Source: Paenibacillus azoreducens (GTDB taxonomy: Bacteria > Bacillota > Bacilli > Paenibacillales > Paenibacillaceae). Taken from it: a stretch of 64,000 nucleotides of DNA. The notes below the pieces were generated by a model. The model had not been told where the DNA came from and made no database searches. It saw only the letters and a list, made by a program, of their open reading frames with translations. Both the position numbers and the translations under genes were made by a program. This document shows positions 1-64,000 of this stretch, in pieces. Where the stretch lies: assembly GCF_021654775.1 (NCBI RefSeq), contig NZ_AP025343.1, positions 5,423,501 through 5,487,500 of the forward strand. The letters are read 5' to 3'. Positions within the stretch are counted from its first letter, which is position 1, and every line of letters starts with the position of its first letter.

Positions 1-441
1 TTGTTGGCGGCGCCTGGATGTTTCCTCCGAGAGAGTAGTCTGAAATTCGGGGAGCTCGGGAAGTCCCGCCGCGGCATTGGCTTCGTATATATAAATGTCC
101 GGCAGGTACGTGCCGACTTCGTACCGTTCATACGGATTGTCATCGATAAATGCGAGTGAATCGATGCCGATGTTCATTTCTTGAGCGATTTTACGAATGC
201 TGGTTGCTTTTGACCCCCATCCGAATTGCGGATATAGGAAAAAGTGATCAATCCCAAGCTCAACCAGTTTTTGAAATGCCCGATCAGGGTCGTTGCGACT
301 GGCAATACTCTGCAAAACCCCCCGCTGATCAAGTGTGTGCAATACATCCTGGACGCCCGGACGCAGCACAACATGCCCATCCTCAGACAATGTTCCCTGC
401 CATAACGTATCGTCAAGATCCCATACCAAGCATTTAATCAT
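1..441 (-). CDS. HAD-IIIC (FkbH-like) phosphatase, C-terminal part beyond window
   Basis: The reading frame is open for 147 codons from an ATG at 441 down to base 1, so the C-terminus lies outside the window. The N-terminus carries the HAD nucleophile motif DLDDTLW followed by GTLSEDG, the signature of the subfamily IIIC/FkbH proteins that dephosphorylate a glyceryl intermediate and load it on a carrier protein in polyketide and nonribosomal pathways. A later FIDDNPYER segment fits HAD motif III. The start overlaps the upstream acetyltransferase stop by ATGA, so the two are translationally coupled. Whether it is a free-standing domain or the first part of a longer FkbH protein cannot be seen. 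Confidence 0.8.
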   Translation of the reverse strand, partial: MIKCLVWDLDDTLWQGTLSEDGHVVLRPGVQDVLHTLDQRGVLQSIASRNDPDRAFQKLVELGIDHFFLYPQFGWGSKATSIRKIAQEMNIGIDSLAFIDDNPYERYEVGTYLPDIYIYEANAAAGLPELPEFQTTLSEETSRRRQQ

Positions 442-917
442 GGTTCCTCCCCGCCTGCGATGCCGCATCCGCTATATTCCATCGTCAGATGAGTTGGCAT
501 AAAGCCATATTTTTTATACAGGGTTCGCATCGGCAGATTATGAATATGGACATGTCCTACGATTCTTTGGGCACCTGTTTGCTTTGCGAATGAAATTCCA
601 GCTTCAAACAGCTCGTCAACGCCTGCAGTACCGCGATAAGGCTCGCTAACGTAAAAACTCCTGAACTGCATATAAGCCTCATGTGTAACCGAATTCACCC
701 TGAGACTCATCCACATCCATCCCGCGGCGCAGCCGTCTATGTCCAATACCAGCATTCCGGACCGTTCGCGAATCATAGCCTTCTCCAGCTTGCGCAAGTG
801 AAAAGCCAAGTCCGTAATGGCTTCTTCGCCAAAAGAGATCTCAGAAATCTCCCGTTCCCATTTCGCTACCTCGGCCAAATCACGTTTTTCAATCTGCCGT
901 ATGATCACCCTTGTCAT
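438..917 (-). CDS. GNAT-family N-acetyltransferase
   Basis: The product of 159 residues has the GNAT fold order: an N-terminal IRQIEKRDLAEVAKWE strand-helix, a central beta strand region, YVSEPYRGTAGVDELFE matching the acetyl-CoA pyrophosphate loop (R/Q-x-x-G-x-G/A, here in the variant YRGTAG), and a C-terminal NLPMRTLYKKYGF segment typical of motif B. The substrate is unknown. The start at 917 overlaps the end of the BpsA-like gene by 29 bases; AAAGGA lies directly against that ATG, so a GTG at 910-908 with nine bases spacing is an equally good start. It sits between BpsA and the HAD-IIIC gene in one operon, so it may acetylate a polyamine or the operon's final product (inference). Confidence 0.8.
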   Translation of the reverse strand: MTRVIIRQIEKRDLAEVAKWEREISEISFGEEAITDLAFHLRKLEKAMIRERSGMLVLDIDGCAAGWMWMSLRVNSVTHEAYMQFRSFYVSEPYRGTAGVDELFEAGISFAKQTGAQRIVGHVHIHNLPMRTLYKKYGFMPTHLTMEYSGCGIAGGEEP

Positions 918-2091
918 TCCTTTCTTGTGATACCCGTTTTTTGGCTACCATCTCAAACGTATCATGGCCGCAGCCCGTGCATCCTTCATTCTTAAGCTGC
1001 TCGATGGTCGCAAACTCTCCATTGATGCCGACATACACATCTTTTGAGCACTGCTTACAGCGGTAGGTGCGCAGTGTTTGTTTCACTTCGCCTGTGTACA
1101 AGGCGTCCGTGAATTTCTCTGAATATTCCGGTTTCGTCTGATCCGTTGTCCGCAGAATGAACATCTGGCTCCGGTTGGCGATCATTTCCGCGCCATCGTA
1201 GGCGTTGAATTGCGGGAAATTAGCGCTGACCGTCAGCCCCATGCGGACAAACTCCCGCTGCATGGCAAGCATGAACGCCGGCGATTTATGGGCAAAAGAC
1301 AGAAAAATCGGCACTCCCTTCTCCCTCTTCAATGCCTGTATGCCGCGCGATACGAACAGACTCATCCCCTGAAGCGTATAGGGAGGATCCGTAAAGAAAC
1401 AATCATATTGCCCGTGCAGATTATCGGGCAGCGGCTCCCTTAAGTCCAACCGACGGCACCCAATCGGCATTCCATGCTCCTTCGCAATCGTTTCAATACA
1501 GCTCAAAAACCGTTCGTCAATATCCACAACATCCACATGCGTAACGGTATGCCCGCAATCCGGGAACAACCGCTGCAACAGCAGACCAATAGAGACACTC
1601 ACGAGATCATCATCGCCAACACATAAAATCTTCTTTCCAATCAACGCATGCTGCTTCAAACAAAGGATAGCCCGGCGCAGGCTTGTTTCCGGCGTACATT
1701 TGGACTGGTCGATCTGAACATCCACGGACGGCCGCAACGAAAAAAGTTCCTCCAAGATTGCCAGCACATCTTTGAGGCTCTCGATCCATTTCGTCTCATC
1801 AAGCAAATCGTGATAAAGGGAATGATCCAGTCCATGGTACCCCCATTCCCGCTCGATCCACGCGAGTCCGTCAGCCGTGCAGCGCACGCCGCGATCCTGC
1901 ACAAGCGCCCCCGATTTAATTAATTCCCGTTTGATTGCCGCAGCCACAGGCGTCGGCAGCAGCGTTTTACGTGCCAGCTCTTTCGTGGAAATACCCGGTT
2001 TCAGGTAGCATTCAAGGAGCACCTGCTCTATGACCTGTGTTCCTTCTTGCAGCTTGGTATGCTGACTTGCTTGTTCAATGTACGTTTTCAC
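889..2091 (-). CDS. bpsA: BpsA-like N4-bis(aminopropyl)spermidine synthase family protein (DUF43)
   Basis: The 400-residue protein shows the aminopropyltransferase signature of the thermophile branched-polyamine synthase BpsA: a winged-helix N-terminus (about 20-95), then a Rossmann domain with CVGDDDLVS (the Gly-Asp-Asp-Asp catalytic motif) and FFTDPPYTLQGM. The family transfers aminopropyl groups from decarboxylated SAM to the N4 of spermidine. A C-terminal zinc-ribbon-like part has two CxxC pairs (YRCKQC and GCTGC). The start is a GTG at 2091 with AGGAGG seven bases upstream; that ribosome-binding site lies inside the end of the preceding 26-aa ORF, whose stop abuts the GTG. Length agrees with Bacillota members. 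Real substrate in this organism is unknown. Confidence 0.85.
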   Translation of the reverse strand: MKTYIEQASQHTKLQEGTQVIEQVLLECYLKPGISTKELARKTLLPTPVAAAIKRELIKSGALVQDRGVRCTADGLAWIEREWGYHGLDHSLYHDLLDETKWIESLKDVLAILEELFSLRPSVDVQIDQSKCTPETSLRRAILCLKQHALIGKKILCVGDDDLVSVSIGLLLQRLFPDCGHTVTHVDVVDIDERFLSCIETIAKEHGMPIGCRRLDLREPLPDNLHGQYDCFFTDPPYTLQGMSLFVSRGIQALKREKGVPIFLSFAHKSPAFMLAMQREFVRMGLTVSANFPQFNAYDGAEMIANRSQMFILRTTDQTKPEYSEKFTDALYTGEVKQTLRTYRCKQCSKDVYVGINGEFATIEQLKNEGCTGCGHDTFEMVAKKRVSQERNDKGDHTAD

Positions 2092-2172
2092 CTAATCCCT
2101 CCTAGAAAAATTCATCCAATTTATGATCCCTTTCGTCCCGTCTGCAACGACGATACCATCCAACTTCGACAT
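2092..2172 (-). CDS. 26-aa ORF coupled to bpsA
   Basis: An ATG at 2172 preceded by GGGGTGAT opens a 26-codon frame beginning MSKLDGIVVADG and ending FSRRD. Its stop is directly adjacent to the GTG of bpsA, and the bpsA Shine-Dalgarno is made of its last AGG AGG arginine codons. The arrangement strongly suggests translational coupling. I do not recognise the peptide. It could be a leader peptide, a small partner protein or a peptide substrate; nothing in it (no cysteines, no obvious cleavage motif) decides between these. Confidence 0.5.
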   Translation of the reverse strand: MSKLDGIVVADGTKGIINWMNFSRRD

Positions 2173-2197
2173 GTCATCACCCCCGCTATGAAAATAG

Positions 2198-2238
2198 AAA
2201 AAGGGCAGGAATGAACATACGTCATCCCTGCCCTTTTT
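2198..2238. terminator. Strong bidirectional hairpin upstream of the bpsA operon
   Basis: A perfect 12-bp stem AAAAAGGGCAGG/CCTGCCCTTTTT with a further ATGA/TCAT pairing inside; T-rich on both strands. On the minus strand it lies 26 bases upstream of the 26-aa ORF, so transcription from the promoter at 2536 must pass it: a likely attenuator or a barrier isolating the operon. Confidence 0.75.
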
Positions 2239-2262
2239 GGACACTGCCTAGATAAACACCGT

Positions 2263-2301
2263 AAAAAAACAAAAAAATCCGAGCTGAAGACAGCACGGAT
2301 T
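2263..2301 (-). terminator. Leader terminator hairpin
   Basis: Stem AATCCG-GCTG / CAGC-CGGATT with AAGA-type loop, followed on the minus strand by two runs of seven T. It is the first terminator met after the promoter at 2508-2536 and no annotated gene precedes it except a 7-codon uORF. Confidence 0.75.
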
Positions 2302-2348
2302 GTGGGTGCATAACAATAAGCAGCACTAAGGCTTGATTATGATCCGCT

Positions 2349-2466
2349 GTTCTTAACTAATTCCGAAGCCTTCACATGCCCATGACAAAACGAACCATGC
2401 TATTTCAAGCAATTGGTCCTGTGGACTGCTGAAAACTTCAAATATGGAATTTAATTAGTTAAGAAC
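2349..2466 (-). promoter_or_regulatory. Candidate structured leader (14-bp inverted repeat closing about 118 nt)
   Basis: GTTCTTAACTAATT at 2349-2362 is the exact reverse complement of bases 2453-2466. On the minus strand the pair would close a 118-nt domain lying between the promoter and the two terminators, the geometry of a riboswitch aptamer or ribosome-controlled attenuator. No known riboswitch consensus (T-box GGUGG bulge, SAM, purine, TPP) was recognised. Smaller hairpins inside include GTCC-ACA-GGAC. Function is inference. Confidence 0.45.
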
Positions 2467-2478
2467 GACCCCGGACAT
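2455..2478 (-). CDS. Possible 7-codon leader peptide (MSGVVLN)
   Basis: An ATG at 2478 preceded by TAAGGAGAG at seven bases encodes MSGVVLN then stops; the last codons and stop form one arm of the 14-bp inverted repeat. A translating or stalled ribosome here would block the long-range stem, as in attenuation by leader peptides. Short ORFs with good ribosome-binding sites can arise by chance. Confidence 0.35.
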   Translation of the reverse strand: MSGVVLN

Positions 2479-2507
2479 CAACATCTCTCCTTAGTAAAAT
2501 TGTCATC

Positions 2508-2536
2508 ATTTTACTACATGGTATGGATATAGTCAA
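2508..2536 (-). promoter_or_regulatory. Sigma-A promoter for the bpsA leader
   Basis: TTGACT (2531-2536) and TAAAAT (2508-2513) on the minus strand with exactly 17 bases between. Start of transcription would be near 2501, leaving a leader of roughly 330 nt before the 26-aa ORF. Confidence 0.75.
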
Positions 2537-2589
2537 ATCGGTTGCATTCCGAATCCCTCCTCAACATTTGCTGCTCTCTTAATAATATT

Positions 2590-2629
2590 AAATCCCGAAA
2601 GCAAACCTTACCTTTTGCTCTCGGGATTT
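2590..2629 (-). terminator. Terminator of tetR gene
   Basis: AAATCCCGA/TCGGGATTT stem with AGCAAA/TTTGCT extension immediately after the stop of the TetR gene. Confidence 0.8.
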
Positions 2630-2630
2630 A

Positions 2631-3197
2631 TCACAGACGTTGATTGACCAGAAGTCTTGCAGCGCTCTGAAAATCGGCGAAGTTATAAGTAGCCCGATCC
2701 AAATATGCGGACATAAGCGCTCCATTGAACAGCATAACCAATTGGGAGGCAAGCGTTTCAGGATCGCGAATCCCGGCCCGCTCGGCGATTTGCGATATGT
2801 TGCGTTGGGTTTCCCTATGGTATTTAATCACCATCTCATGGCTAGGGTGGTCAGAATCAGGAAACTCTACTGCCGCATTCAAAAAGGGGCATCCGCGATG
2901 ACCGGGCATTTCCACTCGGGCGCCAAGGCTTTCGATTAGATCATATAGTTGTTCGACCGGGTTTTCGGGATGTCTTTTACCCGCGTCATCGAATGGTTTC
3001 ATCAGAACATGGTAGTATTGTTCCAAATAAGCTACGACGAGATCGTCTTTTGTCTCGAAATTTCGATAGAAACTTGCTTTCGCCACGCCGGATTCTTCAA
3101 TGATCCGATCGATCCCGACAGCCCGCACCCCCTCCCGGTAAAATAAATCGGATGCCGTTCGCAATATTCGTTCTTTTGCCGTTTCTTTTTTCTCCAT
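2631..3197 (-). CDS. TetR-family transcriptional repressor
   Basis: N-terminal TetR helix-turn-helix: ERILRTASDLFYREGVRAVG, then DRIIEESGVAKASFYRNFETKDDL, the standard recognition helix region. The C-terminal ligand domain is of the TetR_C type common beside efflux pumps. The ATG at 3197 (MEKKETAKER) has GAGGTGAT seven bases upstream and is preferred over an upstream GTG. It is divergent to an MFS pump and two palindromic sites lie between them, so it probably represses both. Ligand unknown; the pump suggests a toxic hydrophobic compound. About 188 residues, usual family length. Confidence 0.9.
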   Translation of the reverse strand: MEKKETAKERILRTASDLFYREGVRAVGIDRIIEESGVAKASFYRNFETKDDLVVAYLEQYYHVLMKPFDDAGKRHPENPVEQLYDLIESLGARVEMPGHRGCPFLNAAVEFPDSDHPSHEMVIKYHRETQRNISQIAERAGIRDPETLASQLVMLFNGALMSAYLDRATYNFADFQSAARLLVNQRL

Positions 3198-3231
3198 GGT
3201 AATCACCTCGATCTAATCCTCTCTTTTTTTG

Positions 3232-3290
3232 TTGACACGAGACAGATCTGTCTGTATGATTATGCTGTGAATGATACAGACCTGTCTCAT
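3232..3290 (+). promoter_or_regulatory. Promoter of the MFS pump with TetR operators
   Basis: TTGACA (3232-3237), 17 bases, TATGAT (3255-3260). The spacer holds the perfect palindrome GACAGATCTGTC (3241-3252); a second related site with ACAGACCTGTCT follows at about 3276-3287. Binding at the first would occlude RNA polymerase. Confidence 0.8.
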
Positions 3291-3391
3291 CCAATACTAT
3301 GAAAAAGCTCGTCTTCTGTCAAGAATATTCGTTTAGTTTGGATACCTCTGAGCTGACAGATTAATTTTCGAGTAAAAAAGGAGTCTTACAC

Positions 3392-5062
3392 ATGTCCAGC
3401 TTACCCAAATCCATTCCGCTTGATCGGCATGAGTCCGATCCGGAAACTCGTTCGAGGCCTTGGTTGGTGCTCGCCATCATGGTGTTGTCCCTCTTTATGA
3501 CGACGACAAGCATTAATTTTATGAACGTTGCCGTACCATCTCTTCAACGTAGCCTGCATGCCAGCTTTGCCGATGTCCAATTTGTCATGACCGGTTACAC
3601 GCTTGCTTATGCCGTTATCCTAATTATCGGAGGGCGACTCGGGGATCGGTTCGGCAGAAAAAAAGTATTGTGGATCGGGGTAGCCGGTTTTACGCTAACC
3701 TCTCTATTATGCGGTCTTAGCTCCGAAGTCAACCTGCTCATTCTGTTACGGATCTTTCAAGGTCTTTGCGCTGCCCTTATTACCCCGCAAGTTCTGTCGC
3801 TGATCCAGGTCAATTTCCCTCCTGCCAAGCGGGGTACGGTGTTCGGCTTGTACGGTGCGACAATCGGACTTTCAGCTTCAACGGGGCAAGCGATTGGCGG
3901 ACTGTTTTTGCATTGGAACCCGTGGGGGCTGGAATGGAGGATGTTATTCTTCTTCGGTTTCCTGATCGGCACCGTCATCCTACTGATGATCTCCCCCATA
4001 CGAGAGTCAAAGGAGTCCCATTCTTTCAAGCTGGACTGGATTGGAGCGCTCATCGTTGCCGCCGGATTGTTCATGCTCGTTTATCCGCTCGTTGAAGGCA
4101 TGAAAGAGGGATGGCCCCTTCCAATCAATATTTGCCTGATCTTATCGCTTCCCGTTCTTGTGGTTTTTGTCTGGTATGAGCAAAGATTGGCTCTCCGCGG
4201 CGGAATCCCGCTCATGAACGTGTCCCTGTTTCGACAAGGTGTATTTACGGTAGGTATGTTGATTGTCTTGCTTCTTTATTGCGGCCAAGCGGCCTTCCTA
4301 TTAGTTTGCACTTACTTTTTTCAGATCGGGCTCAGCTATACAGCTTTGCATTCGGGATTACTGCTTCTGCCTACCGGAATTGGCATCTTTCTCGCCTCGT
4401 TATTATCCTCCAGAGGTGTCGCCAAATTTGGCATCCATGTCCTCACCTTTGGCCAGGTTGTTTCGGTAATCGGTTATTTGGCACTCGTCTACTCCGTGCA
4501 AAAGACGGGAACCTCCATTGCCGGATATGAATGGATTCCTGCTTTCGCCTTGATCGGACTTGGCCAAGGTTTCGTAGCCGCTCCACTCACGAATGCGATA
4601 CTTGCTAAAATCCGCAAGAACGACATTGGTTCTGCTTCCGGTATCGTATCGACGGGAACGCAAATCGGCTTAGCGCTTGGAATCGCCTTGATCGGCATCG
4701 TCTTGTTGAGCGCAATGGGTCAGCACGCGGATCGTATCAACGAGCAGATTGCGCCGCAGTTGCGCGGGCAACTGCTGGATGCCCATATCGCTTCCGAGCA
4801 AGCGGATACTATCGTGACACAATTCAAATCTTGTTATACGGAATACGCTCACTCCAACGATCCGACAAACGTTCCGGCTGCATGTCAATTGAAATCCGCT
4901 GCTCCTGAGGTGAAACGCTTGTTCGCCGAAAGCATTTCAATCGCGAACAAGCAAAATTATACCGATTCCTTTATTTTCTGCCTTTATGCCATTGCCGCTT
5001 TCTCGGCTGTCGTTGTCCCGCTCCTGTTCGTTTTGTCCCGGAAAAGAAATGGGAGTTCATAA
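3392..5062 (+). CDS. DHA2-type MFS drug efflux transporter (14 TM)
   Basis: A 556-residue membrane protein of the EmrB/QacA proton-driven drug antiporter group. Visible marks are GRLGDRFGRKKVLW (MFS motif A, about residues 84-97), an arginine-rich RIFQGLCAALITPQ segment in the fourth helix, and a motif C-like GATIGLSASTGQAIGG in helix 5, followed by many hydrophobic helices to a total compatible with 14. An extracytoplasmic loop near residues 450-505 contains two cysteines. The start at 3392 has AAAGGAG ten bases upstream. It is divergent from a TetR regulator with operator sites inside its promoter. Substrate not predictable. Confidence 0.9.
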   Translation: MSSLPKSIPLDRHESDPETRSRPWLVLAIMVLSLFMTTTSINFMNVAVPSLQRSLHASFADVQFVMTGYTLAYAVILIIGGRLGDRFGRKKVLWIGVAGFTLTSLLCGLSSEVNLLILLRIFQGLCAALITPQVLSLIQVNFPPAKRGTVFGLYGATIGLSASTGQAIGGLFLHWNPWGLEWRMLFFFGFLIGTVILLMISPIRESKESHSFKLDWIGALIVAAGLFMLVYPLVEGMKEGWPLPINICLILSLPVLVVFVWYEQRLALRGGIPLMNVSLFRQGVFTVGMLIVLLLYCGQAAFLLVCTYFFQIGLSYTALHSGLLLLPTGIGIFLASLLSSRGVAKFGIHVLTFGQVVSVIGYLALVYSVQKTGTSIAGYEWIPAFALIGLGQGFVAAPLTNAILAKIRKNDIGSASGIVSTGTQIGLALGIALIGIVLLSAMGQHADRINEQIAPQLRGQLLDAHIASEQADTIVTQFKSCYTEYAHSNDPTNVPAACQLKSAAPEVKRLFAESISIANKQNYTDSFIFCLYAIAAFSAVVVPLLFVLSRKRNGSS

Positions 5063-5172
5063 CAAGTTGATAAAAGGAGGTGGTTACCAAATTTAGATGT
5101 GAAAGTGTTGCCCCATATGCCTTGGCCATAGCATGGAATCGATTTATACAGAATCTGGAGGATAAGTAAGAG

Positions 5173-5330
5173 ATGGAGAAAAAAGTTCTGACGGTACAAG
5201 GCAAGCGCGTCGCATATATCGATGTCGGGAGCCTTCGGCGCCTCCGGTCCTTCTTTTGCACGGATTTCCCGAGACATCGCTGATGGGCAGTACTGCCGAC
5301 TCCATTCGTTTCAGGGCATCCCATCAGTAA
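5173..5330 (+). pseudogene. Truncated, frameshifted alpha/beta hydrolase remnant
   Basis: An ATG at 5173 after GGAGGATAAG starts MEKKVLTVQGKRVAYIDVG, typical of an alpha/beta hydrolase N-terminus. The continuation PSAPPVLLLHGFPETSLM, with the oxyanion HGF motif, is found only after a one-base frame change and then runs into a stop at 5328-5330. The catalytic Ser, Asp and His parts are gone. It meets the TetR remnant tail to tail at about 5325. Confidence 0.75.
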
Positions 5331-5425
5331 ATCTTCCAAAAGCATGTGCTTATTTTTGTAGTAATGATATACGGTTCCGTAGCCGATGCCTTGACCGAAA
5401 CAGCCCTGATCATGTCTTGCATGGC
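5320..5425 (-). pseudogene. TetR helix-turn-helix remnant
   Basis: The minus strand encodes GIGYGTVYHYYKNKHMLLED, the recognition helix and start of the next helix of a TetR-family protein, preceded in another frame by MQDMIRAVSV. Nothing before or after it is left. It converges on the hydrolase remnant, so a deletion seems to have joined two broken genes. Confidence 0.65.
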
Positions 5426-5461
5426 GGGGGCTGTTTGCTTACATAGAAAACTGGATTTAAT

Positions 5462-5803
5462 TTAATTATTTTGATTTTTTACTCCCCATTCACATAACTC
5501 TTCCAAAACGGGTAATAGTGTTTCCGCTTTATCTGTGAGACTGTACTCGACTTTAGGGGGAACTTGAGGATACTCTTTTCGTTCCACCATACCATCTTCC
5601 TCCAATTCCTTGAGCTGTGAACTTAATGTTTTATAAGTAATAGCCCCTATCTGTCTTTTCAGCTCATTAAAGCGAACCGGTTGGTTTTCTGCGAGGAGGT
5701 AAATAATAACCATTTTCCATTTACCACCGATAACTGATAATGTATAGCCAAAAGGTGTATCTTTAATATTTTTAACTTTACCTTTATATTCAGCCATACT
5801 CAT
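5462..5803 (-). CDS. HxlR-family winged-helix regulator
   Basis: 113 residues with the HxlR core: TLSVIGGKWKMVIIYLLAENQPVRFNELKRQIG, ITYKTLSSQLKELEEDGMVERK and a C-terminal PPKVEYSLTDKAETLLPVLEELCEW, matching the usual pattern in which a single winged helix domain makes up the protein. The ATG at 5803 (MSMAEYKGK) follows AAAGGATAG; longer in-frame starts upstream overlap the divergent gene's promoter. It is divergent from a RidA-like gene and probably controls it. HxlR proteins often respond to electrophiles or redox state; no conserved sensing cysteine is obvious beyond one near the C-terminus. Confidence 0.88.
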   Translation of the reverse strand: MSMAEYKGKVKNIKDTPFGYTLSVIGGKWKMVIIYLLAENQPVRFNELKRQIGAITYKTLSSQLKELEEDGMVERKEYPQVPPKVEYSLTDKAETLLPVLEELCEWGVKNQNN

Positions 5804-5823
5804 ATTTACACTATCCTTTCTGG

Positions 5824-5896
5824 TAGTACCTATCAATAAAGTGCGTACTATATTTATATATGCTTTCATTCTATACTAACCTTACTTTAAGTAAAG
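5824..5896. promoter_or_regulatory. Divergent control region between HxlR and RidA genes
   Basis: Inverted repeat TAGTAC (5824-5829) / GTACTA (5845-5850), the style of HxlR operators, plus a second near-palindrome CTTACTTTAAGTAAAG at 5881-5896 just before the RidA Shine-Dalgarno. Confidence 0.5.
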
Positions 5897-5907
5897 GAGA
5901 GAAAGAA

Positions 5908-6291
5908 ATGACTAATGTCAAAACCTACAATCACGATCTTTGGGATCACGGAATAACCCAGGGATACTCCGTAAACGGAACTATCTATATTTCAGGACAA
6001 TTTTCCCACGACACAGAGGGCACGTTCGTTGGCGAAGGCGATATCGAGGAACAGACCCGGCAAACGCTCGAAAATCTTGATCGCGTGCTGGCGGGATTTG
6101 ATGTCACGAGGTCAAACCTGGCTTATGTGGAGATCTATTTGACAAACCCTCAAGAACATTCCGAGCCGGTCATCCGGCTGTTCAAGGAATATGTAGGACA
6201 ACACCGACCAGCCGGCAGTCTCATCGGCGTGACATATCTTGCGTTTCCTGAGCAATTGATTGAAATTAGCGCCGTCGCACATGCGGACTAA
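5908..6291 (+). CDS. RidA/YjgF/YER057c/UK114-family protein
   Basis: 127 residues of the Rid superfamily: GYSVNGTIYISGQFSHDTEG near the N-terminus, TRQTLENLDRVLAGFD in the middle, and RPAGSLIGVTYLAFPEQLIEISAVA at the end. RidA members hydrolyse reactive enamines and imines from pyridoxal-phosphate enzymes; the catalytic Arg of true RidA lies in a motif like R-x-x-x-x-V near the end, and here the corresponding RPAGSLIGV is an altered version, so this may be one of the Rid1-7 subgroups with another role. The ATG at 5908 follows AAAGGAGAG; upstream codons lack a ribosome-binding site. Divergent from HxlR, its likely regulator. Confidence 0.85.
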   Translation: MTNVKTYNHDLWDHGITQGYSVNGTIYISGQFSHDTEGTFVGEGDIEEQTRQTLENLDRVLAGFDVTRSNLAYVEIYLTNPQEHSEPVIRLFKEYVGQHRPAGSLIGVTYLAFPEQLIEISAVAHAD

Positions 6292-6383
6292 CTCGGCTAC
6301 CGTGGTCGGCGCTGCAGAGGCGGTCGGGCTTCGGATAGGCGCGACCGCTATTGGCGCAAAACAGAAGGATTTCGCCAAGTTAA

Positions 6384-6548
6384 TATAAGATAGCTTCCAT
6401 CTTATCGCTAGATGGGGACTTTATTACGCTTACATTCATCAGCGGGACTCTTATATTTATTCAACTACTTGCGTGGGTATTTGCATTTACCAAGGTCAAA
6501 CGTTACCATATCTACACATTTCATCAGCTTTCCGTCATTCTGCGATAA
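6384..6548 (+). pseudogene. Start-less membrane protein fragment
   Basis: A 54-codon frame without any ATG, GTG or TTG start encodes one clear transmembrane stretch (TLTFISGTLIFIQLLAWVFA) and a basic tail. It follows a similar start-less stretch at 6295-6389. I do not recognise the family. The rest of 6292-6639 shows nothing else. Confidence 0.35.
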
Positions 6549-6639
6549 TCCCAGACGCTGGTTTTCTGTTATGTAAGTTCCAGTAATATTCGGTCGCCAA
6601 CACAATTACATTTTCATTCGAAGTACGATAGCGTAATAG

Positions 6640-6668
6640 ACCGCCTTTTTATCAAAGGCGGTTGTTTT
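6640..6668 (+). terminator. Rho-independent terminator
   Basis: ACCGCCTTT/AAAGGCGGT stem with a short loop and TGTTTTT tail. It ends any transcript from the RidA side. The stretch 6669-6869 that follows holds no gene I can support. Confidence 0.85.
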
Positions 6669-6869
6669 TCTTATTGCTAAAAAGGAGACTCCAGTTGTTC
6701 GACCTGAACAGATTGCGGACGGCGATAAAGTTACCGGAGCGATTCAAACATACTCCGGGTCGTTCTGGATTCTGTGCTCGATCTCAAGCCTCAAACGCTT
6801 GGTTTGGACTGTATCGATCTGAGCTTGTACGTCCAAACGTTCGCGCTTACACCAAAGCTTCTTTTTTTA

Positions 6870-7409
6870 TTATGCAATATGTCCCTCTATTTCTGCTCTC
6901 AATTGTTCAAACCACTCTAAGTTAACCAAGTGATGGGAACGGGAATTTTCGTTCATTCGGCGGTAGTAATCGATTGTGCCGGGAAGTTCTTGTGTGTTGG
7001 ACAGGTATTCATCAAGGAGGGCGATTCGGGTTTTAGTCTGGTCGATTTGAGATTGGATCAGTTTCAGCAATTTGTTTTTGTCGAATTCATCAGCAAAGAG
7101 CAGCGCCCCATAAAATTGCAGGTTCACATATTCCGATTTGGTGCCGTATTTGACCATTAATTTTTCGAATTCAGCCATTCCCGATCCGGTGATTTTAAAG
7201 TTCCGAGTTTCGCGCCCGCTGGTTGAAGAATTCTGCTGAATCTGTTCAATCCAACCTTTTTCTTCAAGTTGCTGCAGATTGTAATAAAACGAGCCTTTTG
7301 TGAAATTTACAATGTATTTGTAATGGCGTTTTTCCATTAAGGCCAGCAGTTCATAGCCGTGAGCGCCGGGGTTTTGGATGAGCAAGCCAAGGATGAGTAA
7401 GGGAATCAA
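6870..7409 (-). CDS. PadR-family regulator
   Basis: 179 residues: an N-terminal PadR winged helix (LLILGLLIQNPGAHGYELLALME, then FTKGSFYYNLQQLEEKGWIEQ) and a long helical C-terminal dimerisation half ending DYYRRMNENSRSHHLVNLEWFEQLRAEI. The start is a TTG overlapping the upstream esterase stop as TTGA, with GAAGGTGAT in range. It is therefore the second gene of an operon whose promoter contains two PadR-like palindromes, indicating autoregulation. PadR proteins respond to phenolics or drugs; the ligand here is unknown. Confidence 0.88.
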   Translation of the reverse strand: MIPLLILGLLIQNPGAHGYELLALMEKRHYKYIVNFTKGSFYYNLQQLEEKGWIEQIQQNSSTSGRETRNFKITGSGMAEFEKLMVKYGTKSEYVNLQFYGALLFADEFDKNKLLKLIQSQIDQTKTRIALLDEYLSNTQELPGTIDYYRRMNENSRSHHLVNLEWFEQLRAEIEGHIA

Positions 7410-8248
7410 GGCTGCATCACCTTCGCCATCAGCGCCTCGAATTCTGCGTACGTGATTTTATCCGAAGCCAAATCCATGCTATGAAGGTAAATCTGTTCTG
7501 TTTTCGAATAGTCGCGCTTCACTTTCAGCGACTGCTCCTCCCCAGGGATGGGTTCCATGACATGACACTTTTTCGAAAAAGCCTCGAAATAGCGGTAGCC
7601 GAATTTGCGTTGCGAAACAGCGTCTAAATGAATGCCATCAGGATTCGCGGTCAAATCTGCCGCTATTACAAAATAACAATTCCCCTGTTCATTAGCGAAA
7701 CGCTGTAACTGTTCATTGACCTGTCGATACTCTGTCGCATGCTGTCCAAAACCGGTCATACCAAGAAAATCACCAAGTCCGCCAATGATCAACGGCACCT
7801 CATCAAGATTTAATTCGTTTCTTAGGGTCTCGATGATAAGGGTTAATTTCTCGTAATAAGTTTCATGCAGCGAACGATAACTGTCGCTCTCCCCCTGGTG
7901 CCAAAGGATTCCGCAGATTTGACTGGACCGCAGGGCGAAGCGGGCTTCGGACAAAGCATGCTGAAAAAGGATACCTTCCGGATGCCAGTCATCCAAGGAA
8001 CTACCACCTTCCGCACAAGGAATCAAACCAATTTCTTCTTCGGGATTGGCTTTCGACCAGGCATCGGCAAAAGACGCCGCCAGGCTTACACCGGAAACCG
8101 GACGGTCGTAATTAATCGGCTCTGTCATCATCTGCCACTGTCCATTGCGCAGCATTTTTATTTTTTCATTATAGATAGGTTCGACTTCATGCAAAAATCC
8201 ACGGCCCGCCATATTAGACTGACCCAACATTAAAAATGACTTTATCAT
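7406..8248 (-). CDS. SGNH-type sialate O-acetylesterase-like hydrolase
   Basis: 280 residues of the SASA/carbohydrate esterase group. Block I is MLGQSNMAGRG with the nucleophilic Ser, then EGGSSLDDW (oxyanion Gly), GILWHQGESDS (block III Asn replaced by the typical HQGESD), and DGIHLDAVSQRKFG with the catalytic Asp/His. No signal peptide, so it acts in the cytoplasm on an imported acetylated sugar (inference). AAAGGAG precedes the ATG at 8248 by ten bases. Cotranscribed with PadR, which overlaps its stop. The last 60 residues are an extra helical tail beyond the SGNH core. Confidence 0.85.
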   Translation of the reverse strand: MIKSFLMLGQSNMAGRGFLHEVEPIYNEKIKMLRNGQWQMMTEPINYDRPVSGVSLAASFADAWSKANPEEEIGLIPCAEGGSSLDDWHPEGILFQHALSEARFALRSSQICGILWHQGESDSYRSLHETYYEKLTLIIETLRNELNLDEVPLIIGGLGDFLGMTGFGQHATEYRQVNEQLQRFANEQGNCYFVIAADLTANPDGIHLDAVSQRKFGYRYFEAFSKKCHVMEPIPGEEQSLKVKRDYSKTEQIYLHSMDLASDKITYAEFEALMAKVMQP

Positions 8249-8276
8249 TTAGTCTTTACTCCTTTATATCACTTTT

Positions 8277-8328
8277 ATAGTCTAATTAGACTATAAAATA
8301 TTATATAGTCTGATTAGATTATGGTCAA
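8277..8328 (-). promoter_or_regulatory. Promoter with two palindromic PadR operators
   Basis: TTGACC (8323-8328), 17 bases, TATAAT (8300-8305). One operator, ATAGTCTGATTAGATTAT (8305-8322), fills the spacer; the other, ATAGTCTAATTAGACTAT (8277-8294), is a perfect 18-bp palindrome over the transcription start. Centre distance is 28 bp. Confidence 0.85.
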
Positions 8329-8362
8329 ATGAATTAAATTAAGCCATTAGTAGTCAAAAAAG

Positions 8363-8397
8363 GCCTGGAAAAGTGCATGTTCTAGGCTGTTTTTTTA
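8363..8397 (+). terminator. Orphan terminator-like hairpin
   Basis: GCCTGGAA/TTCTAGGC stem, nine-base loop, then TGTTTTTTT. No gene on the plus strand leads into it; it may end a small RNA or insulate the PadR promoter. 8249-8640 otherwise shows only promoter elements. Confidence 0.55.
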
Positions 8398-8640
8398 TAC
8401 TTGCTATAAACCATATACTCTGGAGGGAAAAGGACTTATATGCGGCAGACTTCCTTAGTTTGTCGTAAAAGTAGAGCAACGAAAACCTGATTTGTAATGA
8501 ATTGTTTATTGTTTTGTGATCTTTTTACAACTTGGTTTGAGATACTCGTTTGTTATGATTCTTCTTGCGGACACGGACGGCAAATATCGCGAGTAAGGGC
8601 TCGTTCTACGCAAAAACGGATGAAGGAGGATGACATAGAC

Positions 8641-8832
8641 TTGGAACACGGCAGTTTCTCGTTTTTTCCATTCGGCGCTCTATTTTGTCTCACGCTTTTT
8701 TCTTTTGTAGCAGTTCGAATCTATGCGATTCGTCATCGCTACAGAGATTCCAATCTAAAAGACCGTGACATCGCATTGATTCTAAAAGGGCGGATGGCTA
8801 GGGGTGAAATCGACGACAAGGAATCAAAATAA
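8641..8832 (+). CDS. SHOCT-domain small membrane protein
   Basis: 63 residues from a TTG at 8641 (MEHGSFSFFPFG) with AGGAGG eleven bases upstream; an ATG at 8620 is in frame but has no ribosome-binding site. One transmembrane helix (ALFCLTLFSFVAVRIYAI) is followed by a basic linker and RDIALILKGRMARGEIDDKE, the SHOCT motif found at the end of many small bacterial membrane proteins. Function of the domain is not established. It stands alone between hairpins. Confidence 0.7.
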   Translation: MEHGSFSFFPFGALFCLTLFSFVAVRIYAIRHRYRDSNLKDRDIALILKGRMARGEIDDKESK

Positions 8833-9043
8833 CAGGCAAGCGTGCTTCCTAACCCAGGAATGCGAATTGGCAATAAAAGTGAAACCGCGGGGGTTTTGGA
8901 TCGCATGAAGAAAATGAGGTCGCCGACTCAACTCCGCAAGAAGTAGTGTGCTGGTTTTATTAAGAACTCCAAAAAAACCGTCTAAGGCGAACGTATTTCA
9001 TTCCGTTTTATGTCTTGGGCTAAACGAAAGGATAGGTATACGG

Positions 9044-9835
9044 ATGAAAAAAATATTGGGATTACTTATGTCTTTTGTACTGGTTCTAAGTCTAGCTGCC
9101 TCTGCAGCAAGTGCGAAAACAAAAGAGAATAATGATACATTCAAAGACAAAAGTATGCATGTTCAAATCGTATTATTTGATGGTTTCGATCTGCTGGACG
9201 CATTGGCGCCATATGAAGTGTTCGCCGCCGCGGGAATGTACACAAAAGGAGCAGTTACTGTAGAATTGGTTTCTGCGGAAGGCAAGCGTTCTGTCCCGAG
9301 CGGTCTGAACGGGCCTTCTCTCGAAGCGCAAGCAGCATTAGACCCCAAGCGACCGGGAATTATTTTGGTGCCTGGAGCTTCGGGCAAGCCGGCGGGAAAT
9401 TCGGAAGATGCCATTCCGAATATATTAAGGCAGGCCATGAAGACAAGCTTACCGGAGATGTTGAAACAAGCTTTTAACAATAAGGAAGTTACTGTGGCTA
9501 CAGTATGTGGAGGCACATTGCTGCCTGCAATGAAAGGTTTGTTAAAAGATAGACATGCGGTTACCAATCATATAGGCATGGCTGCGCTAGGAGCTCTCGG
9601 TGCAATCCCGATTGAGGCAAGAGTCGTCGAAGATGGCCCTCGCTTCGTGAGCGGGGGAGGCGTAACTTCGGGACTTGACGTGGCCTTGTATTTGGTCGAT
9701 CGTGAATTAGGACCCCAAGTCGCGAATGCCGTAGAAAAATTATTTGAGTACGAGAAAAGGGGCACTGTGTGGAAAGCGGAAGGCATTGCGCCCATCGATT
9801 TTAACACGAGTCCAAAAGCGTCCGAAGAAAAATAG
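9044..9835 (+). CDS. Exported DJ-1/PfpI-family protein
   Basis: 263 residues from ATG 9044 (AAAGGAT upstream). MKKILGLLMSFVLVLSLAAS followed by AASAK is a signal peptide with an AxA cleavage site. The mature part is a DJ-1/PfpI domain: VQIVLFDGFDLLDALAPYEVF with the conserved acidic D/E region, and VTVATVCGGTLLPA with the nucleophile-elbow cysteine. The AraC-associated and isonitrile-hydratase-like members share this FDGFDLLD start. Export is uncommon for the superfamily. Catalytic activity is not predictable; the cysteine is intact. A stem-loop follows the gene. Confidence 0.85.
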   Translation: MKKILGLLMSFVLVLSLAASAASAKTKENNDTFKDKSMHVQIVLFDGFDLLDALAPYEVFAAAGMYTKGAVTVELVSAEGKRSVPSGLNGPSLEAQAALDPKRPGIILVPGASGKPAGNSEDAIPNILRQAMKTSLPEMLKQAFNNKEVTVATVCGGTLLPAMKGLLKDRHAVTNHIGMAALGALGAIPIEARVVEDGPRFVSGGGVTSGLDVALYLVDRELGPQVANAVEKLFEYEKRGTVWKAEGIAPIDFNTSPKASEEK

Positions 9836-9888
9836 CCAGCTGCTATTTCAATGAGTACTCCCGAAAAGTGAAAGACCGATCCGATAAA

Positions 9889-9937
9889 ACAACAGCGGCG
9901 GACTAGGATGCGAAAGACCTAGCCTGGCCGCTGTTGT
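9889..9937. terminator. Large stem-loop
   Basis: ACAACAGCGGC/GCCGCTGTTGT with inner CTAGG/CCTAG. There is no U-tract on the plus strand, but TTTT follows on the minus strand. Probably ends the DJ-1 transcript or one from the right. Confidence 0.55.
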
Positions 9938-9971
9938 AGTTAATGCTCAACTAACGTATCCGTTAGCTTAA

Positions 9972-10205
9972 TCAATAGTCGTAGTCACGAACCAATAAAC
10001 TAGATAGACGTTGCTTATATAACTCTGCTTCACCTAAACAAACATCAAAACCGATTATAGTAATAGGAATCCCTGATTTCACCATAATGCTGTAAGCTTC
10101 TGCATCTACATATACATTAAACTCAGCAACAGGGGTCGTATTTCCGATGGTTTCCTTATACATTAATGATTCATATAGTTGCTTTGGGGAGATAGAAATT
10201 TTCAA
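9972..10205 (-). pseudogene. Nucleoside hydrolase C-terminal-side fragment
   Basis: The frame contains GNTTPVAEFNVYVDAEAYS and KSGIPITIIGFDVC, characteristic of inosine-uridine preferring nucleoside hydrolases around residues 160-200 of a roughly 310-residue family. The N-terminal DTDPGIDD active site and the C-terminal His region are missing. Homology ends abruptly near 10150, close to another truncated gene. AT-rich compared with its surroundings. Confidence 0.7.
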
Positions 10206-10615
10206 TAAAAAAAATTAAAACGCTCGGAGTTATCGCACAACAAAATTGTGAAACGATAGCTATCCATAAAACAAAGGTCTATGAATGGATGAAAATCGAC
10301 TTTAATTTTAATCTTTACATCATTAAACAACTTGCCTCAAAATTAATTTTAAGTTCAGAAACCGTAACGCGATTATCACTGCTTACGGTTAAAGATCGTA
10401 TTTTACTAAGCATACATAATCATTATAAAATTGGTGATTTAGAACATCTTACAAAGCAAACTTTGTCAAGTGAGGTCTGTGCACCCATTAGAAGTTTAAA
10501 TCGTTCAATAGCTCAGTGCATAGATGAGGGTTTGATAAATTATAGGGATAAAAAATTCTCGGTTTATTCGATTAATGAAATAGAAAAATACCTTGAGAAC
10601 TTTTTATCAAATTAA
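10205..10615 (+). pseudogene. Crp/Fnr-family regulator lacking its N-terminus
   Basis: In frame with an ATG at 10289 the open frame extends upstream to about 10205 (TLGVIAQQNCETIAIHKTK), where it looks like the end of a cyclic-nucleotide-binding beta roll. Then follow the dimer helix (FNFNLYIIKQLASKL) and a C-terminal winged helix (VKDRILLSIHNHY ... RSLNRSIAQCIDEGLINY). The first 60-80 residues expected of Crp/Fnr proteins are absent. It could still be translated from the ATG at 10289 as a DNA-binding fragment. Confidence 0.65.
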
Positions 10616-10685
10616 AATATGTTTATAGTTTCAAAGATTTCGTCAGCTCAAGTCATGAGCAATAAACTACAAATCCCAAAAATGC

Positions 10686-10726
10686 AAAAAGCTCCTGAAT
10701 CGTCGCGAGGACAAATTCAAGAGCTC
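10686..10726 (-). terminator. Terminator of tRNA-Leu
   Basis: GAGCT-TGAAT / ATTCA-AGCT type stem followed on the minus strand by TTTTTGCATTTTT. Confidence 0.7.
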
Positions 10727-10743
10727 GTTCATTGTTAAGGTGA

Positions 10744-10828
<85 letters not shown>

Positions 10829-10877
10829 ATATTGGTCATTGTCTTTCACGATGTTTTCTTTCGCGGCGACAAGATAG

Positions 10878-10907
10878 ATCATACCATGGCAAGCCTATAA
10901 TCGTCAA
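10878..10907 (-). promoter_or_regulatory. Promoter of tRNA-Leu
   Basis: TTGACG (10902-10907), 18 bases, TATGAT (10878-10883), about 50 bases before the mature tRNA. Confidence 0.6.
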
Positions 10908-11033
10908 GCACTTTCTCTAAAAAAATTTATAAGAACAAAAAACTGGATTCGCTTTTGCATATTACTCTCCTAGAAGATTCATTAAATCCGCCATTTACGG
11001 CGGCAGCCGGGGCCTGATGCGGGCGCGCGGAGC

Positions 11034-11096
11034 AAAAAAAGAACGGCTGCGGCCCGTTTGATCCGCATTCGGAATGCAATTCGGGCCACGCCGTTC
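11034..11096 (-). terminator. Terminator of GH65 gene
   Basis: GAACGGC/GCCGTTC and GGCCCG/CGGGCC stems followed by seven T on the minus strand, 18 bases after the stop codon. Confidence 0.85.
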
Positions 11097-11113
11097 ATTC
11101 TATTTTATTTAAA

Positions 11114-13462
11114 CTAGGACTGGATGACAGCCGTTTTTTCCTGCGCAGTTAAAGTGACGACTTCTCCCTTGTGCTTAAATGACACGGCATTCCCTTCCAG
11201 CAAGGTATAACTTGCCTCGTTTGGTCCCATGCTCACTTTGATCAGCTGCCCTTGGTACATGATACGGAAGCTGCAGCTTTCCCACTGTGCAGGGAGCGCA
11301 GGGCTGAAGCTGAGCGCCCCGTCCACCATACGCATGCCGGCAAAACCATTGACGATGGACATCCAGGAACCTGCCATTGCGGCGGTGTGCAGACCGTCTT
11401 TGGCGTTTTTGTTGATATCGTCCAGATCCATCCGCACGGTCCGGTCAAAATAGGCGTACGCTCCCTCAAGATCCCCGATTTCCGCGCTGACGATGCTGTG
11501 GATGCAAGGAGACAACGAGGAGTCATGAGTGGTCAGCGGCTCATAATATTGATAAGTGCGAATTTTCTCTTCTTTCGTAAACTTATCGCTGAGCAGGAAC
11601 AAAGCCATGACCGTGTCCGCCTGCTTCAGCACCTGATGCCGGTAAATCACCAGCGGGTGGTAGTGAAGCAGCAGCGGATACTTGTCTTCCGGCGTGTTTT
11701 CGAAATCCCATTTTTTCTTCGATAAAAAGGTATCGTCCTGTGCGTAAATTCCAAGCTGTTCATCATATGGGACAAACATGCGGGCAGCCGCTTCATGCCA
11801 TCCTTCGATTTCCGCTTCCGTCAGGCCGATCGCCTGCGAAATCCGCTCGTATGCCTCCGGATGATCCTTACGCAGCCGCTGCGCCGTTTCATAGGCATAG
11901 TTGAGTTGGCTTTGCACCATGAGATTCGTATACGTATTGTTGTTGACAATGGCCGTATACTCGTCCGGGCCGGTCACGCAGTCGATGCAGAAGGCCCCGC
12001 CCTTCGTTTCGTTGAAATAACCGAGATCCGTCCAGAAGCGGGAGGTTTCGAACAAAATCTCGGCGCCTTTATCGATCAGGAAGCCTTCATCTCCTGTGGC
12101 CTGCACGTATTGCTTAATGGCATAAGCGATGTCCGCATTGATATGCATTTGGGCGGTTCCTGCAGGATAATATGCCGAGTTCTCTTCGCCTGCAATAGTA
12201 CGCCACGGGAATAACGCACCTTTTTGGGACATGACGGCCGCGCGGCTGCGCGCCTTATCCAATGTGCCATAACGGAAATCCATCAGCGCGCGGGCAATAT
12301 CCGGCTGGGTGTAAGTAAAGAACGGCATCATGTACATTTCCGTATCCCAGAAATAATGCCCCTCATAACCTTCGCCCGTCAACCCTTTGGCTCCGATGTT
12401 CGTCTTGCCGTCCCGGCCAACCGATTGCAAGAGTTGGAATGCATTGAAACGGATGCCTTGCTGCAGCGCCGGATCGCCTTTGATCTCGACGTCGGCATGC
12501 TGCCAGAAGGACTTCAGATACGTTTCTTGTTCCTCCAGCAGCCGATCCATGCCCAGATCCAAGGCAAGTCGATGCGTCCCGGCAGCGAGATACTCAAGTT
12601 CCTCTTCTGCATCGTCTTTGGAAGTGTGATAGGAAATATATTTGGTTAAACCCGCTTTTTCGCCCGGCGCCAGCTTCAGAGTAAATACCGTACCGATTCT
12701 TTCATTTTCTGAAACCTCTTCCGCCTCGAAATCGGTTTGGCCCTGAACTTGATGGCTGATCGCGGTAACCAGTTTAAAATCGGTATGCCGGGTGCGCTGC
12801 TTCAGCACCGCCAATCCGCTCATATGCGCCATCCGCTCCAGGATGAGATTCGGCTCTCCGCCGCCTGCGCCGAGACGGGGATCATCCGTTACCTCCGCCG
12901 CGGCAATCTTTCCGTCCACAAAGGAATGGAAACGAATCTCTCCGGCAAAATTGACGGATTCGATTTCAACCTGTATTGCGGCAAGATGCTTGTGCGTCAG
13001 GGAAACGACCCGGCGGAAGTTCAGCTTCACGCGGCCGCCCGCAGGAGCTTCCCATTCGACATGCCGCCATAAAAAGCCCCGCTTCATATCCAGTTCCCTG
13101 TTAAATGAATGGATCTTGCCTGTATTCAAATGAAACGGGGCGCCCCCCACCGTCAGCTGGATGCATTGAGCGTTTGTCACATTCAGCATGGACTGATTCC
13201 GGGTAGGATAGCCATAAGCCCCTTCCGGGTACACGATCGGTTCGGAATCGTAAAACCCATTAATATAGTTGCCTGTTACCGACTTACCTTGAACTCCGTG
13301 GTAACCTTCCTCGAAGTTGCCGCGCATGCCGATATATCCGTTACCAAGCGCAAACACGCTCTCGCTTCTTTGATTGTTTTCGTCATCATAAGCTTCCTCA
13401 GCCAAACTCCAATCCCGGTAAGGGTATAATGCCTCCGGACGCACGTAAGCTTTCATTTTCAT
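11114..13462 (-). CDS. GH65 glycoside phosphorylase (maltose phosphorylase type)
   Basis: 782 residues, the full length of GH65 phosphorylases. An N-terminal beta-sandwich (SESVFALGNGYIGMRGNFEEG) leads to an (alpha/alpha)6 barrel with EGYEGHYFWDTEMYMMPFF, and CVTGPDEYTAIVNNNTYTN, which contains the general acid Glu. These enzymes split alpha-glucobioses with phosphate to give beta-glucose 1-phosphate plus glucose in the cytoplasm. Maltose, kojibiose, nigerose and trehalose versions differ only in loops, so the substrate is not certain. The usual partner beta-phosphoglucomutase is not nearby. GGAGGAGG lies ten bases before the ATG. A 20-bp palindrome between this gene and lacI is the probable operator. 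Confidence 0.9.
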   Translation of the reverse strand: MKMKAYVRPEALYPYRDWSLAEEAYDDENNQRSESVFALGNGYIGMRGNFEEGYHGVQGKSVTGNYINGFYDSEPIVYPEGAYGYPTRNQSMLNVTNAQCIQLTVGGAPFHLNTGKIHSFNRELDMKRGFLWRHVEWEAPAGGRVKLNFRRVVSLTHKHLAAIQVEIESVNFAGEIRFHSFVDGKIAAAEVTDDPRLGAGGGEPNLILERMAHMSGLAVLKQRTRHTDFKLVTAISHQVQGQTDFEAEEVSENERIGTVFTLKLAPGEKAGLTKYISYHTSKDDAEEELEYLAAGTHRLALDLGMDRLLEEQETYLKSFWQHADVEIKGDPALQQGIRFNAFQLLQSVGRDGKTNIGAKGLTGEGYEGHYFWDTEMYMMPFFTYTQPDIARALMDFRYGTLDKARSRAAVMSQKGALFPWRTIAGEENSAYYPAGTAQMHINADIAYAIKQYVQATGDEGFLIDKGAEILFETSRFWTDLGYFNETKGGAFCIDCVTGPDEYTAIVNNNTYTNLMVQSQLNYAYETAQRLRKDHPEAYERISQAIGLTEAEIEGWHEAAARMFVPYDEQLGIYAQDDTFLSKKKWDFENTPEDKYPLLLHYHPLVIYRHQVLKQADTVMALFLLSDKFTKEEKIRTYQYYEPLTTHDSSLSPCIHSIVSAEIGDLEGAYAYFDRTVRMDLDDINKNAKDGLHTAAMAGSWMSIVNGFAGMRMVDGALSFSPALPAQWESCSFRIMYQGQLIKVSMGPNEASYTLLEGNAVSFKHKGEVVTLTAQEKTAVIQS

Positions 13463-13553
13463 TGGTTCATGTCCTCCTCCACAATGGGCATTTTATATTT
13501 CAAGATGCTTGTAACATCCTGAATTTCATGTCTTTCTGATAAAATTCGAATCA

Positions 13554-13573
13554 TTTTGAAAAGCTTTTCAAAA
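13554..13573. promoter_or_regulatory. LacI-type operator before GH65 gene
   Basis: TTTTGAAAAGCTTTTCAAAA, a perfect 20-bp palindrome 92 bases upstream of the phosphorylase start; a related site precedes lacI. Confidence 0.75.
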
Positions 13574-13590
13574 TTCGTAAAACGAAAGCC

Positions 13591-14595
13591 TCATCTTTGA
13601 CGTGAGGACTCTCTGACTATCAACTTATGTTCCAGCTTCTCCCTCAATACCTGGGTGGAGCCTGTCGTTACCAGTTCATGCAGCTTTTCGGCGGCGCGGT
13701 ATCCCATCTCGTACATCGGCTGAGAAATCGTCGTCAGCTTCGGTATAAACATGTTGGCCATACGAAGATTGTCAAAACCGACAACCGATACTTGACCGGG
13801 AACCAAAATATTGCGGTCCTTCAAATAGGAAATGACCCCCATGGCGAATTCATCGGCAACGCAGAAAACGGCTGTAAGCTCCGGATAATCCGTAAACAAT
13901 TCATGCGCGGCATCGTATGCGTGTTCGAATCTGTGGGCGGCACAGCGGATTTTTTCCGCATTATGGTCAAGGCCGGCTTCATGCAGCGCTCTCAGGAATC
14001 CTTGGTACCGCGGCGGTCCGGAGATGGAATTTTCGTGGTTGAAGCCAATCATCCCGATGTCCCGGTGTCCGAGTTCAATCAGAAATTTCACCGCATCATA
14101 AGCCGCCTTCTCGTCATCAATCTCCACGCTTGGAACTTCGTATTCATCGGAATGCGACGAAATCAGCACAAACGGAATTTTGCAGCTCATCAGCTTTTCG
14201 TAATATTCCGGAAATATGACGTCGCTGGCGAAAACAATGCCGTCCACCTGCTTTTCATGAAAAGCATCGATATACGCGAGCAGCCTGTTTTTATCCCTAT
14301 CCGTATTGCAGATCATCAGACTGTACCCCAGCTTGATGCATGCATCCTGCATCCCCCGTATGATTCCTGCGTAATACATATTTTCGATATCCGGAATCAA
14401 CAGGCCCAGCGTAAAGGATTTTCTGTAAATCAGTCCGCGCGCAAACGAGTTCGGCTGGTATTGAAGCTGCTCGATCGCCTGCTGAACGCGGACCCTTTTG
14501 CTCTCAATGACAGACTCAGGCGTATTCATAACCCGCGATACGGTGCTGATGGATACACCGGCCATTTTGGCTACATCTCTAATTGTTGGCTTCAT
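13591..14595 (-). CDS. LacI-family repressor of the GH65 gene
   Basis: 334 residues: an N-terminal LacI helix-turn-helix (TIRDVAKMAGVSISTVSRVMN) with hinge helix QPNSFARGL, then a periplasmic-binding-protein-like sugar domain (TLGLLIPDIENMYYAGIIRG ... VDGIVFASD ... VSVVGFDNL). It lies immediately upstream of the phosphorylase on the same strand. Palindromes resembling GAAAA-N2-TTTTC occur before both genes, so it likely represses the sugar gene and itself. The effector is probably the disaccharide or a sugar phosphate. AAAGGAAG is eight bases from the ATG. Confidence 0.9.
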   Translation of the reverse strand: MKPTIRDVAKMAGVSISTVSRVMNTPESVIESKRVRVQQAIEQLQYQPNSFARGLIYRKSFTLGLLIPDIENMYYAGIIRGMQDACIKLGYSLMICNTDRDKNRLLAYIDAFHEKQVDGIVFASDVIFPEYYEKLMSCKIPFVLISSHSDEYEVPSVEIDDEKAAYDAVKFLIELGHRDIGMIGFNHENSISGPPRYQGFLRALHEAGLDHNAEKIRCAAHRFEHAYDAAHELFTDYPELTAVFCVADEFAMGVISYLKDRNILVPGQVSVVGFDNLRMANMFIPKLTTISQPMYEMGYRAAEKLHELVTTGSTQVLREKLEHKLIVRESSRQR

Positions 14596-14612
14596 TCATC
14601 ATACTTCCTTTA

Positions 14613-14630
14613 TTAGAAAACCTTTTCAAG
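14613..14630. promoter_or_regulatory. Second GAAAA-N2-TTTTC operator
   Basis: GAAAACCTTTTC with flanking T/A matches the core of the 13554 palindrome and lies just before the lacI Shine-Dalgarno, indicating autoregulation. Confidence 0.55.
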
Positions 14631-14690
14631 GAGGATTATAACAAGGGGATGAGTAATAAGCAAGAAATATGCGTGTCTTCAGTATTGCAC

Positions 14691-14715
14691 AAAAAAAGGA
14701 CCCTTCCAAGGGCCC
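14691..14715 (-). terminator. Terminator after O-methyltransferase unit
   Basis: GGGCCC/GGGTCC stem with loop TTGGAA, followed by seven T on the minus strand. Confidence 0.75.
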
Positions 14716-14738
14716 TTCACGACAATCATAAGATGATG

Positions 14739-14890
14739 TTATACCGTAGCTCTGCGAAGCATGCCGTAAGACAAAAGCGCATAAAGAATCGCAAGCGGGG
14801 CCATCCAGAAAAACAGCTCCATGTAGTGCAGGGAGAACCAACTAAAGAGGTCAAGCCACAGTCCGTAATACGTTAATACAAAACTGGCGA
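14739..14890 (-). pseudogene. Start-less hydrophobic fragment
   Basis: About 48 codons with no start codon encode two hydrophobic segments (FVLTYYGLWLDLFSWF and FFWMAPLAILYALLSYG), ending MLRRATV. It begins at an in-frame TGA next to the methyltransferase stop. It looks like the C-terminus of a membrane protein whose front has been lost. Confidence 0.4.
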
Positions 14891-14907
14891 TGCTTCAAAT
14901 CCCTACT

Positions 14908-15573
14908 CTATTCCCGAACAATACCGATCATAAAACCGTCATACCCTTTGCTGCCCACCGTCTGAACCGCTGTTGCCGAGATTTTAGGGTTGTCGGCAAT
15001 CATTTCGTAAAATGTTCTTACGCCCTGCACGCGGGGATCGGTACTATGCTTATCGATGATCTCTCCGCCTCTGATCACGTTGTCGCCAATGATAATTGTA
15101 CCGGGCCGGGAGAAACGCAATGCCCATTCCAAATATTTCGGATTATTCGGCTTGTCGGCATCAATAAAGATCAGGTCAAAAGGCTGTATCTGTTCCTCCG
15201 CCATTTGGGCCAGATGTTCCAAAGCATTGCCGGTCCGCACCTCAATTTTTTCTTCCAAGCCAGCGCGTTTAATATTGGCTTTTGCCACTTCGGCATGCAG
15301 CGGGACCAGTTCCAGCGTAATGATCCGGCCATCCGCAGGCAGGCCCCTTGCCATCCAAATCGTGCTGTATGCGCCAAGCGTGCCGATTTCCAGGACCCGC
15401 TTCGCTCCTGACATTTGCACCAGCAGCTGCAGCAGCTTGCCTTGGCTGCCGGTGACGTCGATTTCCGGCAGATCGGCCTTGCGATTCGCGACCAGCACAT
15501 CGTCCAGCACAGGATCATTCGGGCAGAGCAGCTCCGTAATATACTCATCGACTTGTTCCCAGGTTTGTTGCAT
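14908..15573 (-). CDS. Class I SAM-dependent O-methyltransferase (CCoAOMT-like)
   Basis: About 221 residues. VLEIGTLGAYSTIWMA is motif I of the SAM site, IITLELVPLHAEVA holds the acidic ribose-binding residue, FDLIFIDADKPNNPKYLEW is the metal-binding Asp motif of catechol/caffeoyl-CoA O-methyltransferases, and GTIIIGDNVIRGG completes it. Such bacterial enzymes methylate catechol-like hydroxyls with Mg2+. The ATG at 15573 (MQQTW) has AAAGGAG seven bases upstream. Divergent from a LysR regulator. A hydrophobic remnant and terminator follow. Confidence 0.88.
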   Translation of the reverse strand: MQQTWEQVDEYITELLCPNDPVLDDVLVANRKADLPEIDVTGSQGKLLQLLVQMSGAKRVLEIGTLGAYSTIWMARGLPADGRIITLELVPLHAEVAKANIKRAGLEEKIEVRTGNALEHLAQMAEEQIQPFDLIFIDADKPNNPKYLEWALRFSRPGTIIIGDNVIRGGEIIDKHSTDPRVQGVRTFYEMIADNPKISATAVQTVGSKGYDGFMIGIVRE

Positions 15574-15660
15574 TTTAATCACTCCTTTTATGGGTTTGAT
15601 ATATTTGGGATTTTGGCCAAATCCTTACTTAGTATCTTTTGATTCTATTGTATTTGAAAT

Positions 15661-15717
15661 ATAATCATATGAATAATATATCTTTGGAAGAAACTCATAC
15701 ATTTAACTTATGATTAT
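15661..15717. promoter_or_regulatory. Inverted repeat in LysR/methyltransferase intergenic region
   Basis: ATAATCAT (15661-15668) and ATGATTAT (15710-15717) flank 41 bases between the divergent genes, a plausible LysR contact region. Confidence 0.4.
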
Positions 15718-15738
15718 GACCTAAAAGGAGTTTAGCCC

Positions 15739-16629
15739 ATGAATCTGCATGCCCTGCGTCTTTTCCATGTCATTGCCAAAACCGGCAGCGTTACCCGGGC
15801 ATCCGAACTGCTGAACATCAGCCAGCCGGCGATCACGGCTCAGATCAAGAAATTCGAAAAGGAGCTGGGGTTGACCTTGATGATGCCACATGGCCGGGGC
15901 ATCATGATAACCAGCGCCGGAGAACAAGTCGCTGTTCTGGCCAAACGGCTGTTTGCCGTTGAGCAGCAGATCGAGCAGTTTGCAATGGAATATGGACGCG
16001 GCGCTCAGGGCCATATCCGCCTGGCCGCGACCTATCTTCCCTCGCATTTTCTGCTTCCGGCCTGGCTGGCCCGATTTAAACAGCAATATGAACAAGTCGA
16101 GATGTCGATCACGACGACAAACTCCAGCGAAGCGCTGAAGCTGCTTTTGAATGTAGATGTGGATATGGCGATTTATGGGGGACTGCCGGAGGAATATCCC
16201 GACAACGTGCAGACCGAGGAGCTGTTTCAGGATGAGCTTTGGTTTGTGGTCGCGCCGAATCATAAATTTGCGGGACAGCATATCACCTTACAGGAAATGA
16301 TGAAGGAGCCGTTTGTTATGCGCGAGGAGGGAAGTTCCACCAGGGAGCGGCTGCTCGCCCTTTGCCGGACTTACAGCGCACCCGCCCCCAAAATCGCCCT
16401 TCAGTTTAATGGTTTGCATGAAGCGATTACCGCGGTGATTGCAGGGTATGGTGCGAACTTCGTCTCCTCGCTGGTGGTCCGCGAATACGTGTCCCGCGGT
16501 GAATTATGCCGCGTTTATGTTGAAGGGATCGAGCTGCGGAATGTCATCGCCATCTGCACGCGAAAGCATGAACCGCTTAGCGCGGCAGCTGCAAACTTGA
16601 TTGGACTGATCCGAAAGTATCCGTACTGA
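15739..16629 (+). CDS. LysR-family regulator
   Basis: 296 residues: N-terminal LysR winged helix (LHALRLFHVIAKTGSVTRASELLNISQPAITAQIKKFEKELG) and a type 2 periplasmic-binding effector domain (GHIRLAATYLPSHFLLPAWLARF ... ALKLLLNVDVDMAIYGG). AAAAGGAG lies nine bases before the ATG. Its divergent neighbour, an O-methyltransferase, is the likely target, by the usual LysR arrangement. Effector unknown. Bases 16630-16775 after it hold no gene. Confidence 0.88.
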   Translation: MNLHALRLFHVIAKTGSVTRASELLNISQPAITAQIKKFEKELGLTLMMPHGRGIMITSAGEQVAVLAKRLFAVEQQIEQFAMEYGRGAQGHIRLAATYLPSHFLLPAWLARFKQQYEQVEMSITTTNSSEALKLLLNVDVDMAIYGGLPEEYPDNVQTEELFQDELWFVVAPNHKFAGQHITLQEMMKEPFVMREEGSSTRERLLALCRTYSAPAPKIALQFNGLHEAITAVIAGYGANFVSSLVVREYVSRGELCRVYVEGIELRNVIAICTRKHEPLSAAAANLIGLIRKYPY

Positions 16630-16775
16630 CAATTAGAAAATATCTACTGAAGTACTTCTCTAGAAAAAAAACGCGTTTTAGCGGTAGTTATCCTTGCGGT
16701 ATAAGGATGTGGGAGCCCCGGAGTTAATACTTTGTTATATCTTCAAAAACAGAGTTCATCGTGCACTTTGCCATC

Positions 16776-18326
16776 TTATGCAAACAAGCCGGCATCCATC
16801 ATTCGTAAATCCGGCGAGATTAATGGCCTTTCCGCCATATGGGCCAGGATATCTTCCTCCAGCCGTACCCCTGGAGCTATTTCCGTAAGCAAAAGCTGCC
16901 CCTCATACAATGAAAATACAGCCCTTTCCGTCACGTAGACAACCTCTGTCCCTTTGCTTGCTGCGTAAGAAGCATTAAAGGTCAGATGTTCGACACGGGA
17001 TACGAATTTGCGCAGGCTTCCTTCCCGCAGAATATGCAAGCGGCCGTTTTCCAGCTTCGTTAGCAGCCCCCCTGCCGTAAAGGTAGAGCAAAATACAACT
17101 TTACGGGCATTTTGGCTAATGTTAATAAATCCGCCGCATCCTGTCAGCCTCCCACCGTACCGGCTGACATTTACATTGCCCGTTCCGTCCGCTTCCGCCA
17201 TGCCCAAGCAGGCCACATCCACTCCGCCTCCGTCCAAAAAGTCAAACTGCGCAGGCTGATCCAGAATCGCTTCAGCCCATGCGGAAGCGCCAAAGCTAAG
17301 CCCTCTGGCGGGCGTACCTCCGACAGGTCCTGATTCAAGCAGCAGTGTGATGTCCGTTCTCCCGGCTTCTCGGCCTGCCGCTCCGACGCCTTCCGGCAGC
17401 CCGATTCCCAGGTTCACGACCTGATGCGGATCAATCTCAGCCAACGCACGCCGGGCAATGACAAGCCTTTCCGCTTCCGGCGGAGCAGGGGGATTCCCTT
17501 GGTCCGCTGCCCCAGGCGGCAGATGGCCCGAATAAGCCGGATTATCCTGTTCGGCAAAGGTCATGGCATGCTGCTCCGCATCCGCGACGACGATCACGTC
17601 AACCATGATTCCGGGCACAATCACATTTCTCGGCGGAATCGTCCGGGCGGGAACAATCCGTTCCACCTGCGCGACAACCATGCCGCCGCTGTTACGCGCA
17701 GCCTGGGCCAGCGCCAGCATTTCCAGCGTAACCGCCTCCCTTTCCATAGAGAGATTGCCGCATTCGTCCGCAGTAGTCCCCCGAATCAACGCGCAATGAA
17801 CCGGAAAAGCGTGATAAAACAGCTGCTCCTTTCCGCCAATCGTTATGAACTCTACGATGTCCTCGACGGTTCGCCCGTTGAGCTTGCCGCCGCCATGCCG
17901 CGGATCGACAAAGGTATGAAGCCCGACCGGCGTCAGCGTTCCGGGGCGGCCTGCCGCGATGTCGCGGTATAGATGAGTAATGACGCCCTGCGGCAAATTA
18001 TAGGCTTCGATCCGGTTGGAAGTAGCAAGCGCGCCGAGCTTGGGCGCCAGACCCCAATGGCCGCCGATGACCCTGCGCAGCATCCCTTCATGCGCCAAAT
18101 GATTGATGCCTCGCGTTCCTCCATCTCCTTGCCCCGCGGCAAAGACAACTGTCAGGTTCTGCGGCGAGCCCTCCCGCAAATAACGGCGCTCAAGCGCCGC
18201 CGTCAATGCTTCCGGATGAGCGCAGCCGACAAAACCGCCGACCGCAAGCGTGGCCGCATCGGGAAGAAGGAGCATCGCTTCATCCGCCGTCATCAGCCGG
18301 GCAGGTTCACGTTTCCGACGGTTCAA
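16776..18326 (-). CDS. Fused-subunit acyl-CoA:carboxylate CoA-transferase (YdiF/Pct type)
   Basis: 516 residues with both SpoIVB-like CoA-transferase halves in one chain, as in propionate CoA-transferase and E. coli YdiF. The N-half has [14 protein letters not shown]; the C-half has [20 protein letters not shown] with the catalytic Glu that forms the acyl/CoA thioester, followed by [19 protein letters not shown]. It exchanges CoA between acetate/propionate/acetoacetate-like acids. The start is a TTG overlapping the SDR stop (TTGA) with GGAGGG eight bases upstream. Last gene of the ten-gene operon from livK. Confidence 0.88.
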
Positions 18327-19066
18327 ATGTTCAGCCCTCCGTTAACCTCCAAAACGGTGCCATTTACATAATTGGCTGCATCTGATGCAAGGTAAAGATA
18401 GGCCTCCGCGACATCTTCCGGCAGTCCGAGCCGGCGGAGCGGAACCTTCTCGCTCATGGCGCTGACAACTTTCTCCGGCATCTTGGCCACCATTTCGGTT
18501 GCGATAAAACCGGGAGCGACGGCGTTCACGCAAACGCCCTTATACCCGAGCTCCCGGGCCCATGTTTTCGTCATGCCGATGACCCCTGCTTTGGCGGCCG
18601 CATAATTGGTTTGGCCCAAATTGCCCTGCAGGCCGACGATCGAGCTTGTATTAATGATCTTGCCCTGCCCGCGGGCCGTCATGTGAGGCGCGGCATGTTT
18701 CGTGCAATAATAGACGCCGCTCAAGTTGACGTCGATCACCTGCTTCCACTGCTCCGTTGTCATTTTGGACAGCATCGCGTCCCGGGTAATGCCTGCATTG
18801 TTGATCAAAATATCGATGCAGCCGTATTCGGCAATAACCGATTCGATCAGCGCCTGTACGCTGCTTTCATCCGATACATCCGTTTCAATAAAACGCACCT
18901 GCGGCCGCTTGCTTTCCTCCAGCGTTTCGATCAGATTCCGGCCTGCTTCTCCGTTGAAATCCGCCGCCACAACCTGCGCGCCATGCGCGAGGAACAGCCG
19001 GACTGCCGCCCAGCCGATGCCTCCCGCTCCGCCTGTTATAACCGCCGTTTTCCCCTGCAATCTCAT
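18323..19066 (-). CDS. Short-chain dehydrogenase (FabG/3-hydroxyacyl type)
   Basis: 247 residues, a classical [17 protein letters not shown] (NAD(P) glycine motif), NNAG, catalytic Ser in INTSSIVG, and [13 protein letters not shown] with Tyr/Lys. The C-terminal EVNGGLNI and the NxxGxT-like pattern resemble 3-oxoacyl-ACP or acetoacetyl-CoA reductases. The segment [11 protein letters not shown] has an Asp after the second strand, favouring NAD. GGAGGG is eight bases before the ATG, which overlaps the hydrolase stop (ATGA). In this operon it probably interconverts a 3-hydroxy and 3-oxo acid or its CoA ester (inference). Confidence 0.88.
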
Positions 19067-19965
19067 GCTTCGGTCCCTCCCTGCAGAAACTTCTCGACGG
19101 CAGCCAACAGCTGCCTGGAATCATCGACAAGCGGTGAATGTCCGCATCCCGTCAGAATAACTTCATGCGCTCTTCCGCCAAAATCGTCCAGCAATTCCCG
19201 GTGCATTTGCTCAGTAATGACCATATCCCTTTCTCCGCGCAGCACAAGCACCGGCACCTGGATCCGGTCCACCAGTCCCGAGCCGTAAGCGGCTTCATGA
19301 TCCATATGGCTGATGTTAAAGGTATTTAGCGCCTCATAAATATCCATCAGGTTCCGCTGGGTCAATATATCCTCCAAATACGCCTCGTACCTGGCCTCAT
19401 CCGGCTGGTTGCGGTCGTATATGACCGAGTTGAACAACGTCTGCATCGATGTTTTATCGCGCTCTTCATTGGCTTTTTGCACCCATTGATTGCGGGCTGA
19501 CTTTCTGATTCCATCAGCGGAAACAATTCGTTTCGTCACATCCGGCATTCCGTCCGGACCGTCCTCGTAGAAGGGGTATCCTCTGGTCGACATGGAAGCT
19601 AGCAATACCAGCTTGGAAACCCGCTGCGGGTAGCGGGCGGCCAAATCCATCGATACACCCCCGCCTGTCGACCACCCCCATACGATGCAGGACGACAAAC
19701 CGAGTAGGTCCATAAATGCATTCACATCATCGGTATACATCTCGATACGGGCGGCGGGCTCATGGTATGTCGATATGCCGAATCCCCGCATATCGACGGC
19801 GTATATTTTATATTTTGCATCCATATGTTCGAGTACGATATCCCAGTGCGCTGAAGAGTTCATATTCCCATGTATAAGCAGCACAGTTTCATTGCCGCCC
19901 TCCCGCTCCCGGTAACCTAACCGCTCCCCGCTGGGCAATTCTATTGATTTAAGTTCCACGGACAT
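19063..19965 (-). CDS. Alpha/beta hydrolase
   Basis: 300 residues from ATG 19965 (GGGGGGAA upstream). VLLIHGNMNSS is the oxyanion loop, VWGWSTGGGVSMDLA holds the nucleophile Ser, LRGERDMV the acid, and LTGCGHSPLVDD the His. The group includes esterases, lactonases and C-C bond hydrolases. No signal peptide. It overlaps the KAS III-like gene by 25 bases and the SDR by four, so it belongs to the same operon. Substrate could be the imported ester or lactone that feeds the CoA steps; that is inference. Confidence 0.85.
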   Translation of the reverse strand: MSVELKSIELPSGERLGYREREGGNETVLLIHGNMNSSAHWDIVLEHMDAKYKIYAVDMRGFGISTYHEPAARIEMYTDDVNAFMDLLGLSSCIVWGWSTGGGVSMDLAARYPQRVSKLVLLASMSTRGYPFYEDGPDGMPDVTKRIVSADGIRKSARNQWVQKANEERDKTSMQTLFNSVIYDRNQPDEARYEAYLEDILTQRNLMDIYEALNTFNISHMDHEAAYGSGLVDRIQVPVLVLRGERDMVITEQMHRELLDDFGGRAHEVILTGCGHSPLVDDSRQLLAAVEKFLQGGTEA

Positions 19966-21032
19966 GACGATTCCCCCCATTTTAAAGTTAATGCTCCCCA
20001 TGCATAACCGATGCCCGCAGCTGCCAGCACCGTCACTTGCCCCGGAGCCATGCGGCTTTCCCTGCCGAGCAGCTCCAGATGAATCACCGGATCAAACTGT
20101 CCCATATGACCGTATTCCTCCAAATAAATCGCCCGCTCTTCCGGGATACCCAACGTATCAAGCACGTACCTGTGCGCGGAACGCTTCATATGGAGCAGCC
20201 CCATATAATCAATCTCCGAAACCGTCGAACCGCTCGCCTGCACAGAATCCGTAACGACCTGGACAAAACGCTGCATGGACAGCTGATCCAAGCGTTGTTT
20301 CATTCCTTCCGGGTCGGCAACCCGAAATTTAGGCTCTCCGGCTGCAATCAATTCGGCCGTAAGCGGCTGCTTCGTTCCCCCTGCGCATACGATGACGTCT
20401 TCACTAAACGAGCCGTCGGTCATCAGCGCGGATTCCATGACCTCCGGATAAGCCGGGCCTGCGCCCCGCTGCAGAATCAGCGCACCGCCGCCTGCCGCCA
20501 AATTGATCATAAATCTTGTTCCCGGATCAAGCGGATCAATCAAATCGCCGTTGCGGTAACCCCCAGCAAGCAGCACGGTCCGAATGGAGGGATCGCCCAG
20601 CATCATGGCCTTGGCCGTTTTCACGCCGGCAATGGCCGTACAGCAGCGCAGAGCCATATCATACCCATAAGCGCGCTTCGCCCCAATCTCCTCCTGAAGC
20701 TTCAGGCTCGCTGTCCACACCGGATATTCCTTATATTCCTCACCGATATAGATGACCAGATCAATTTCCATCGGATCCATACCGCAGCGCTCTATAGCCT
20801 GCCTTGCCGCATGGATGCCCATTGCGCATGTGCCGTCATCCGGGCCCGGTACCGGCTTTTGGATAATGCCAAGTTTCGTTTCGACGATATGCTGCGGAAT
20901 TCCGGCGGCGGCCGCAATTTCCAAACTGCTCATGGTGTCTCTTGGCACGTATAGTCCCACTGAAATAAGCCGGATCGCTTCATCCGCTGCCGGGTTCGCC
21001 TTTCGTTCATTCCCCGCCTGCTTGCCCATCAT
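19941..21032 (-). CDS. KAS III-like (3-oxoacyl-ACP synthase III family) thiolase-fold enzyme
   Basis: 363 residues with the thiolase fold of FabH/HMG-CoA synthase relatives. ALRCCTAIAGVKTAKAMM contains the active-site Cys, LLHMKRSAHRYVLDTLGI the first His. Where FabH has Asn in a GNT motif this protein has EYGHMGQFD, placing a His there, as in KAS III-like acyltransferases that act outside fatty acid synthesis. Expected chemistry is acyl transfer or condensation with acetyl- or malonyl-type thioesters. Second-strand context (transporter, hydrolase, SDR, CoA-transferase, distant thiolase) is catabolic-looking, unusual for a KAS III. Confidence 0.82.
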   Translation of the reverse strand: MMGKQAGNERKANPAADEAIRLISVGLYVPRDTMSSLEIAAAAGIPQHIVETKLGIIQKPVPGPDDGTCAMGIHAARQAIERCGMDPMEIDLVIYIGEEYKEYPVWTASLKLQEEIGAKRAYGYDMALRCCTAIAGVKTAKAMMLGDPSIRTVLLAGGYRNGDLIDPLDPGTRFMINLAAGGGALILQRGAGPAYPEVMESALMTDGSFSEDVIVCAGGTKQPLTAELIAAGEPKFRVADPEGMKQRLDQLSMQRFVQVVTDSVQASGSTVSEIDYMGLLHMKRSAHRYVLDTLGIPEERAIYLEEYGHMGQFDPVIHLELLGRESRMAPGQVTVLAAAGIGYAWGALTLKWGESSCPWNLNQ

Positions 21033-21207
21033 GTTTTTGCCCCCGTTCCAGCATATTTTTCATGTAAAGAGCGGCTTCATCCAGCGACACCATCGTCAAT
21101 TCGACCTGCTGCTGCACATGCGTTACCTTAATCCGCCATCCGCTCGGGCTCTCGCAGGGGGTGCATCTCAGCACGAAAGAACAAACCGACATCCGATCCT
21201 CATTCAT
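21007..21207 (-). CDS. 66-aa protein of unknown function
   Basis: The frame starts at ATG 21207 behind GGGGGGAAGC and overlaps livM's stop (ATGA) and 26 bases of the KAS III-like start, so it is embedded in the operon with tight coupling. The sequence MNEDRMSVCSFVLRCTPCES has three cysteines early, then a beta-like GWRIKVTHVQQQVELTMVSL and a helix SLDEAALYMKNML. I do not recognise it. It could be a metal- or CoA-enzyme accessory subunit. Confidence 0.65.
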   Translation of the reverse strand: MNEDRMSVCSFVLRCTPCESPSGWRIKVTHVQQQVELTMVSLDEAALYMKNMLERGQKHDGQAGGE

Positions 21208-22283
21208 GAAGCTTCCCCCCCGTTTTCGGCCTTTAAGCGCTTCCGCCGCCACGCCATAAGCCATTTGTGTACAGTACCGACGATTCCCGATGGAAAAACA
21301 AGGACAACAACGATATACAGCAGTCCAAAAAAGATGATCCACCGTTCAAAAATAGGATGAATGCCCGCCAGATCCGTCAAAAACTGATGCGCCCATTCAA
21401 TCACCGCCGCTCCGATCAGGGACCCGAACAAAGTACCTATCCCTCCGATCATCGTCATCAGCAGCGCATTTAACGTCATATCCATCGAAAATACCGTCGT
21501 ATTTACGAATCTGAGCGTAAGCACATAAAGCGAACCGCTCACGCTTGCCGCCACACCGGCAACCACCGTTGCTATGACTTTGTAATGAACCACCTTGTAG
21601 CCAAGCGATTCCGCCCGCTGTTCATTTTCGCGGATGGCCTGCAGCACCCGCCCAAACGGCGAGCTTGTAAAACGCCTGAGCAAAAAGAACACAAGCACCA
21701 TTGCCGCCAGGGAAGTCAGATACAGCGTCGACCTGTCCCTCATCGGTTCAGGAATGGAAAATGTAAACCCGTCACTTCCCCTGGTCAGAGAACGCCATTT
21801 CTCGGCCGCGACAAGCAGCAAACCCGCAAAGGCCAATGTCAGCATCGCATAGAAATGGCTTTTTAGACGCAGCGAAAGCATGCCGACGACATAACTGAGC
21901 AAAGCCGCGAGCGCCATGCCTGCCAGAACGGATAAAAACAGCATTGGAAGGGTTGCTTCGAATCTCTTCATGAAAATTCCGGTCGCATAAGCCCCCAAAC
22001 CGAAAAACATGGCATGACCGAAAGAAACGATGCCGGTGTATCCCAGCAGCAGATCATAACTCATGGCAAAAATCGCAAAAATAAAAATCTGCGTCAGCAA
22101 AATAAACAAACTCCTCGAGTCCGATACAAACGGAACTGCAACCAGTGCCATGACCAGCACAAATGCAGTCGCGTTAAACCAGCGTTTAGAAGCCGCATAA
22201 GAAGGAGCAGCCAGGCCGATGCGGGAGCGTCTCTGCCGTGTCGCGGCCGGAGCCGCCTCTTTCAGATCGGTGTTTCCGCTCAT
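21204..22283 (-). CDS. livM: LivM-type ABC transporter permease
   Basis: 359 residues with about nine hydrophobic helices and the LivM signature YDLLLGYTGIVSFGHAMFFGLGAYATG, plus RAIRENEQRAESLGYKVVHYK, the cytoplasmic EAA-type loop of the LIV/HAAT family. With LivH it forms the channel for branched-chain or other hydrophobic amino acids, amides or aromatic acids. The first 40 residues are a polar extension. ATG preceded by GGGGGGAGG; ATGA overlap with livH. Confidence 0.9.
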   Translation of the reverse strand: MSGNTDLKEAAPAATRQRRSRIGLAAPSYAASKRWFNATAFVLVMALVAVPFVSDSRSLFILLTQIFIFAIFAMSYDLLLGYTGIVSFGHAMFFGLGAYATGIFMKRFEATLPMLFLSVLAGMALAALLSYVVGMLSLRLKSHFYAMLTLAFAGLLLVAAEKWRSLTRGSDGFTFSIPEPMRDRSTLYLTSLAAMVLVFFLLRRFTSSPFGRVLQAIRENEQRAESLGYKVVHYKVIATVVAGVAASVSGSLYVLTLRFVNTTVFSMDMTLNALLMTMIGGIGTLFGSLIGAAVIEWAHQFLTDLAGIHPIFERWIIFFGLLYIVVVLVFPSGIVGTVHKWLMAWRRKRLKAENGGEAS

Positions 22284-23149
22284 GCACCTCCCCCCTTTAC
22301 CCCGAACAATCCGGACGGCTTCACCAACAAAACGACAATCATCAGCAGCATATTCGCCGCCAGGGAAAGATCAGGAACATAATAGGCCATCAAAGCTCCC
22401 GACAAGCCGACGAGTATGGAAGCCAGCGCCGATCCCTGGACACTGCCCATGCCGCCGATGACAACGACAATAAAGGCCAGAATGGCAAATTGCATCCCCA
22501 TTTCCGAAAAAATGACGCCGGAATACGGGGCGAGCAGCGCCCCTCCAAGAGCCGCAAGCCCTGCGCCAAACACAAATACAAGCGAAAATATCATGCGGAT
22601 ATTGATGCCAAGCGCCTGCACCATCTCCGGATTATGCACGCCCGCACGGACGATCAGCCCGATGCGGGTCTTTTTTAATAGCAGCAGCAAACCCAGATAT
22701 ACGAGCGCGCCTATCAAAATAATAAACAGGCGGTATTTGATCAAAATAACTCCCGCGACTTCCCAGCTTCCGTTTAGGAGCGGCGGCACCTCAGCCTTCA
22801 GCGGATTAGGCGTGAACACGACCTTAAGCATCTCGCTTAATACAAGCATGACGCCAAGCGTAACCAGTATTTGCCTGACATGATTGCCGTACATCGGCCT
22901 GATGACCGCCCGTTCCATGATCCAACCGAGCAGCATGCCGGCCAAAACGGCACCGACAACGGCTATGATGAATGAGCCGCTAGCCGCATACAACCAGACG
23001 CCGGCATAAGCTCCCCAGGCAAACAATCCGCCGTGCGCAAAATTCAGCACGCTCATCAGACCAAAAATCAGCGTCAGCCCCGCTGCCAGCAAAAAGACAA
23101 GCATGCCCGTTGCCAAACCGTTGACGATTAGATTTAACAATTGATTCAC
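22280..23149 (-). CDS. livH: LivH-type ABC transporter permease
   Basis: 289 residues from GTG 23149 (AAAGGAGGG seven bases upstream; a longer frame exists but has no ribosome-binding site). Eight or so helices, with the LivH marks LTLIFGLMSVLNFAHGGLFA, RAVIRPMYGNHVRQILVTLG and RAGVHNPEMVQALGINI. Partner of LivM in the importer. Lies between livF and livM in the order livK-G-F-H-M, 25 bases after livF. Confidence 0.9.
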   Translation of the reverse strand: MNQLLNLIVNGLATGMLVFLLAAGLTLIFGLMSVLNFAHGGLFAWGAYAGVWLYAASGSFIIAVVGAVLAGMLLGWIMERAVIRPMYGNHVRQILVTLGVMLVLSEMLKVVFTPNPLKAEVPPLLNGSWEVAGVILIKYRLFIILIGALVYLGLLLLLKKTRIGLIVRAGVHNPEMVQALGINIRMIFSLVFVFGAGLAALGGALLAPYSGVIFSEMGMQFAILAFIVVVIGGMGSVQGSALASILVGLSGALMAYYVPDLSLAANMLLMIVVLLVKPSGLFGVKGGGA

Positions 23150-23174
23150 ACGATACCCTCCTTTAAGAGGTAGT

Positions 23175-23879
23175 TCAGGCAATCCCTAAATATTTGCGGC
23201 GGAGCTCTTCATTTTCATGCAAAGAGGCCATTGGGCCGGCGCTGACGATCATTCCCTCGTCCATTAAGTAATACTTGTCGCCGATGGTGCCTGCCATCAT
23301 AAAATTTTGTTCGACCAGCAGCACCGTCGTCCGCTCTTTCATCTGCAGGATGGCGTCCATCAGCTTCTTGACCATGATGGGAGCCAGCCCTTTGCTCGGC
23401 TCGTCGATCAGCAGCAATTCGCTATTGTTGACGTATGCCCTTGCTATGGCGAGCATCTGCTTTTGCCCGCCGCTCAGCAGTCCGCTTTTCCGGTCCCGGA
23501 ACTTCACCAAATCAGGGAAAAGCTCATGCATCCATTCGAGCCTTTCGGCCGCACCGGCATCTTTGTGCCGAAGCGCAATTCGCAATGTCTCGCCTACCGT
23601 CAAATCGGCGAATATCCCCTGATCCTCAGGCACATAGCCGATTCCGCGGCGCGCGATCTGATGGGCGGCAAGCTTTTGAATCGGCTCTCCATTAAACGCA
23701 ATCCTTCCTTGAGCAGCCGGATTCAGTCCCATGATCGTCCGCAGCGTTGTCGTTTTTCCGGCGCCGTTTCGTCCCAGGAGCACGGTAATCTCGCCTTTTT
23801 CCGCCTGCATCGTCACCCCTTGCAGGATGTGGAACTGCCCGATATAAGTTTCAACCGATTCCAACTGCAGCAGCGTCAT
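23175..23879 (-). CDS. livF: LivF-type ABC ATPase
   Basis: 234 residues: Walker A LLGRNGAGKTTTLRT, Q-loop, signature LLSGGQKQMLAIARA, Walker B LLLIDEPSKGLAP and switch His region LLVEQNF. The EDQGIFADLTVGETL segment is typical of LivF. GGGAGG is eight bases upstream of the ATG; the start overlaps the livG end by 29 bases. Confidence 0.92.
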   Translation of the reverse strand: MTLLQLESVETYIGQFHILQGVTMQAEKGEITVLLGRNGAGKTTTLRTIMGLNPAAQGRIAFNGEPIQKLAAHQIARRGIGYVPEDQGIFADLTVGETLRIALRHKDAGAAERLEWMHELFPDLVKFRDRKSGLLSGGQKQMLAIARAYVNNSELLLIDEPSKGLAPIMVKKLMDAILQMKERTTVLLVEQNFMMAGTIGDKYYLMDEGMIVSAGPMASLHENEELRRKYLGIA

Positions 23880-24693
23880 CGTACAATCCTCCCAAATATG
23901 CGGCCTGCACCGTTTCGTTGTTCATAATGTCGGCAGGAGGCCCGCTTGCAAGCAAACTGCCGTTAAACAAAACGGCGATGCTGTCCGACAAGTCCAAAAC
24001 CATCTCCATCTTGTGCTCGATCAAAATAATGGTACGGCTGCCCTCCTGCTTGAGCGCCCGAATGACTTCCAAAATCTGCGGAACTTCCTCCACCGAAATT
24101 CCGGCCGTAGGTTCGTCAAGCAGCAGCAATTCGGCGCGAAGGGCCAACAGCATGGCGATTTCCAGCTTTCGTTTCTCCCCATGCGCCAGTTGGACCGCAA
24201 GCGCGCCAGCTTTGCCGCCAAGCCGCACCAGCTCAAGCAGTCCAAGCGCCTCTTCCTCCAGCTTCCTGTACCTGTGCAGCGAAGAAAAGAAGTTGTACCG
24301 GACACCGGCACGGGATTGAACGGCCAGCCTGACGTTTTCCAGCACGCTGAGATTGGGAAAGACGTTCGTGATTTGAAAGGATCTGCCCATGCCAAGCCGG
24401 GTCCGTTCGTACGGGGCCATCCGCGTTACGTCCTGCCCTTTGAAATAAATGCTGCCGAAAGAAGGTTTGAGCTGTCCGCTGAGCAGATTAAACAATGTGG
24501 TTTTGCCCGCGCCGTTCGGGCCGATAATCGATGTAAAAGATTTCTCCTTCACTTCCAAATCGACATCCTGTACGGCCTTATGACCGCCAAAGGCGATTGT
24601 CAGCCCTTTTGTTGCCAAAACGGTTTCGGTAAAAGAAGCCGTTTCTGCCGACGCTGCGCCCGATGTTCCTGCGGTTTCCGTTTGTTCCGTCAT
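23851..24693 (-). CDS. livG: LivG-type ABC ATPase
   Basis: 280 residues from ATG 24693 behind GAGGAGGGG. Walker A IIGPNGAGKTTLFNLL, the LivG-specific GMGRSFQITNVFPNLSVLENV, a degenerate signature VQLAHGEKRKLEIAMLLA (LAHGEK in place of LSGGQ, normal for LivG), Walker B LLLLDEPTAGIS. An extra Thr/Ala-rich N-terminal 30 residues precede the ATPase core. Energises the importer with LivF. Confidence 0.92.
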   Translation of the reverse strand: MTEQTETAGTSGAASAETASFTETVLATKGLTIAFGGHKAVQDVDLEVKEKSFTSIIGPNGAGKTTLFNLLSGQLKPSFGSIYFKGQDVTRMAPYERTRLGMGRSFQITNVFPNLSVLENVRLAVQSRAGVRYNFFSSLHRYRKLEEEALGLLELVRLGGKAGALAVQLAHGEKRKLEIAMLLALRAELLLLDEPTAGISVEEVPQILEVIRALKQEGSRTIILIEHKMEMVLDLSDSIAVLFNGSLLASGPPADIMNNETVQAAYLGGLYDDAAAVGIG

Positions 24694-24750
24694 ACGCTCC
24701 CCTCCTCGATTGTTCTCCGTCATTTCCGGATGAACGGTCCGGGATGCAGC

Positions 24751-24779
24751 GCAGCAGGGACCTACCGGTACCCTGCTGC
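24751..24779 (-). other. Intra-operon stem-loop after livK
   Basis: GCAGCAGGG/CCCTGCTGC with an 11-base loop and no U-tract, between the binding-protein gene and livG. Such hairpins commonly stabilise the upstream mRNA so that more binding protein is made. Confidence 0.65.
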
Positions 24780-24786
24780 CGCTAAG

Positions 24787-26085
24787 CTAACGTTTATTGG
24801 TGATTGGCGGCGCGGTTTCCTCCGGCGTCAATTCGCGTATCAGCACAGGCACCGGATAATCGGTCCCGTCCTGCTTTTCCAGCTTGATTGCATACAAAGC
24901 CTGAAGCGCCTGATGGTCTTCCGCCCGGAACGTCATTTTGCCCTTGGGCGTATCGAAAGACATGCCTTCCATCGCCGTAATTAACCGGTCCGTATCCGAT
25001 ACGTCGCCGTTTGTTTTCTTAATGGCTTCGATGATCGAAATCGCCGCAGACATGCCTCCCGGCGTAAACAGATCGGGCAGTTCGCCATTAAAGCGTTTCT
25101 TATGCTCCTCCACCAGCCATTTGTTGATATCGTTATTCGGCAAGGTATGGTAATACACCGAAAATCCTTCCATGCCGACCAAATCGCCCATCGTTTTGAG
25201 AGCGGCGATATCCGGCGCGCCCGTCGAAATCTTGATTCCCTGCTCCTGTACCTTCATATCCTGCAGCTGTTTCCATGGGGAGTTGGCTCCTGCCCACACG
25301 ATAAACAAGTACTCGGGTTTTGCTTTCACGATTTTTTGGATATTGGCCGTAAAATCCGTTGCGGTCGCATCGGCGTATTGCTCCTCTACGATGTCGGCGC
25401 CCAGCTTAACCGCCGCATCCTTAAATGCGGCGATTCCGTCGCGCCCGAAAGCGCTGTCAGGTGCAAACGTAGCGATTTTCACGCCTTTGCCCGCAATGGC
25501 CGCCGCGCCGGCTACGGCATCCTGCGAAGAATTGCGCGCGGTGCGGAACACGTATTTATTCCATTGGTCGCCTGTGATGCTGTCCGCAACGGCCGGCTCC
25601 ACGACCATGATTTTCTTCGCTTCCTCGGCAAGCGGCAGCACCGCCAGCGTATCGCCCGAGCTGGATGAACCAACCAGGAAATCCACCTTGTCGGTTTCAA
25701 GCAGTTTGGTCGCCTTTTTCACCGCCACATCCGGTTTGGTTTCCGTATCTTCGAACACAAATTCGATTTTGTGTCCGTCGACTTCCCGCGTTCCGCCTGT
25801 GGCGTAATCTACGCCAAGTTCGAAGCCGCGCGTGGTTTGTTTCCCGTAGCTTTCAAGCGCGCCAGACAAGGAAGCAAGCACGCCGATTTTAATGGTTTTG
25901 CCGTTTCCGCCCGCATCCTTAGCCGCCGAATCCTTCCCTTCCGTTTTCTGCTCCGTTTGCGGCTCGGCTGCCGTTTCCTTGTTTCCTCCGCTGCTCGAGC
26001 AGGCGGCCGTAAACATAAGCATCATAATCAACGCGGACACAACGCCAAGCCGTCCTAAGCGCGTTTTTGATTTTTTCATGGACAA
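24787..26085 (-). CDS. livK: LIV-type substrate-binding lipoprotein
   Basis: 432 residues with a lipoprotein signal: hydrophobic stretch ending MLMFTAAC, Cys being the lipidated residue, then a Ser/Gly/Glu/Lys-rich linker. The mature domain is type I periplasmic binding (Peripla_BP_6): IKIGVLASLSGALESYGKQTTRG ... VGSSSSGDTLAVLPLAEEAKK ... FAPDSAFGRDGIAAFKD. This group binds amino acids, amides or aromatic acids; the pocket residues do not tell me which. The TTG at 26085 sits six bases after GGGGGG; an ATG two codons later is the alternative. First gene of the ten-gene operon, 51 bases downstream of the TTGCAA direct repeat. Confidence 0.9.
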   Translation of the reverse strand: MSMKKSKTRLGRLGVVSALIMMLMFTAACSSSGGNKETAAEPQTEQKTEGKDSAAKDAGGNGKTIKIGVLASLSGALESYGKQTTRGFELGVDYATGGTREVDGHKIEFVFEDTETKPDVAVKKATKLLETDKVDFLVGSSSSGDTLAVLPLAEEAKKIMVVEPAVADSITGDQWNKYVFRTARNSSQDAVAGAAAIAGKGVKIATFAPDSAFGRDGIAAFKDAAVKLGADIVEEQYADATATDFTANIQKIVKAKPEYLFIVWAGANSPWKQLQDMKVQEQGIKISTGAPDIAALKTMGDLVGMEGFSVYYHTLPNNDINKWLVEEHKKRFNGELPDLFTPGGMSAAISIIEAIKKTNGDVSDTDRLITAMEGMSFDTPKGKMTFRAEDHQALQALYAIKLEKQDGTDYPVPVLIRELTPEETAPPITNKR

Positions 26086-26129
26086 CAGGATCCCCCCTAT
26101 GACTCTTCATTCCCGCTCATCATAAAAGG

Positions 26130-26159
26130 GCCCGGTTGCAAAATAGTTGCAAGCCGGGC
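26130..26159 (-). terminator. Terminator of the STAND regulator gene
   Basis: GCCCGG-TTGCAA / TTGCAA-CCGGGC hairpin followed by CCTTTTAT on the minus strand, 18 bases after the regulator's stop. It contains the TTGCAA repeat, so one sequence may serve as both operator and terminator. Confidence 0.6.
26136..26152 (-). promoter_or_regulatory. TTGCAA-N5-TTGCAA direct repeat before livK
   Basis: Two TTGCAA hexamers with an 11-bp period, 51-67 bases upstream of livK. Read in the direction of transcription it matches 16 of 19 positions of the site before the thiolase gene (TTGCAACnnnTTTGCAACC). An 11-bp period is that of SARP-type regulators. Confidence 0.65.
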
Positions 26160-26177
26160 GATCATGGAAAAAATCGT

Positions 26178-29100
26178 TTATGCGTTCTCCTCGCTGCAGC
26201 GTGTGAACAGCTCGCGGATCGATGCCATAGGCTCGATGCCCAGCTCCTGCGCCAATGCGTCCGCCGCGCGCTGATGCCATTTCAGAGCCTGATGGCGGTT
26301 GCCAAGCTGCAGATGGCATTCCATCAGGAGGCGGTATGCTTCCTCCCAACAGCGGTCTTTCTCCAACATCGCTTCAGCCCAGCGGATCGCCTTGTCATAA
26401 AGGCCCCGCGCCGAATAAATCTGGCTCAGACGCTCTGCCCCACGCAGAAAAAGCACCTGAAGGCGTTCACGTTCTTCGATGCACCAGTCATCGTATCTTC
26501 GTTCGGGCATGTAATCCCCTTTGTACAGAAGCAGCGCCTGCTCCAGCAAAACCGCGGCTTCATCGCGGCTGCCCGACTCCAGTCCTTGCAGCGTCAGCCG
26601 TTCAAACTCCACAATATCCAGCGTCCAACTGGCCTGAAGGTTCAACCGGTAGAATTGTCCATCGCGGACCACAAAATAAGGATCGCTTCTGACCCGCCGA
26701 TGCGGCTCAAGCGCAGAATGGAGCGCATTCAGCGCCACTTTGAAATCACGGTTGGCGGCTTTCTCGTCCGCTTCCGGGAACAGATACAGCAGCAGCTCTT
26801 CTTTGCTGACCTGATATCTCCGTTTGGTGACAAGCAGTTGAAACAGCTCCTTCGCCTTGCCGCGCTGCCAGTCCTTATCCAGCACCACCCGGTTCCCAAG
26901 GCGGACTCGAAACGCCCCCAGCGTCTCGATATGCAGCGTATATCCCGGATGATAGGTCAGCTTCTCCATCCCCAGCTCCGTCAGAATCGCAGCAGGATTC
27001 GGTCCGCCTATCCCCTGCCTGGCAGCCTCCAGCAGAAGCGGAATAAGCTGCTGCGGATCCGTTGGACCCAGCAGCGTTCGGGATGTAAACAAAAATCCGT
27101 ACCCTTCCCGGACCGCCAGCTCCAAAAAATGCTCCATGCTGACCGCAAATCGTCCATCCTGCTCCTGGCGGTAAGCCGTCATGGCAAGCCAAAGCTCGCT
27201 CAGCGCCAAACCTAATCGGTCCCCGCAGGCCTCGTATCTACCTTTGGCTTCTTCGAATATCGTATCGGCTTCCTGCCAACGTCCGCTCTCGTACAATGCA
27301 ATCCCCATGCTAAGGCGGATGAGCGAGGAAAGCCAGCCGTCCAAAGCCTGTTCCGTGTACTGCAGCGCGGCTTCCCCGTATCTCAACGCCGCTTCGCAGT
27401 GTTGTTCCCGCCCGTGCAGCAGGCATAATCCCATATTCGGTTCAGCCGTGCCGCGGGCGATGTCGATCCTTTTCATAATGGCCAGCGCCGCATGATAACA
27501 TTCCCCAGCCACTTTGACATCGTAAACGCCCGTCAGTTGGGCCGCGTGCCCCATTCTGATCCAGCCGCAAGCTTCCACATAAGGGGCCTTCAGCCGGATG
27601 CCCTGCATCATGCCCGCTTCCGCCGCCGCTTTCGCACGCAGCGGTTCACCGCTCAGGCTGTCAATCAGGGATTGCAGCAGATCGATTTCCCGATGTGAAC
27701 GGGACAACGCCCGGCTATGATAACTGCTTCCTCGGAATAAGCCGCCCTTTTCTCCTTCCAGTCTTTGTGCTTGTTCAAGCAAATTCCGCGCCGTTTTCAG
27801 CTTGCCTGTGCGGAGCGCCAGCCGTGCCTCGAGCAATAAATCCCGGCTGCCCTGGTCCAGTTCGAGCGAACGCGCAGCCCACTGCCCCGCCTCGGTTCCC
27901 TGACCCTGGTTCAATTTGTTCTCCGCCATCATCGCATATAACCGCGCCAGCCGCTTCCGGTCACGGTCCGGCTCCGCCCCATACATTCCCAAACCGCCGG
28001 CATAGAGATAGGGGGCAGAGAGAGATGAAGCGGCATGGGATTCGGCGAGCGCAATCGCGTTTACAAGCAGCGGCTCGGCTTTCCCAGGCTGGATCGTGTC
28101 GAGATAAAGCATCGCTTGCCCCTCAAGAGCAAGGCCATGGACAACCGCATTGCCCGTTTCTCGCGCAAAGCTCTCCGCCTTGCGGTAACCGGCCATCGCC
28201 GCTTCGTATTCGCAGCGATACCGCAAAATATCGCCTTCAAGCACATACAGGTAAGGCATCCGGTTCTTCAGCCGCTCCGGGATCGGTCCAAGGCAGCGAA
28301 GCACGGCCTCCAAATGCCCGCCCCGCACCAGTTCGGCTCCACCGGCAGCGAGCAGTTGGGCCATTTCCTCCGGATCATCCAATTCCGCGGCGTGGGAAAG
28401 CGCAAGTTCGATCCGCCCTCTTGCCGCAAATACCTGCACCGCTTGCCTGTGCAAAGACAATCGCCACTGCGGCTGGCGCCGCAGCTGGTCCTGCAGAAAT
28501 TGCCGGAACAGCGCGTGATAACGGAACTGGCGGTCATCGACGGCGCTCAGAAATCCGTTCTGACAAAGCGCCGCGAGCAGGGCGTGCGAGCCCTGCCTGC
28601 CGCAAACCGCATCGCACCATTCACCTGTCAGCTCGTCAAAAATACTCGTCTCCAGCATAAAGGTCCTCATAACCGAATTCTGTTTTTGAAACAGCTCGGC
28701 CGCCAGATAATGAAACAGATCCTCAAGCGATTCCCGCGGGGCAGTCAAAATGCTTTCCAGCGAATCTTTCGATGCCGACAGCCGCTGCCAAATGAGCTGG
28801 ATCGCGATAATCCAACCTTCCGTAAATGCATACATGGCCTCTGCCTGCGGCTCGGTAAGCGGGTAATTGTAATAATCCGAAAATAAAACTTCAATGTCCT
28901 CCGCCGAAAAAGCGAGATCCGCACGCGACAGCTCAAGCACTTCCCCGCGGACGCGCATGGCGGCCAAGCCCTCCCAGTCCGGCTTCGTCCGGGACGAAAT
29001 GACCAAACGCAAGCCGCCGCAAGCCGGCAGATACGAAATCACGTATTGCATCCATGCGTCAATCCATTCGCTATGTTCAACGGAATGGTAGTCATCCATG

Positions 29101-29501
29101 CACAAAATGATGTTTCCATCCAACTTCAAACCTTCATTTAAAAATAAGTCCGCCAAGGCATACACGTCCTCCAAGCCGGCTATCCTTGCACTCCCCAGCT
29201 CAAGCAGCAGGGCTTCGCCAAATCCGGGCACACTCGCGCGCAATGTCGCAGTTAAATGGAGCAAAAAAGGGAGGAGATCATGATCCTGCGGGGATATGCT
29301 GTACCATGCATAACGGCAACCGCATTGCCTCACATAAGAAGACAATGCCGTTGTTTTGCCGAATCCGGGTCCGGATGCCACAATGGTAAGCGGCGTTTCC
29401 GGAATATACCTCAGCCGTTTCATCAAATCCGGCCGCTGCAGCCAAATCTTTTTGGCAGGAGGCGCCATCAGCTTCATTTTCAGTATGCGGCTGCTCTTCA
29501 T
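26178..29501 (-). CDS. MalT-like STAND ATPase regulator with C-terminal winged helix and BTAD domain
   Basis: 1107 residues from ATG 29501 (MKSSRILKMKLMAPP; AGAGAGGGGG upstream). N-terminus is the MalT-type STAND module: RPDLMKRL, Walker A VASGPGFGKTTAL, Walker B-like IILCMDDYHSVEHSEW and RADLAFSAEDIEVLF. The middle (about 380-850) is helical repeats of TPR/MalT type. The C-terminus lacks a LuxR helix-turn-helix; instead LETLGAFRVRLGNRVVL ... WQRGKAKELFQLLVTKRR ... ANRDFKVALNALHSAL is an OmpR-like winged helix followed by a BTAD domain, as in SARP activators. It would act as an ATP-dependent, inducer-driven activator. It is flanked by the liv operon and the thiolase/ligase unit. Confidence 0.9.
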   Translation of the reverse strand: MKSSRILKMKLMAPPAKKIWLQRPDLMKRLRYIPETPLTIVASGPGFGKTTALSSYVRQCGCRYAWYSISPQDHDLLPFLLHLTATLRASVPGFGEALLLELGSARIAGLEDVYALADLFLNEGLKLDGNIILCMDDYHSVEHSEWIDAWMQYVISYLPACGGLRLVISSRTKPDWEGLAAMRVRGEVLELSRADLAFSAEDIEVLFSDYYNYPLTEPQAEAMYAFTEGWIIAIQLIWQRLSASKDSLESILTAPRESLEDLFHYLAAELFQKQNSVMRTFMLETSIFDELTGEWCDAVCGRQGSHALLAALCQNGFLSAVDDRQFRYHALFRQFLQDQLRRQPQWRLSLHRQAVQVFAARGRIELALSHAAELDDPEEMAQLLAAGGAELVRGGHLEAVLRCLGPIPERLKNRMPYLYVLEGDILRYRCEYEAAMAGYRKAESFARETGNAVVHGLALEGQAMLYLDTIQPGKAEPLLVNAIALAESHAASSLSAPYLYAGGLGMYGAEPDRDRKRLARLYAMMAENKLNQGQGTEAGQWAARSLELDQGSRDLLLEARLALRTGKLKTARNLLEQAQRLEGEKGGLFRGSSYHSRALSRSHREIDLLQSLIDSLSGEPLRAKAAAEAGMMQGIRLKAPYVEACGWIRMGHAAQLTGVYDVKVAGECYHAALAIMKRIDIARGTAEPNMGLCLLHGREQHCEAALRYGEAALQYTEQALDGWLSSLIRLSMGIALYESGRWQEADTIFEEAKGRYEACGDRLGLALSELWLAMTAYRQEQDGRFAVSMEHFLELAVREGYGFLFTSRTLLGPTDPQQLIPLLLEAARQGIGGPNPAAILTELGMEKLTYHPGYTLHIETLGAFRVRLGNRVVLDKDWQRGKAKELFQLLVTKRRYQVSKEELLLYLFPEADEKAANRDFKVALNALHSALEPHRRVRSDPYFVVRDGQFYRLNLQASWTLDIVEFERLTLQGLESGSRDEAAVLLEQALLLYKGDYMPERRYDDWCIEERERLQVLFLRGAERLSQIYSARGLYDKAIRWAEAMLEKDRCWEEAYRLLMECHLQLGNRHQALKWHQRAADALAQELGIEPMASIRELFTRCSEENA

Positions 29502-29652
29502 GCACAACCCCCTCTCTTTGCCATAATTTCCTTCAATTGTAGCATAGTTCCACATTGTTTGACAGCGTTTACATTTTGTTTTTCATTTCTGATCATCGTC
29601 TGCTGCAAGACTTGGTTACGCCAGAAACGCATATATTCTTTATTTCAAAATA

Positions 29653-29896
29653 ACCCCACAAAGAGTATCGGAAAAAAGTCCGACGCCTGAAGGGCGCTTT
29701 TGCAAAGCAAAAGTACTGAGAGTATCGGAAAGAAGTCCGACGACTCTCGCAGAGAGGCGCTTTTGCGGAGCAAAAGTACGGAGTGACGTGTAGCCTTTGA
29801 AGCTTATTCCGAATACTTTGCGGGGACCCCGGAAATTCAACCCCACAAAGTGACGCATGACCTTTGAAGCTTATTCCGATTACTTTGCGGGGCCCC
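29653..29896. repeat. Two pairs of duplicated intergenic repeats
   Basis: Unit A (29653-29715 and 29718-29779) runs GAGTATCGGAAAnAAGTCCG to GCGCTTTTGC-GCAAAAGTAC and ends in a CTTTTGC/GCAAAAG hairpin. Unit B (29782-29826 and 29850-29896) shares CCTTTGAAGCTTATTCCGA and ACTTTGCGGGG. The copies differ by a few bases. They fill the space between the regulator gene and the ligase; no gene is seen in 29502-29966. Confidence 0.85.
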
Positions 29897-29966
29897 CTTG
29901 TCTGATATGTCAAAAAAGCAGCAGGACTGCCATCAGGCGGTCCAAACTGCTCCATAAAGATGCCGC

Positions 29967-31610
29967 TTACTCTTCCATTCCTCCCGCAAACAGTGGGAAA
30001 AGGCTTTTTTTGTCCAGCTTGCCCACCGCTGTCTTCGGCAGTTCTTCGATAAACTTGATCAGCTTGGGGATTTTGTACTTTGCAATCGATAACGCGCAGT
30101 ATGCCTGCAGCGCTTCCGCCGTCGGCTGACAGCCGGGCTTCGGAACGATGGCCGCCGCCACGATTTCTCCCCATTTAGGGTGCTCCACGCCAACGACTGC
30201 CGCTGCGCCCACTTCGGGGTGGCGTTCCAGAAGATGCTCCACCTCCAAAGGATACACGTTTTCTCCGCCCGTAATGATCATATCCTTCTTGCGGCCGACG
30301 ATATAGAAATAGCCATCCTTGTCCCGCTTCGCCAAATCCCCGGTTAAAAACCAGCCGTCCAGCCAGGCCTCGGCCGTAGCCTCCTCGTTGTTCCAATAAC
30401 TATGAAACAGATGTTTCCCCCTTAAAGCCAGTTCACCTACTTCTTCAGGTCCCGTAACATCCCGGCCGGCACCGATCAGCCGCACATCGTTAAACAGCAT
30501 CGGCAGTCCGACGGAGCCCGGTTTCAGAAGCGCTTCGCCGCAATCGATAACAAAATTGTTCGGGCCAGACTCCGTTGCGCCGTAACCTTCCTTGAAGGGC
30601 AGGCAGCGGGCGGCGAATGAGGCGTACACCGTCATCGGACAGGGCGCTCCGCCTGACAGGAAGGTTTTCATTGTGCGAAACTTCGCATCGGCAAACCGCG
30701 GACTTTGCACCAGCAAATGATACATCGTAGGCACCATCAGCACGATCGTGCATTGCTCCCGTTCCAGCAGCCCGATCATGCGCTCCGGCTGGAATGACTG
30801 CACGCAGATGACCTTGCCCCCGCTCATAAGCACAGGCAGCGTCAAAGCATTGATGCCGCCCGTATGAAACATCGGCAGCACCGTTGGCGTCACGTCTGTT
30901 TCCGTGAGCTGCCAGGTTATGGCGGTATTGAGCGCATTCCAGTACAGGGAACGGGCCGTCAGCACAACTCCTTTCGGCTTGCCGGTCGTACCGCCCGTGT
31001 AGATCATCAGCCACGGAATATCCGCATCATCCTCGCGCGCTGCCGTTTCCGTCTCCGGAAATATACACATCTCTTCATCGGCTGCGGCGAGCCGTGCCCT
31101 TTCCAGTTCGATCGACTCATCCAGCTGGTCCAGCGGCAGCCAAGAGCATGCCGAATCGACGGGCAATCCGGGGAATGCCGTCAGGCTTTCGGCGTGATAC
31201 CAGACGATCCTGGGCGTGCAATCCGTTAAAATATGCCGGAGCTCTTCGACATGCAGGCGCCAGTTCAGCGGAACGAGCATCGCCCCCAGCCGGCGGCAGG
31301 CAAACAGCAGCACAAGCAGCCGGCTGTCGTTCGGCGTAAGAATCCCTATACGGTCTCCCTGCCGCACGCCAAGTTTGAAGAGGCTCCGTGCGGCCATGTC
31401 AACCTTTTCGGCCAACTCGCGATAGGTCAGGGTAAACCCCGTATCTTCGTCCATCAGTGCGGTACGATCAGCCGACAACATGCATCTGCGTTCAAACCAT
31501 CCATCAGGTCTAGCGGCAGCGCCGGAGTCAAATTGAGCCCCGTTCAGCTCTCCGGTATCCGCATAAGCTGCATGCCAATTACGGCCGTTCCACGATAAGT
31601 GCGACACCAT
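29967..31610 (-). CDS. AMP-forming acyl-CoA synthetase
   Basis: About 547 residues of the ANL superfamily. IYTGGTTGKPKGVVLT is the P-loop (A3), GYGATESGPNNF A5, GWFLTGDLAKRDKDGYFYIVGRKKDMI A7-A8, and PKTAVGKLDKK carries the catalytic Lys (A10). It adenylates a carboxylate and transfers it to CoA. Acid specificity is unclear; length and motifs match medium-chain and aromatic acid ligases. ATG 31610 (MVSHLSWNGRNW) after GGGAGGCGG overlaps the thiolase end by 32 bases, so they form one unit. Confidence 0.88.
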   Translation of the reverse strand: MVSHLSWNGRNWHAAYADTGELNGAQFDSGAAARPDGWFERRCMLSADRTALMDEDTGFTLTYRELAEKVDMAARSLFKLGVRQGDRIGILTPNDSRLLVLLFACRRLGAMLVPLNWRLHVEELRHILTDCTPRIVWYHAESLTAFPGLPVDSACSWLPLDQLDESIELERARLAAADEEMCIFPETETAAREDDADIPWLMIYTGGTTGKPKGVVLTARSLYWNALNTAITWQLTETDVTPTVLPMFHTGGINALTLPVLMSGGKVICVQSFQPERMIGLLEREQCTIVLMVPTMYHLLVQSPRFADAKFRTMKTFLSGGAPCPMTVYASFAARCLPFKEGYGATESGPNNFVIDCGEALLKPGSVGLPMLFNDVRLIGAGRDVTGPEEVGELALRGKHLFHSYWNNEEATAEAWLDGWFLTGDLAKRDKDGYFYIVGRKKDMIITGGENVYPLEVEHLLERHPEVGAAAVVGVEHPKWGEIVAAAIVPKPGCQPTAEALQAYCALSIAKYKIPKLIKFIEELPKTAVGKLDKKSLFPLFAGGMEE

Positions 31611-32757
31611 GACCGCCTCCCACACATAATGCGGCTGCTCCAAAGCGGCCCTGCCTGCGTTTAAGTTCATGCAAAAGGGTAACGAGTATCCGCGCACCGC
31701 TGGCTCCGATCGGATGGCCCAGCGCAATCGCCCCGCCATTCACGTTGACCCGCTCCGAACCGATGCCAAGCTCCTGAAGGCAGGCGATTGTTTGGGAAGC
31801 GAATGCTTCATTGATTTCAATCAGATCCAATTGCTCAAGCTTAAGCCCTGCTTGCGCCAACGCCTTCCGCAGCGCGGGAACGGGACCAAGGCCCATCCAC
31901 TGCGGCTCGACTCCGACCGTTGCATAACCCTTGATTAATCCCAAAGGTTCAAGCCCCTGGTCCTGCGCTTCTTCCGTCGAAGCCACCAGCACGGCTGCAG
32001 CCCCGTCATTGATCCCGGAGGCGTTGCCGGCCGTTACGGTTCCGCCTGCTTCAAAGGCAGGCTTCAGCTTGGCAAGCGCCTCCGGCGTCGTGCCGAAACG
32101 CGGGTGCTCGTCGCGTTCGGCCATCCGCACGCCGGCGCGTTCTCGGACCTCAACCGGCACGATCTCATCGGCGAAACGTCCGCTGCGCACCGCCGCCTCG
32201 GCCCGCTGCTGGCTGAGCGCCGCATAAGCATCCTGCGCTTCGCGGCTGATGCCAAACCGCTCGGCAAGCCGTTCGGCCGTGATGCCCATGGCCTGCCGCG
32301 AAATCGCGCAGGTTAATCCATCATGCAGGGCCGTATCCAGCAGCTCCGCATTCCCGTATTTAACGCCTGCGCGCAGGCCTGGAAGCACATGCGGGGCTTG
32401 GGTCATATTCTCCATGCCGCCGGCGACCGCCCAGCATACATCTCCGCTGCGCACCGCACGCGCCGCCTCTATCACGGCCAGCAGGCCCGAACCGCATACC
32501 AGGCTTACGGAAGCGGCCGGCGCCGTAAAGGGCAGACCTGCCGCGACCGAAGCCTGCCGCGCCGGATTCATCCCCAGGCCGGCTTGAAGCACATGTCCCA
32601 TCCATACATGATCCACCCGTTCAAGACCTAAGTTTGCCCTCCGGCAAACCGCCCCGATAACCGCTGCACCCAACTCCACGGCGCCCACGCGCCCGAACTG
32701 TCCTTGAAATGAGCCGATCGGCGTCCGAGCGGCACTTACGATCACAGCTTCTTTCAT
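31579..32757 (-). CDS. Thiolase (acetyl-CoA acetyltransferase)
   Basis: 392 residues. VSAARTPIGSFQG starts the fold; SLVCGSGLLAVIEAA contains the acyl-accepting Cys, NEAFASQTI the NEAF motif, GGAIALGHPIGASGARI the catalytic His loop, and CVGGGHGVALI the second Cys. This is the biosynthetic/degradative acetoacetyl-CoA thiolase signature. ATG 32757 (MKEAVIVS) lies behind GAGGTGG. First gene of a two-gene unit with the CoA ligase. It is preceded by a hairpin-forming inverted repeat and by the TTGCAA direct repeat. Confidence 0.92.
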   Translation of the reverse strand: MKEAVIVSAARTPIGSFQGQFGRVGAVELGAAVIGAVCRRANLGLERVDHVWMGHVLQAGLGMNPARQASVAAGLPFTAPAASVSLVCGSGLLAVIEAARAVRSGDVCWAVAGGMENMTQAPHVLPGLRAGVKYGNAELLDTALHDGLTCAISRQAMGITAERLAERFGISREAQDAYAALSQQRAEAAVRSGRFADEIVPVEVRERAGVRMAERDEHPRFGTTPEALAKLKPAFEAGGTVTAGNASGINDGAAAVLVASTEEAQDQGLEPLGLIKGYATVGVEPQWMGLGPVPALRKALAQAGLKLEQLDLIEINEAFASQTIACLQELGIGSERVNVNGGAIALGHPIGASGARILVTLLHELKRRQGRFGAAALCVGGGHGVALIVERP

Positions 32758-32771
32758 TACATCCACCTCAT

Positions 32772-32813
32772 GTTCTCAATTCTGCGTATTCGGTATTGCC
32801 AACAATTGAGAAC
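32772..32813 (-). promoter_or_regulatory. 10-bp inverted repeat in the thiolase leader
   Basis: GTTCTCAATT at both ends (second inverted as AATTGAGAAC) separated by 22 bases and ending three bases before the Shine-Dalgarno. It may be an operator or an mRNA hairpin that controls translation. Confidence 0.55.
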
Positions 32814-32830
32814 AGTTAACATGATACGGG

Positions 32831-32847
32831 TTGCAAACGGGTTGCAA
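32831..32847 (-). promoter_or_regulatory. TTGCAA-N5-TTGCAA direct repeat before thiolase gene
   Basis: Same hexamers and same 11-bp period as at 26136-26152, here within a longer direct repeat GGGTTGCAAnC. 74-90 bases upstream of the thiolase start. Confidence 0.65.
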
Positions 32848-32921
32848 TCCCAGCCAAGAATAAGATCGGGAATGCATTTTTGCCAAAGTTAATGGTTAAT
32901 GCCTCCTATGATGTAAACGGC

Positions 32922-32961
32922 AAAAAAACGCCAATCGGCATTGAAAGAGCCCGTTGGCGTT
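32922..32961 (-). terminator. Terminator downstream of LysR gene
   Basis: AACGCCAA-CGGC / GCC-GTTGGCGTT stem followed by seven T on the minus strand. It separates lysR (stop at 33074) from the thiolase unit; bases 32963-33073 show no gene. Confidence 0.8.
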
Positions 32962-33073
32962 CCATAAGCAATGTTATATTTCTTCAAAGCTTCCAAATTT
33001 CATCGGCAATTTCCCTTGATAAAGGCCAGCTTCTTCTACTGCTGCTCTTCAGTCAGGAATGCTATTCCCCTTC

Positions 33074-33976
33074 CTACCCTTCAATCGCCTGATGAAGGGC
33101 ATCGATATAAGCCAAAGCAAGCTTGGAAAGCGCAGCATTCTGATGGCTGATCCAGCCTACGTTAATCGTTTCCTCGCATGCGAGCGGAACCGGAATGATT
33201 TCGTTTCCGTTCAAGTCCGCGCTCAGCACGCCTGTCGAAATCGTGTACCCGTTCAGCCCGATCAATAAATTGAACAATGTCGCGCGGTCGTTGACCCGGA
33301 TGCTTTTCGGATGAGACAAGGTGCTCAATATTTCCTCCGAAAAATGAAACGAGTTATATTCCCCCTGCTCAAAAAATAGATAGGGGTATTCCGCCAACTG
33401 GTCGATGGTGACGATCGGCTGTTTGGCCAAAGGATTGTAAATACTGATAAAAATATGCGGCTTCGCCGTGAACAGGCTGGTGAACTTCAGGTTGGCGTCA
33501 TTCAAAAGCCGGTTGATGACCTTGCTGTTGAATTCGTTTAAATATAAAATCCCGATCTCGCTGCGCTGGCTTTTGACATCCTGAATAATCTCATGCGTTT
33601 TCGTTTCGCGGAGCGCGAGCTCGTATTCTTCATGTCCATATTCGCGGACCAGATTCACAAAAGCATTAACCGCAAACGCATAATGCTGGGTGGAAACCGA
33701 AAAATGCTGCGGGGAAGGTTTGGCATTCAAATACCTGCCCTCCAGCAGCTCGGCCTGCTCCATTACCTGCCGGGCGTAGCCGAGAAACTCGGCGCCTTCC
33801 TTGGACAACGTGATCCCTTTGTTCGTCCGCTCGAAAATCGTGATCCGCAGCTCCTTTTCCAGCTCCTTGATGGCGTTGGACAAGCTGGGCTGCGATATGA
33901 ACAGGCGCTTGGCCGCCTCGTTCATGGACCCCCGGTTCGCAACCTCTATCACGTATCTTAACTGCTGCAATGTCAT
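33074..33976 (-). CDS. LysR-family regulator
   Basis: 300 residues, with an N-terminal LysR helix-turn-helix (LRYVIEVANRGSMNEAAKRLFISQPSLSNAIKELEKEL) and a type 2 periplasmic-binding effector domain. It lies upstream of the thiolase unit on the same strand but is closed off by a terminator. No divergent metabolic gene is present; the plus side holds only repeats and a DUF2905 gene. Target and effector cannot be assigned; it might add control to the CoA cluster. Confidence 0.85.
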   Translation of the reverse strand: MTLQQLRYVIEVANRGSMNEAAKRLFISQPSLSNAIKELEKELRITIFERTNKGITLSKEGAEFLGYARQVMEQAELLEGRYLNAKPSPQHFSVSTQHYAFAVNAFVNLVREYGHEEYELALRETKTHEIIQDVKSQRSEIGILYLNEFNSKVINRLLNDANLKFTSLFTAKPHIFISIYNPLAKQPIVTIDQLAEYPYLFFEQGEYNSFHFSEEILSTLSHPKSIRVNDRATLFNLLIGLNGYTISTGVLSADLNGNEIIPVPLACEETINVGWISHQNAALSKLALAYIDALHQAIEG

Positions 33977-34043
33977 GGATTGTTGTCCTTTCCTTGGTAT
34001 ACTATAAGAGGAGGTTCAAAAAAAAAACAAAAGCAAATGAAAT

Positions 34044-34310
34044 CTAACGAAACTACAGATCGTTATTTGGGATAAAAACAGTCTTAAAGGCACTTATTTA
34101 GCTTAATAGCGATACCCAGTTTCGTTAGAATTTCAACTACCCTTTTTTTCTGCCAATAGCGATACCCAGTTTCATTAGAAGCCCACATGACCTCATGATC
34201 ACCACCAACGATGAAAATGTTATGGGTCTTGTCTCAAAACACAAAAGCACATTTCGTATAAATTTCAACAAGCCTTTTTTGCTGCCAATAGCGATATCAT
34301 GTTTCGTTAG
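34044..34310. repeat. Four copies of a 23-nt interspersed repeat
   Basis: Copies at 34044-34066 (minus), 34106-34128, 34156-34178 and 34288-34310 (plus) follow ATAGCGAT-N6-TTTCGTTAG with small changes and a variable six-base centre (CTGTAG, ACCCAG, ACCCAG, ATCATG). The last three are preceded by a shared TTTCAACnANCC-T-run-CTGCCA stretch. The region 33977-34371 holds no gene. Confidence 0.85.
34165..34245. repeat. About 75-nt repeat shared with 47288-47360
   Basis: TCACCACCAACGA and AAAATGTTATGGGT plus TTGTCTCA occur in the same order and spacing in both places, directly after a 23-nt repeat copy. Confidence 0.75.
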
Positions 34311-34371
34311 AGATGAAACCCGCTTTGAGCAGAGATTATACCAAAATTTATTTCCGGGAGGTAGAGCTGCC

Positions 34372-34584
34372 ATGCCCAATCTATCCAAAATACTGGTCAT
34401 TCTCGGCATCATCCTCATCGCGGCAGGTCTGATCTGGTGGCTTATCGGCCGCTGGATTCCCCTGGGTCGGCTGCCTGGTGATATCGTCTATGAAAAAGAT
34501 AACGTCAAAGTGTATTTTCCGATCGTCACCTGCCTGGTGATCAGCATCATCGGCTCCCTTCTCCTGATGCTGTTCCGGCGTTAG
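34372..34584 (+). CDS. DUF2905 small membrane protein
   Basis: 70 residues from ATG 34372 behind GGGAGG. Two transmembrane helices flank the family hallmark RWIPLGRLPGDIVYEKDNVKVYFPI. DUF2905 proteins are widespread in Bacillota, with no established role. A longer in-frame start lies in repeat DNA and has no ribosome-binding site. Confidence 0.9.
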   Translation: MPNLSKILVILGIILIAAGLIWWLIGRWIPLGRLPGDIVYEKDNVKVYFPIVTCLVISIIGSLLLMLFRR

Positions 34585-34591
34585 GCGCGTT

Positions 34592-36193
34592 TCACTCGCA
34601 GCATGCCGCCTGCTTCACCATGTTCCGGAATTCGGTAGGCGACATGCCGGTGTATTTTTTGAATTGCCTGTAAAAATACCCCGGCTCCAAATACCCGACG
34701 CTTCTCGAAATCTCGCTTGTTTTCATCTGCGTTTCGGTCAGAAGCGTTTTGGCCTGCTTGATGCGGTGCGAGTTCAGATAATCGCTGAAACTGACGCCGG
34801 TCTCCTTCAGAAACAGCTGGCCCAGATAAAACGGATGAATGTTAAATTCGTATCCAAGCGTCTTCAGCGACAACTCTTCGGCGTATTTCGTGCGGATCTG
34901 GTGCAGCACCTGCTTGACGACCGGGCTGAACTCGTCATCCTCCACAGACAAATAATCAATGGCGGCGTGGGCGATGAATTTGACATGCTTTGCCAGCGTG
35001 CCCACCGTTTGCGCTTTGAAAAGGGCCGTAAATAACTGTTTATAGCCGCTTGTGGCAAGTTGGTAGTTCAGCTTGTTTTCTTTGACGATCTGCTTGGTGC
35101 ACAGGATGAGTTCGACGGCAAAATTACGGATTTGTACCGGGGACACCGGATCCGTATTTCTCACGGTAAACAAATGATCAATATATTCATCGATAGCGGC
35201 CTTGTTCCGGTTCAGCAGAAGCTTTTCGTATTCCAGCGTGTCCAAAGCAGCATACCCCTGCAGTTCTTCCGAAAGCGTCATCTCGCCGTAGCTGATGATT
35301 TCGTCTTCCCGATGCGTCAGGAAAAATTCCTGCAGCCGTTTGGCTTGAGCATAACTTTGCGGCAAGCCTTGATACCCTTGTTCCATACTGCCCAAAGTGA
35401 TCATTACTCCGGTTTGACGCTCGTTCAACCCGCGCCGGATTTCCTTCAATAATTGCAGCATCCGTTCCTGCAGCATCCCGGGATCTTCTCCCAAGCAAAC
35501 GATAACCACGTCCCCCTCCAGATCATAAAAGCGAATAATCGGCCCTTCATACCCGGTCTTTTCCGCAATTTCCCTGCAGCTCGCATAGACTTGACGCCCA
35601 TGCTCCTGCCGCCAAGAAGGCAATTCTTCAGATGCTCCCATGTCGGGCGCTTCCCTGATCACGGCAGCCGCATAGCAGGACATATCCGCCGGAATATCAA
35701 GAAACTCAAGCCTGTTCCTAAGCTCGGACGGATCAATCCTCCCCGAAACCCAGCGGTTCATGACATTGTCGCGCAGGATGTCCAGCTCATCCGGATCAAA
35801 ATAAGAAGGGCGCTTGGCATTGTCGATTTTCTGTACGGTGCTTTGGATCGTCTCGGCCAGCTCTTTCATATTGACCGGTTTCAGCAAATAATTTTCGATC
35901 CCAAGTTTCATGCCTTCCTTAACGTAATTAAATTCATTGTAACCGCTCAGTACGATAAATTTCATGTTCGGATGCAGCGGCTTCAGCTTCCGGATAAGCT
36001 CCAATCCATTCATTTCATGCATCATGATGTCCGTAATCAGAATATCGGCCCCCGAATCCTTCAGCTGCTCGAAAGCTTCCCTCCCGTCATACGCTTTGCC
36101 GCACAGCTCGGTCCCAAGCTCTTCCCAGTCCACCACGGAATGCAAACCTTCCAGAATAAACGGCTCGTCGTCTACAATAAACACCTTACGCAT
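34592..36193 (-). CDS. yesN: YesN-type response regulator with AraC DNA-binding domain
   Basis: 533 residues: an N-terminal receiver domain (VFIVDDEPFILEGL, phospho-acceptor Asp in ILITDIMM, Lys in YLLKPVN), a long linker, and a C-terminal AraC domain (IKQAKTLLTETQMKTSEISRSVGYLEPGYFYRQFKKYTGMSPTEFR). It overlaps the upstream kinase gene by eight bases, so the two are made together. Such pairs activate adjacent sugar importers; the Lpl-type importer diverges just beyond the kinase gene. Confidence 0.92.
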   Translation of the reverse strand: MRKVFIVDDEPFILEGLHSVVDWEELGTELCGKAYDGREAFEQLKDSGADILITDIMMHEMNGLELIRKLKPLHPNMKFIVLSGYNEFNYVKEGMKLGIENYLLKPVNMKELAETIQSTVQKIDNAKRPSYFDPDELDILRDNVMNRWVSGRIDPSELRNRLEFLDIPADMSCYAAAVIREAPDMGASEELPSWRQEHGRQVYASCREIAEKTGYEGPIIRFYDLEGDVVIVCLGEDPGMLQERMLQLLKEIRRGLNERQTGVMITLGSMEQGYQGLPQSYAQAKRLQEFFLTHREDEIISYGEMTLSEELQGYAALDTLEYEKLLLNRNKAAIDEYIDHLFTVRNTDPVSPVQIRNFAVELILCTKQIVKENKLNYQLATSGYKQLFTALFKAQTVGTLAKHVKFIAHAAIDYLSVEDDEFSPVVKQVLHQIRTKYAEELSLKTLGYEFNIHPFYLGQLFLKETGVSFSDYLNSHRIKQAKTLLTETQMKTSEISRSVGYLEPGYFYRQFKKYTGMSPTEFRNMVKQAACCE

Positions 36194-37955
36194 ACATTTT
36201 TCCCCCTTGGCTTGATGGAATTTTCATGGTGATGATGGTGCCCTGGTGGGGCTGATCCGCTAGTGCAAGACCGTACCCGTCACCAAAGCAGATTTTAATC
36301 CTCTCATGCGTATTCCTAAGACCAATAGACGAAGGATGGCTGGTCCCCGTCCCCTGCAAAAGTTTTCGGATCTCCTCCCGTGTCGAAGGATCAATTCCCC
36401 GCCCGTTATCCCGAATCGTAATCACCGCATCGCTTCCTTGCAGCTCTGCCGCAATCGAAATCCGGTTATCCGAACGCGACATGATCAAGCCATGAACGAT
36501 ATAATTTTCAATCAGAGGTTGAATCGACAGCTTGAGTACCGGTATATTCATCAGCTCAGGCTCCGCATCGATTTCATATGCAAAATTATCCACGTAACGG
36601 ATGCGGAACAAATCAAGATACAAACTGCAGTATTCAAGCTCATCGGCCAGAGTGACAATCGTATCGCGCTTGACCGAGTACCTGAACAACGTCGATAAAA
36701 TATAGATCATTTCGCCGACGTCATCCGCTTTTTTCGCTAACGCCCGCATGCGTATGGCTTCCAGCGTATTGTACAAAAAATGCGGTTTGATCTGGGCTTG
36801 AAAAGCCACCAGCTCCGCCTGCTTTTGCTTGATCTCTGACACATACACCTTGTCGATGTATTCCGCCAGATCTTCGCACATCTGATTAAACCGGTCCGAA
36901 ATCTGGTAAAGCTCGTCTTCCTTTTCCACCGGAATCCGCACCGACAGATCCCCGTTCCTTGCCTTTTCCAGCGCCTTCATAATGGCCCGCGTCCGCCGCG
37001 AAAAATTGACGATCGTAAAGCGCGTCAGAATCATCGCAGCCACAATGCAAATGCTTGTCACAAAAAAAAGCGTATTCCGCAGCCCCCTCAAGCTGCCCGT
37101 AATTTCAGATTTGGGGATGACGCCGGCGACGTAATAGCCGAACCGGTTCGAGATTTGCACGTTCATGTACGAGGGCTCTTCAAAATCCTGAACGGCTGAA
37201 GAAGAGCCAAGCCTCGACATATACGGATATTTTTGGCCATAGTAACGGCCCGATGAGTCGAAGAGAACATCTCCACCCGGCGTCAGAACGGTAATATCCC
37301 CCTTTAAATCGCCCCAATTTTTCAGGTATTCCCCATACATGCCGCTCAAATCATAATTAATAACCAGGTTGCCGACGTTTTCCTGCGCGACCAGGCTGTT
37401 GATATTGCTGACGGTAGTAAAGCTATTTTCCGAGATGACATATCGTTTCAGGGCGGTCTGCAAATCCGCATCGACACGGTAATAATTTTCGGAATCCCTG
37501 GTCAAGATCTGCACGGATTTTTGGTTTTCGCTATAAAGGGCAATCATGCGGATATCCGGGTAGCTGCTCAGCTGCAGGCGCAAATAAGACAAAATATCTC
37601 GTCTGCGGACGCCTGTCGTATTATATTTTTCGATTCTGTCGTTCAAATAGCCGGAAAAATCATTTTTCAGGAAAGAATACACATCCTCCATTAGCGTCAC
37701 CGAATCATCCCGGTAAAGCTGCTGGACGATCTGCTGCGTGGTTGAGTACCTTGCATCCAGATAGCTGCCGATGCTCGATAAAATGCGGTTGTTGAATTCC
37801 AGTTCCTTATTGACCTGCACATTCAGCTGGTACGTATAAATGAAAGCCGATAGGCTCGCGAGCGACAGAATCGTGATCACCGAGTAGAAGAAAACGATTT
37901 TATTAAACAGCTTTTTTCTAAAATGTATTCTATAAAAATCTCTCAGCTTTTTCAT
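36186..37955 (-). CDS. yesM: YesM-type sensor histidine kinase
   Basis: About 589 residues with two transmembrane helices (about 18-40 and 290-315) around an extracellular sensor domain of roughly 250 residues, a HAMP domain (NGDLSVRIPVEKEDELYQISDRFNQM), the His_kinase motif QIKPHFLYNTLEAIRMRA and an ATPase domain (DNGRGID). Pairs with the overlapping YesN gene. The sensed molecule is probably an extracellular oligosaccharide or its binding protein complex (inference from the neighbouring importer). Confidence 0.92.
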   Translation of the reverse strand: MKKLRDFYRIHFRKKLFNKIVFFYSVITILSLASLSAFIYTYQLNVQVNKELEFNNRILSSIGSYLDARYSTTQQIVQQLYRDDSVTLMEDVYSFLKNDFSGYLNDRIEKYNTTGVRRRDILSYLRLQLSSYPDIRMIALYSENQKSVQILTRDSENYYRVDADLQTALKRYVISENSFTTVSNINSLVAQENVGNLVINYDLSGMYGEYLKNWGDLKGDITVLTPGGDVLFDSSGRYYGQKYPYMSRLGSSSAVQDFEEPSYMNVQISNRFGYYVAGVIPKSEITGSLRGLRNTLFFVTSICIVAAMILTRFTIVNFSRRTRAIMKALEKARNGDLSVRIPVEKEDELYQISDRFNQMCEDLAEYIDKVYVSEIKQKQAELVAFQAQIKPHFLYNTLEAIRMRALAKKADDVGEMIYILSTLFRYSVKRDTIVTLADELEYCSLYLDLFRIRYVDNFAYEIDAEPELMNIPVLKLSIQPLIENYIVHGLIMSRSDNRISIAAELQGSDAVITIRDNGRGIDPSTREEIRKLLQGTGTSHPSSIGLRNTHERIKICFGDGYGLALADQPHQGTIITMKIPSSQGGKMYA

Positions 37956-38109
37956 ATCCAATATCCCTCTTTGTGAATGTATGCGCTTTCAATTAACGGT
38001 AATAAGCCTTACCTTTCTCCTCTAACCTTACCACAACTTTCCTGGCGCAAGCTCTCCCCTTTCGCATGAATCTTTGTTTTGTGCATGGGATGTTTGTTTT
38101 TTTCACTTT

Positions 38110-38123
38110 AGGCAGCGCTTACA
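38110..38123 (+). promoter_or_regulatory. cre-like (CcpA) site before lplB
   Basis: On the minus strand TGTAAGCGCTGCCT, matching the catabolite-responsive element consensus TGWAARCGYTWNCW at all but one position, in the 214-bp gap between yesM and lplB. It suggests glucose repression of the importer. Confidence 0.6.
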
Positions 38124-38175
38124 ACTGCGCTAGATTAAAACTATCAACACACATCAATGACAGGAGGGGGCTCAC

Positions 38176-39117
38176 GTGGAAAAGGGTTTGATGCGCTGGC
38201 TTAACATATTCAGCCGCAACAAATGGCTTCTGCTGATGGTGCTGCCGGGAACGGTATGGTTTTTTCTTTTCTGTTATCTGCCCATGCCCGGCGTGATCAT
38301 TGCGTTCAAGGATTACAAGTTCGATACCGATGGTTTCCTGGCCAGCATGATTCGCAGCGAATGGGTCGGGTTCAAAAATTTCGAATATCTGTTCCAGACG
38401 GAAGACGCATGGATCATCGTTCGGAATACGCTCCTTTACAATGCCGTGTTTATCTTGCTGGGCACGTTTTTTTCGGTGCTGGTCGCCATTTTGGTCAGCG
38501 AGATCACAAACAAGAAGATGGCAAAATTGTATCAGACGGGCATGTTCCTGCCGCATTTTTTATCCTGGGTTATCGTCAGTTACTTCGTTTTCAGTTTTTT
38601 AAGCGTCGATAAGGGCGTGTTGAATCAACTGCTTAAATTTTTCGGGGCCGACCCGGTTTTCTGGTATTCCAAAACGGATTATTGGCCTTACATACTCGTC
38701 ATCGTCAACTTATGGAAGGGCGTTGGATACGGAAGCGTGGTGTATCTGGCAGCGATCGTGGGCATTGACAAAACCTATTTTGAAGCCGCGATGATCGATG
38801 GGGCGAGCAAATGGCAGCAGATCCGCAAAATCACGATCCCTATGATCACGCCGATTATCGTCATTATGTTCATCCTGGCCATCGGCGGCATTTTCAGGGC
38901 TGACTTCGGGCTGTTCTACCAGGTACCGCGGGATACCGGCGCCTTGTATCCGGTCACGAACGTCATCGACACCTTTGTTTACCGCGGACTTAAAGTAACC
39001 GGCAACATCAGTATGAGTACGGCGGCAGGCTTGTACCAATCGATCGTCGGATTCGTGCTGGTCATCGTCACTAACCTGATCGTCAGAAAAATCAACAGAG
39101 AACAGGCTTTGTTCTGA
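38176..39117 (+). CDS. lplB: LplB-type ABC sugar permease
   Basis: 313 residues, six helices, with the binding-protein-dependent permease loop EAAMIDGASKWQQIRKITIP. The start MEKGLMRWLNIFSRNKWLLLMVLPGTVWFFLFCYLPMPG is typical of LplB/YteP. GTG start at 38176 behind AGGAGGGGG. First gene of a permease-permease-binding protein operon that lacks its own ATPase, so a shared MsmX-like ATPase is expected elsewhere. Confidence 0.92.
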   Translation: MEKGLMRWLNIFSRNKWLLLMVLPGTVWFFLFCYLPMPGVIIAFKDYKFDTDGFLASMIRSEWVGFKNFEYLFQTEDAWIIVRNTLLYNAVFILLGTFFSVLVAILVSEITNKKMAKLYQTGMFLPHFLSWVIVSYFVFSFLSVDKGVLNQLLKFFGADPVFWYSKTDYWPYILVIVNLWKGVGYGSVVYLAAIVGIDKTYFEAAMIDGASKWQQIRKITIPMITPIIVIMFILAIGGIFRADFGLFYQVPRDTGALYPVTNVIDTFVYRGLKVTGNISMSTAAGLYQSIVGFVLVIVTNLIVRKINREQALF

Positions 39118-39134
39118 TAAGGAGGGAATGCCGT

Positions 39135-40097
39135 ATGGACAACAGCATAGCCGCCGGTCAACCTGTTAACAAGCCGTCCAAAAAGCCAAAGAAAGCACGG
39201 AATTTCCACCAGCTGCCTCCGTTCTGGAACGCGGTGGTGAATCTGGCGGTCGGGCTCTTCTCCTTCGCCTGCGTGTATCCGTTCCTGTTTGTGGTCATCA
39301 TTTCGCTGACCGACGAAAAAGCGCTGGCTCTAAACGGGTACAGCCTTTTCCCGAAAAAATGGTCCTTTGAAGCGTACAGCTATATTTTCAGAACGGGCGA
39401 TCAACTGCTGCGATCTTACGGAGTCACGATTTTCATTACGCTCGTCGGAACACTTCTTACGGTTGCCATCGTTTCGCTTTACGCCTATGCCATTTCCAGA
39501 TCTTATTTTAAATTCCGCGGGATCTTTTCGTTCATTGCTTTTTTCACGATGCTGTTCGGAGGCGGACTTGTTCCTTCCTACATCGTCGTTTCCCAAGTAC
39601 TTCACCTGAAGGATACGATCTGGGCTTTGATTTTACCGATGTCTGTCAGCGCTTTTTCGATTCTGATCATGAGGACTTTCTTCAAAACGATGGTTCCCGA
39701 TGCGATTATCGAATCCGGAAAAATCGACGGGGCGGGCGAATTCCGCGTATTTATCTCCCTGGTCCTTCCCATATCCCTGCCCGGCCTGGCCACCATCGGC
39801 TTATTTGCGGCCCTCGGGTATTGGAACGACTGGTTTAACGCCCTGCTCTACATCGATGATGCCAAGCTGGTGCCGCTGCAGTCGCTGCTGATGAAGATCG
39901 AAACCAACATTCAGTTCATTCTGCAAAATTCGGCCATCGGCAGCGGTACCGATCGCTCCGCCATCGCCCGCAGCTTGCCGGCGGAAACGACGCGGATGGC
40001 CATGGTCGTTCTGGCTACGCTGCCCATCATTTTCGCGTATCCGTTCTTCCAACGCTATTTCGTTCAGGGGCTTACCATCGGCTCTGTGAAGGAATAG
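39135..40097 (+). CDS. lplC: LplC/YtcP-type ABC sugar permease
   Basis: 320 residues with six helices, the EAA loop ESGKIDGAGEFRVFISLVLP, and the C-terminal FFQRYFVQGLTIGSVKE that ends nearly every LplC/YtcP protein. AAGGAGGG before the ATG; 17 bases after lplB. Partner permease of the importer. Confidence 0.92.
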   Translation: MDNSIAAGQPVNKPSKKPKKARNFHQLPPFWNAVVNLAVGLFSFACVYPFLFVVIISLTDEKALALNGYSLFPKKWSFEAYSYIFRTGDQLLRSYGVTIFITLVGTLLTVAIVSLYAYAISRSYFKFRGIFSFIAFFTMLFGGGLVPSYIVVSQVLHLKDTIWALILPMSVSAFSILIMRTFFKTMVPDAIIESGKIDGAGEFRVFISLVLPISLPGLATIGLFAALGYWNDWFNALLYIDDAKLVPLQSLLMKIETNIQFILQNSAIGSGTDRSAIARSLPAETTRMAMVVLATLPIIFAYPFFQRYFVQGLTIGSVKE

Positions 40098-40151
40098 ATA
40101 TAACCTGTTTTTCATGCGGTTTAAAATTTCAAGACAAGGGGATGAAAGTGT

Positions 40152-41651
40152 ATGAAGAAAAGAAAAGGGATTCAAATGGCGCTCAGCCTGTTGCTGCTTT
40201 GCTCCATGATTTTGTCCGGTTGCGGCGGCAAGGATAACGGCAGTTCCGGTCAAACCTCAAGCGGCGCCGATTCCGGCAGTCAGGCCCAAAACACCGAAAA
40301 AGAAAAGCCGGTCAAATTGATCTGGTATACCATCAGCGGGCCGCAAAAGGATCAGGACAAGGTCATGGCTGAGGTCAACAAATACACCCGTGAAAAAATC
40401 AACGCCGAAATCGATCTGCGTCTGATCGACTGGGGGGATTATTCCCAGAAAATGCAGGTGATCGCCGCCTCCGGCGAGCCGTTCGACATTGCCTTTACCT
40501 CTTCCTGGGCTTTCAATTATGTGGAGAGCGCTAGAAAGGGCTACTTCTACGAGTTGGATGACCTGCTGGACAAATACGGACAAGGCATCAAAAAGGCGCT
40601 AAACCCCGCTTTCCTGGAAGGCTCCAAGGTCAACGGGCACAACTACGCCATTCCGACAAACAAAGAGCTTCCGGCTCAAGCCGTCTGGCGTTTCAACAAA
40701 ACGCTCGCGGACAAATACAACCTGGATGTTTCCAAGGCCACGACGCTTGAAAGCCTGGAGCCGATGCTGAAGACCGTCAAGGAAAACGAGCCGGATGTAT
40801 ATCCGATTCCGTCCAATATCAGCCCATACCTGCCGTTTGACTTTGCCCTGGAAGGCATTCCGGTCGGCGTGCCGATCGACACAAAAGATTTCAAGGTAAT
40901 TAACGTATGGGATACGCCGGAAACAAAACAAGTATTTGATACGATGCACAAATATTATCAAGCAGGTTACCTGCCGCCGGATGTCGCAACCAAGCAGGGC
41001 AATGAGCATGAGAAAACCGGGAAATGGCTGCTCGATAAACAGCACACCGTTCCATTTGCCGATATTCAGTGGTCCGACTCCCTCGGTTATAAGGTCGTGT
41101 CGACGCCAATTCATAAGCCGATTGTATTCAACTGGTCCGTTACCGGTTCCATGCAGGCGATTTCCGCCAAAACCAAACATCCGGAAAAAGCCATGGAATT
41201 CCTGAACCTGCTCAATACCGACGAACATTTGCGCAACCTGATCAACTACGGCCTGGAAGGCGTACATTATAAAAAGCTGTCCGAAGATACTTTCGAGCCG
41301 ATTCCGGATTCCGGATACTCCATGCCATCCTTTACCCTCGGTAATATGTTTCTGCTCTACAAACTGAAGGATGATCCGAAGGACAAATGGGAGCAATACC
41401 AAAAATTCAATGAATCCGCAACCAACGCGCCATTGCTCGGCTTCCAGTTCGATCCGACGAATGTGATGACCGAAATCGCCAACGTCAAAAATGCCGTGGA
41501 TGAGTACGGCCCGGCACTGAACACCGGTTCCGTCGATCCTGCTAAGGTTCTCCCGCAGGCAATTGAGAAACTGAAAGCGCAAGGCATCGATAAAATCATC
41601 GCCGAATGCCAAAAGCAGCTGGATGAGTGGAAAGCTCAGAATAACAAATAA
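40152..41651 (+). CDS. Lpl-type sugar-binding lipoprotein
   Basis: 499 residues, with lipobox MILSGC and a Ser/Gly-rich linker after the Cys. The mature protein is an extracellular solute-binding family 1 type (long LplA group): WYTISGPQKDQDKVMAEVNKY near the front, DIAFTSSWAFNYVESARKGYFYELDDLLDKYG in the middle. The group carries complex oligosaccharides such as those from rhamnogalacturonan, xylan or alginate; no glycosidase is nearby to define the sugar. A terminator follows. Confidence 0.9.
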   Translation: MKKRKGIQMALSLLLLCSMILSGCGGKDNGSSGQTSSGADSGSQAQNTEKEKPVKLIWYTISGPQKDQDKVMAEVNKYTREKINAEIDLRLIDWGDYSQKMQVIAASGEPFDIAFTSSWAFNYVESARKGYFYELDDLLDKYGQGIKKALNPAFLEGSKVNGHNYAIPTNKELPAQAVWRFNKTLADKYNLDVSKATTLESLEPMLKTVKENEPDVYPIPSNISPYLPFDFALEGIPVGVPIDTKDFKVINVWDTPETKQVFDTMHKYYQAGYLPPDVATKQGNEHEKTGKWLLDKQHTVPFADIQWSDSLGYKVVSTPIHKPIVFNWSVTGSMQAISAKTKHPEKAMEFLNLLNTDEHLRNLINYGLEGVHYKKLSEDTFEPIPDSGYSMPSFTLGNMFLLYKLKDDPKDKWEQYQKFNESATNAPLLGFQFDPTNVMTEIANVKNAVDEYGPALNTGSVDPAKVLPQAIEKLKAQGIDKIIAECQKQLDEWKAQNNK

Positions 41652-41690
41652 CGTGCATCGGGGAACATAGAATTTGGACTTTAATCAATG

Positions 41691-41784
41691 AAAAAGCCAC
41701 GGGTCACAGGCTCTGTCCGCGCCGTAAAGAATGGATGCTTTCATTCCACTGGATGCGAATTTGCCTGTGCCTCTTGGCTTTTTT
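41691..41784 (+). terminator. Terminator of the sugar importer operon
   Basis: AAAAAGCC/GGCTTTTT and CACAGGC/GCCTGTG pairs bracket a 50-nt loop, ending in a T-run just before the convergent gene's stop. Confidence 0.7.
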
Positions 41785-41789
41785 GCTTG

Positions 41790-42416
41790 CTATGAGTTTG
41801 TTTTTACAGGGAATCTTAACACTGTTTTCAATTTCGACGGTTCAGTCTTACGGGGATCCGACAAATAAATTTCCCGATGAATTTTGCTTGATCGGATAAA
41901 TCCATGTTCAGTACAAAAAGCTTCCATTCGCGAAAAACTTTCCGGCTCATCGTCAAAACTTCCAATATGCATCATTTGACAGCTCAATCCATCTTCCGCA
42001 TGTTCGAACCGAACGTTCTCAAGGAACGGATTTGGTTTTTTCCTTCTCGTCTGTTCCAAAAATCGCTCGAACAGTTCTTCAGTCAAAAAATCGGGTTGGC
42101 GTATCATGATCGTATACTTATAATTGTTTTTGTCTGTTGCGGGTTTTGTCCGATCGAGCAAGTCCCATTCTCCCTCAAGCGGGAAAACCGTATATTCATA
42201 ATATCCGGCGGGTACATCCTCACTTTTGTAGGACATTCGCACAGCATAACTCATGCTGTACAAAGCTTCCGTTGCCTTGGCGAATTCCTCGCCATTAGGA
42301 TCCCCGGATCCACTGACCATAAAAAATGGCATCCTCGGTACTGCCACAATTTCCGGCACTGTTTTTGGCATATAGAGCTGCTTATAATCTTTTTTATAAT
42401 CTACCCTTTTGGTCAT
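41790..42416 (-). CDS. GyrI-like small-molecule-binding protein
   Basis: 208 residues from ATG 42416 (MTKRVDYKKDYKQLYMP; AAGGAG upstream). VAVPRMPFFMVSGSGDPNGEEFAKATEALYSMSYAVRM is the opening of the GyrI-like domain found in AraC-type effectors and in stand-alone proteins of the DUF/COG4832 kind. PAGYYEYTVFPLEGEWDL follows. These hydrolyse or bind hydrophobic toxins in some cases. No DNA-binding domain is attached. Convergent with the sugar operon. Confidence 0.82.
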   Translation of the reverse strand: MTKRVDYKKDYKQLYMPKTVPEIVAVPRMPFFMVSGSGDPNGEEFAKATEALYSMSYAVRMSYKSEDVPAGYYEYTVFPLEGEWDLLDRTKPATDKNNYKYTIMIRQPDFLTEELFERFLEQTRRKKPNPFLENVRFEHAEDGLSCQMMHIGSFDDEPESFSRMEAFCTEHGFIRSSKIHREIYLSDPRKTEPSKLKTVLRFPVKTNS

Positions 42417-42520
42417 GACATGCATCTCCTTATGAATATAATAGGCCGACATTTCCCGATGCCATCAACGCGGCAAACACGCTGGTCACTGGGACTCAGC
42501 CTTTGCTCTTAGGTTACACA

Positions 42521-42553
42521 AACATCCCTGACAACAAGGTTGTCAGGGATGTT
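42521..42553 (-). terminator. Perfect 14-bp hairpin at the end of the WYL gene
   Basis: AACATCCCTGACAA/TTGTCAGGGATGTT with a five-base loop; its end touches the TAA stop of the WYL gene. Confidence 0.75.
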
Positions 42554-43515
42554 TAGGATGAGCCGTAAAATCGGGACAAATCGGCCGCCAGCTCCGCCAT
42601 GGCCTGCTTCAGCCGGAGCGGCTCCACGACTTGAACCTGCTTGCCGTAGGACAGCAGCACATGCGGCAGCCACTCGAGCATCACGGCTTCAGGCATTGCT
42701 ATGTTGAGAAATTCATTTTTCCGCTCGATGCGGCAGGCTTTCAGGAACCACAGACTGGCAACGGAGTCCAGCACGTCGCTTTCGCCGCGCAAACGGACGG
42801 CGGCCTCCCGTTCTTCGGGCCCGGCTCGCATAGCATCTTCTTCGATATATTGCCGGATGGAGAAGCTTTCGGGTTTAGCAAAGCGCTGCCCGGTTTCGAC
42901 CGCCGCTTTGATCCGGTCGGCACGAAAGATGCGGATTGACTGCCTTGCATGGCAATACGCGGCCAGATACCACCGGTTCGGACGGTAAAAAAGCCCGTAG
43001 GGGTCTATCCGCCGTTCCTCGCCGGAATCGCCGCTATGCTTGGCATACAACATGATCAGCGTCCGGTTGCCCGCAACGGCTTGTTCCAACGTCCGCAGCA
43101 TCTTCTGCAGTTCGGGTGAGGGCTCGGCATGCTCTGCCGCAAAACCGGCGGCATGGCGCCGCAAATCCTCCTGCTGGTAATCGTTCAAGCGCTGCTTGAT
43201 TTTGCCGAGCGCCCGTTCCAACGCATCCGCATAGGGATCTCCCGCCTGGCGAGCCAGCTCAACCCCGTGCGCCATCGCCTTCAACTCCGACAGGTCAAAA
43301 AACAGCGGCATGGCCAAAAACGAGTCCGGCAGGCTGAAGCCGCCGCCATGTCCCGCCTCGGAAATGACCGGAACCCCGCTTAAGCCAAGCACGTCAATAT
43401 AGCGGTAAACCGTCCGCACGCTGACCTCAAGTTCCCCGGCAATCTGTTCCGCCGTCATTTTCCCTTTCGTCCGCAGAAGCCACAAAACAGATAGAATATA
43501 GTCCAGCTTCGTCAT
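42553..43515 (-). CDS. HTH-WYL transcriptional regulator (YafY-like)
   Basis: 320 residues from ATG 43515 (MTKLDYILSVLWLLRTKGKM). N-terminal DeoR-type winged helix (TAEQIAGELEVSVRTVYRYIDVLGLSGVPV), helical linker, WYL domain (RTLIMLYAKHSGDSGEERRIDPYGLFYRPNRWYLAAYCHARQSIRIFRADRI) and a WCX C-terminal domain. WYL proteins sense nucleic acid or nucleotide-like ligands and act as repressors or activators. The start is one base after the stop of the adjacent acetyltransferase, so they are cotranscribed. Confidence 0.9.
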   Translation of the reverse strand: MTKLDYILSVLWLLRTKGKMTAEQIAGELEVSVRTVYRYIDVLGLSGVPVISEAGHGGGFSLPDSFLAMPLFFDLSELKAMAHGVELARQAGDPYADALERALGKIKQRLNDYQQEDLRRHAAGFAAEHAEPSPELQKMLRTLEQAVAGNRTLIMLYAKHSGDSGEERRIDPYGLFYRPNRWYLAAYCHARQSIRIFRADRIKAAVETGQRFAKPESFSIRQYIEEDAMRAGPEEREAAVRLRGESDVLDSVASLWFLKACRIERKNEFLNIAMPEAVMLEWLPHVLLSYGKQVQVVEPLRLKQAMAELAADLSRFYGSS

Positions 43516-43516
43516 A

Positions 43517-44050
43517 TCATCTCTTTTCCTCGCGGACCATGGAATAGACATACGTGTCCAGCGAAGCTCCAGCTTGTACCATGTAATTCCGCAAAACGCC
43601 TTCCTGCTGAAAACCAAGTTTGAGCAGCATCTGACTCGAAGCCGCATTTTCCTTAAAAACAACGGCGCCGATGCGGCCCAGATTCAATTCTTCAAATCCA
43701 TAGGCGATGACGCATCCCGCAGCCTCCGACGCATACCCGCTGCGCCAATGATCCGGATGGATTTCATACCCGATTTCCGCCCGTTGATGTTTAGGCGACC
43801 ATGCATTAAAACCGATCGTACCGATCAAACCCGAAGTTCCTTTCCGCTCGATTCCCCACCTCATTCCTCGTTTGTTCTGGTAGCTGTCCGCAAAAAAAAC
43901 GATAAGCTGCTCCGCCTGTTCACGATGCTCAAAAGCCTCCTGACCGTAATAACACATCGCATCCCGATTCGAGAAACAAGCGAATACGCTTTCTGCATCC
44001 TCTTTCGTAATTTCTCTTAAAATCAACCTTTCAGTTTCAAGTTGTGGAAA
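43517..44050 (-). CDS. RimJ/RimL-type acetyltransferase
   Basis: 177 residues from ATG 44050 (MFPQLETERLILREITKED), AAAGGATG upstream. GTIGFNAWSPKHQRAEIGYEIHPDHWRSGYASEAAGCVIAYGFEELNLGRIGAVVFKENAASSQMLLKLGF is the complete GNAT core of the RimJ/RimL group with the acetyl-CoA loop HWRSGYASE. These acetylate protein N-termini or small amines. Upstream of and coupled to the WYL regulator. Confidence 0.9.
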   Translation of the reverse strand, partial: FPQLETERLILREITKEDAESVFACFSNRDAMCYYGQEAFEHREQAEQLIVFFADSYQNKRGMRWGIERKGTSGLIGTIGFNAWSPKHQRAEIGYEIHPDHWRSGYASEAAGCVIAYGFEELNLGRIGAVVFKENAASSQMLLKLGFQQEGVLRNYMVQAGASLDTYVYSMVREEKR

Positions 44051-44239
44051 CATATCTTGCACATCCTTTAATGAAGGTGGTAACGCATATTATCGCTATG
44101 ATGCCATGAATTGGAAAAGTCTGCAATACTTTAAACAGCAATATCATAACGGTTTTCTTCATAATGGCCATGCATCCGTTCATACATATCTTGAGATTGG
44201 AAGCATATCTACCAGACATCTTTTAGGAGGGATGGATGA

Positions 44240-45409
44240 ATGAGAGACAACCCGGAGAATCCGGACGGCAATAAGCTGCCTATTCCCCAGCCCATCCGCA
44301 GCGACGGTGCGGGCGGCCCGGACTGGGGACCCCGCGATGTGTTACGAGACCTGGAAAATCCCGATATGTTCGTCCCGCCGGTTACCGATTCGGGATTGCT
44401 GCCGAATCTTAAGTTTTCTTTTTCCGATACGCATATGAAACTGGACCAAGGGGGCTGGTCGCGGGAGATTACGGAGCGCGAGCTGCCGGCTGCCAAAGCT
44501 CTCGCCGGCGTTAACATGTACTTGACTCCGGGCGGAGTACGCGAATTGCACTGGCATCAGCAAGCCGAGTGGGCCTATATGATCCGCGGCAGCGCGCGGG
44601 TGACGGCCGTTGACCAGAACGGATGCAATTTCATCGCCGACATCGACCCGGGCGATTTATGGTATTTCCCTGCCGGTCTGCCGCATTCCATTCAGGGGCT
44701 CGCGGAAGGCTGCGAATTTCTGCTCGTCTTCGATGACGGAAGCTTCTCCGAAATGAACACGCTCTCCATTTCAGATTGGTTTGCCCATACGCCCAAAGAC
44801 GTGCTTTCCGCCAATTTCGGTGTACCCGAAGATGCTTTCGCGCATCTGCCTGACGAACAGGTTTACATGTTCCAGGCGCCTGTACCCGGCTCCCTGGAAA
44901 GCCAACGCATCGACTCCCCATACGGAACGGTGCCGCTCAGTTTCAAACACCGGCTGCTGGCGCAAACGCCGCTTGTCACTCCGGGAGGGAGCGTGCGGGT
45001 CGTCGACTCCTCGAACTTCCCGATATCCAAAACGATCGCGGCCGCTCTGGTCGAAATCAAACCCGGCTGCATGCGGGAAATGCATTGGCATCCCAATCAG
45101 GATGAGTGGCAGTATTATTTGACGGGCCAGGGACGAATGACGGTTTTCGCCGGCAATGGTGCGGCGAGAACCTTCAACTACAGAGCGGGCGACGTAGGTT
45201 ACGTGCCATTTGCATATGGCCATTACATCCAGAATACCGGAACGGAAACCTTATGGTTTTTGGAAATGTTCCGCAGCGACCGCTTTGAAGACGTGTCCCT
45301 CAACCAGTGGATGGCTTTGACGCCAAGGGAACTTGTCAGCGAAAATCTTCATGTGGGTCCGGAGCTTCTTCATGCGCTGCGCAAAGAAAAATGGCCGGTT
45401 GTCAGATAA
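44240..45409 (+). CDS. oxdC: Oxalate decarboxylase, bicupin
   Basis: 389 residues aligning along their whole length with Bacillus OxdC. Both cupins have Mn-binding sets: [14 protein letters not shown] ... GLPHSI in the first and [15 protein letters not shown] ... YGHYIQN in the second. The active-site lid reads [13 protein letters not shown]; the Glu needed for decarboxylation (second residue of the SENST lid) is kept, while the following NS is MN. Predicted reaction: oxalate to formate and CO2, using O2 catalytically. GGAGGG lies eight bases before the ATG. No signal peptide. Stands alone; no formate or oxalate transporter adjoins it. Confidence 0.93.
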
Positions 45410-45531
45410 ATGTCTAGCGGCGAACTTTCAACGAAAACGGACTGAGTTAAAGGAAATGACATGGGTACAGACTCGCAATCGATGGATGAAATTCGCACTC
45501 ATGACACAGGTGCTGATTCGCAAACAAATCT

Positions 45532-45554
45532 CTAACGGACACAGCAGCCGCTAT
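45532..45554 (-). repeat. 23-nt repeat, GTCC variant
   Basis: On the minus strand ATAGCGGC-N6-TGTCCGTTAG pattern. It is the left neighbour of the IS110-like element. Bases 45410-45670 contain no gene. Confidence 0.75.
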
Positions 45555-45670
45555 TGTGTGCAATTTCAACCATTATGATTTTATACGAAAAATAACTTCG
45601 CGCATTAAAGTGTGAAAGCGCGCCAAAGCAAAAAAAGGTTTCTGTTTGATTGAACTTCCAAAATATGGGT

Positions 45671-46902
45671 CTATGTTAGATTCAGCTCATGAATCTCAAC
45701 TTTATAGCCCATCTGGTTGATTTTACGAATCCAGTACTCAATAGTCTTCTCGCGTTTACCCAAATAGTCTGCACCCAGTTCCTCGTAAGGCACTTTGTCG
45801 CGAAGGACGACGTAGATCATGCGTAAGAGTAAATGTGAAACCGCCATAATGGCCTTTTGTTTGCCCATACGTTTGACCAGCCTGTAGTACACCGCAGCGA
45901 TCCGTGAGTCTTTCTTACGTATCGCTGCCCAACTACATTGGCAGAGAACCGATTTTAGCCCTCTACTTCCTCGTTGGTTCTTTTTTCTTTTTTTTTACCG
46001 TTACTTTCATGATTGGCTGGGCATACCCCGGCCCATGAAGAAACGTGCCCATCGGATGGAAATTGAGACATATCTGTACCCAATTCGGCCACGATGCTCG
46101 CCGCTGCATCATGGTTGATCCCAGGAATGGTGTCCAGCAATTCCATTTCCAAGTGATGAGGCGTAAGCAGAGAATCGATTTCCGCTTCCAGTTCCACAAT
46201 CTCCTTCTCGAGATACACAATATGCTCCAGATGTCTTCGGATCATATTACGGTGATGGATGCGTAATCGTCCATTCAACGACTCCATGAGTTTGGGGACC
46301 TTACGCTTTAGTGTCGACTTGACCATGTCTCGAACTTGCTTCTCATCGAGCACCTCGCCATTGACAATGGATTCAAGCAACGCTCGACCGGAAACCCCAA
46401 AAATGTCGCTCATAAAGGTGGTGAGTTTCAAATTCGCATCTTGCAAGATCTTGTGAACCCGGTTCTTCTCTTGGGTCACATTCTGGAGGAGCTTGCGCCG
46501 ATAACGAGTCAAGTCACGCAAATCGCGAATGTCTTTATGAGGTACAAAACTCTTCTCGATTAATCCGCTGCGATGCAACCGAGCGATCCATTCCGCATCG
46601 TTGTAGTCGGTCTTCCGGCCTGGAACATTCTTGATACGCGTTGGGTTGGCTAAGGTCAACTCACACGTGTCCTCCAAAACGTTCCATATGGGTTTCCAGT
46701 ACACGCCTGTGCTCTCCATAGCTACATGTGTGCATTCCCGAGCCAGAAGCCACTCTTGCAATTGCAGCAATTCTTTCGTGGTCGTCCCGAATGTTTGAAT
46801 TTCTTTCGATGGCTTTTTCTCCAGCGGACCGGAGAGCAAGCAGACTACGATGTTATCCTGATGAACATCTAGACCGGCACATCGTTCCAAAATTGCATCC
46901 AA
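45671..46902 (-). pseudogene. IS110 transposase (DEDD), split by a frame change at A9
   Basis: TTG start at 46902 with AAAGGAG eight bases upstream. GLDVHQDN, MESTGVYWKP and RKTDYNDAEWIARL are the DEDD (RuvC-like) residues; PGINHDAAASIVAELG and SSWAGVCPANHESNGK form the Transposase_20 part with its catalytic Ser. At 45988-45996 a run of nine A (minus strand) ends the first frame at 45955. The C-terminal 100 residues (KNQRGSRGLKS ... VKRMGKQKAIMAVSHLLLRM) continue in the -1 frame to 45671. It is either inactivated or expressed by slippage on the A-tract. Confidence 0.85.
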
Positions 46903-46919
46903 GAGGAACAACTCCTTTC

Positions 46920-47140
46920 GAGGTTTCAAGATTTGTACAGACAGATCATGCAACCTTGTACAAGATGACACTTTATACGCGTACTCGTAGTAACAATCGG
47001 CGATTCTCGTGGTTGCAATGGGTCCGATTCTAACACGGAGTGTGTCTCCAAAATATAACCGACCTCTGATCCATCTATCTTAAGTACCTCAAAAAGTGGG
47101 CAAGAACGCAAGTCCCATTTTTCATATATGGTGGTGACCG
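46920..47140 (-). ncRNA. Candidate bridge RNA region of the IS110 element
   Basis: IS110-group recombinases are known to be guided by a structured RNA made from the untranslated region before the gene. Here about 220 nt upstream of the transposase contain no ORF with a ribosome-binding site and several stems on the minus strand: TTGTACA/TGTACAA, TCGG/CCGA, and AAAAA-GGG/CCC-TTTTT. Guide loops were not identified. Confidence 0.4.
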
Positions 47141-47157
47141 TCAGGCCATGTTTGATT

Positions 47158-47360
47158 CTAACGGACACAGCTGCAGTTATTTAGAGAAAAAGCTCGCTTT
47201 TGATGATGTTTATGGGCAGTTAAGCGCTGTGGTGTCCGTTACATTTTTAAAATAGCTGTTTTTAGCCATTTAGCGGTCGTGGTGTCCGTTAGAAGCCACT
47301 TGATCTCACGGTCACCACCAACGAGAAAATGTTATGGGTTTTGTCTCACAAACGCAAAAT
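47158..47360. repeat. Three 23-nt repeats (GTCC variant) and the 75-nt repeat
   Basis: Copies at 47158-47180 (minus), 47220-47242 and 47270-47292 (plus) end in TGTCCGTTA(G/C). From 47288 follows the sequence shared with 34165-34245 (TCACCACCAACGA, ATGTTATGGGT). The remaining bases to 47479 hold no gene. Confidence 0.8.
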
Positions 47361-47479
47361 CAGTATAAAAATAGTTGAGATTACTTTCGAGGGCAGATTC
47401 GCCCAACACCAAAAACACATTCCATAGCGTACACGTTACAAATGTTTTCTTGCGATATCAGGATGCGGTTCCCGAAAGA

Positions 47480-47519
47480 TTAACAACCACCGCCACATTA
47501 AAGTGACGATGGTTGTTAA
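47480..47519 (-). terminator. Hairpin downstream of the MATE gene
   Basis: TTAACAACCA/TGGTTGTTAA perfect 10-bp stem with inner CACT/AGTG pairing, 43 bases after the MATE stop. Confidence 0.65.
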
Positions 47520-47562
47520 TGTTGGAGATTCGGCAATTGGCGGGTTACGGTTACGACCGGGG

Positions 47563-48924
47563 TCATAACGGGATCTCCCCGCTGACAACCGAGTACCTGA
47601 CATTCCTCCACTTCTGCGAACGCCAGCGCAGGATCATCACCGCGCCGCGCAGCCATTCATCCGCGATAAACGCGAGCCATATGCCCGGAATGCCAAGTTG
47701 GCATACGATCCCAAACAGATAAGCAAGCGGAATGCTGATGCCCCACATGGAGACAAGTCCGGCATACACCGGGAATCTGACGTCGCCGGCGGCATTGAGT
47801 GCGCTGATGACAATCACATTACAGGCCCGGGCTGCTTCAAGGACAAGCGACAGCAGGAGCAGGGTCCGGCCAAGGCGGATCACTTCCGGATCGGAAGTAA
47901 ACAAACCGAGCAGCGGCTTGGAAAAGATGACGAGCAGGCATCCGGCTCCAAATGCAATCAGCAGCCCGATCCGCAAATGGCGGTAACAAACGCGGTATGC
48001 TTCATCCTGTCTTTGCGCGCCAATCAAACGTCCGATCAGAATAGATGTCGCCTGTCCGATGGAAATCGAGAAAAGAAACACGAACATCGTTATATTCTGC
48101 GTATAAATTTTGGTCGTCAGCGCGGAGGTTCCGAGCATCGAAACAAAATAGGTGATAAAAATTTGCGAAACATTATACGAAATATTCTCGCCTGCCGAAG
48201 GTATGCCAATGCGCAGCATCTCTTTGACAACTTTGCTGGGCATCCTGATGACATCACGGACGGAGAACGGATACCGCATCATTTTGACTAGCAAAATGAC
48301 GGCGATGGCAACCCCGATCAACCGGCTGACGTCCGTGGCGATGGCCACTCCCTGGACCCCAAGCACCGGCATGCCAAACGGACCGTACAGAAACAAATAA
48401 TTGCCGGCTATATTCAAGAAAATGACCGTAAAGGTCAGCAGCAGCATTTGTTTCACGTAACCATGCATTCGCAAAATCGTATCGGCCGTGACGATAAAAG
48501 CGGAGGCAAAAGAAAACATCCCCGTCCAAACCAGAAAAGAGACCCCGTCGGACATCAGCTCGGGCGGCAGCTTGAGCAAATGCAGGAGCGGTTTCGCAAA
48601 AACGACCAAACCGATGCTCACCAAAATGCCCATGACAAGATTCAGCCCGATCGAAATCGAAGCGATTTTCGCCGCCTCCCGGTCCTTGCCGGCTCCGAGC
48701 AGTTGAGAGATCAGAATGCCAAGACCAACCGTCACAAATCCGAACAGAAAATGAGACGATGTCATGATTTGATTGGCCACGCCTACCGCGGCAACCGCCC
48801 GGTCTGAATATTTGCCGAGCATCAGCGTGTCTATATTCAAAATAACGGTCTGCAAAAACTGCTCCAGAAAGATGGGCCAGGTCAGTCCCAATAATGTAAA
48901 AGCTTGTTCTTGTTGTTTTTTCAT
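47563..48924 (-). CDS. MATE-family multidrug/Na+ antiporter
   Basis: 453 residues with twelve hydrophobic helices arranged as two similar halves. The first half opens LTWPIFLEQFLQTVILNIDTLMLGKYSD with the conserved MATE P/Q and D residues; the second has GIPSAGENISYNVSQIFITYFVSMLGTSALTTKIYTQNI. Members export cationic drugs in exchange for H+ or Na+. AAAGGCGGG precedes the ATG. No regulator adjoins it; substrate unknown. Confidence 0.92.
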   Translation of the reverse strand: MKKQQEQAFTLLGLTWPIFLEQFLQTVILNIDTLMLGKYSDRAVAAVGVANQIMTSSHFLFGFVTVGLGILISQLLGAGKDREAAKIASISIGLNLVMGILVSIGLVVFAKPLLHLLKLPPELMSDGVSFLVWTGMFSFASAFIVTADTILRMHGYVKQMLLLTFTVIFLNIAGNYLFLYGPFGMPVLGVQGVAIATDVSRLIGVAIAVILLVKMMRYPFSVRDVIRMPSKVVKEMLRIGIPSAGENISYNVSQIFITYFVSMLGTSALTTKIYTQNITMFVFLFSISIGQATSILIGRLIGAQRQDEAYRVCYRHLRIGLLIAFGAGCLLVIFSKPLLGLFTSDPEVIRLGRTLLLLSLVLEAARACNVIVISALNAAGDVRFPVYAGLVSMWGISIPLAYLFGIVCQLGIPGIWLAFIADEWLRGAVMILRWRSQKWRNVRYSVVSGEIPL

Positions 48925-49105
48925 ACAGCCCGCCTTTAGTTTAGAAAAACCCTCAGTTAAAAAGACTCAATAGATTAGTTTTGACATGGCGCAAGGCGGC
49001 CGTTACGGTTACGGATCGTTCTAATGGTCGCTGGCGCTTCGAAAGAATCGATTCCGTCCCCTCCGCTACCTGCGCTTCTTGTTATGTGCTAATTATAAGG
49101 AGCCT

Positions 49106-50128
49106 TCATGTTTCGATGCTGCGGCAGCTGCCTTGTTCCAACAGTTCATGGCTCAGGACGATTGTTTTCATTTTGCCCTTACTCTTTGCAACTCCTTGCT
49201 CCTCGATCATTTCCAACAGCAAATCGACGGTACACTCGCTGATCCGGTCCACCGGCTGCTTGATCGTCGTCAATCTCGGCCGCATGATTTCGGCAATTTG
49301 GCTGCCGTCAAAGCCGATCACGGATATATCTCCGGGTACATGCAGACCATGGTCCTGGATGCAATTTACGGCGCCTGCCGCCATATCGTCGCTCGCCGCA
49401 AAGACGGCGGAGAACCTTCCCTGCGCTTCCCTAAGCAGCTCGGCCATCAACCGGTATCCGCTGGCAAGTTTATAGTCGCCATGGCGGATCAAGGCTTCTT
49501 CAATCATTATCCCGTGATCCCTGCATGCGGCCGCATACCCCTCAATCCGCCTCAGGCCTGCGCATACATCCCTTTTGTCCCCCGCAATCATCGCAATCTC
49601 CCGGTGTCCTTGAGCGATCAAGTAGGAGGTTGCGTCGTATCCCGCCTGAAAGTCGTCTATGATGACGGTGGGCAAATTCATGCCAAAATCGGCGTGAACC
49701 ACAACCGGGATTTGCGTTTTGTTCAGGAAAAGGCGGATATCCTCATTTAATTTTTCATGCATCAACACAATGCCGTCAACGCGCATTTCCTGATAAATAT
49801 TCAAATATTTCACAACCTTGTCGGTATCCTCAACGATGTTGGAAACCAGCAGGTTGTAGCCTCTCCGCCCGGCAATTTCCTCAATTAGGCTCAGAATCAT
49901 CGCCTGAAAATTGGACGTGATATCCGGAATAATGACGCCGATGAGGTTGGTCTTATTCCGTTTCAGACTTTTGGCGATCAAGCTCGGCGAATAATTCAGC
50001 TCTTCAATCGCCCGGCGTACCTTCTTTTCCAGCTTTTCGCTGACATGGTCGCCATTGTTCAGCACGCGGGAGACGCTGGTAACGGAAACGCCAGCAGCAC
50101 GCGCCACGTCTTTGATTTTTACACTCAT
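49106..50128 (-). CDS. LacI-family regulator of the ABC/phosphodiesterase operon
   Basis: 340 residues: helix-turn-helix VKIKDVARAAGVSVTSVSRVLNN with hinge SPSLIAKSLKR, then the sugar-binding-like domain (NLIGVIIPDITSNFQAM ... VDGIVLMHEKLNEDIR ... ISVIGFDGSQIAEIMRPRLTTIKQP). It is the last gene of an eight-gene operon, 38 bases behind the GDPD-like gene. Two identical LacI-type palindromes lie before the first gene, so feedback control of its own operon is expected. Effector unknown. Confidence 0.9.
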   Translation of the reverse strand: MSVKIKDVARAAGVSVTSVSRVLNNGDHVSEKLEKKVRRAIEELNYSPSLIAKSLKRNKTNLIGVIIPDITSNFQAMILSLIEEIAGRRGYNLLVSNIVEDTDKVVKYLNIYQEMRVDGIVLMHEKLNEDIRLFLNKTQIPVVVHADFGMNLPTVIIDDFQAGYDATSYLIAQGHREIAMIAGDKRDVCAGLRRIEGYAAACRDHGIMIEEALIRHGDYKLASGYRLMAELLREAQGRFSAVFAASDDMAAGAVNCIQDHGLHVPGDISVIGFDGSQIAEIMRPRLTTIKQPVDRISECTVDLLLEMIEEQGVAKSKGKMKTIVLSHELLEQGSCRSIET

Positions 50129-50165
50129 ACATCAACTTCCCCATCCGCCAAAAAAATCTTTACTT

Positions 50166-50876
50166 TTAATCTATAATCAGTTGCTTTCGTATTGCAGCCG
50201 CTCCAGACACATCAAGCACGGACACGGCATTCACGCCCATATCGGCGAACATTTTGAAGCATGTAATGTCATGCAGCGTATAGATCCACACCCGAAGCCC
50301 ATATTCGTGGGCGATCCGAACTAGGGAACCGCGGCAGGAGGGAAAGTCCACGTTGATCCCCGCACAGCCCGCCTGCTTCACCCGCGTGCAAATTTCTTCG
50401 ATGGCCGCCTCATATACGGCAGACCCTAGTTTGCTTAATTTCTCGGGAGTATTCCACATCACTCTGGAATGAAATGGCGAATTTAAAACCCGGTCCGTTG
50501 CCCCGGTAAAATAGATCTGCTCCCGCATGTCCATGGATTCGAGAAGTTTCAGCGCAGGCAGGGCGGCTGCATCATTTTTAAGATCCAGGTTAAAAGATAC
50601 CGCCGTCCCTTTAAATCGGATGAGCACGTCCTCCAGTTTTACAAGGCTTCTTCCCGCCTCAAATTTCAATGGATTATCCTGCTTCAACTCTTCAAAGGTA
50701 CAGGACGAAAATGCCGGGTGATCGTCATGATGCAGCACGCAAACGCCGTCTTTCGTTGCCTGAACATCGACTTCCAGCACCTCGGCGCCCGCATCCTTTC
50801 CGGCCAAACAGGATTCCAGCGTATTGTCCGGAGTGCCTTCGCAGCCGGTATGCGCTATGATCAACGGTACATTCAT
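50166..50876 (-). CDS. Glycerophosphodiester phosphodiesterase family protein
   Basis: 236 residues with the GDPD barrel: IIAHTGCEGTPDNTLES, GAEVLEVDVQATKDGVCVLHHDDHP (metal ligands Glu/Asp and catalytic His), and YTLHDITCFKMFADMGVNAV at the end. The usual N-terminal HRG is HTG here, so the phosphate-contacting Arg is lost; catalysis of the standard substrate may be changed. No signal peptide, so it works in the cytoplasm. ATG overlaps the PHP gene stop (ATGA). Confidence 0.85.
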   Translation of the reverse strand: MNVPLIIAHTGCEGTPDNTLESCLAGKDAGAEVLEVDVQATKDGVCVLHHDDHPAFSSCTFEELKQDNPLKFEAGRSLVKLEDVLIRFKGTAVSFNLDLKNDAAALPALKLLESMDMREQIYFTGATDRVLNSPFHSRVMWNTPEKLSKLGSAVYEAAIEEICTRVKQAGCAGINVDFPSCRGSLVRIAHEYGLRVWIYTLHDITCFKMFADMGVNAVSVLDVSGAAAIRKQLIID

Positions 50877-51883
50877 GAGGCAGCCCCCTCAAAATAAATG
50901 GGATTGGTAAAGGCAAGCGTCGTCAAAGCTCCATTCAGCATGCCGGACAGCCGGATTCGCATCCACTTGAGGCCTTCGGGGCTGAAGGAATATCGAATTT
51001 CGTCCGTCCCTTCATTCACCGGCCGGCGCAGCATTTCTCCGGCATTCGTTTCAATGATGATGATCCGTCCCGGGTCGTTCGAACCCGTTTGGCTGCCCGG
51101 ATGCGCGGATGGAATCACCTGCAGCTTCAGCTCACAGCTTGCTTCTGCTCCGGCGCTTTTTACGTCAATGACCTCCCCCAATCCGTACCGGTCTTCGCCA
51201 CACGTAATCTGCAGCTCGAGAAGAGATCCCATGCTCACGCAGATCCGGCCGGAGCGAATCGCGTCTACCACGTCCTCCGTGCCGGGCAGCCCGTTTTCAT
51301 GTTTCAATCCAAGGTAAGTAAACGCCGGAGGGTCATCTTCATCGGAAGTACGGTGCCAGTCGCGTCCCGCCGTCCCCGAAATCCGGTACCCCTCATTGAG
51401 CAGGCGGGTCCAGGTTTCGAACGCCGGTGCGTTATGGTTCCGCATCGGCGGCAACGTTTCATGCCATACCTCCATATAGTCGATCTGGTTCCAATCCTGA
51501 ACGGCATACTCCCAATGGCAGCCAGTGCAGATCGGGCTCCCTAAACTGAACGGATGCGCGATTCCCACAATGCCTCCCTGCTCATGCACTCTGTCGATCC
51601 CTTTATGGATATCCGTTGGCCCCAAGTCGCGCCATTCGGAATAAGGAACGCCGAGGGTCAGCATATGACCGTAGAAAGTCGTCCACTCCAGTCCGGGGAT
51701 CACGGCGATGCCCGTTTCTTCCGTGACCGAAGCCGCATCGACCATTCCCGACGTGGTGTTATGATCGGTCAGGGCAATGCCGCTTAGCCCAAGTTCCTTG
51801 GCTTTTCTGCACATTTCGAGCAGCGTATGCGTGCCATCGCTGTGCGGCGTATGGGTATGCAGTTCAAACGGAAGCCATTTCAT
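50873..51883 (-). CDS. PHP-domain metal-dependent phosphoesterase (CehA/McbA-like)
   Basis: 336 residues beginning with the PHP motif ELHTHTPHSDGTHTLLEM (HxH metal ligands), then ALTDHNT, VIPGLEWTTFYGHMLTLG, GIAHPFS and AGRDWHR, the remaining ligand motifs. A C-terminal beta domain of about 110 residues follows. PHP enzymes hydrolyse phosphoesters; CehA/McbA relatives also hydrolyse carbamates and sugar phosphodiesters. The start overlaps the preceding 160-aa gene by 20 bases. Together with the GDPD-like gene and importer it points to uptake and breakdown of a phosphodiester (inference). Confidence 0.85.
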   Translation of the reverse strand: MKWLPFELHTHTPHSDGTHTLLEMCRKAKELGLSGIALTDHNTTSGMVDAASVTEETGIAVIPGLEWTTFYGHMLTLGVPYSEWRDLGPTDIHKGIDRVHEQGGIVGIAHPFSLGSPICTGCHWEYAVQDWNQIDYMEVWHETLPPMRNHNAPAFETWTRLLNEGYRISGTAGRDWHRTSDEDDPPAFTYLGLKHENGLPGTEDVVDAIRSGRICVSMGSLLELQITCGEDRYGLGEVIDVKSAGAEASCELKLQVIPSAHPGSQTGSNDPGRIIIIETNAGEMLRRPVNEGTDEIRYSFSPEGLKWMRIRLSGMLNGALTTLAFTNPIYFEGAAS

Positions 51884-52346
51884 GGCTCTCTCCCCCTTCC
51901 CCGATCCGGAGCCGATACCGACATTCCTGCGTTACGACGCAATGAACGCTGATCGTCACTTTCCACACGCCCTCCCCTACCTGCCCGGCAAAAAAACCGG
52001 GCGAAGCGGCGTGCAGCGACAAAATATGCCGCTGATGATTCGGATGGCGGTGCGCCGAGCCCCGGAATCCATGCGGATCGTCGACGGAGAGCGTCAGCAG
52101 ATTTTGAAGCGGGTGGAATTTATCCCACTGCCGTGAATACACGCCTTGGAGAGCAGGATCCACATATTTGCGGATCGCTTCCTCGATCAGCGGTTTGGAC
52201 GCTTCCTTGTCATCCAATGTTTTCGGGTCGTAAGCAAACTCGATCTCCAGAACATCGATTCCTTCGGGAATATACAGTTGGTACGTGATGTGAGTTTTGG
52301 AACTGAGAGGAGTCAAAGCCCCTTCAACCGCCAGCAGCTCTCTCAT
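51864..52346 (-). CDS. 160-aa protein paired with the PHP enzyme
   Basis: The frame from ATG 52346 (MRELLAVEGALTPLSSKTHITYQLYIP) encodes a beta-rich protein: VLEIEFAYDPKTLDD, LLTLSVDDPHGFRGSAHRHPNHQRHILSLHAASPGF, and GVWKVTISVH. In CehA/McbA metallohydrolases a domain with this look stands N-terminal to the PHP part in a single chain; here it is a separate gene overlapping the PHP gene by 20 bases. It contains a His-rich stretch (AHRHPNHQRH). Function not known; probably a binding subunit or substrate lid. Confidence 0.65.
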   Translation of the reverse strand: MRELLAVEGALTPLSSKTHITYQLYIPEGIDVLEIEFAYDPKTLDDKEASKPLIEEAIRKYVDPALQGVYSRQWDKFHPLQNLLTLSVDDPHGFRGSAHRHPNHQRHILSLHAASPGFFAGQVGEGVWKVTISVHCVVTQECRYRLRIGEGGESHEMASV

Positions 52347-52363
52347 GCTTGCTTTCCACCTTT

Positions 52364-53257
52364 CTACCTTTCTTCCTTCATCATATTGCGAATATAGAAA
52401 TATCCGACCAAGGAACAAATCGCGAACATAAACACGGCGCAGGCGCTGGCAATGCCTGTTTCATAATAAACCGAAAACTGCTGCTGCATCGCCACCCCAA
52501 GTACCTGCGGCGCATTCGGCCCGATGAGGAATGGCGCAGTGAAGCTGCCGATCACGCCCATCACGACAAAGGTCGCGGCAACCAGCATCGATTTGAATGT
52601 CATCGGAAAAATAATCCGGAAAAAAATCTGCATTTTTCCCGCTCCGATATCCTTGGCGCTTTCGATGACGGAATTCGGGACGCCGGACAAAGCCGAGCTC
52701 AGCATCATCGTCGCAAACGGGATGTTAAACCATAAATTCGCCAGAAGCAGCCCTTTGTAGTCGTAAAGTATTTTCATAAAAGGCGCGTCCGTGAAAAGCA
52801 GCATGATGCGCGCCAGCCAGCCGTGATTCCCATACATATTGATCATCCCGTACGTGGCGATGACGGAAGGGATAAACATCGGGATATAATACAGCTTCTC
52901 AATCCATTTCGCGAGTTTGCCTGCGGAAAATCTTAAAAATACGGCCAGCATGTAAGTAATCACAAGCACGATCACCGACGAGACCACGGTCAAATTCAAG
53001 GTATACAGAATATTGGCTTTCATGCCGGGATCAGTGAACAAATATTTATAATTGTCCCAAGAGAACCCTCCGTCGTTTCCGGTGAGGCTTTCTTTGATCG
53101 AAGTCAGGATCGGCACCACGATCATGAAGAGCAGCAAGAGAAACGAAGGAATCACCATGGCGAGGCCCAGCGCGGAGCGCTTGGCTCCGCGGCTGTTCCA
53201 TGCCTTTTTGAGTGATTTCCCCGTTTCCAGGGACATATTCAACCCTTGCCCGCTCAT
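52364..53257 (-). CDS. ABC transporter permease (spermidine/phosphonate-type)
   Basis: 297 residues with six helices, and the EAA loop ESAKDIGAGKMQIFFRIIFP. It resembles PotB/UgpA-like permeases of the binding-protein-dependent class. ATGA overlap with the binding-protein gene upstream; 17 bases before the 160-aa gene. Forms the channel with the permease at 55526-56350. Confidence 0.9.
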   Translation of the reverse strand: MSGQGLNMSLETGKSLKKAWNSRGAKRSALGLAMVIPSFLLLLFMIVVPILTSIKESLTGNDGGFSWDNYKYLFTDPGMKANILYTLNLTVVSSVIVLVITYMLAVFLRFSAGKLAKWIEKLYYIPMFIPSVIATYGMINMYGNHGWLARIMLLFTDAPFMKILYDYKGLLLANLWFNIPFATMMLSSALSGVPNSVIESAKDIGAGKMQIFFRIIFPMTFKSMLVAATFVVMGVIGSFTAPFLIGPNAPQVLGVAMQQQFSVYYETGIASACAVFMFAICSLVGYFYIRNMMKEER

Positions 53258-54444
53258 TGTCCCGCGACTTCCCTTTGCCAGCGTTTCATCGCTTCGGACT
53301 CCAGCTCGCCCAGGTTAAAGGAGCGGTAGTCCACGGAAACGCCTTTGAATTTTTCCTGAAGTTCGCTTGGCATATGGGACCATTCGATGCCCGGGAAGCC
53401 GTAAATTTTATTCACTACTTCCGCTTGCGCTTCCGGACTGAGTACGAAGTTAATGAAATCATAAGCGGCTTCTTTATGCTTGGACATGTTCGGTACGGTT
53501 AGAAGCCCTGGTCCGCCGGTAAAAGCGGGTTCGATCTGGGTCAGCTTGGTCGTAGCCGGCAGCAGTTTTTTGTTGATCTGCTCAAGCGCCATATCGGACC
53601 AGGCCGGAATCATGTCGACTTCCCCGTTCGCGAGCAGGTCAAGCGTCCCTTGGTTTTTCTTCGGGTACACGCCCTGCTGGTACATGTCTTTGCCAAGCGC
53701 CTTCAGCTGTTCGAACCCTTTGTCCCACTCTTTCATAATGCTCGGGTCCTGATTATGAATCGCATCTTCCGGCAGGGATTTGTACAGTGTCGTCAGCACA
53801 AACGATTCGCCGGAGCCTCCCGTTGCAGGGTCGTTGTAGGCAAACCGCCCCGGATGCTCATGAATCCATGCGTACAAATCATCAAGCGTTTTCGGCGGAG
53901 AAGGCACCTTCTCGCTGTTATACGCCAGCAGGACGGATGAAGAACGATAAGGAACGGCTTTATTGTTCAGGTCTTTTATGTTGGCGGGATCCATCAGGCT
54001 CAGGTTCGGGATCTGCTGCTCGCTCAAACTTTCGAATACTCCATCCTTCTTGTCGGCGGCCATATCGGAACCACCGTTAGCCTCGTAGAGATCCACGTCA
54101 ACGCTGTCTTTGCCCGCGCGCTTGGCTGCGACAATGCGGTTCATCGTCGCCTGCTCGCCTTGACCGGAAGGAATATATACCAGTTTGACTTTCACCTTAT
54201 CCTGCTTTTGCTCGTACATTTCCTTCAAATGCTCCCATAGCTCCTGCACGTTTTGCGAACCGCTGAAATAAAATGAAATTTCCGTCGGACTGCCAGACCC
54301 GCTTCCTGCAGCGTTCCCTGCTGCCTGAGCATCCGAACCGTTTTTTTCCGTGCCTGAAGAACAGCCGGCAAGAAGCGTCAAAGCCGCCAAAGATGCAAGA
54401 AGCATTGCTTTACCTTTACGTTTGAATCCACGGTTAATACTCAT
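53254..54444 (-). CDS. Extracellular solute-binding lipoprotein
   Basis: 396 residues from ATG 54444 (TAGGAGGAAA upstream). Lipobox LTLLAGC, Ser/Gly/Asn linker, then a PotD/Fbp-like type 2 binding fold (VYIPSGQGEQATMNRIVAAKRAGKDSVDVDLYEANGG ... VEMIPAWSDMALEQINKK type region). The family covers polyamines, iron, and phosphonates or phosphodiesters. Ligand not predictable from sequence alone. Placed between ATPase and second permease. Confidence 0.88.
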   Translation of the reverse strand: MSINRGFKRKGKAMLLASLAALTLLAGCSSGTEKNGSDAQAAGNAAGSGSGSPTEISFYFSGSQNVQELWEHLKEMYEQKQDKVKVKLVYIPSGQGEQATMNRIVAAKRAGKDSVDVDLYEANGGSDMAADKKDGVFESLSEQQIPNLSLMDPANIKDLNNKAVPYRSSSVLLAYNSEKVPSPPKTLDDLYAWIHEHPGRFAYNDPATGGSGESFVLTTLYKSLPEDAIHNQDPSIMKEWDKGFEQLKALGKDMYQQGVYPKKNQGTLDLLANGEVDMIPAWSDMALEQINKKLLPATTKLTQIEPAFTGGPGLLTVPNMSKHKEAAYDFINFVLSPEAQAEVVNKIYGFPGIEWSHMPSELQEKFKGVSVDYRSFNLGELESEAMKRWQREVAGQ

Positions 54445-54469
54445 CGGTGATTTCCTCCTAGTCGCTCGT

Positions 54470-55510
54470 TTAATGGGATGTTTTCGCAAAAGCCTTATAT
54501 TTGCTAAAAGTCAAGGATACCGCTTGTCCGCCCGACAGCTGGCCTGCTTCCTCGCGGGGCAGGAACATCCTCAGCACGCCTGACTCCGTCAGGAGCGTAA
54601 TTTCGGCATAATGTCCCAGAATCATCACCTGCTTGACCGTAGCGGCCAGTCCAGGCCCGGAAGGATCTTCCCACTTGACGTCTTCGGGACGAACGGCGAC
54701 GACAACCTCTCCCCGCATTTCCTCCGGATTTGCAAGGCGGTACCGGTTCAGCCGGATGCCTTCCTCGTCCGCCATGCCGTCCAGCATGTTCATGCGGCCG
54801 ATAAAATTGGCTACGAACAGGGACGCCGGCGCATCGTAAATATGCTGCGGCGATGCGGATTGCTCGATATTTCCCCTGTTCATGACGATGATCCGGTCGG
54901 ACAGCGACAAAGCTTCTTCCTGGTCATGCGTGACGAACATCATCGTTAGCTTGGCAATGGATTGGATTTCGCGCAGCTCCTCGCGCAGCTCGTTTCGCAG
55001 TTTGGCATCCAGCGCGGAGAAAGGCTCATCGAGCAGCAGAACCGCAGGCTCCAGCAGCAGGGCGCGGGCAACCGCCACACGCTGCTGCTGGCCGCCGGAG
55101 AGCTCGCCGGGGCGTTTCTTCTCCGTGCCCGGAAGCCGGACGAGGCGCAGGGCGCGGTCTACCGCTTCACGGATTTGCTCCTTGCTTTGTTTTCTGATTT
55201 TCAAGCCGAAAGCTAAATTTTCGTAGACGGTCATATGGGGCCACAGATTATAGCTCTGGAACACCATCGCCGTCGGGCGTTTTTCCGGCGGCAGATGCAG
55301 AACGCTTTTGCCGGCGATTTGTATGTCCCCGGAATCCGGCTCAAGAAATCCCCCGACCGAACGCAGCACTGTCGTTTTGCCGCAACCGGATGGCCCCAGC
55401 AGCGTAACGAGTTCTCCGCGGGCGATATCAAGCGAGATTCCGCTCACGCCGTCGCCGGTTTTATAACGTTTCGTTAAATTTTGGATCGATAATTGGATGG
55501 GTGCAGCCAT
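54470..55510 (-). CDS. ABC ATPase (PotA/UgpC-like)
   Basis: 346 residues: Walker A LLGPSGCGKTTVLRSVGG, signature ELSGGQQQRVAVARALL, Walker B VLLLDEPFSALDAKLR, switch VTHDQEEAL, then a C-terminal OB/TOBE domain (VAVRPEDVKWEDPSGPGLAATVKQVMILGH). ATG 55510 after GGGAGG. Energises the importer of this operon. Confidence 0.93.
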   Translation of the reverse strand: MAAPIQLSIQNLTKRYKTGDGVSGISLDIARGELVTLLGPSGCGKTTVLRSVGGFLEPDSGDIQIAGKSVLHLPPEKRPTAMVFQSYNLWPHMTVYENLAFGLKIRKQSKEQIREAVDRALRLVRLPGTEKKRPGELSGGQQQRVAVARALLLEPAVLLLDEPFSALDAKLRNELREELREIQSIAKLTMMFVTHDQEEALSLSDRIIVMNRGNIEQSASPQHIYDAPASLFVANFIGRMNMLDGMADEEGIRLNRYRLANPEEMRGEVVVAVRPEDVKWEDPSGPGLAATVKQVMILGHYAEITLLTESGVLRMFLPREEAGQLSGGQAVSLTFSKYKAFAKTSH

Positions 55511-55525
55511 TTGCAAACCTCCCTG

Positions 55526-56350
55526 CTATTTCATGGTGAAGCCGCTGGACATAACGTCCGCGCTGACGAAACGCCGCGATACGAACAACAGGATGATCGT
55601 CGGCAGCGTGAGCAGAATCGAAAAGACCGCTCCGGCGGTTGCCGGATAATCCTGAACGGCTCCGTACATAATCAGCGGCATCGTTTTGTAATCGGGCATG
55701 CCGACCATAAACGTTCCCTGCGCTTCGTCCAGCGAAGACAAAAACGTGAAGATCGACGCCACGATAATCCCCGGCATGGCCATCGGCAGCGTAACGCTCC
55801 AGAATACGCGCAGCGGCCCTGCTCCCGCATCCCGCGCGGCCTCTTCCTGCGCTTGATGCACGCTTTTAAAAGATGCGGCCGGAATCCAGGTCATGTACAT
55901 CAGCGTATTGACGATATGGATCAGAACAACTCCCAAGAAGGTGTTCATAAGACCGACCTTGAAAAAAAGCACCGCGATGGCAACGTACAAGCCCATTTTC
56001 GGAAACGCGTTGGTCAGCAGAAACGAAAACAAAAACCAACGGCTCAGCGGGAACCGGATGCGCGCAAAGGCGTAGGCGGCCGGTACGCAAATGATGATGG
56101 ATAATGCGGTAACCACGATCGCGATCAGGAATGACAGCCCGATCGACTTCAAAATTTCCGGTTGGGATAAAACATACTTCCACCAAGTCAAAGACCAGCT
56201 CTGGGGAAGTGCCGCCGGAAACTGCCATTGGCCTGAAAAAGCAAGCAGCGCCAGATTGATCAGCGGTCCCAGAAAAAAGAAAATGAACAGGGCGAAAATA
56301 ACGAATTCGATGATTTTTCGGCTGCCCAGTTTTTTAAAATACCAGCTCAA
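55526..56350 (-). CDS. ABC transporter permease, first gene of the LacI-controlled operon
   Basis: About 274 residues, six helices, EAA loop EEAARDAGAGPLRVFWSVTLP. The preferred start is TTG 56350 (or TTG 56353) behind GGAGGTGG, because an upstream in-frame extension reads through the operator region and has no ribosome-binding site. PotC/UgpE-like partner of the other permease. The unusual gene order permease-ATPase-binding protein-permease is clear. Confidence 0.88.
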   Translation of the reverse strand: MSWYFKKLGSRKIIEFVIFALFIFFFLGPLINLALLAFSGQWQFPAALPQSWSLTWWKYVLSQPEILKSIGLSFLIAIVVTALSIIICVPAAYAFARIRFPLSRWFLFSFLLTNAFPKMGLYVAIAVLFFKVGLMNTFLGVVLIHIVNTLMYMTWIPAASFKSVHQAQEEAARDAGAGPLRVFWSVTLPMAMPGIIVASIFTFLSSLDEAQGTFMVGMPDYKTMPLIMYGAVQDYPATAGAVFSILLTLPTIILLFVSRRFVSADVMSSGFTMK

Positions 56351-56372
56351 CAACGACCACCTCCAGAATTTC

Positions 56373-56394
56373 AAATTGGTATCGATACCAATTT
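56373..56394. promoter_or_regulatory. LacI-type operator O1
   Basis: Perfect 22-bp palindrome with core TTGGTATCGATACCAA, 23 bases before the first permease start. Confidence 0.85.
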
Positions 56395-56512
56395 GAACAA
56401 CAATAGACTGCAAGCGTAAAACCGTCACAGTCTTTTCTCCGGCATCAAGCCCGAATGAGCATCCGGTTGACATCGAACAGCCGGCGAATGCTTGACATAA
56501 AAGCCGTTTCGA

Positions 56513-56534
56513 AAATTGGTATCGATACCAATTT
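56513..56534. promoter_or_regulatory. LacI-type operator O2, identical to O1
   Basis: The same 22-bp palindrome, 140 bp from O1 (centre to centre), a spacing that allows looping by a tetrameric or paired repressor. No other gene is seen in 56351-56764. Confidence 0.85.
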
Positions 56535-56670
56535 CATCATTAGATGTCTTCTCCTGTTGTCCCAGCCTCCTTGCATCTCTTGTTCCTCTTAAGCTTAAAA
56601 AGTGAATGTTAAATCCGTTCGGGGTTCGTGTTAATGGAAAGGGCGATTTTTGTTTCAGGAACGTTAACAC

Positions 56671-56707
56671 AAAAAAAGATTCCAAAGAGCATAAACTCCC
56701 TGGAATC
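56671..56707 (-). terminator. Terminator of the SDR gene
   Basis: GATTCCA/TGGAATC stem followed by seven T on the minus strand, 58 bases after the SDR stop. Confidence 0.8.
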
Positions 56708-56764
56708 ACCACCATCAGTACATGCAGAGCCGGTCTTTGTATCAAGTCCATTTCTAGCAAAAAA

Positions 56765-57559
56765 TTATATTATTGTCGGTACCATTCCCCCATCTATGCG
56801 GATCGGTGATCCTTTGAAGGCGGAGGCCATCGGACTGCAAATGAAAGCAGTCAACCGGCCGATCTCCACAGGTCTGATAAACCGTTGAATTTCGGATTGA
56901 GGCAGGTTCTTCGTCATAAAGTCTTTCTCTTTAGCCTCGAAGGTCATCTCTTCGTTCGAATAACTGCTCTCGATGATCTGCTGCACGTTTTCGGAGAGGG
57001 TCGGTCCCGGCAGGATCGTGTTCACTGTAACTTCGGCGCCGCGGGTCAACTTGGACAAGCTCTTGGACAATGACAACAGCATGGATTTGGTCACACCATA
57101 TTGAGGCATCTGTCCGGAAGGCATGACGGCTTCCTCACTCGCGATGAAGATAATACGGCCGAATTCGCGACTCAGCATGGAAGGCAAATAAAACTTGGTT
57201 ACGTCGTTGGCGGCGAGAAAGTTCGTGCGGAAGTACTTCTCCCATACGGCATCGTCCACGTCGTCATAGGACATGATCTCATAGATGCCCATGCTGTTGA
57301 CGAGGATATCGACGTGGGGGAAATTCGCGAATAAAGCTTCTCTTTGCCGCGAATCGACGAGATCGGCCATTGCATTTCGAGGTTCTGTTTCCGGGAACGC
57401 CGCTTGGATCTCAGCTACCGTGCGCTCAACGTCATCGTTGTTCCGACCATTGATGAGAACATGAACGCCTTCCCTGGCAAGTTCAAGGGCAATCGCTTTT
57501 CCTATGCCTCTAGTTGATCCCGTTACTAAAGCTGTCTTATTCTTCAATCCCATATCCAT
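56765..57559 (-). CDS. Short-chain dehydrogenase
   Basis: 264 residues from ATG 57559 (MDMGLKNKTALVTGS; AAGGAG nine bases upstream). TGSTRGIGKAIALELA is the cofactor motif, NSMG replaces NNAG, catalytic Ser in IIFIASEE, YGVTKSMLLSLSK contains Tyr/Lys. The Arg/Asn after strand 2 (INGRNNDD) favours NADP. Downstream of an AraC regulator, its probable controller. Substrate unknown. Confidence 0.88.
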   Translation of the reverse strand: MDMGLKNKTALVTGSTRGIGKAIALELAREGVHVLINGRNNDDVERTVAEIQAAFPETEPRNAMADLVDSRQREALFANFPHVDILVNSMGIYEIMSYDDVDDAVWEKYFRTNFLAANDVTKFYLPSMLSREFGRIIFIASEEAVMPSGQMPQYGVTKSMLLSLSKSLSKLTRGAEVTVNTILPGPTLSENVQQIIESSYSNEEMTFEAKEKDFMTKNLPQSEIQRFIRPVEIGRLTAFICSPMASAFKGSPIRIDGGMVPTII

Positions 57560-57609
57560 CTGCCTGCACTCCTTATGTCTAGGATAGGGATCATGATACA
57601 TCGTTTCGC

Positions 57610-58638
57610 CTATTCGGTAACTAGCGCGGAACGCCAATTTTCTTGCGCGACGCGCCAATTGGCGGGAGTCTCCCCTTTCCATGAGCGGAACGCGCGATAA
57701 AACGAATTATGGTCCTCGTAACCGACGAGAAAAGCGACCTCTTTGATCTCCAGCGCAGGGTCTGCCAAGTAAGCGACGGCCATCTCCCGCCTAGTTTTCG
57801 ATAGCAACTGCTTAAAGCTTGCGCCTTCTTCCGTCAGCCTGCGCTGCAAGGTGCGCTCGCTCATCCCCAACTCCGAGGCTACGGTTTGAATGTCGATTCG
57901 CCCTCGAGCTAGGCATCGGGTCAAGATCCACTGCACCTTAGCGCTCACGGTGAGCTGGTTCTGTTGTTCTTCCAGCGTACGATCCAAGGCGGGAGTCAGA
58001 ATCTCGAGAAGTTCTTCATTGTACGACGTGAACGGGCGGTCCAGATCGTCGCGATTCAGTATTAGCCGATTGCGTCCCGTCCCCATCCGAACGCGGCAAC
58101 CGAGATAACTTTCAAGGGCTTCAACGTCGCCCATGGGGTTTATGAATTCGACGGAATGTGCCTTCAGATGACGGCCGGTTCCCCGGCGCCCGAACTCAAG
58201 CAGATAGGCCAGCGTAATACCGACAAGCACCTGCGGTCCGGGTAGCTCGGCATGCTGCCACTCCAAATCAATAAAGCATTGCTCGCCTTCTTCCTGAATC
58301 CTCAAGTTTTCCGGAGGGCACATTTTCTTATAGCGCGCCATTCGGTTCAGCGCGTCCCGGTAGTCGCGAGCGTGAATGGTCGCCAAAGCAGCCGGTGGAT
58401 ACTGTGCTGTCTTGTACGCGGTCGCAAGCTTGACGATTCCCATAGCGGTGTCCCCGACTATTTCGGAATAGGCTTGCCAGATCGAATAATATTGTGCGGT
58501 CGTAACTGACGGTTCGGTAATGACGGTTAGCGGTAGACGTGCTTGGCGCGCTACATCAATAGGTTCTATCCCTATTCCCCTCAGGCTGGCCCAGAAACCT
58601 GGCGCGATCTTGATACGGTCTGCGGAAGGAGCGTTCAT
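57610..58638 (-). CDS. AraC-family regulator with Arabinose_bd-type N-terminal domain
   Basis: 342 residues of the OruR/ArgR-like group: N-terminal domain GFWASLRGIGIEPIDVARQARLPLTVI and a C-terminal AraC DNA-binding domain (IDIQTVASELGMSERTLQRRLTEEGASFKQLLSKTRREMAVAYL ... VAFLVGYEDHNSFYRAFRSWKGETPANW). This subgroup is common in proteobacteria and rarer in Bacillota. ATG 58638 after GGAGG. It lies 50 bases upstream of the SDR gene on the same strand. Confidence 0.88.
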   Translation of the reverse strand: MNAPSADRIKIAPGFWASLRGIGIEPIDVARQARLPLTVITEPSVTTAQYYSIWQAYSEIVGDTAMGIVKLATAYKTAQYPPAALATIHARDYRDALNRMARYKKMCPPENLRIQEEGEQCFIDLEWQHAELPGPQVLVGITLAYLLEFGRRGTGRHLKAHSVEFINPMGDVEALESYLGCRVRMGTGRNRLILNRDDLDRPFTSYNEELLEILTPALDRTLEEQQNQLTVSAKVQWILTRCLARGRIDIQTVASELGMSERTLQRRLTEEGASFKQLLSKTRREMAVAYLADPALEIKEVAFLVGYEDHNSFYRAFRSWKGETPANWRVAQENWRSALVTE

Positions 58639-58730
58639 GGCTGTCGACCTCCAAGGACAAAGTCAAATTGCAATAATCCACGAAGCCGCGGACCATTGAT
58701 TCTTCTGATTATAGCCTAACTTTACGAGGC

Positions 58731-58764
58731 GAGGCCACCCGATTAATTAATCTGCGGTGGCCTC
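58731..58764. other. Perfect 9-bp hairpin
   Basis: GAGGCCACC/GGTGGCCTC around a 16-base loop upstream of the AraC gene; no T-run. Either an operator or remains of a terminator. Confidence 0.5.
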
Positions 58765-58794
58765 ATGATATGTTTTCTGCGCTATCGTTCCCCT

Positions 58795-59270
58795 TTACTT
58801 AATTCGAATTGCTTTCATCTCCCTTGGCAAGCAGGTTAACGGCCGTTCCAACCCAACCGGCGCTTTGCGCTTCTGGCACTCAGCCATTAACTTGAACATT
58901 CCCTCCAAGAAATTCATGGCTATATATCGGAGATTTTTTTCAGCACACGCTGCGCATGTTCTGTTATGGATCGGCAGCATGGTGACCGGAGTAGTCTTGT
59001 TCCTGGCTAGCCAGAAGGCGGTCGTCGCGGGTTCAACGGGCCTTATAGTGCCAATTTTGATAAACTCGCTAGTAATAGCGCAATGACTGTACCTGAACCA
59101 CATACCATTATGGTATATTGGAATTACCCTGCCCGTTAGTTTAATGAGCAGACTGCTTAGCCTGAGTTTTTTTCAACTATCGTACCCGTTATCGCAGTAA
59201 ACGGTGGCACGTCCAAAAACCTACTCATCCAAGAACTGATTGCGCTAATCGAGATTTCACAGGAATTATA
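58795..59270. other. Unassigned stretch with possible gene remnants
   Basis: Short open frames occur on both strands (minus 58795-59103; plus 58865-59086 with a hydrophobic tail; a start-less plus frame to about 59271 ending NLLIQELIALIEISQEL). None has a convincing ribosome-binding site or recognisable family. Likely decayed DNA. 59271-59569 shows only the terminator below. Confidence 0.3.
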
Positions 59271-59396
59271 AAATGCGCTTTAGCTGAGTAGTAAGGTCAT
59301 TACATACAGTATGTATCATTTATAGATATATTTTTGTTTCGCATTTTCTTACCAAGGATTAAACAGGTTTAATTTTCATATTATATTCTGGAACAG

Positions 59397-59437
59397 AAAA
59401 AAGACCAGCTAAATCAAGAATCTTAATTAACTGGTCT
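59397..59437 (-). terminator. Terminator of ubiD gene
   Basis: AGACCAG/CTGGTCT stem with A/T pairs inside, six T following on the minus strand, 133 bases after the UbiD stop. Confidence 0.65.
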
Positions 59438-59569
59438 CTTCATTCATTCTCATTTAACGATATAAAAAGTCTCATCTAATACTAAACTCTGTCTCATTTA
59501 TAACCATTACTCACAGCTGCAGCTTTCCGGACGGGAACAGCTCGCGTCGATTCATTTTTTATACGGATT

Positions 59570-61405
59570 TTATTTCAACTTCAGGTTCTCCAGACTGCCG
59601 CCTTTGGCAAAAATCCGTTCTATGCTTTTCTCCACATCCGGGTCAGGAATAAGCGGCGGCGCCTGATGCGGTTTGGTACGGGCGTCAATGATCATATTGT
59701 CGCAAGCCCAATGCTTGTGTTCGTAAGCGCTGTTCACGCCATACATATCATGCGACGGATTGCTCCGCGTAAACGTAACCCATAAAAAATTGCTGATCGT
59801 TTCGCTAAGGAAGGTGCTGTCATCGCATAAAACGATCAGCGGACACGAATCAAGCGGTCCCTGGGCAGCAATGGCTTCGCTTAAAGCACCAAGCTCCCGC
59901 TGCGCTTCCTGGTAATTCGTAAACGCAGCGCCTTGAATGGCCACAATCCCAGGCATCACGAGGCGGGCGTTTGCGAATCCCCGCAGACCCTTCAGCGTCT
60001 CCGGCACCTCTTGGCATAATTCCCGTTTCTTGTCGCCATACGCGGCCAAAACCACTTTACTGCCGCTGTTCAGCCCCGTTCCGGAATAATCCAGCGTATC
60101 GATCGTCGTATTGGTATAAAAATGAATGTCCCGGCGCAAATTCATGCGTTCCAAAATATAAGTCATAAAACCAACGATGTCATGCGTATCCAGCAGGCGA
60201 TTCTCCTCAGCCGTAATAAACAAATATTTGGCGAGGCTCAGCTGCCCCGTGCCCAGAATCCGGTTCGCCAAGGTCAGAATCTCCGTCGGCTGCTTCACCC
60301 GCTGATAAGGCGTATACCGCTCGCTGCCGATGGCGAACAGCAGGGGGTGAACCCCAGCGGCATCCACGGCATGCACTTCCTTAACTCCCGGAATCTCCTG
60401 TTTGATCGCGTCGCCGGTCAACTCGTGAATGAGCTCGCCAAATGACGTATCCTCCTGCGGCGGGCGGCCAACGACGGTGAACGGCCAGATTGCATTTTTT
60501 TTCGCAAATACTTTATGAATTTTCATCACCGGAAACGGATGCGTCAAACTGTAATAACCCAAATGGTCGCCGAAAGGCCCTTCCGGCTTGGTGTCGTCCG
60601 GATGAATTTCGCCGGTAATCACAAAATCGGCATCGTGGCTGATGCAGTAACCGTCCACATAGCTGTACCGGAAACGGCGGCCGGAAAGCAGGCCGGCAAA
60701 CAGCATTTCGCTTAACCCTTCCGGAAGCGGCATAATGGCCGACAAGGTATGAGCGGGAGGTCCGCCGACAAAGATGCTGACTTTCAAAGGCTCCCCTTTT
60801 TTGTTGGCCTTCGCCTGATGCACGCCAATCCCGCGGTGAATCTGATAATGCAGCCCGATTTCCTGATTGGGCGTGTATTCATTGCCGCTAATCTGAATGC
60901 GGTACATCCCCAAATTGGAATTCATCAAGCCAGGCTTGTCCGGATCTTCGGAATACACCTGCGGCAGGGTTACAAATGCGCCCCCGTCCATCGGCCAATG
61001 TTGAATCTGCGGGAGGTCCGAAATTTGAATCTCTTCAAAATCGGCGGGAATTCCGCCAAACTTTTTCATCGGCAGCGCGTTAATCGCTCCAAAACCGTTT
61101 CCGATATTCTGAAAAGGATGCTTTAGCGCCTGCATCGGATCATCGCGCAGGGCGATAATGCTTTGTGTGCGATCCCATGTGCTGCGGAACATGAACTTGC
61201 TGCGCTCCATGTCGCCAAACAAATTCGATACCGCTTGATATTTGGAGCCTTTGACACGCTCAAACAACAATGCGGGACCACCCGCTTCATATACCTTCAA
61301 ATGGATGGCGGCCATTTCCAGATAAGGGTCCACTTCTTCTTTAATGCGAACCAAATGTCCATGTTTTTCAAGATCTGTAATGCACTCTTTCAAATTCCGA
61401 TACAA
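59570..61405 (-). CDS. UbiD-family decarboxylase
   Basis: About 611 residues from a TTG at 61405 (MYRNLKECITDLEKHGHLVRI), which has GGAG eight bases upstream and matches the usual UbiD start; a longer GTG frame lacks a ribosome-binding site. SNLGMYRIQI holds the prenylated-FMN/substrate Arg, and VITGEIHPDDTKPEGPFGDHLGYYS the two catalytic Glu. C-terminal DPDVEKSIERIFAKGG is typical. UbiD enzymes reversibly decarboxylate aromatic or unsaturated acids and need prenyl-FMN from UbiX, which is not in the window. Substrate unknown. Confidence 0.88.
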   Translation of the reverse strand: MYRNLKECITDLEKHGHLVRIKEEVDPYLEMAAIHLKVYEAGGPALLFERVKGSKYQAVSNLFGDMERSKFMFRSTWDRTQSIIALRDDPMQALKHPFQNIGNGFGAINALPMKKFGGIPADFEEIQISDLPQIQHWPMDGGAFVTLPQVYSEDPDKPGLMNSNLGMYRIQISGNEYTPNQEIGLHYQIHRGIGVHQAKANKKGEPLKVSIFVGGPPAHTLSAIMPLPEGLSEMLFAGLLSGRRFRYSYVDGYCISHDADFVITGEIHPDDTKPEGPFGDHLGYYSLTHPFPVMKIHKVFAKKNAIWPFTVVGRPPQEDTSFGELIHELTGDAIKQEIPGVKEVHAVDAAGVHPLLFAIGSERYTPYQRVKQPTEILTLANRILGTGQLSLAKYLFITAEENRLLDTHDIVGFMTYILERMNLRRDIHFYTNTTIDTLDYSGTGLNSGSKVVLAAYGDKKRELCQEVPETLKGLRGFANARLVMPGIVAIQGAAFTNYQEAQRELGALSEAIAAQGPLDSCPLIVLCDDSTFLSETISNFLWVTFTRSNPSHDMYGVNSAYEHKHWACDNMIIDARTKPHQAPPLIPDPDVEKSIERIFAKGGSLENLKLK

Positions 61406-61516
61406 TGGTCTGACTCCAATCTCCCTGCGGGCATCGTTTATTTCATCGTAGCAAAAAGCGCCTCTCTTCTCCACCTATAACGTCTTTTTGCCGCTATTTT
61501 GTAAAAAGCTGCCGCG

Positions 61517-61701
61517 CTAACGAAACTGACAATCGCTATTTTAACAAAATAGAGCTCCAAATTAATCTAACGAAACTGACAACCGCTATGAACCGAATTA
61601 GAGCGGCATTACGCTCCTTTTTGCTCAAATAACGATATGTAGTTTCGTTACATCTTTTTAGCCGTCGTTTTGGCGGCAATAGCGTGTCTGTGTTTCGTTA
61701 G
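61517..61701. repeat. Four more copies of the 23-nt repeat
   Basis: 61517-61539 and 61567-61589 (minus), 61629-61651 and 61679-61701 (plus), all TTTCGTTA-type with centres TGTCAG, TGTCAG, ATGTAG and an altered TGTCTGTG. They fill the space between the UbiD and nitroreductase genes. Confidence 0.85.
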
Positions 61702-61728
61702 CGTTATGAGGCCACCCGTACTATTAAG

Positions 61729-61754
61729 AAAAAACGCCCGATCAGGGGCGTTTT
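61729..61754 (-). terminator. Terminator of the nitroreductase gene
   Basis: AAAACGCCC/GGGCGTTTT with six T on the minus strand, 30 bases after the stop. Confidence 0.85.
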
Positions 61755-61783
61755 AATGATCATGGGCATGACCTTGTCCAAGC

Positions 61784-62410
61784 TTAAAAACCGTTATAAG
61801 TCACGAATTCAGCCACCGGTTTCCGGTATCCGCGCGGTCTTTGTTTGCCGGTGTCCTCTTTTCCCAACGTAATCAGCATGACCGGCACAAAGCGGTCCGG
61901 TATGTTTAGTACCTGCTGCACTTTTTCCGGATCAAAACCGACCATCGGACAGGTATCCCAACCTTTATCCTTGGCAATCAGCATAAGCAGCATCGCGGAC
62001 AAGCTGGCATTGCGGATCGCCTCATCCCGTCTGAACCGCTCCCCGCCATCCTCATACATTTGATGTACGCTGCTGACGGTATCATCGAATTCGCGTTGAT
62101 CCATAACCCCTAAATTCAGTAAACCTTCATTGATAGGCGCGATATTCCGGTAAGCCTCCATATCACCGAGCACGACGATGACGGCCGAACTGGTTAACAC
62201 TTTATACTGCTTGTAAGCCGCCTCGTATATTTTATCCTTGAGCTCCTTATCCGTAACGGGCACATAGTGGGTATGCTGCAAATTAAACGCGGAAGGAGCA
62301 AATTTAACAAGATTAAACATTTCATTAAGATCCTGCTCGCTGATCGTGATATCTGCGTTGAATTTATTGGCCGATCTCCGGGTTCGTACCAATTCCTCAA
62401 ACTGGCTCAT
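61784..62410 (-). CDS. Nitroreductase-family flavoprotein
   Basis: 208 residues: ELVRTRRSANKF (FMN phosphate-binding Arg), FNLVKFAPSAFNLQHTHYVPV (Ser/Asn flavin contacts), NASLSAMLLMLIAKDKGWDTCPMVGFDPEKVQQVL and a C-terminal RGYRKPVAEFV. The group includes NAD(P)H-dependent FMN enzymes that reduce nitroaromatics, quinones or act in thiol stress. GAGGAGAGG before the ATG. Monocistronic with its own terminator. Confidence 0.9.
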   Translation of the reverse strand: MSQFEELVRTRRSANKFNADITISEQDLNEMFNLVKFAPSAFNLQHTHYVPVTDKELKDKIYEAAYKQYKVLTSSAVIVVLGDMEAYRNIAPINEGLLNLGVMDQREFDDTVSSVHQMYEDGGERFRRDEAIRNASLSAMLLMLIAKDKGWDTCPMVGFDPEKVQQVLNIPDRFVPVMLITLGKEDTGKQRPRGYRKPVAEFVTYNGF

Positions 62411-62828
62411 TATGTATCCTCTCCTCTAAGTACTTTTTCCCAAATATAACAAACTTATTTTATCACATCGACTTTAAAAAAGTAAGTAAATTGATGTGAA
62501 CGTTCTCCTTTTACCGCTGAAATATTATTCATCTTTCGACCGGCCCCTTACAACGACTTCCATCACATCGCAAATACTTATCCACGGTCCTCGCGAAAAA
62601 AAGCCTGCCAAGAATATATCTAACCACCCTTCAACCTTTTGCTTTACCGGATCCATGCCATGGCAGGCCATACAGTTGATCCCCGCGCTCAAGAATCATG
62701 AAAAATTGACCGTTTTTACAAGTAATGTTAAGCTTATTTTGCGTATAACTAATTTTCTTTCCTAAAGGAAACTCTCTTTCTTTATTTTAAAAAACAAAGT
62801 AAAATGGACAAACGGAAGGAGAACGCTT

Positions 62829-63275
62829 ATGTTAACCCGTGCTCAAAGCCACTGTCTCGAACAAATTTATTTGCTAAGTCAAAAAGACGGCGTTGCCAGA
62901 GCCAGGGATATTGCTCAAAATTTGGACGTAGGACCGTCGACGATTACCAAAACGCTGCAGAAGCTGGATCAAATGGACCTGATCGTGTACAACAAATACG
63001 AATATATCGTCCTTACCCCGAAAGGGGAGTTAGTTGGCGAAAAGATTGCCCTCAAGCATGAGATCCTGCAGCAATTTATGCTGCTTTTGGAGATTGACCC
63101 GGAAACCGCCCACACAGAAGTGGAGCGTATCGAGCATTACGTAAGCGATTCAACCGTTGAACGAATAAAAGAACTCGTGCAATTTTTCAACAGCAATCCT
63201 TCCATAGCTGAAACCTTTGCGCGTGTTCATATGGATGCCTATAAAGTTAAAAACGGGAAAGTGGAAGATCCTTAG
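62829..63275 (+). CDS. MntR/DtxR-family metal-dependent regulator
   Basis: 148 residues collinear with Bacillus MntR: helix-turn-helix ARARDIAQNLDVGPSTITKTLQKLDQMDLI, wing NKYEYIVLTPKGELVGEKI, dimer helices with KHEILQQF and TEVERIEHYVS. Compared with MntR metal ligands D8, E11, H77, E99, E102, H103, residue 8 is His and the others appear kept, so metal preference may differ. AAGGAG before ATG. The C-terminus is about ten residues longer than MntR. No metal transporter is adjacent. 62411-62828 upstream shows only a CACATC/GATGTG inverted repeat. Confidence 0.88.
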   Translation: MLTRAQSHCLEQIYLLSQKDGVARARDIAQNLDVGPSTITKTLQKLDQMDLIVYNKYEYIVLTPKGELVGEKIALKHEILQQFMLLLEIDPETAHTEVERIEHYVSDSTVERIKELVQFFNSNPSIAETFARVHMDAYKVKNGKVEDP

Positions 63276-63420
63276 GCGGAGGCGGGGTAGAGCTGCAGAT
63301 GACTGAATAAAGCTAATGGATCCGTTCTGTTTTTCATTTCTCATTAGTTCCGCATCGCATAAAAAAGTTGGCTTAAGGAAACATTAATGACATCTTCAAT
63401 CCCACTTTTTGGAGGCTGCC

Positions 63421-63768
63421 ATGCATTATGTATACAGTTTCTTTTTGCTGGTCGGAGGCCTGTCGATTATCAATGCCGTCTTTTCGTTTCAAAGCAAGCA
63501 TATTGATCCCCATTTCTGGGAAACGGCCAAATTCCAGCTGCTGATGTTGCCTCTTTTTTATATCGCGAATCTCTGCATAGGGTATGGAGTGCAGTTCGGT
63601 TTTAAAGCATCCAACCATCTAAGCCTTGTTCTCGTAACCGCAAAATGTCTGGAAATTTTCATTTCCGTTGCCATGGGATTTTTGTTCCTAAAAGAAATTC
63701 CGAACTGGAAAACCTGGCTTGGCCTCGGCATCATCATTGCCGGGGTTGTCGTCGCAAAGCTCAAATGA
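63421..63768 (+). CDS. Small EamA/SMR-like membrane protein (4 TM)
   Basis: 115 residues from ATG 63421 (GGAGG five bases upstream). Four helices: YVYSFFLLVGGLSIINAVF, FQLLMLPLFYIANLCIGYG, LSLVLVTAKCLEIFISVAMGFLFL and WLGLGIIIAGVVVAKL. The last part (FLFLKEIPNWKTWLGLGIIIAGV) is the C-terminal hallmark of drug/metabolite transporters of the SMR/EamA clan. It lacks the membrane Glu of EmrE-type pumps in helix 1, so the substrate is probably not a simple cation. Confidence 0.82.
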   Translation: MHYVYSFFLLVGGLSIINAVFSFQSKHIDPHFWETAKFQLLMLPLFYIANLCIGYGVQFGFKASNHLSLVLVTAKCLEIFISVAMGFLFLKEIPNWKTWLGLGIIIAGVVVAKLK

Positions 63769-63875
63769 ACAGGGCAAAAAGTTCCCCTTCATCACATCAT
63801 CACCGTCGGTTGTTTCAAAACGTGAAATATGATCGGAATAAGGCTGCACAGCCGGCCTGCCAAATCAACAGCAAA

Positions 63876-64000
63876 CATAATCACTTTCTTTTACCCTTAA
63901 GTCGCTTCTTATGTACTTGGACGCTTCCACTGCTTCTGTGACCCTTTCTCTGTTCCATGGCTGCTCCATTTGCTTTTGTGATACTTCCTTTGTGCTTTGG
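63876..64000 (-). CDS. Partial basic, repetitive ORF at the right edge
   Basis: A minus-strand frame entering at 64000 is open to a stop near 63876 and ends VHKKRLKGKRK. All three minus frames are largely open here because the DNA has an imperfect repeat of about 36-40 nt (CACAnAAGCAnnTGGAGC recurring). Basic repetitive tails of this sort occur in spore coat proteins of the CotG kind, but so little is visible that neither frame nor family is certain. Confidence 0.25.

Follow-up and report, generated by a model that had tools for sequence, protein, structure and literature searches.

The window analysed here, a stretch of 64,000 nucleotides from Paenibacillus azoreducens, contains the sequence TTGCAA-N5-TTGCAA before two operons and, between these sites, the gene for a large putative regulator, which raises the question of whether this protein acts through the repeated site and on what pathway. 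The pattern search found exact copies at 26136-26152, before livK, and at 32831-32847, before the thiolase gene, and no third in the window. In the whole genome of 7,316,152 bases, the same two promoters held the only exact sites, and the reversed control gave none. An earlier note on this DNA had reported both copies; each proved to be exact, and its count of 16 identical positions out of 19, with the two sites aligned along transcription, was reproduced. TTGCAA is its own reverse complement, and in P. azoreducens the site is also readable as an inverted repeat. Relatives carry T for C (TGTAAC). Since these variants break the palindrome and keep the direct repeat, the direct-repeat reading was deduced to be right, as had been proposed along with the 11-bp period.

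Comparison with the relatives refined the conserved unit to a heptamer direct repeat, TGYAACY-N4-TGYAACY, with a period of 11 bp. On this basis, and by motif search, operator box 1 (TGCAACTATTTTGCAACC; a heptamer pair with an 11-bp period) was placed at 26134..26151, 5' of the livK operon, and operator box 2 (TGCAACCCGTTTGCAACC) at 32829..32846, 5' of the thiolase/acyl-CoA ligase operon, both on the minus strand, as are the hexamers, the regulator gene and the operon genes given below. A -10-like hexamer begins 9 nt past each box, TATGAT at 26119..26124 for box 1, where the offset is identical across relatives, and TTAACT at 32814..32819 for box 2; this spacing was found in both site classes (livK and thiolase/ligase). 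Both features looked for in a SARP operator were present: the repeats are direct and spaced by one helical turn of 11 bp, and in both site classes some 8 bp separate the 3' repeat from the -10 element. Judged from its sequence, the box with its -10 spacing is a SARP operator layout.

The protein encoded between the boxes (26178..29555, 1125 aa) was assigned by domain, profile and fold searches as a MalT-like STAND NTPase with a TPR solenoid and a C-terminal OmpR-type winged helix plus BTAD domain. PF03704 (BTAD) matched residues 979-1117 (E 1.1e-19), and the model of the C-terminal winged helix and BTAD had a pLDDT of 93. A PDB sequence search with the C-terminal piece reached AfsR only at E 0.13; the fold search decided the matter, its best solved-structure matches for this C terminus being AfsR and EmbR. 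The SARP module was located at residues ~870-1125 of 1125, that is, at the C terminus and not at the usual N-terminal position. For the body of the protein, NF003420 (MalT) scored 203 bits over residues 26-468, under its curated cut-off of 537, and the best full-length Foldseek match was 8bob (E 8.7e-16). No LuxR-type HTH was present among the Pfam matches of the regulator, the C terminus being winged helix plus BTAD instead. The modelled protein combines a C-terminal AfsR/EmbR fold with a MalT-like body, consistent with the earlier description of a MalT-like ATPase ending in winged helix and BTAD. In databases the family goes by no more specific name than "BTAD domain-containing putative transcriptional regulator" or a similar label, and no described regulon for these proteins was found in the open-access literature.

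Compared with known systems, MalT (a STAND/LAL activator whose ligand is maltotriose) shares the N-terminal NTPase and sensor body but has a C-terminal LuxR-type HTH where the winged helix and BTAD stand here. AfsR, a large SARP of Streptomyces acting at the afs box, differs in the N-terminal position of its SARP module, in its heptamer sequence and in its control of antibiotic genes, whereas the present host belongs to the Bacillota and the predicted targets are catabolic. The SARP-LAL regulators PimR, SanG and PolR have the SARP module at the N terminus and control polyene or nucleoside antibiotic genes, unlike the targets predicted here. According to PMC10972967, they likewise join the SARP domain to a LuxR/LAL-related part and likewise have heptameric direct repeats, with four-nucleotide spacers in PimR. 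EmbR of Mycobacterium tuberculosis, according to PMC10936776, carries an FHA domain where this regulator has the STAND body. PhaQ of Bacillus megaterium, as described in PMC9049629, likewise regulates PHB metabolism in a member of the Bacillota but represses its own gene and the phasin gene, and concerns storage rather than degradation.

The pathway was deduced from the genes behind the two boxes. The box 1 operon begins with a livK-like periplasmic binding protein (24787..26085; PF13458) and continues, by domain search, with livG-like (23851..24723) and livF-like (23175..23879) ABC ATPases and livH-like (22280..23182) and livM-like (21204..22283) permeases. These are followed by a KAS III-like protein (19941..21032; PRK06840, 440 bits against a cut-off of 315), a member of the intracellular short-chain-length PHA depolymerase family (19063..20001; NF050089, 402 bits against 300), an SDR oxidoreductase that is a candidate 3-hydroxybutyrate dehydrogenase (18323..19066; best NCBIfam model FabG, 309 against 296) and a FadX/3-oxoacid CoA-transferase-like CoA transferase (16776..18326; Staph_FadX 354, below its cut-off of 750). 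The box 2 operon begins with an acetyl-CoA C-acyltransferase (thiolase; 31579..32766; TIGR01930, 458 against 240) and includes an AMP-forming acyl-CoA ligase (29967..31739; domain and profile searches). An intracellular PHA depolymerase within the cluster (NF050089) was looked for as a mark of PHA/PHB degradation and is present. The best reading of the gene content is that the cluster points to PHB/3-hydroxybutyrate catabolism, a predicted pathway absent from the earlier note.

The box was found before livK at all 23 Paenibacillales loci having livK and the regulator, and before the thiolase or ligase gene at 30 of 31 loci, the one miss (L149) having the thiolase gene without a box. Among 394 genomes of the family, a close pair of exact boxes was present in 14 of the 15 with a full-length or nearly full-length regulator and in 0 of the 379 others, and in G271 the box pair and the regulator have decayed jointly. 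Site and regulator occur together and disappear together. The box was found again in distant Bacilli. The earlier note had named two outcomes that would speak against the motif, its absence upstream of the orthologous operons in relatives and its frequency at random places; the site is present at those operons and is not frequent elsewhere in regulator-bearing genomes. The proposed matching of this regulator to its targets from sequence alone is supported by conservation, co-occurrence and folds.

Control may extend to genes remote from the cluster, beyond the two operons first noticed. Secreted PHB depolymerase genes (NF050058) carried the box with at most one mismatch in 14 of 18 cases, with four misses; one of the 14 is not independent, having itself led to these genes. 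The same match was found at 16 of 16 close PhaZ7-like genes, nine of which had led to the PhaZ7-like family, leaving an independent count of 7/7. A -10 match of at least 4/6 at the usual spacing accompanied the box at only 8 of the 14 depolymerase genes. In genomes without the regulator, the box preceded none of three secreted PHB depolymerase genes. When the P. azoreducens genome was searched for secreted depolymerases, neither a type-1 nor a close PhaZ7-like one was found. Regulator genomes also have extra exact matches away from the cluster, and the first seven inspected comprised three before PHB depolymerase-type genes and four elsewhere; of five further ones (L304, L305, L308-L310), none preceded a regulon homolog. 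One of these five is a site that is repeated in the liv-less group (seven genomes, plus a variant in G445), where it precedes an unassigned secreted protein and has no -10 at the usual spacing. Among genomes lacking the regulator, a separate site, TGTAACCTTTTTGTAACT, is found 11 times; the two copies inspected have no ORF in the first 400 bp downstream of them.

Other explanations of the box were weighed against these data. That the two sites resemble each other by chance could be argued from the 16/19 matches, which are weak alone between two sites of one genome, and from lone exact matches in family genomes, which are at chance level (127 against about 108 for the reversed control) and some of which repeat in related genomes ahead of unrelated genes. 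The conservation in relatives, the box pairs, the distant Bacilli and the depolymerase genes contradict this, and chance has next to no claim as an explanation. It is extremely unlikely that box 1 simply serves the regulator gene as an intrinsic terminator and resembles the thiolase site by accident. The box does sit just past the regulator stop codon, in a 12-pair stem interrupted by a single bulge (-19.1 kcal/mol, z -4.76) and followed by CCTTTT, and the stem is stronger still in the sister genome L001 (z -9.6). However, when 61 sites were folded, such a stem was confined to the window and L001, the next lowest z being -1.6, and other livK loci have box and -10 without it. The hairpin was thus ruled out as the conserved feature; the stem at box 1 may be a second, lineage-specific use. 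Repression through the box was considered very unlikely. The box overlaps the -35 region and could block RNA polymerase, but the -35 element is poor: at a distance of 16-18 bp from the -10, TTGACA is matched at 3/6 or fewer positions by 54 of the 61 sites and at more than 4/6 by none, so the promoter would need help. MalT and EmbR are activators. AfsR is likewise a transcriptional activator according to PMC10936776.

The remaining alternative, judged decidedly unlikely, is that a different regulator encoded elsewhere binds the box, the STAND-BTAD gene being carried along in the cluster as a passenger. It draws on a Brevibacillus-type paralog clade whose recognition helix is essentially the same as in the box-associated regulators. 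These paralogs have no box near their gene and, with the -10 constraint, none anywhere in 23 such genomes; a search beside them that covered other direct repeats of 11-bp period and different heptamer spacings found nothing convincing. Consistent differences between box and no-box clades were limited to positions 903 and 918. Because both lie outside the recognition helix, the residue comparison gives no explanation of the missing box. The clade does not fit the pairing of regulator and box and counts against it. A LysR gene (33074-33976) also adjoins the thiolase operon. It was ruled out as the common factor by its rarity beside the operons of relatives: an ortholog (95%) is there only in L001, and three other loci have weak LysR-like matches (21-36%) on the opposite strand. 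Against any outside regulator, the box pair tracks the STAND-BTAD gene, including the joint decay, the SARP layout of the site matches the SARP fold of the protein, and the remote depolymerase boxes accompany it.

On the computed site, layout, conservation, co-occurrence, targets and folds, the protein at 26178-29555 is very probably a MalT-like sensor that ends in a SARP module and activates PHB/3-hydroxybutyrate catabolism through the box. We infer that its NTPase/TPR part would be switched on by a ligand of this pathway, much as MalT senses maltotriose, and that two SARP modules would bind side by side on TGYAACY-N4-TGYAACY. The box would stand in for the -35 element, the -10 hexamer starting 9 nt further on, and the bound regulator would recruit RNA polymerase in the manner of AfsR. 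Activation would raise the thiolase and acyl-CoA ligase, plus the regulator itself where it lies directly behind the ligase gene, and also the Liv-type transporter, whose substrate may be 3-hydroxybutyrate, the KAS III-like protein, the intracellular PHA depolymerase, the SDR and the CoA transferase. In species with secreted PHB depolymerases, those remote genes would be activated too.

More broadly, it is likely that a regulon for the use of PHB and 3-hydroxybutyrate is ancient and common to Bacilli, and that in it a chimaeric MalT-STAND/C-terminal-SARP sensor acts at TGYAACY-N4-TGYAACY to activate secreted depolymerases as well as uptake and catabolism. If true, this would extend SARP-type promoter activation, as by AfsR, beyond the Actinobacteria and tie it to a metabolic ligand, and would offer a SARP system in Bacilli whose inducer is probably simple. 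Regulator, operator, promoter layout and pathway would be assigned in one step to a large and vaguely named protein family. The box would then predict which Bacilli degrade PHB and would serve as a sequence handle for new depolymerases and for the 3-hydroxybutyrate transporter.

A pattern scan of the window located exact copies of TTGCAA-N5-TTGCAA at 26136-26152, upstream of the livK operon, and at 32831-32847, upstream of the thiolase/AMP ligase operon. In the 7,316,152-base genome the pattern occurred at those two places only, and the reversed control pattern gave 0. Read on the minus (coding) strand, the two copies were identical at 16 of 19 positions, which bore out the figure of the earlier note, where a shared direct repeat of 11-bp period had been proposed to pair the STAND-BTAD regulator (26178..29555, minus strand) with both operons. 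Because TTGCAA is palindromic, the window strain by itself could not separate a direct from an inverted repeat. In the intergenic regions of seven Paenibacillus ortholog loci, the same element carried C or T at the third position, the form common to these relatives being TGYAACY-N4-TGYAACY (the box; 26134..26151 and 32829..32846 in the window, both minus). As T at this position breaks the palindrome and keeps the direct repeat, the question was settled in favor of the direct repeat. In two loci only, those of the window and of the sister genome (L001), the livK box lies inside a 12-pair stem (26130-26159 in the window) directly past the stop codon of the regulator gene, and in this lineage it possibly doubles as a terminator. 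An inverted repeat, GTTCTCAATT-N22-AATTGAGAAC, was observed at 32772-32813, in the stretch that separates box 2 from the start of the thiolase gene. In L001 one of its arms was not intact, and the repeat may have arisen recently as a second operator or be due to chance.

The regulator-protein scan had yielded eight loci, seven of them from Paenibacillus with orthologs of 40-88% identity. Their gene order was mostly kept: thiolase, AMP ligase, regulator, livK-G-F-H-M, KAS III-like, depolymerase, SDR, and CoA transferase. Within the stretches examined, L002 and L006 showed no thiolase, and L002, L006, and L007 no CoA transferase. Seven further loci (L142-L148) were without liv genes; there the regulator adjoins the KAS gene with no box between them, and a third box is located after the SDR gene. 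The gap between ligase and regulator was at most 139 nt in 39 of the 41 loci with a ligase gene directly upstream (one genome being entered twice, as L006 and L139), and where it is short the regulator probably belongs to its own box 2 operon and is self-activating. The window itself has 412 nt between the two genes and a terminator-like site behind the ligase gene, so that autoregulation is uncertain there. Several near-identical, REP-like short repeats and small palindromes were read by eye inside the gap (29620-29910).

Thirty-two loci were read for site anatomy (the window, L001, 14 from the family, and 16 from the order), with L006, from the same genome as L139, left out of the counts. 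They contained 52 boxes of the first pattern, all oriented along transcription, and 61 (30 + 22 + 9) when N4 was allowed. With G271 left out, a box stood before the thiolase or ligase gene that lies upstream of the regulator in 30 of 31 loci, the single miss being the thiolase of L149 (49% identical), and before livK in 23 of 23 loci having it (22 classed by script plus L150, which had been set aside for its split regulator match). The heptamers were the selection criterion, and their invariance is therefore not evidence. A −10-like hexamer, which was not selected for, starts 9 nt past the box in both site classes (24 thiolase-side and 18 livK-side distinct sequences), of TATGAT type before livK and of TTAACT, TTTACT, or TACAAA type before the ligase operon. 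TATAAT was matched at 4 or 5 of 6 positions at the usual spacing in 49 of the 61 sites. There was little conservation upstream of the box, and at 16-18 bp from the −10, TTGACA was matched at no more than 3 positions in 54 of the 61 sites and at more than 4 in none.

In eight regulator genomes, TGYAACYNNNYTGYAACY matched 19 times versus 6 for the reversed control, and 16 of these matches belonged to the two operons, with two in each genome, oriented along transcription. Across 394 family genomes, at least one match was present in 99, and the total of 127 versus about 108 for the control places single matches at chance level. Same-strand pairs within 10 kb were found in 14 of the 394, and the regulator (E up to 1e-60) in 16, namely, these 14, G260, and G271. 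Counting the 15 with a full-length or nearly full-length regulator (the G264 match starts at residue 133, and G279 and G293 each have one stop in draft sequence), a close pair occurred in 14 of 15 versus 0 of 379 others (Fisher p 7.6e-25, relatedness of the genomes being ignored). G260 has one exact and one relaxed-form box. The locus in G271 (L116) is a decayed cluster, with the thiolase split, the regulator in fragments, livK-G-F-H not found, and no box left (best match, 3 mismatches); a PhaZ7-like gene fragment elsewhere in G271 (L264) retains a one-mismatch box.

Of 398 genomes at class level, 69 had a full or partial relative of the regulator, the genome of the window being one of them. 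In 40 loci examined from 38 of the 68 others, the along-transcription box was exact in 25, had one mismatch in 4, and was absent in 11; for one of the 11, L187 (G704), a box lay just outside the stretch taken, before an SDR homolog. With the −10 spacing added, the pattern gave 56 matches versus 6 for the reversed control in 61 genomes. Matches fell in 33 of these; the other 28 comprised 22 of Brevibacillus type (genus g75; the name Brevibacillus, for this genus and similar genomes, is deduced from named protein matches), G747, and 5 others. Thirteen matches were at previously unseen places, and 12 of them preceded regulon homologs: livK (4; 44-52% identity), AMP ligase (6; 45-47%), SDR (1; 58%), and a type-1 PHB depolymerase (1; 52% to that of G449). 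At the thirteenth, there was no ORF within 400 bp.

The cluster encodes an intracellular short-chain-length PHA depolymerase (NCBIfam, 402 vs cut-off 300), an acyltransferase-type thiolase (NCBIfam, 458 vs 240), and a KAS III-like protein (PRK06840, 440 vs 315). For the SDR, the matching models are those of FabG (309 vs 296), and its activity is presumably that of a 3-hydroxybutyrate dehydrogenase; the CoA transferase is FadX-like, under the FadX cut-off. By gene content, the remote and third boxes point to the same chemistry. In G449, an exact box precedes a secreted type-1 PHB depolymerase (334 vs 150); in L142-L148, G265, and G273, a box precedes a secreted hydrolase whose sole NCBIfam match is PhaZ7, at 24-26 bits, far below the cut-off of 450 (three members scanned). 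Near the regulator in L149 (G445) there is a single box (minus strand, position 12188 on the reverse complement); it precedes methylisocitrate lyase (prpB, 532 vs 353), which suggests a connection with propionate or odd-chain PHA monomers.

A depolymerase search covered the 61 genomes that have, or in the case of G271 formerly had, the regulator. It gave 18 type-1 genes in 14 genomes, and 14 of the 18 carried, in the 600 bp upstream, a box with no more than one mismatch (6 exact; independent count, 13 of 17); the four without were one gene in G715 and three in G683. Eight of the 14 boxes also had a −10 match of at least 4 of 6 at the usual spacing. For close PhaZ7-like homologs (≥70%; e.g., L220, L224, and L142:14553-15872), a box was present in 16 of 16 (11 exact), 15 with such a −10 match; the family had been reached through 9 of the 16 (those of G265, G273, and the liv-less group), leaving an independent count of 7 of 7. 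Three distant homologs (32-36%) had no box. The background was 1 match in 239,716 positions elsewhere in these loci and 0 in 239,096 in paralog loci. In genomes without the regulator (80 of 148 listed were searched), none of three type-1 genes had a box (best, 4-5 mismatches), and type-1 genes occurred in a larger share of the genomes with the regulator (14 of 61) than of those lacking it (3 of 80; p 0.001, samples unmatched for relatedness). The secreted alpha/beta hydrolases that resemble PhaZ7 only distantly, with a box before all 16 close members, are a candidate new family of extracellular PHA depolymerases.

Some data did not fit. In a tree of 71 regulators (FastTree, with long-branch warnings), proteins without a box fell mainly in one Brevibacillus-type clade of eight paralogs (L197-L201, L203, L214, and L215), plus L217, L218, and L187. 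The recognition helix of this clade is the same as in the box clade, and no box was found near its genes nor, with the −10 constraint, anywhere in 23 such genomes; either its promoters have another layout or the function was lost. In L218, a livK-like gene upstream (51%) had no box. In addition, some matches appear again in related genomes ahead of genes that are unrelated or unassigned. One of these, in the liv-less group (L304, L305, and L310, from G479, G466, and G445), precedes an unassigned secreted protein with no −10 at the usual spacing, and is either chance or the site of another factor.

From these patterns we infer that the regulator binds the box and activates both operons. According to PMC10936776, SARP repeats lie 11 bp apart, a distance of 8 bp separates the 3' repeat from the −10, and two protomers, bound next to each other, touch sigma region 4. 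The present sites share this layout in repeat period and −10 distance, for which reason activation at the box is preferred over repression; the inducer, judging by the pathway, would come from PHB/3-hydroxybutyrate metabolism. The SARP review and structure paper deal with Streptomyces (PMC10972967, PMC10936776), and for Bacilli the PHA review names PhaQ, a repressor (PMC9049629). No described regulon for these regulator proteins was found in the literature searched. The parts are all of known kinds; what is new, as far as searched, is the way they are combined, the group of hosts, and the pathway.
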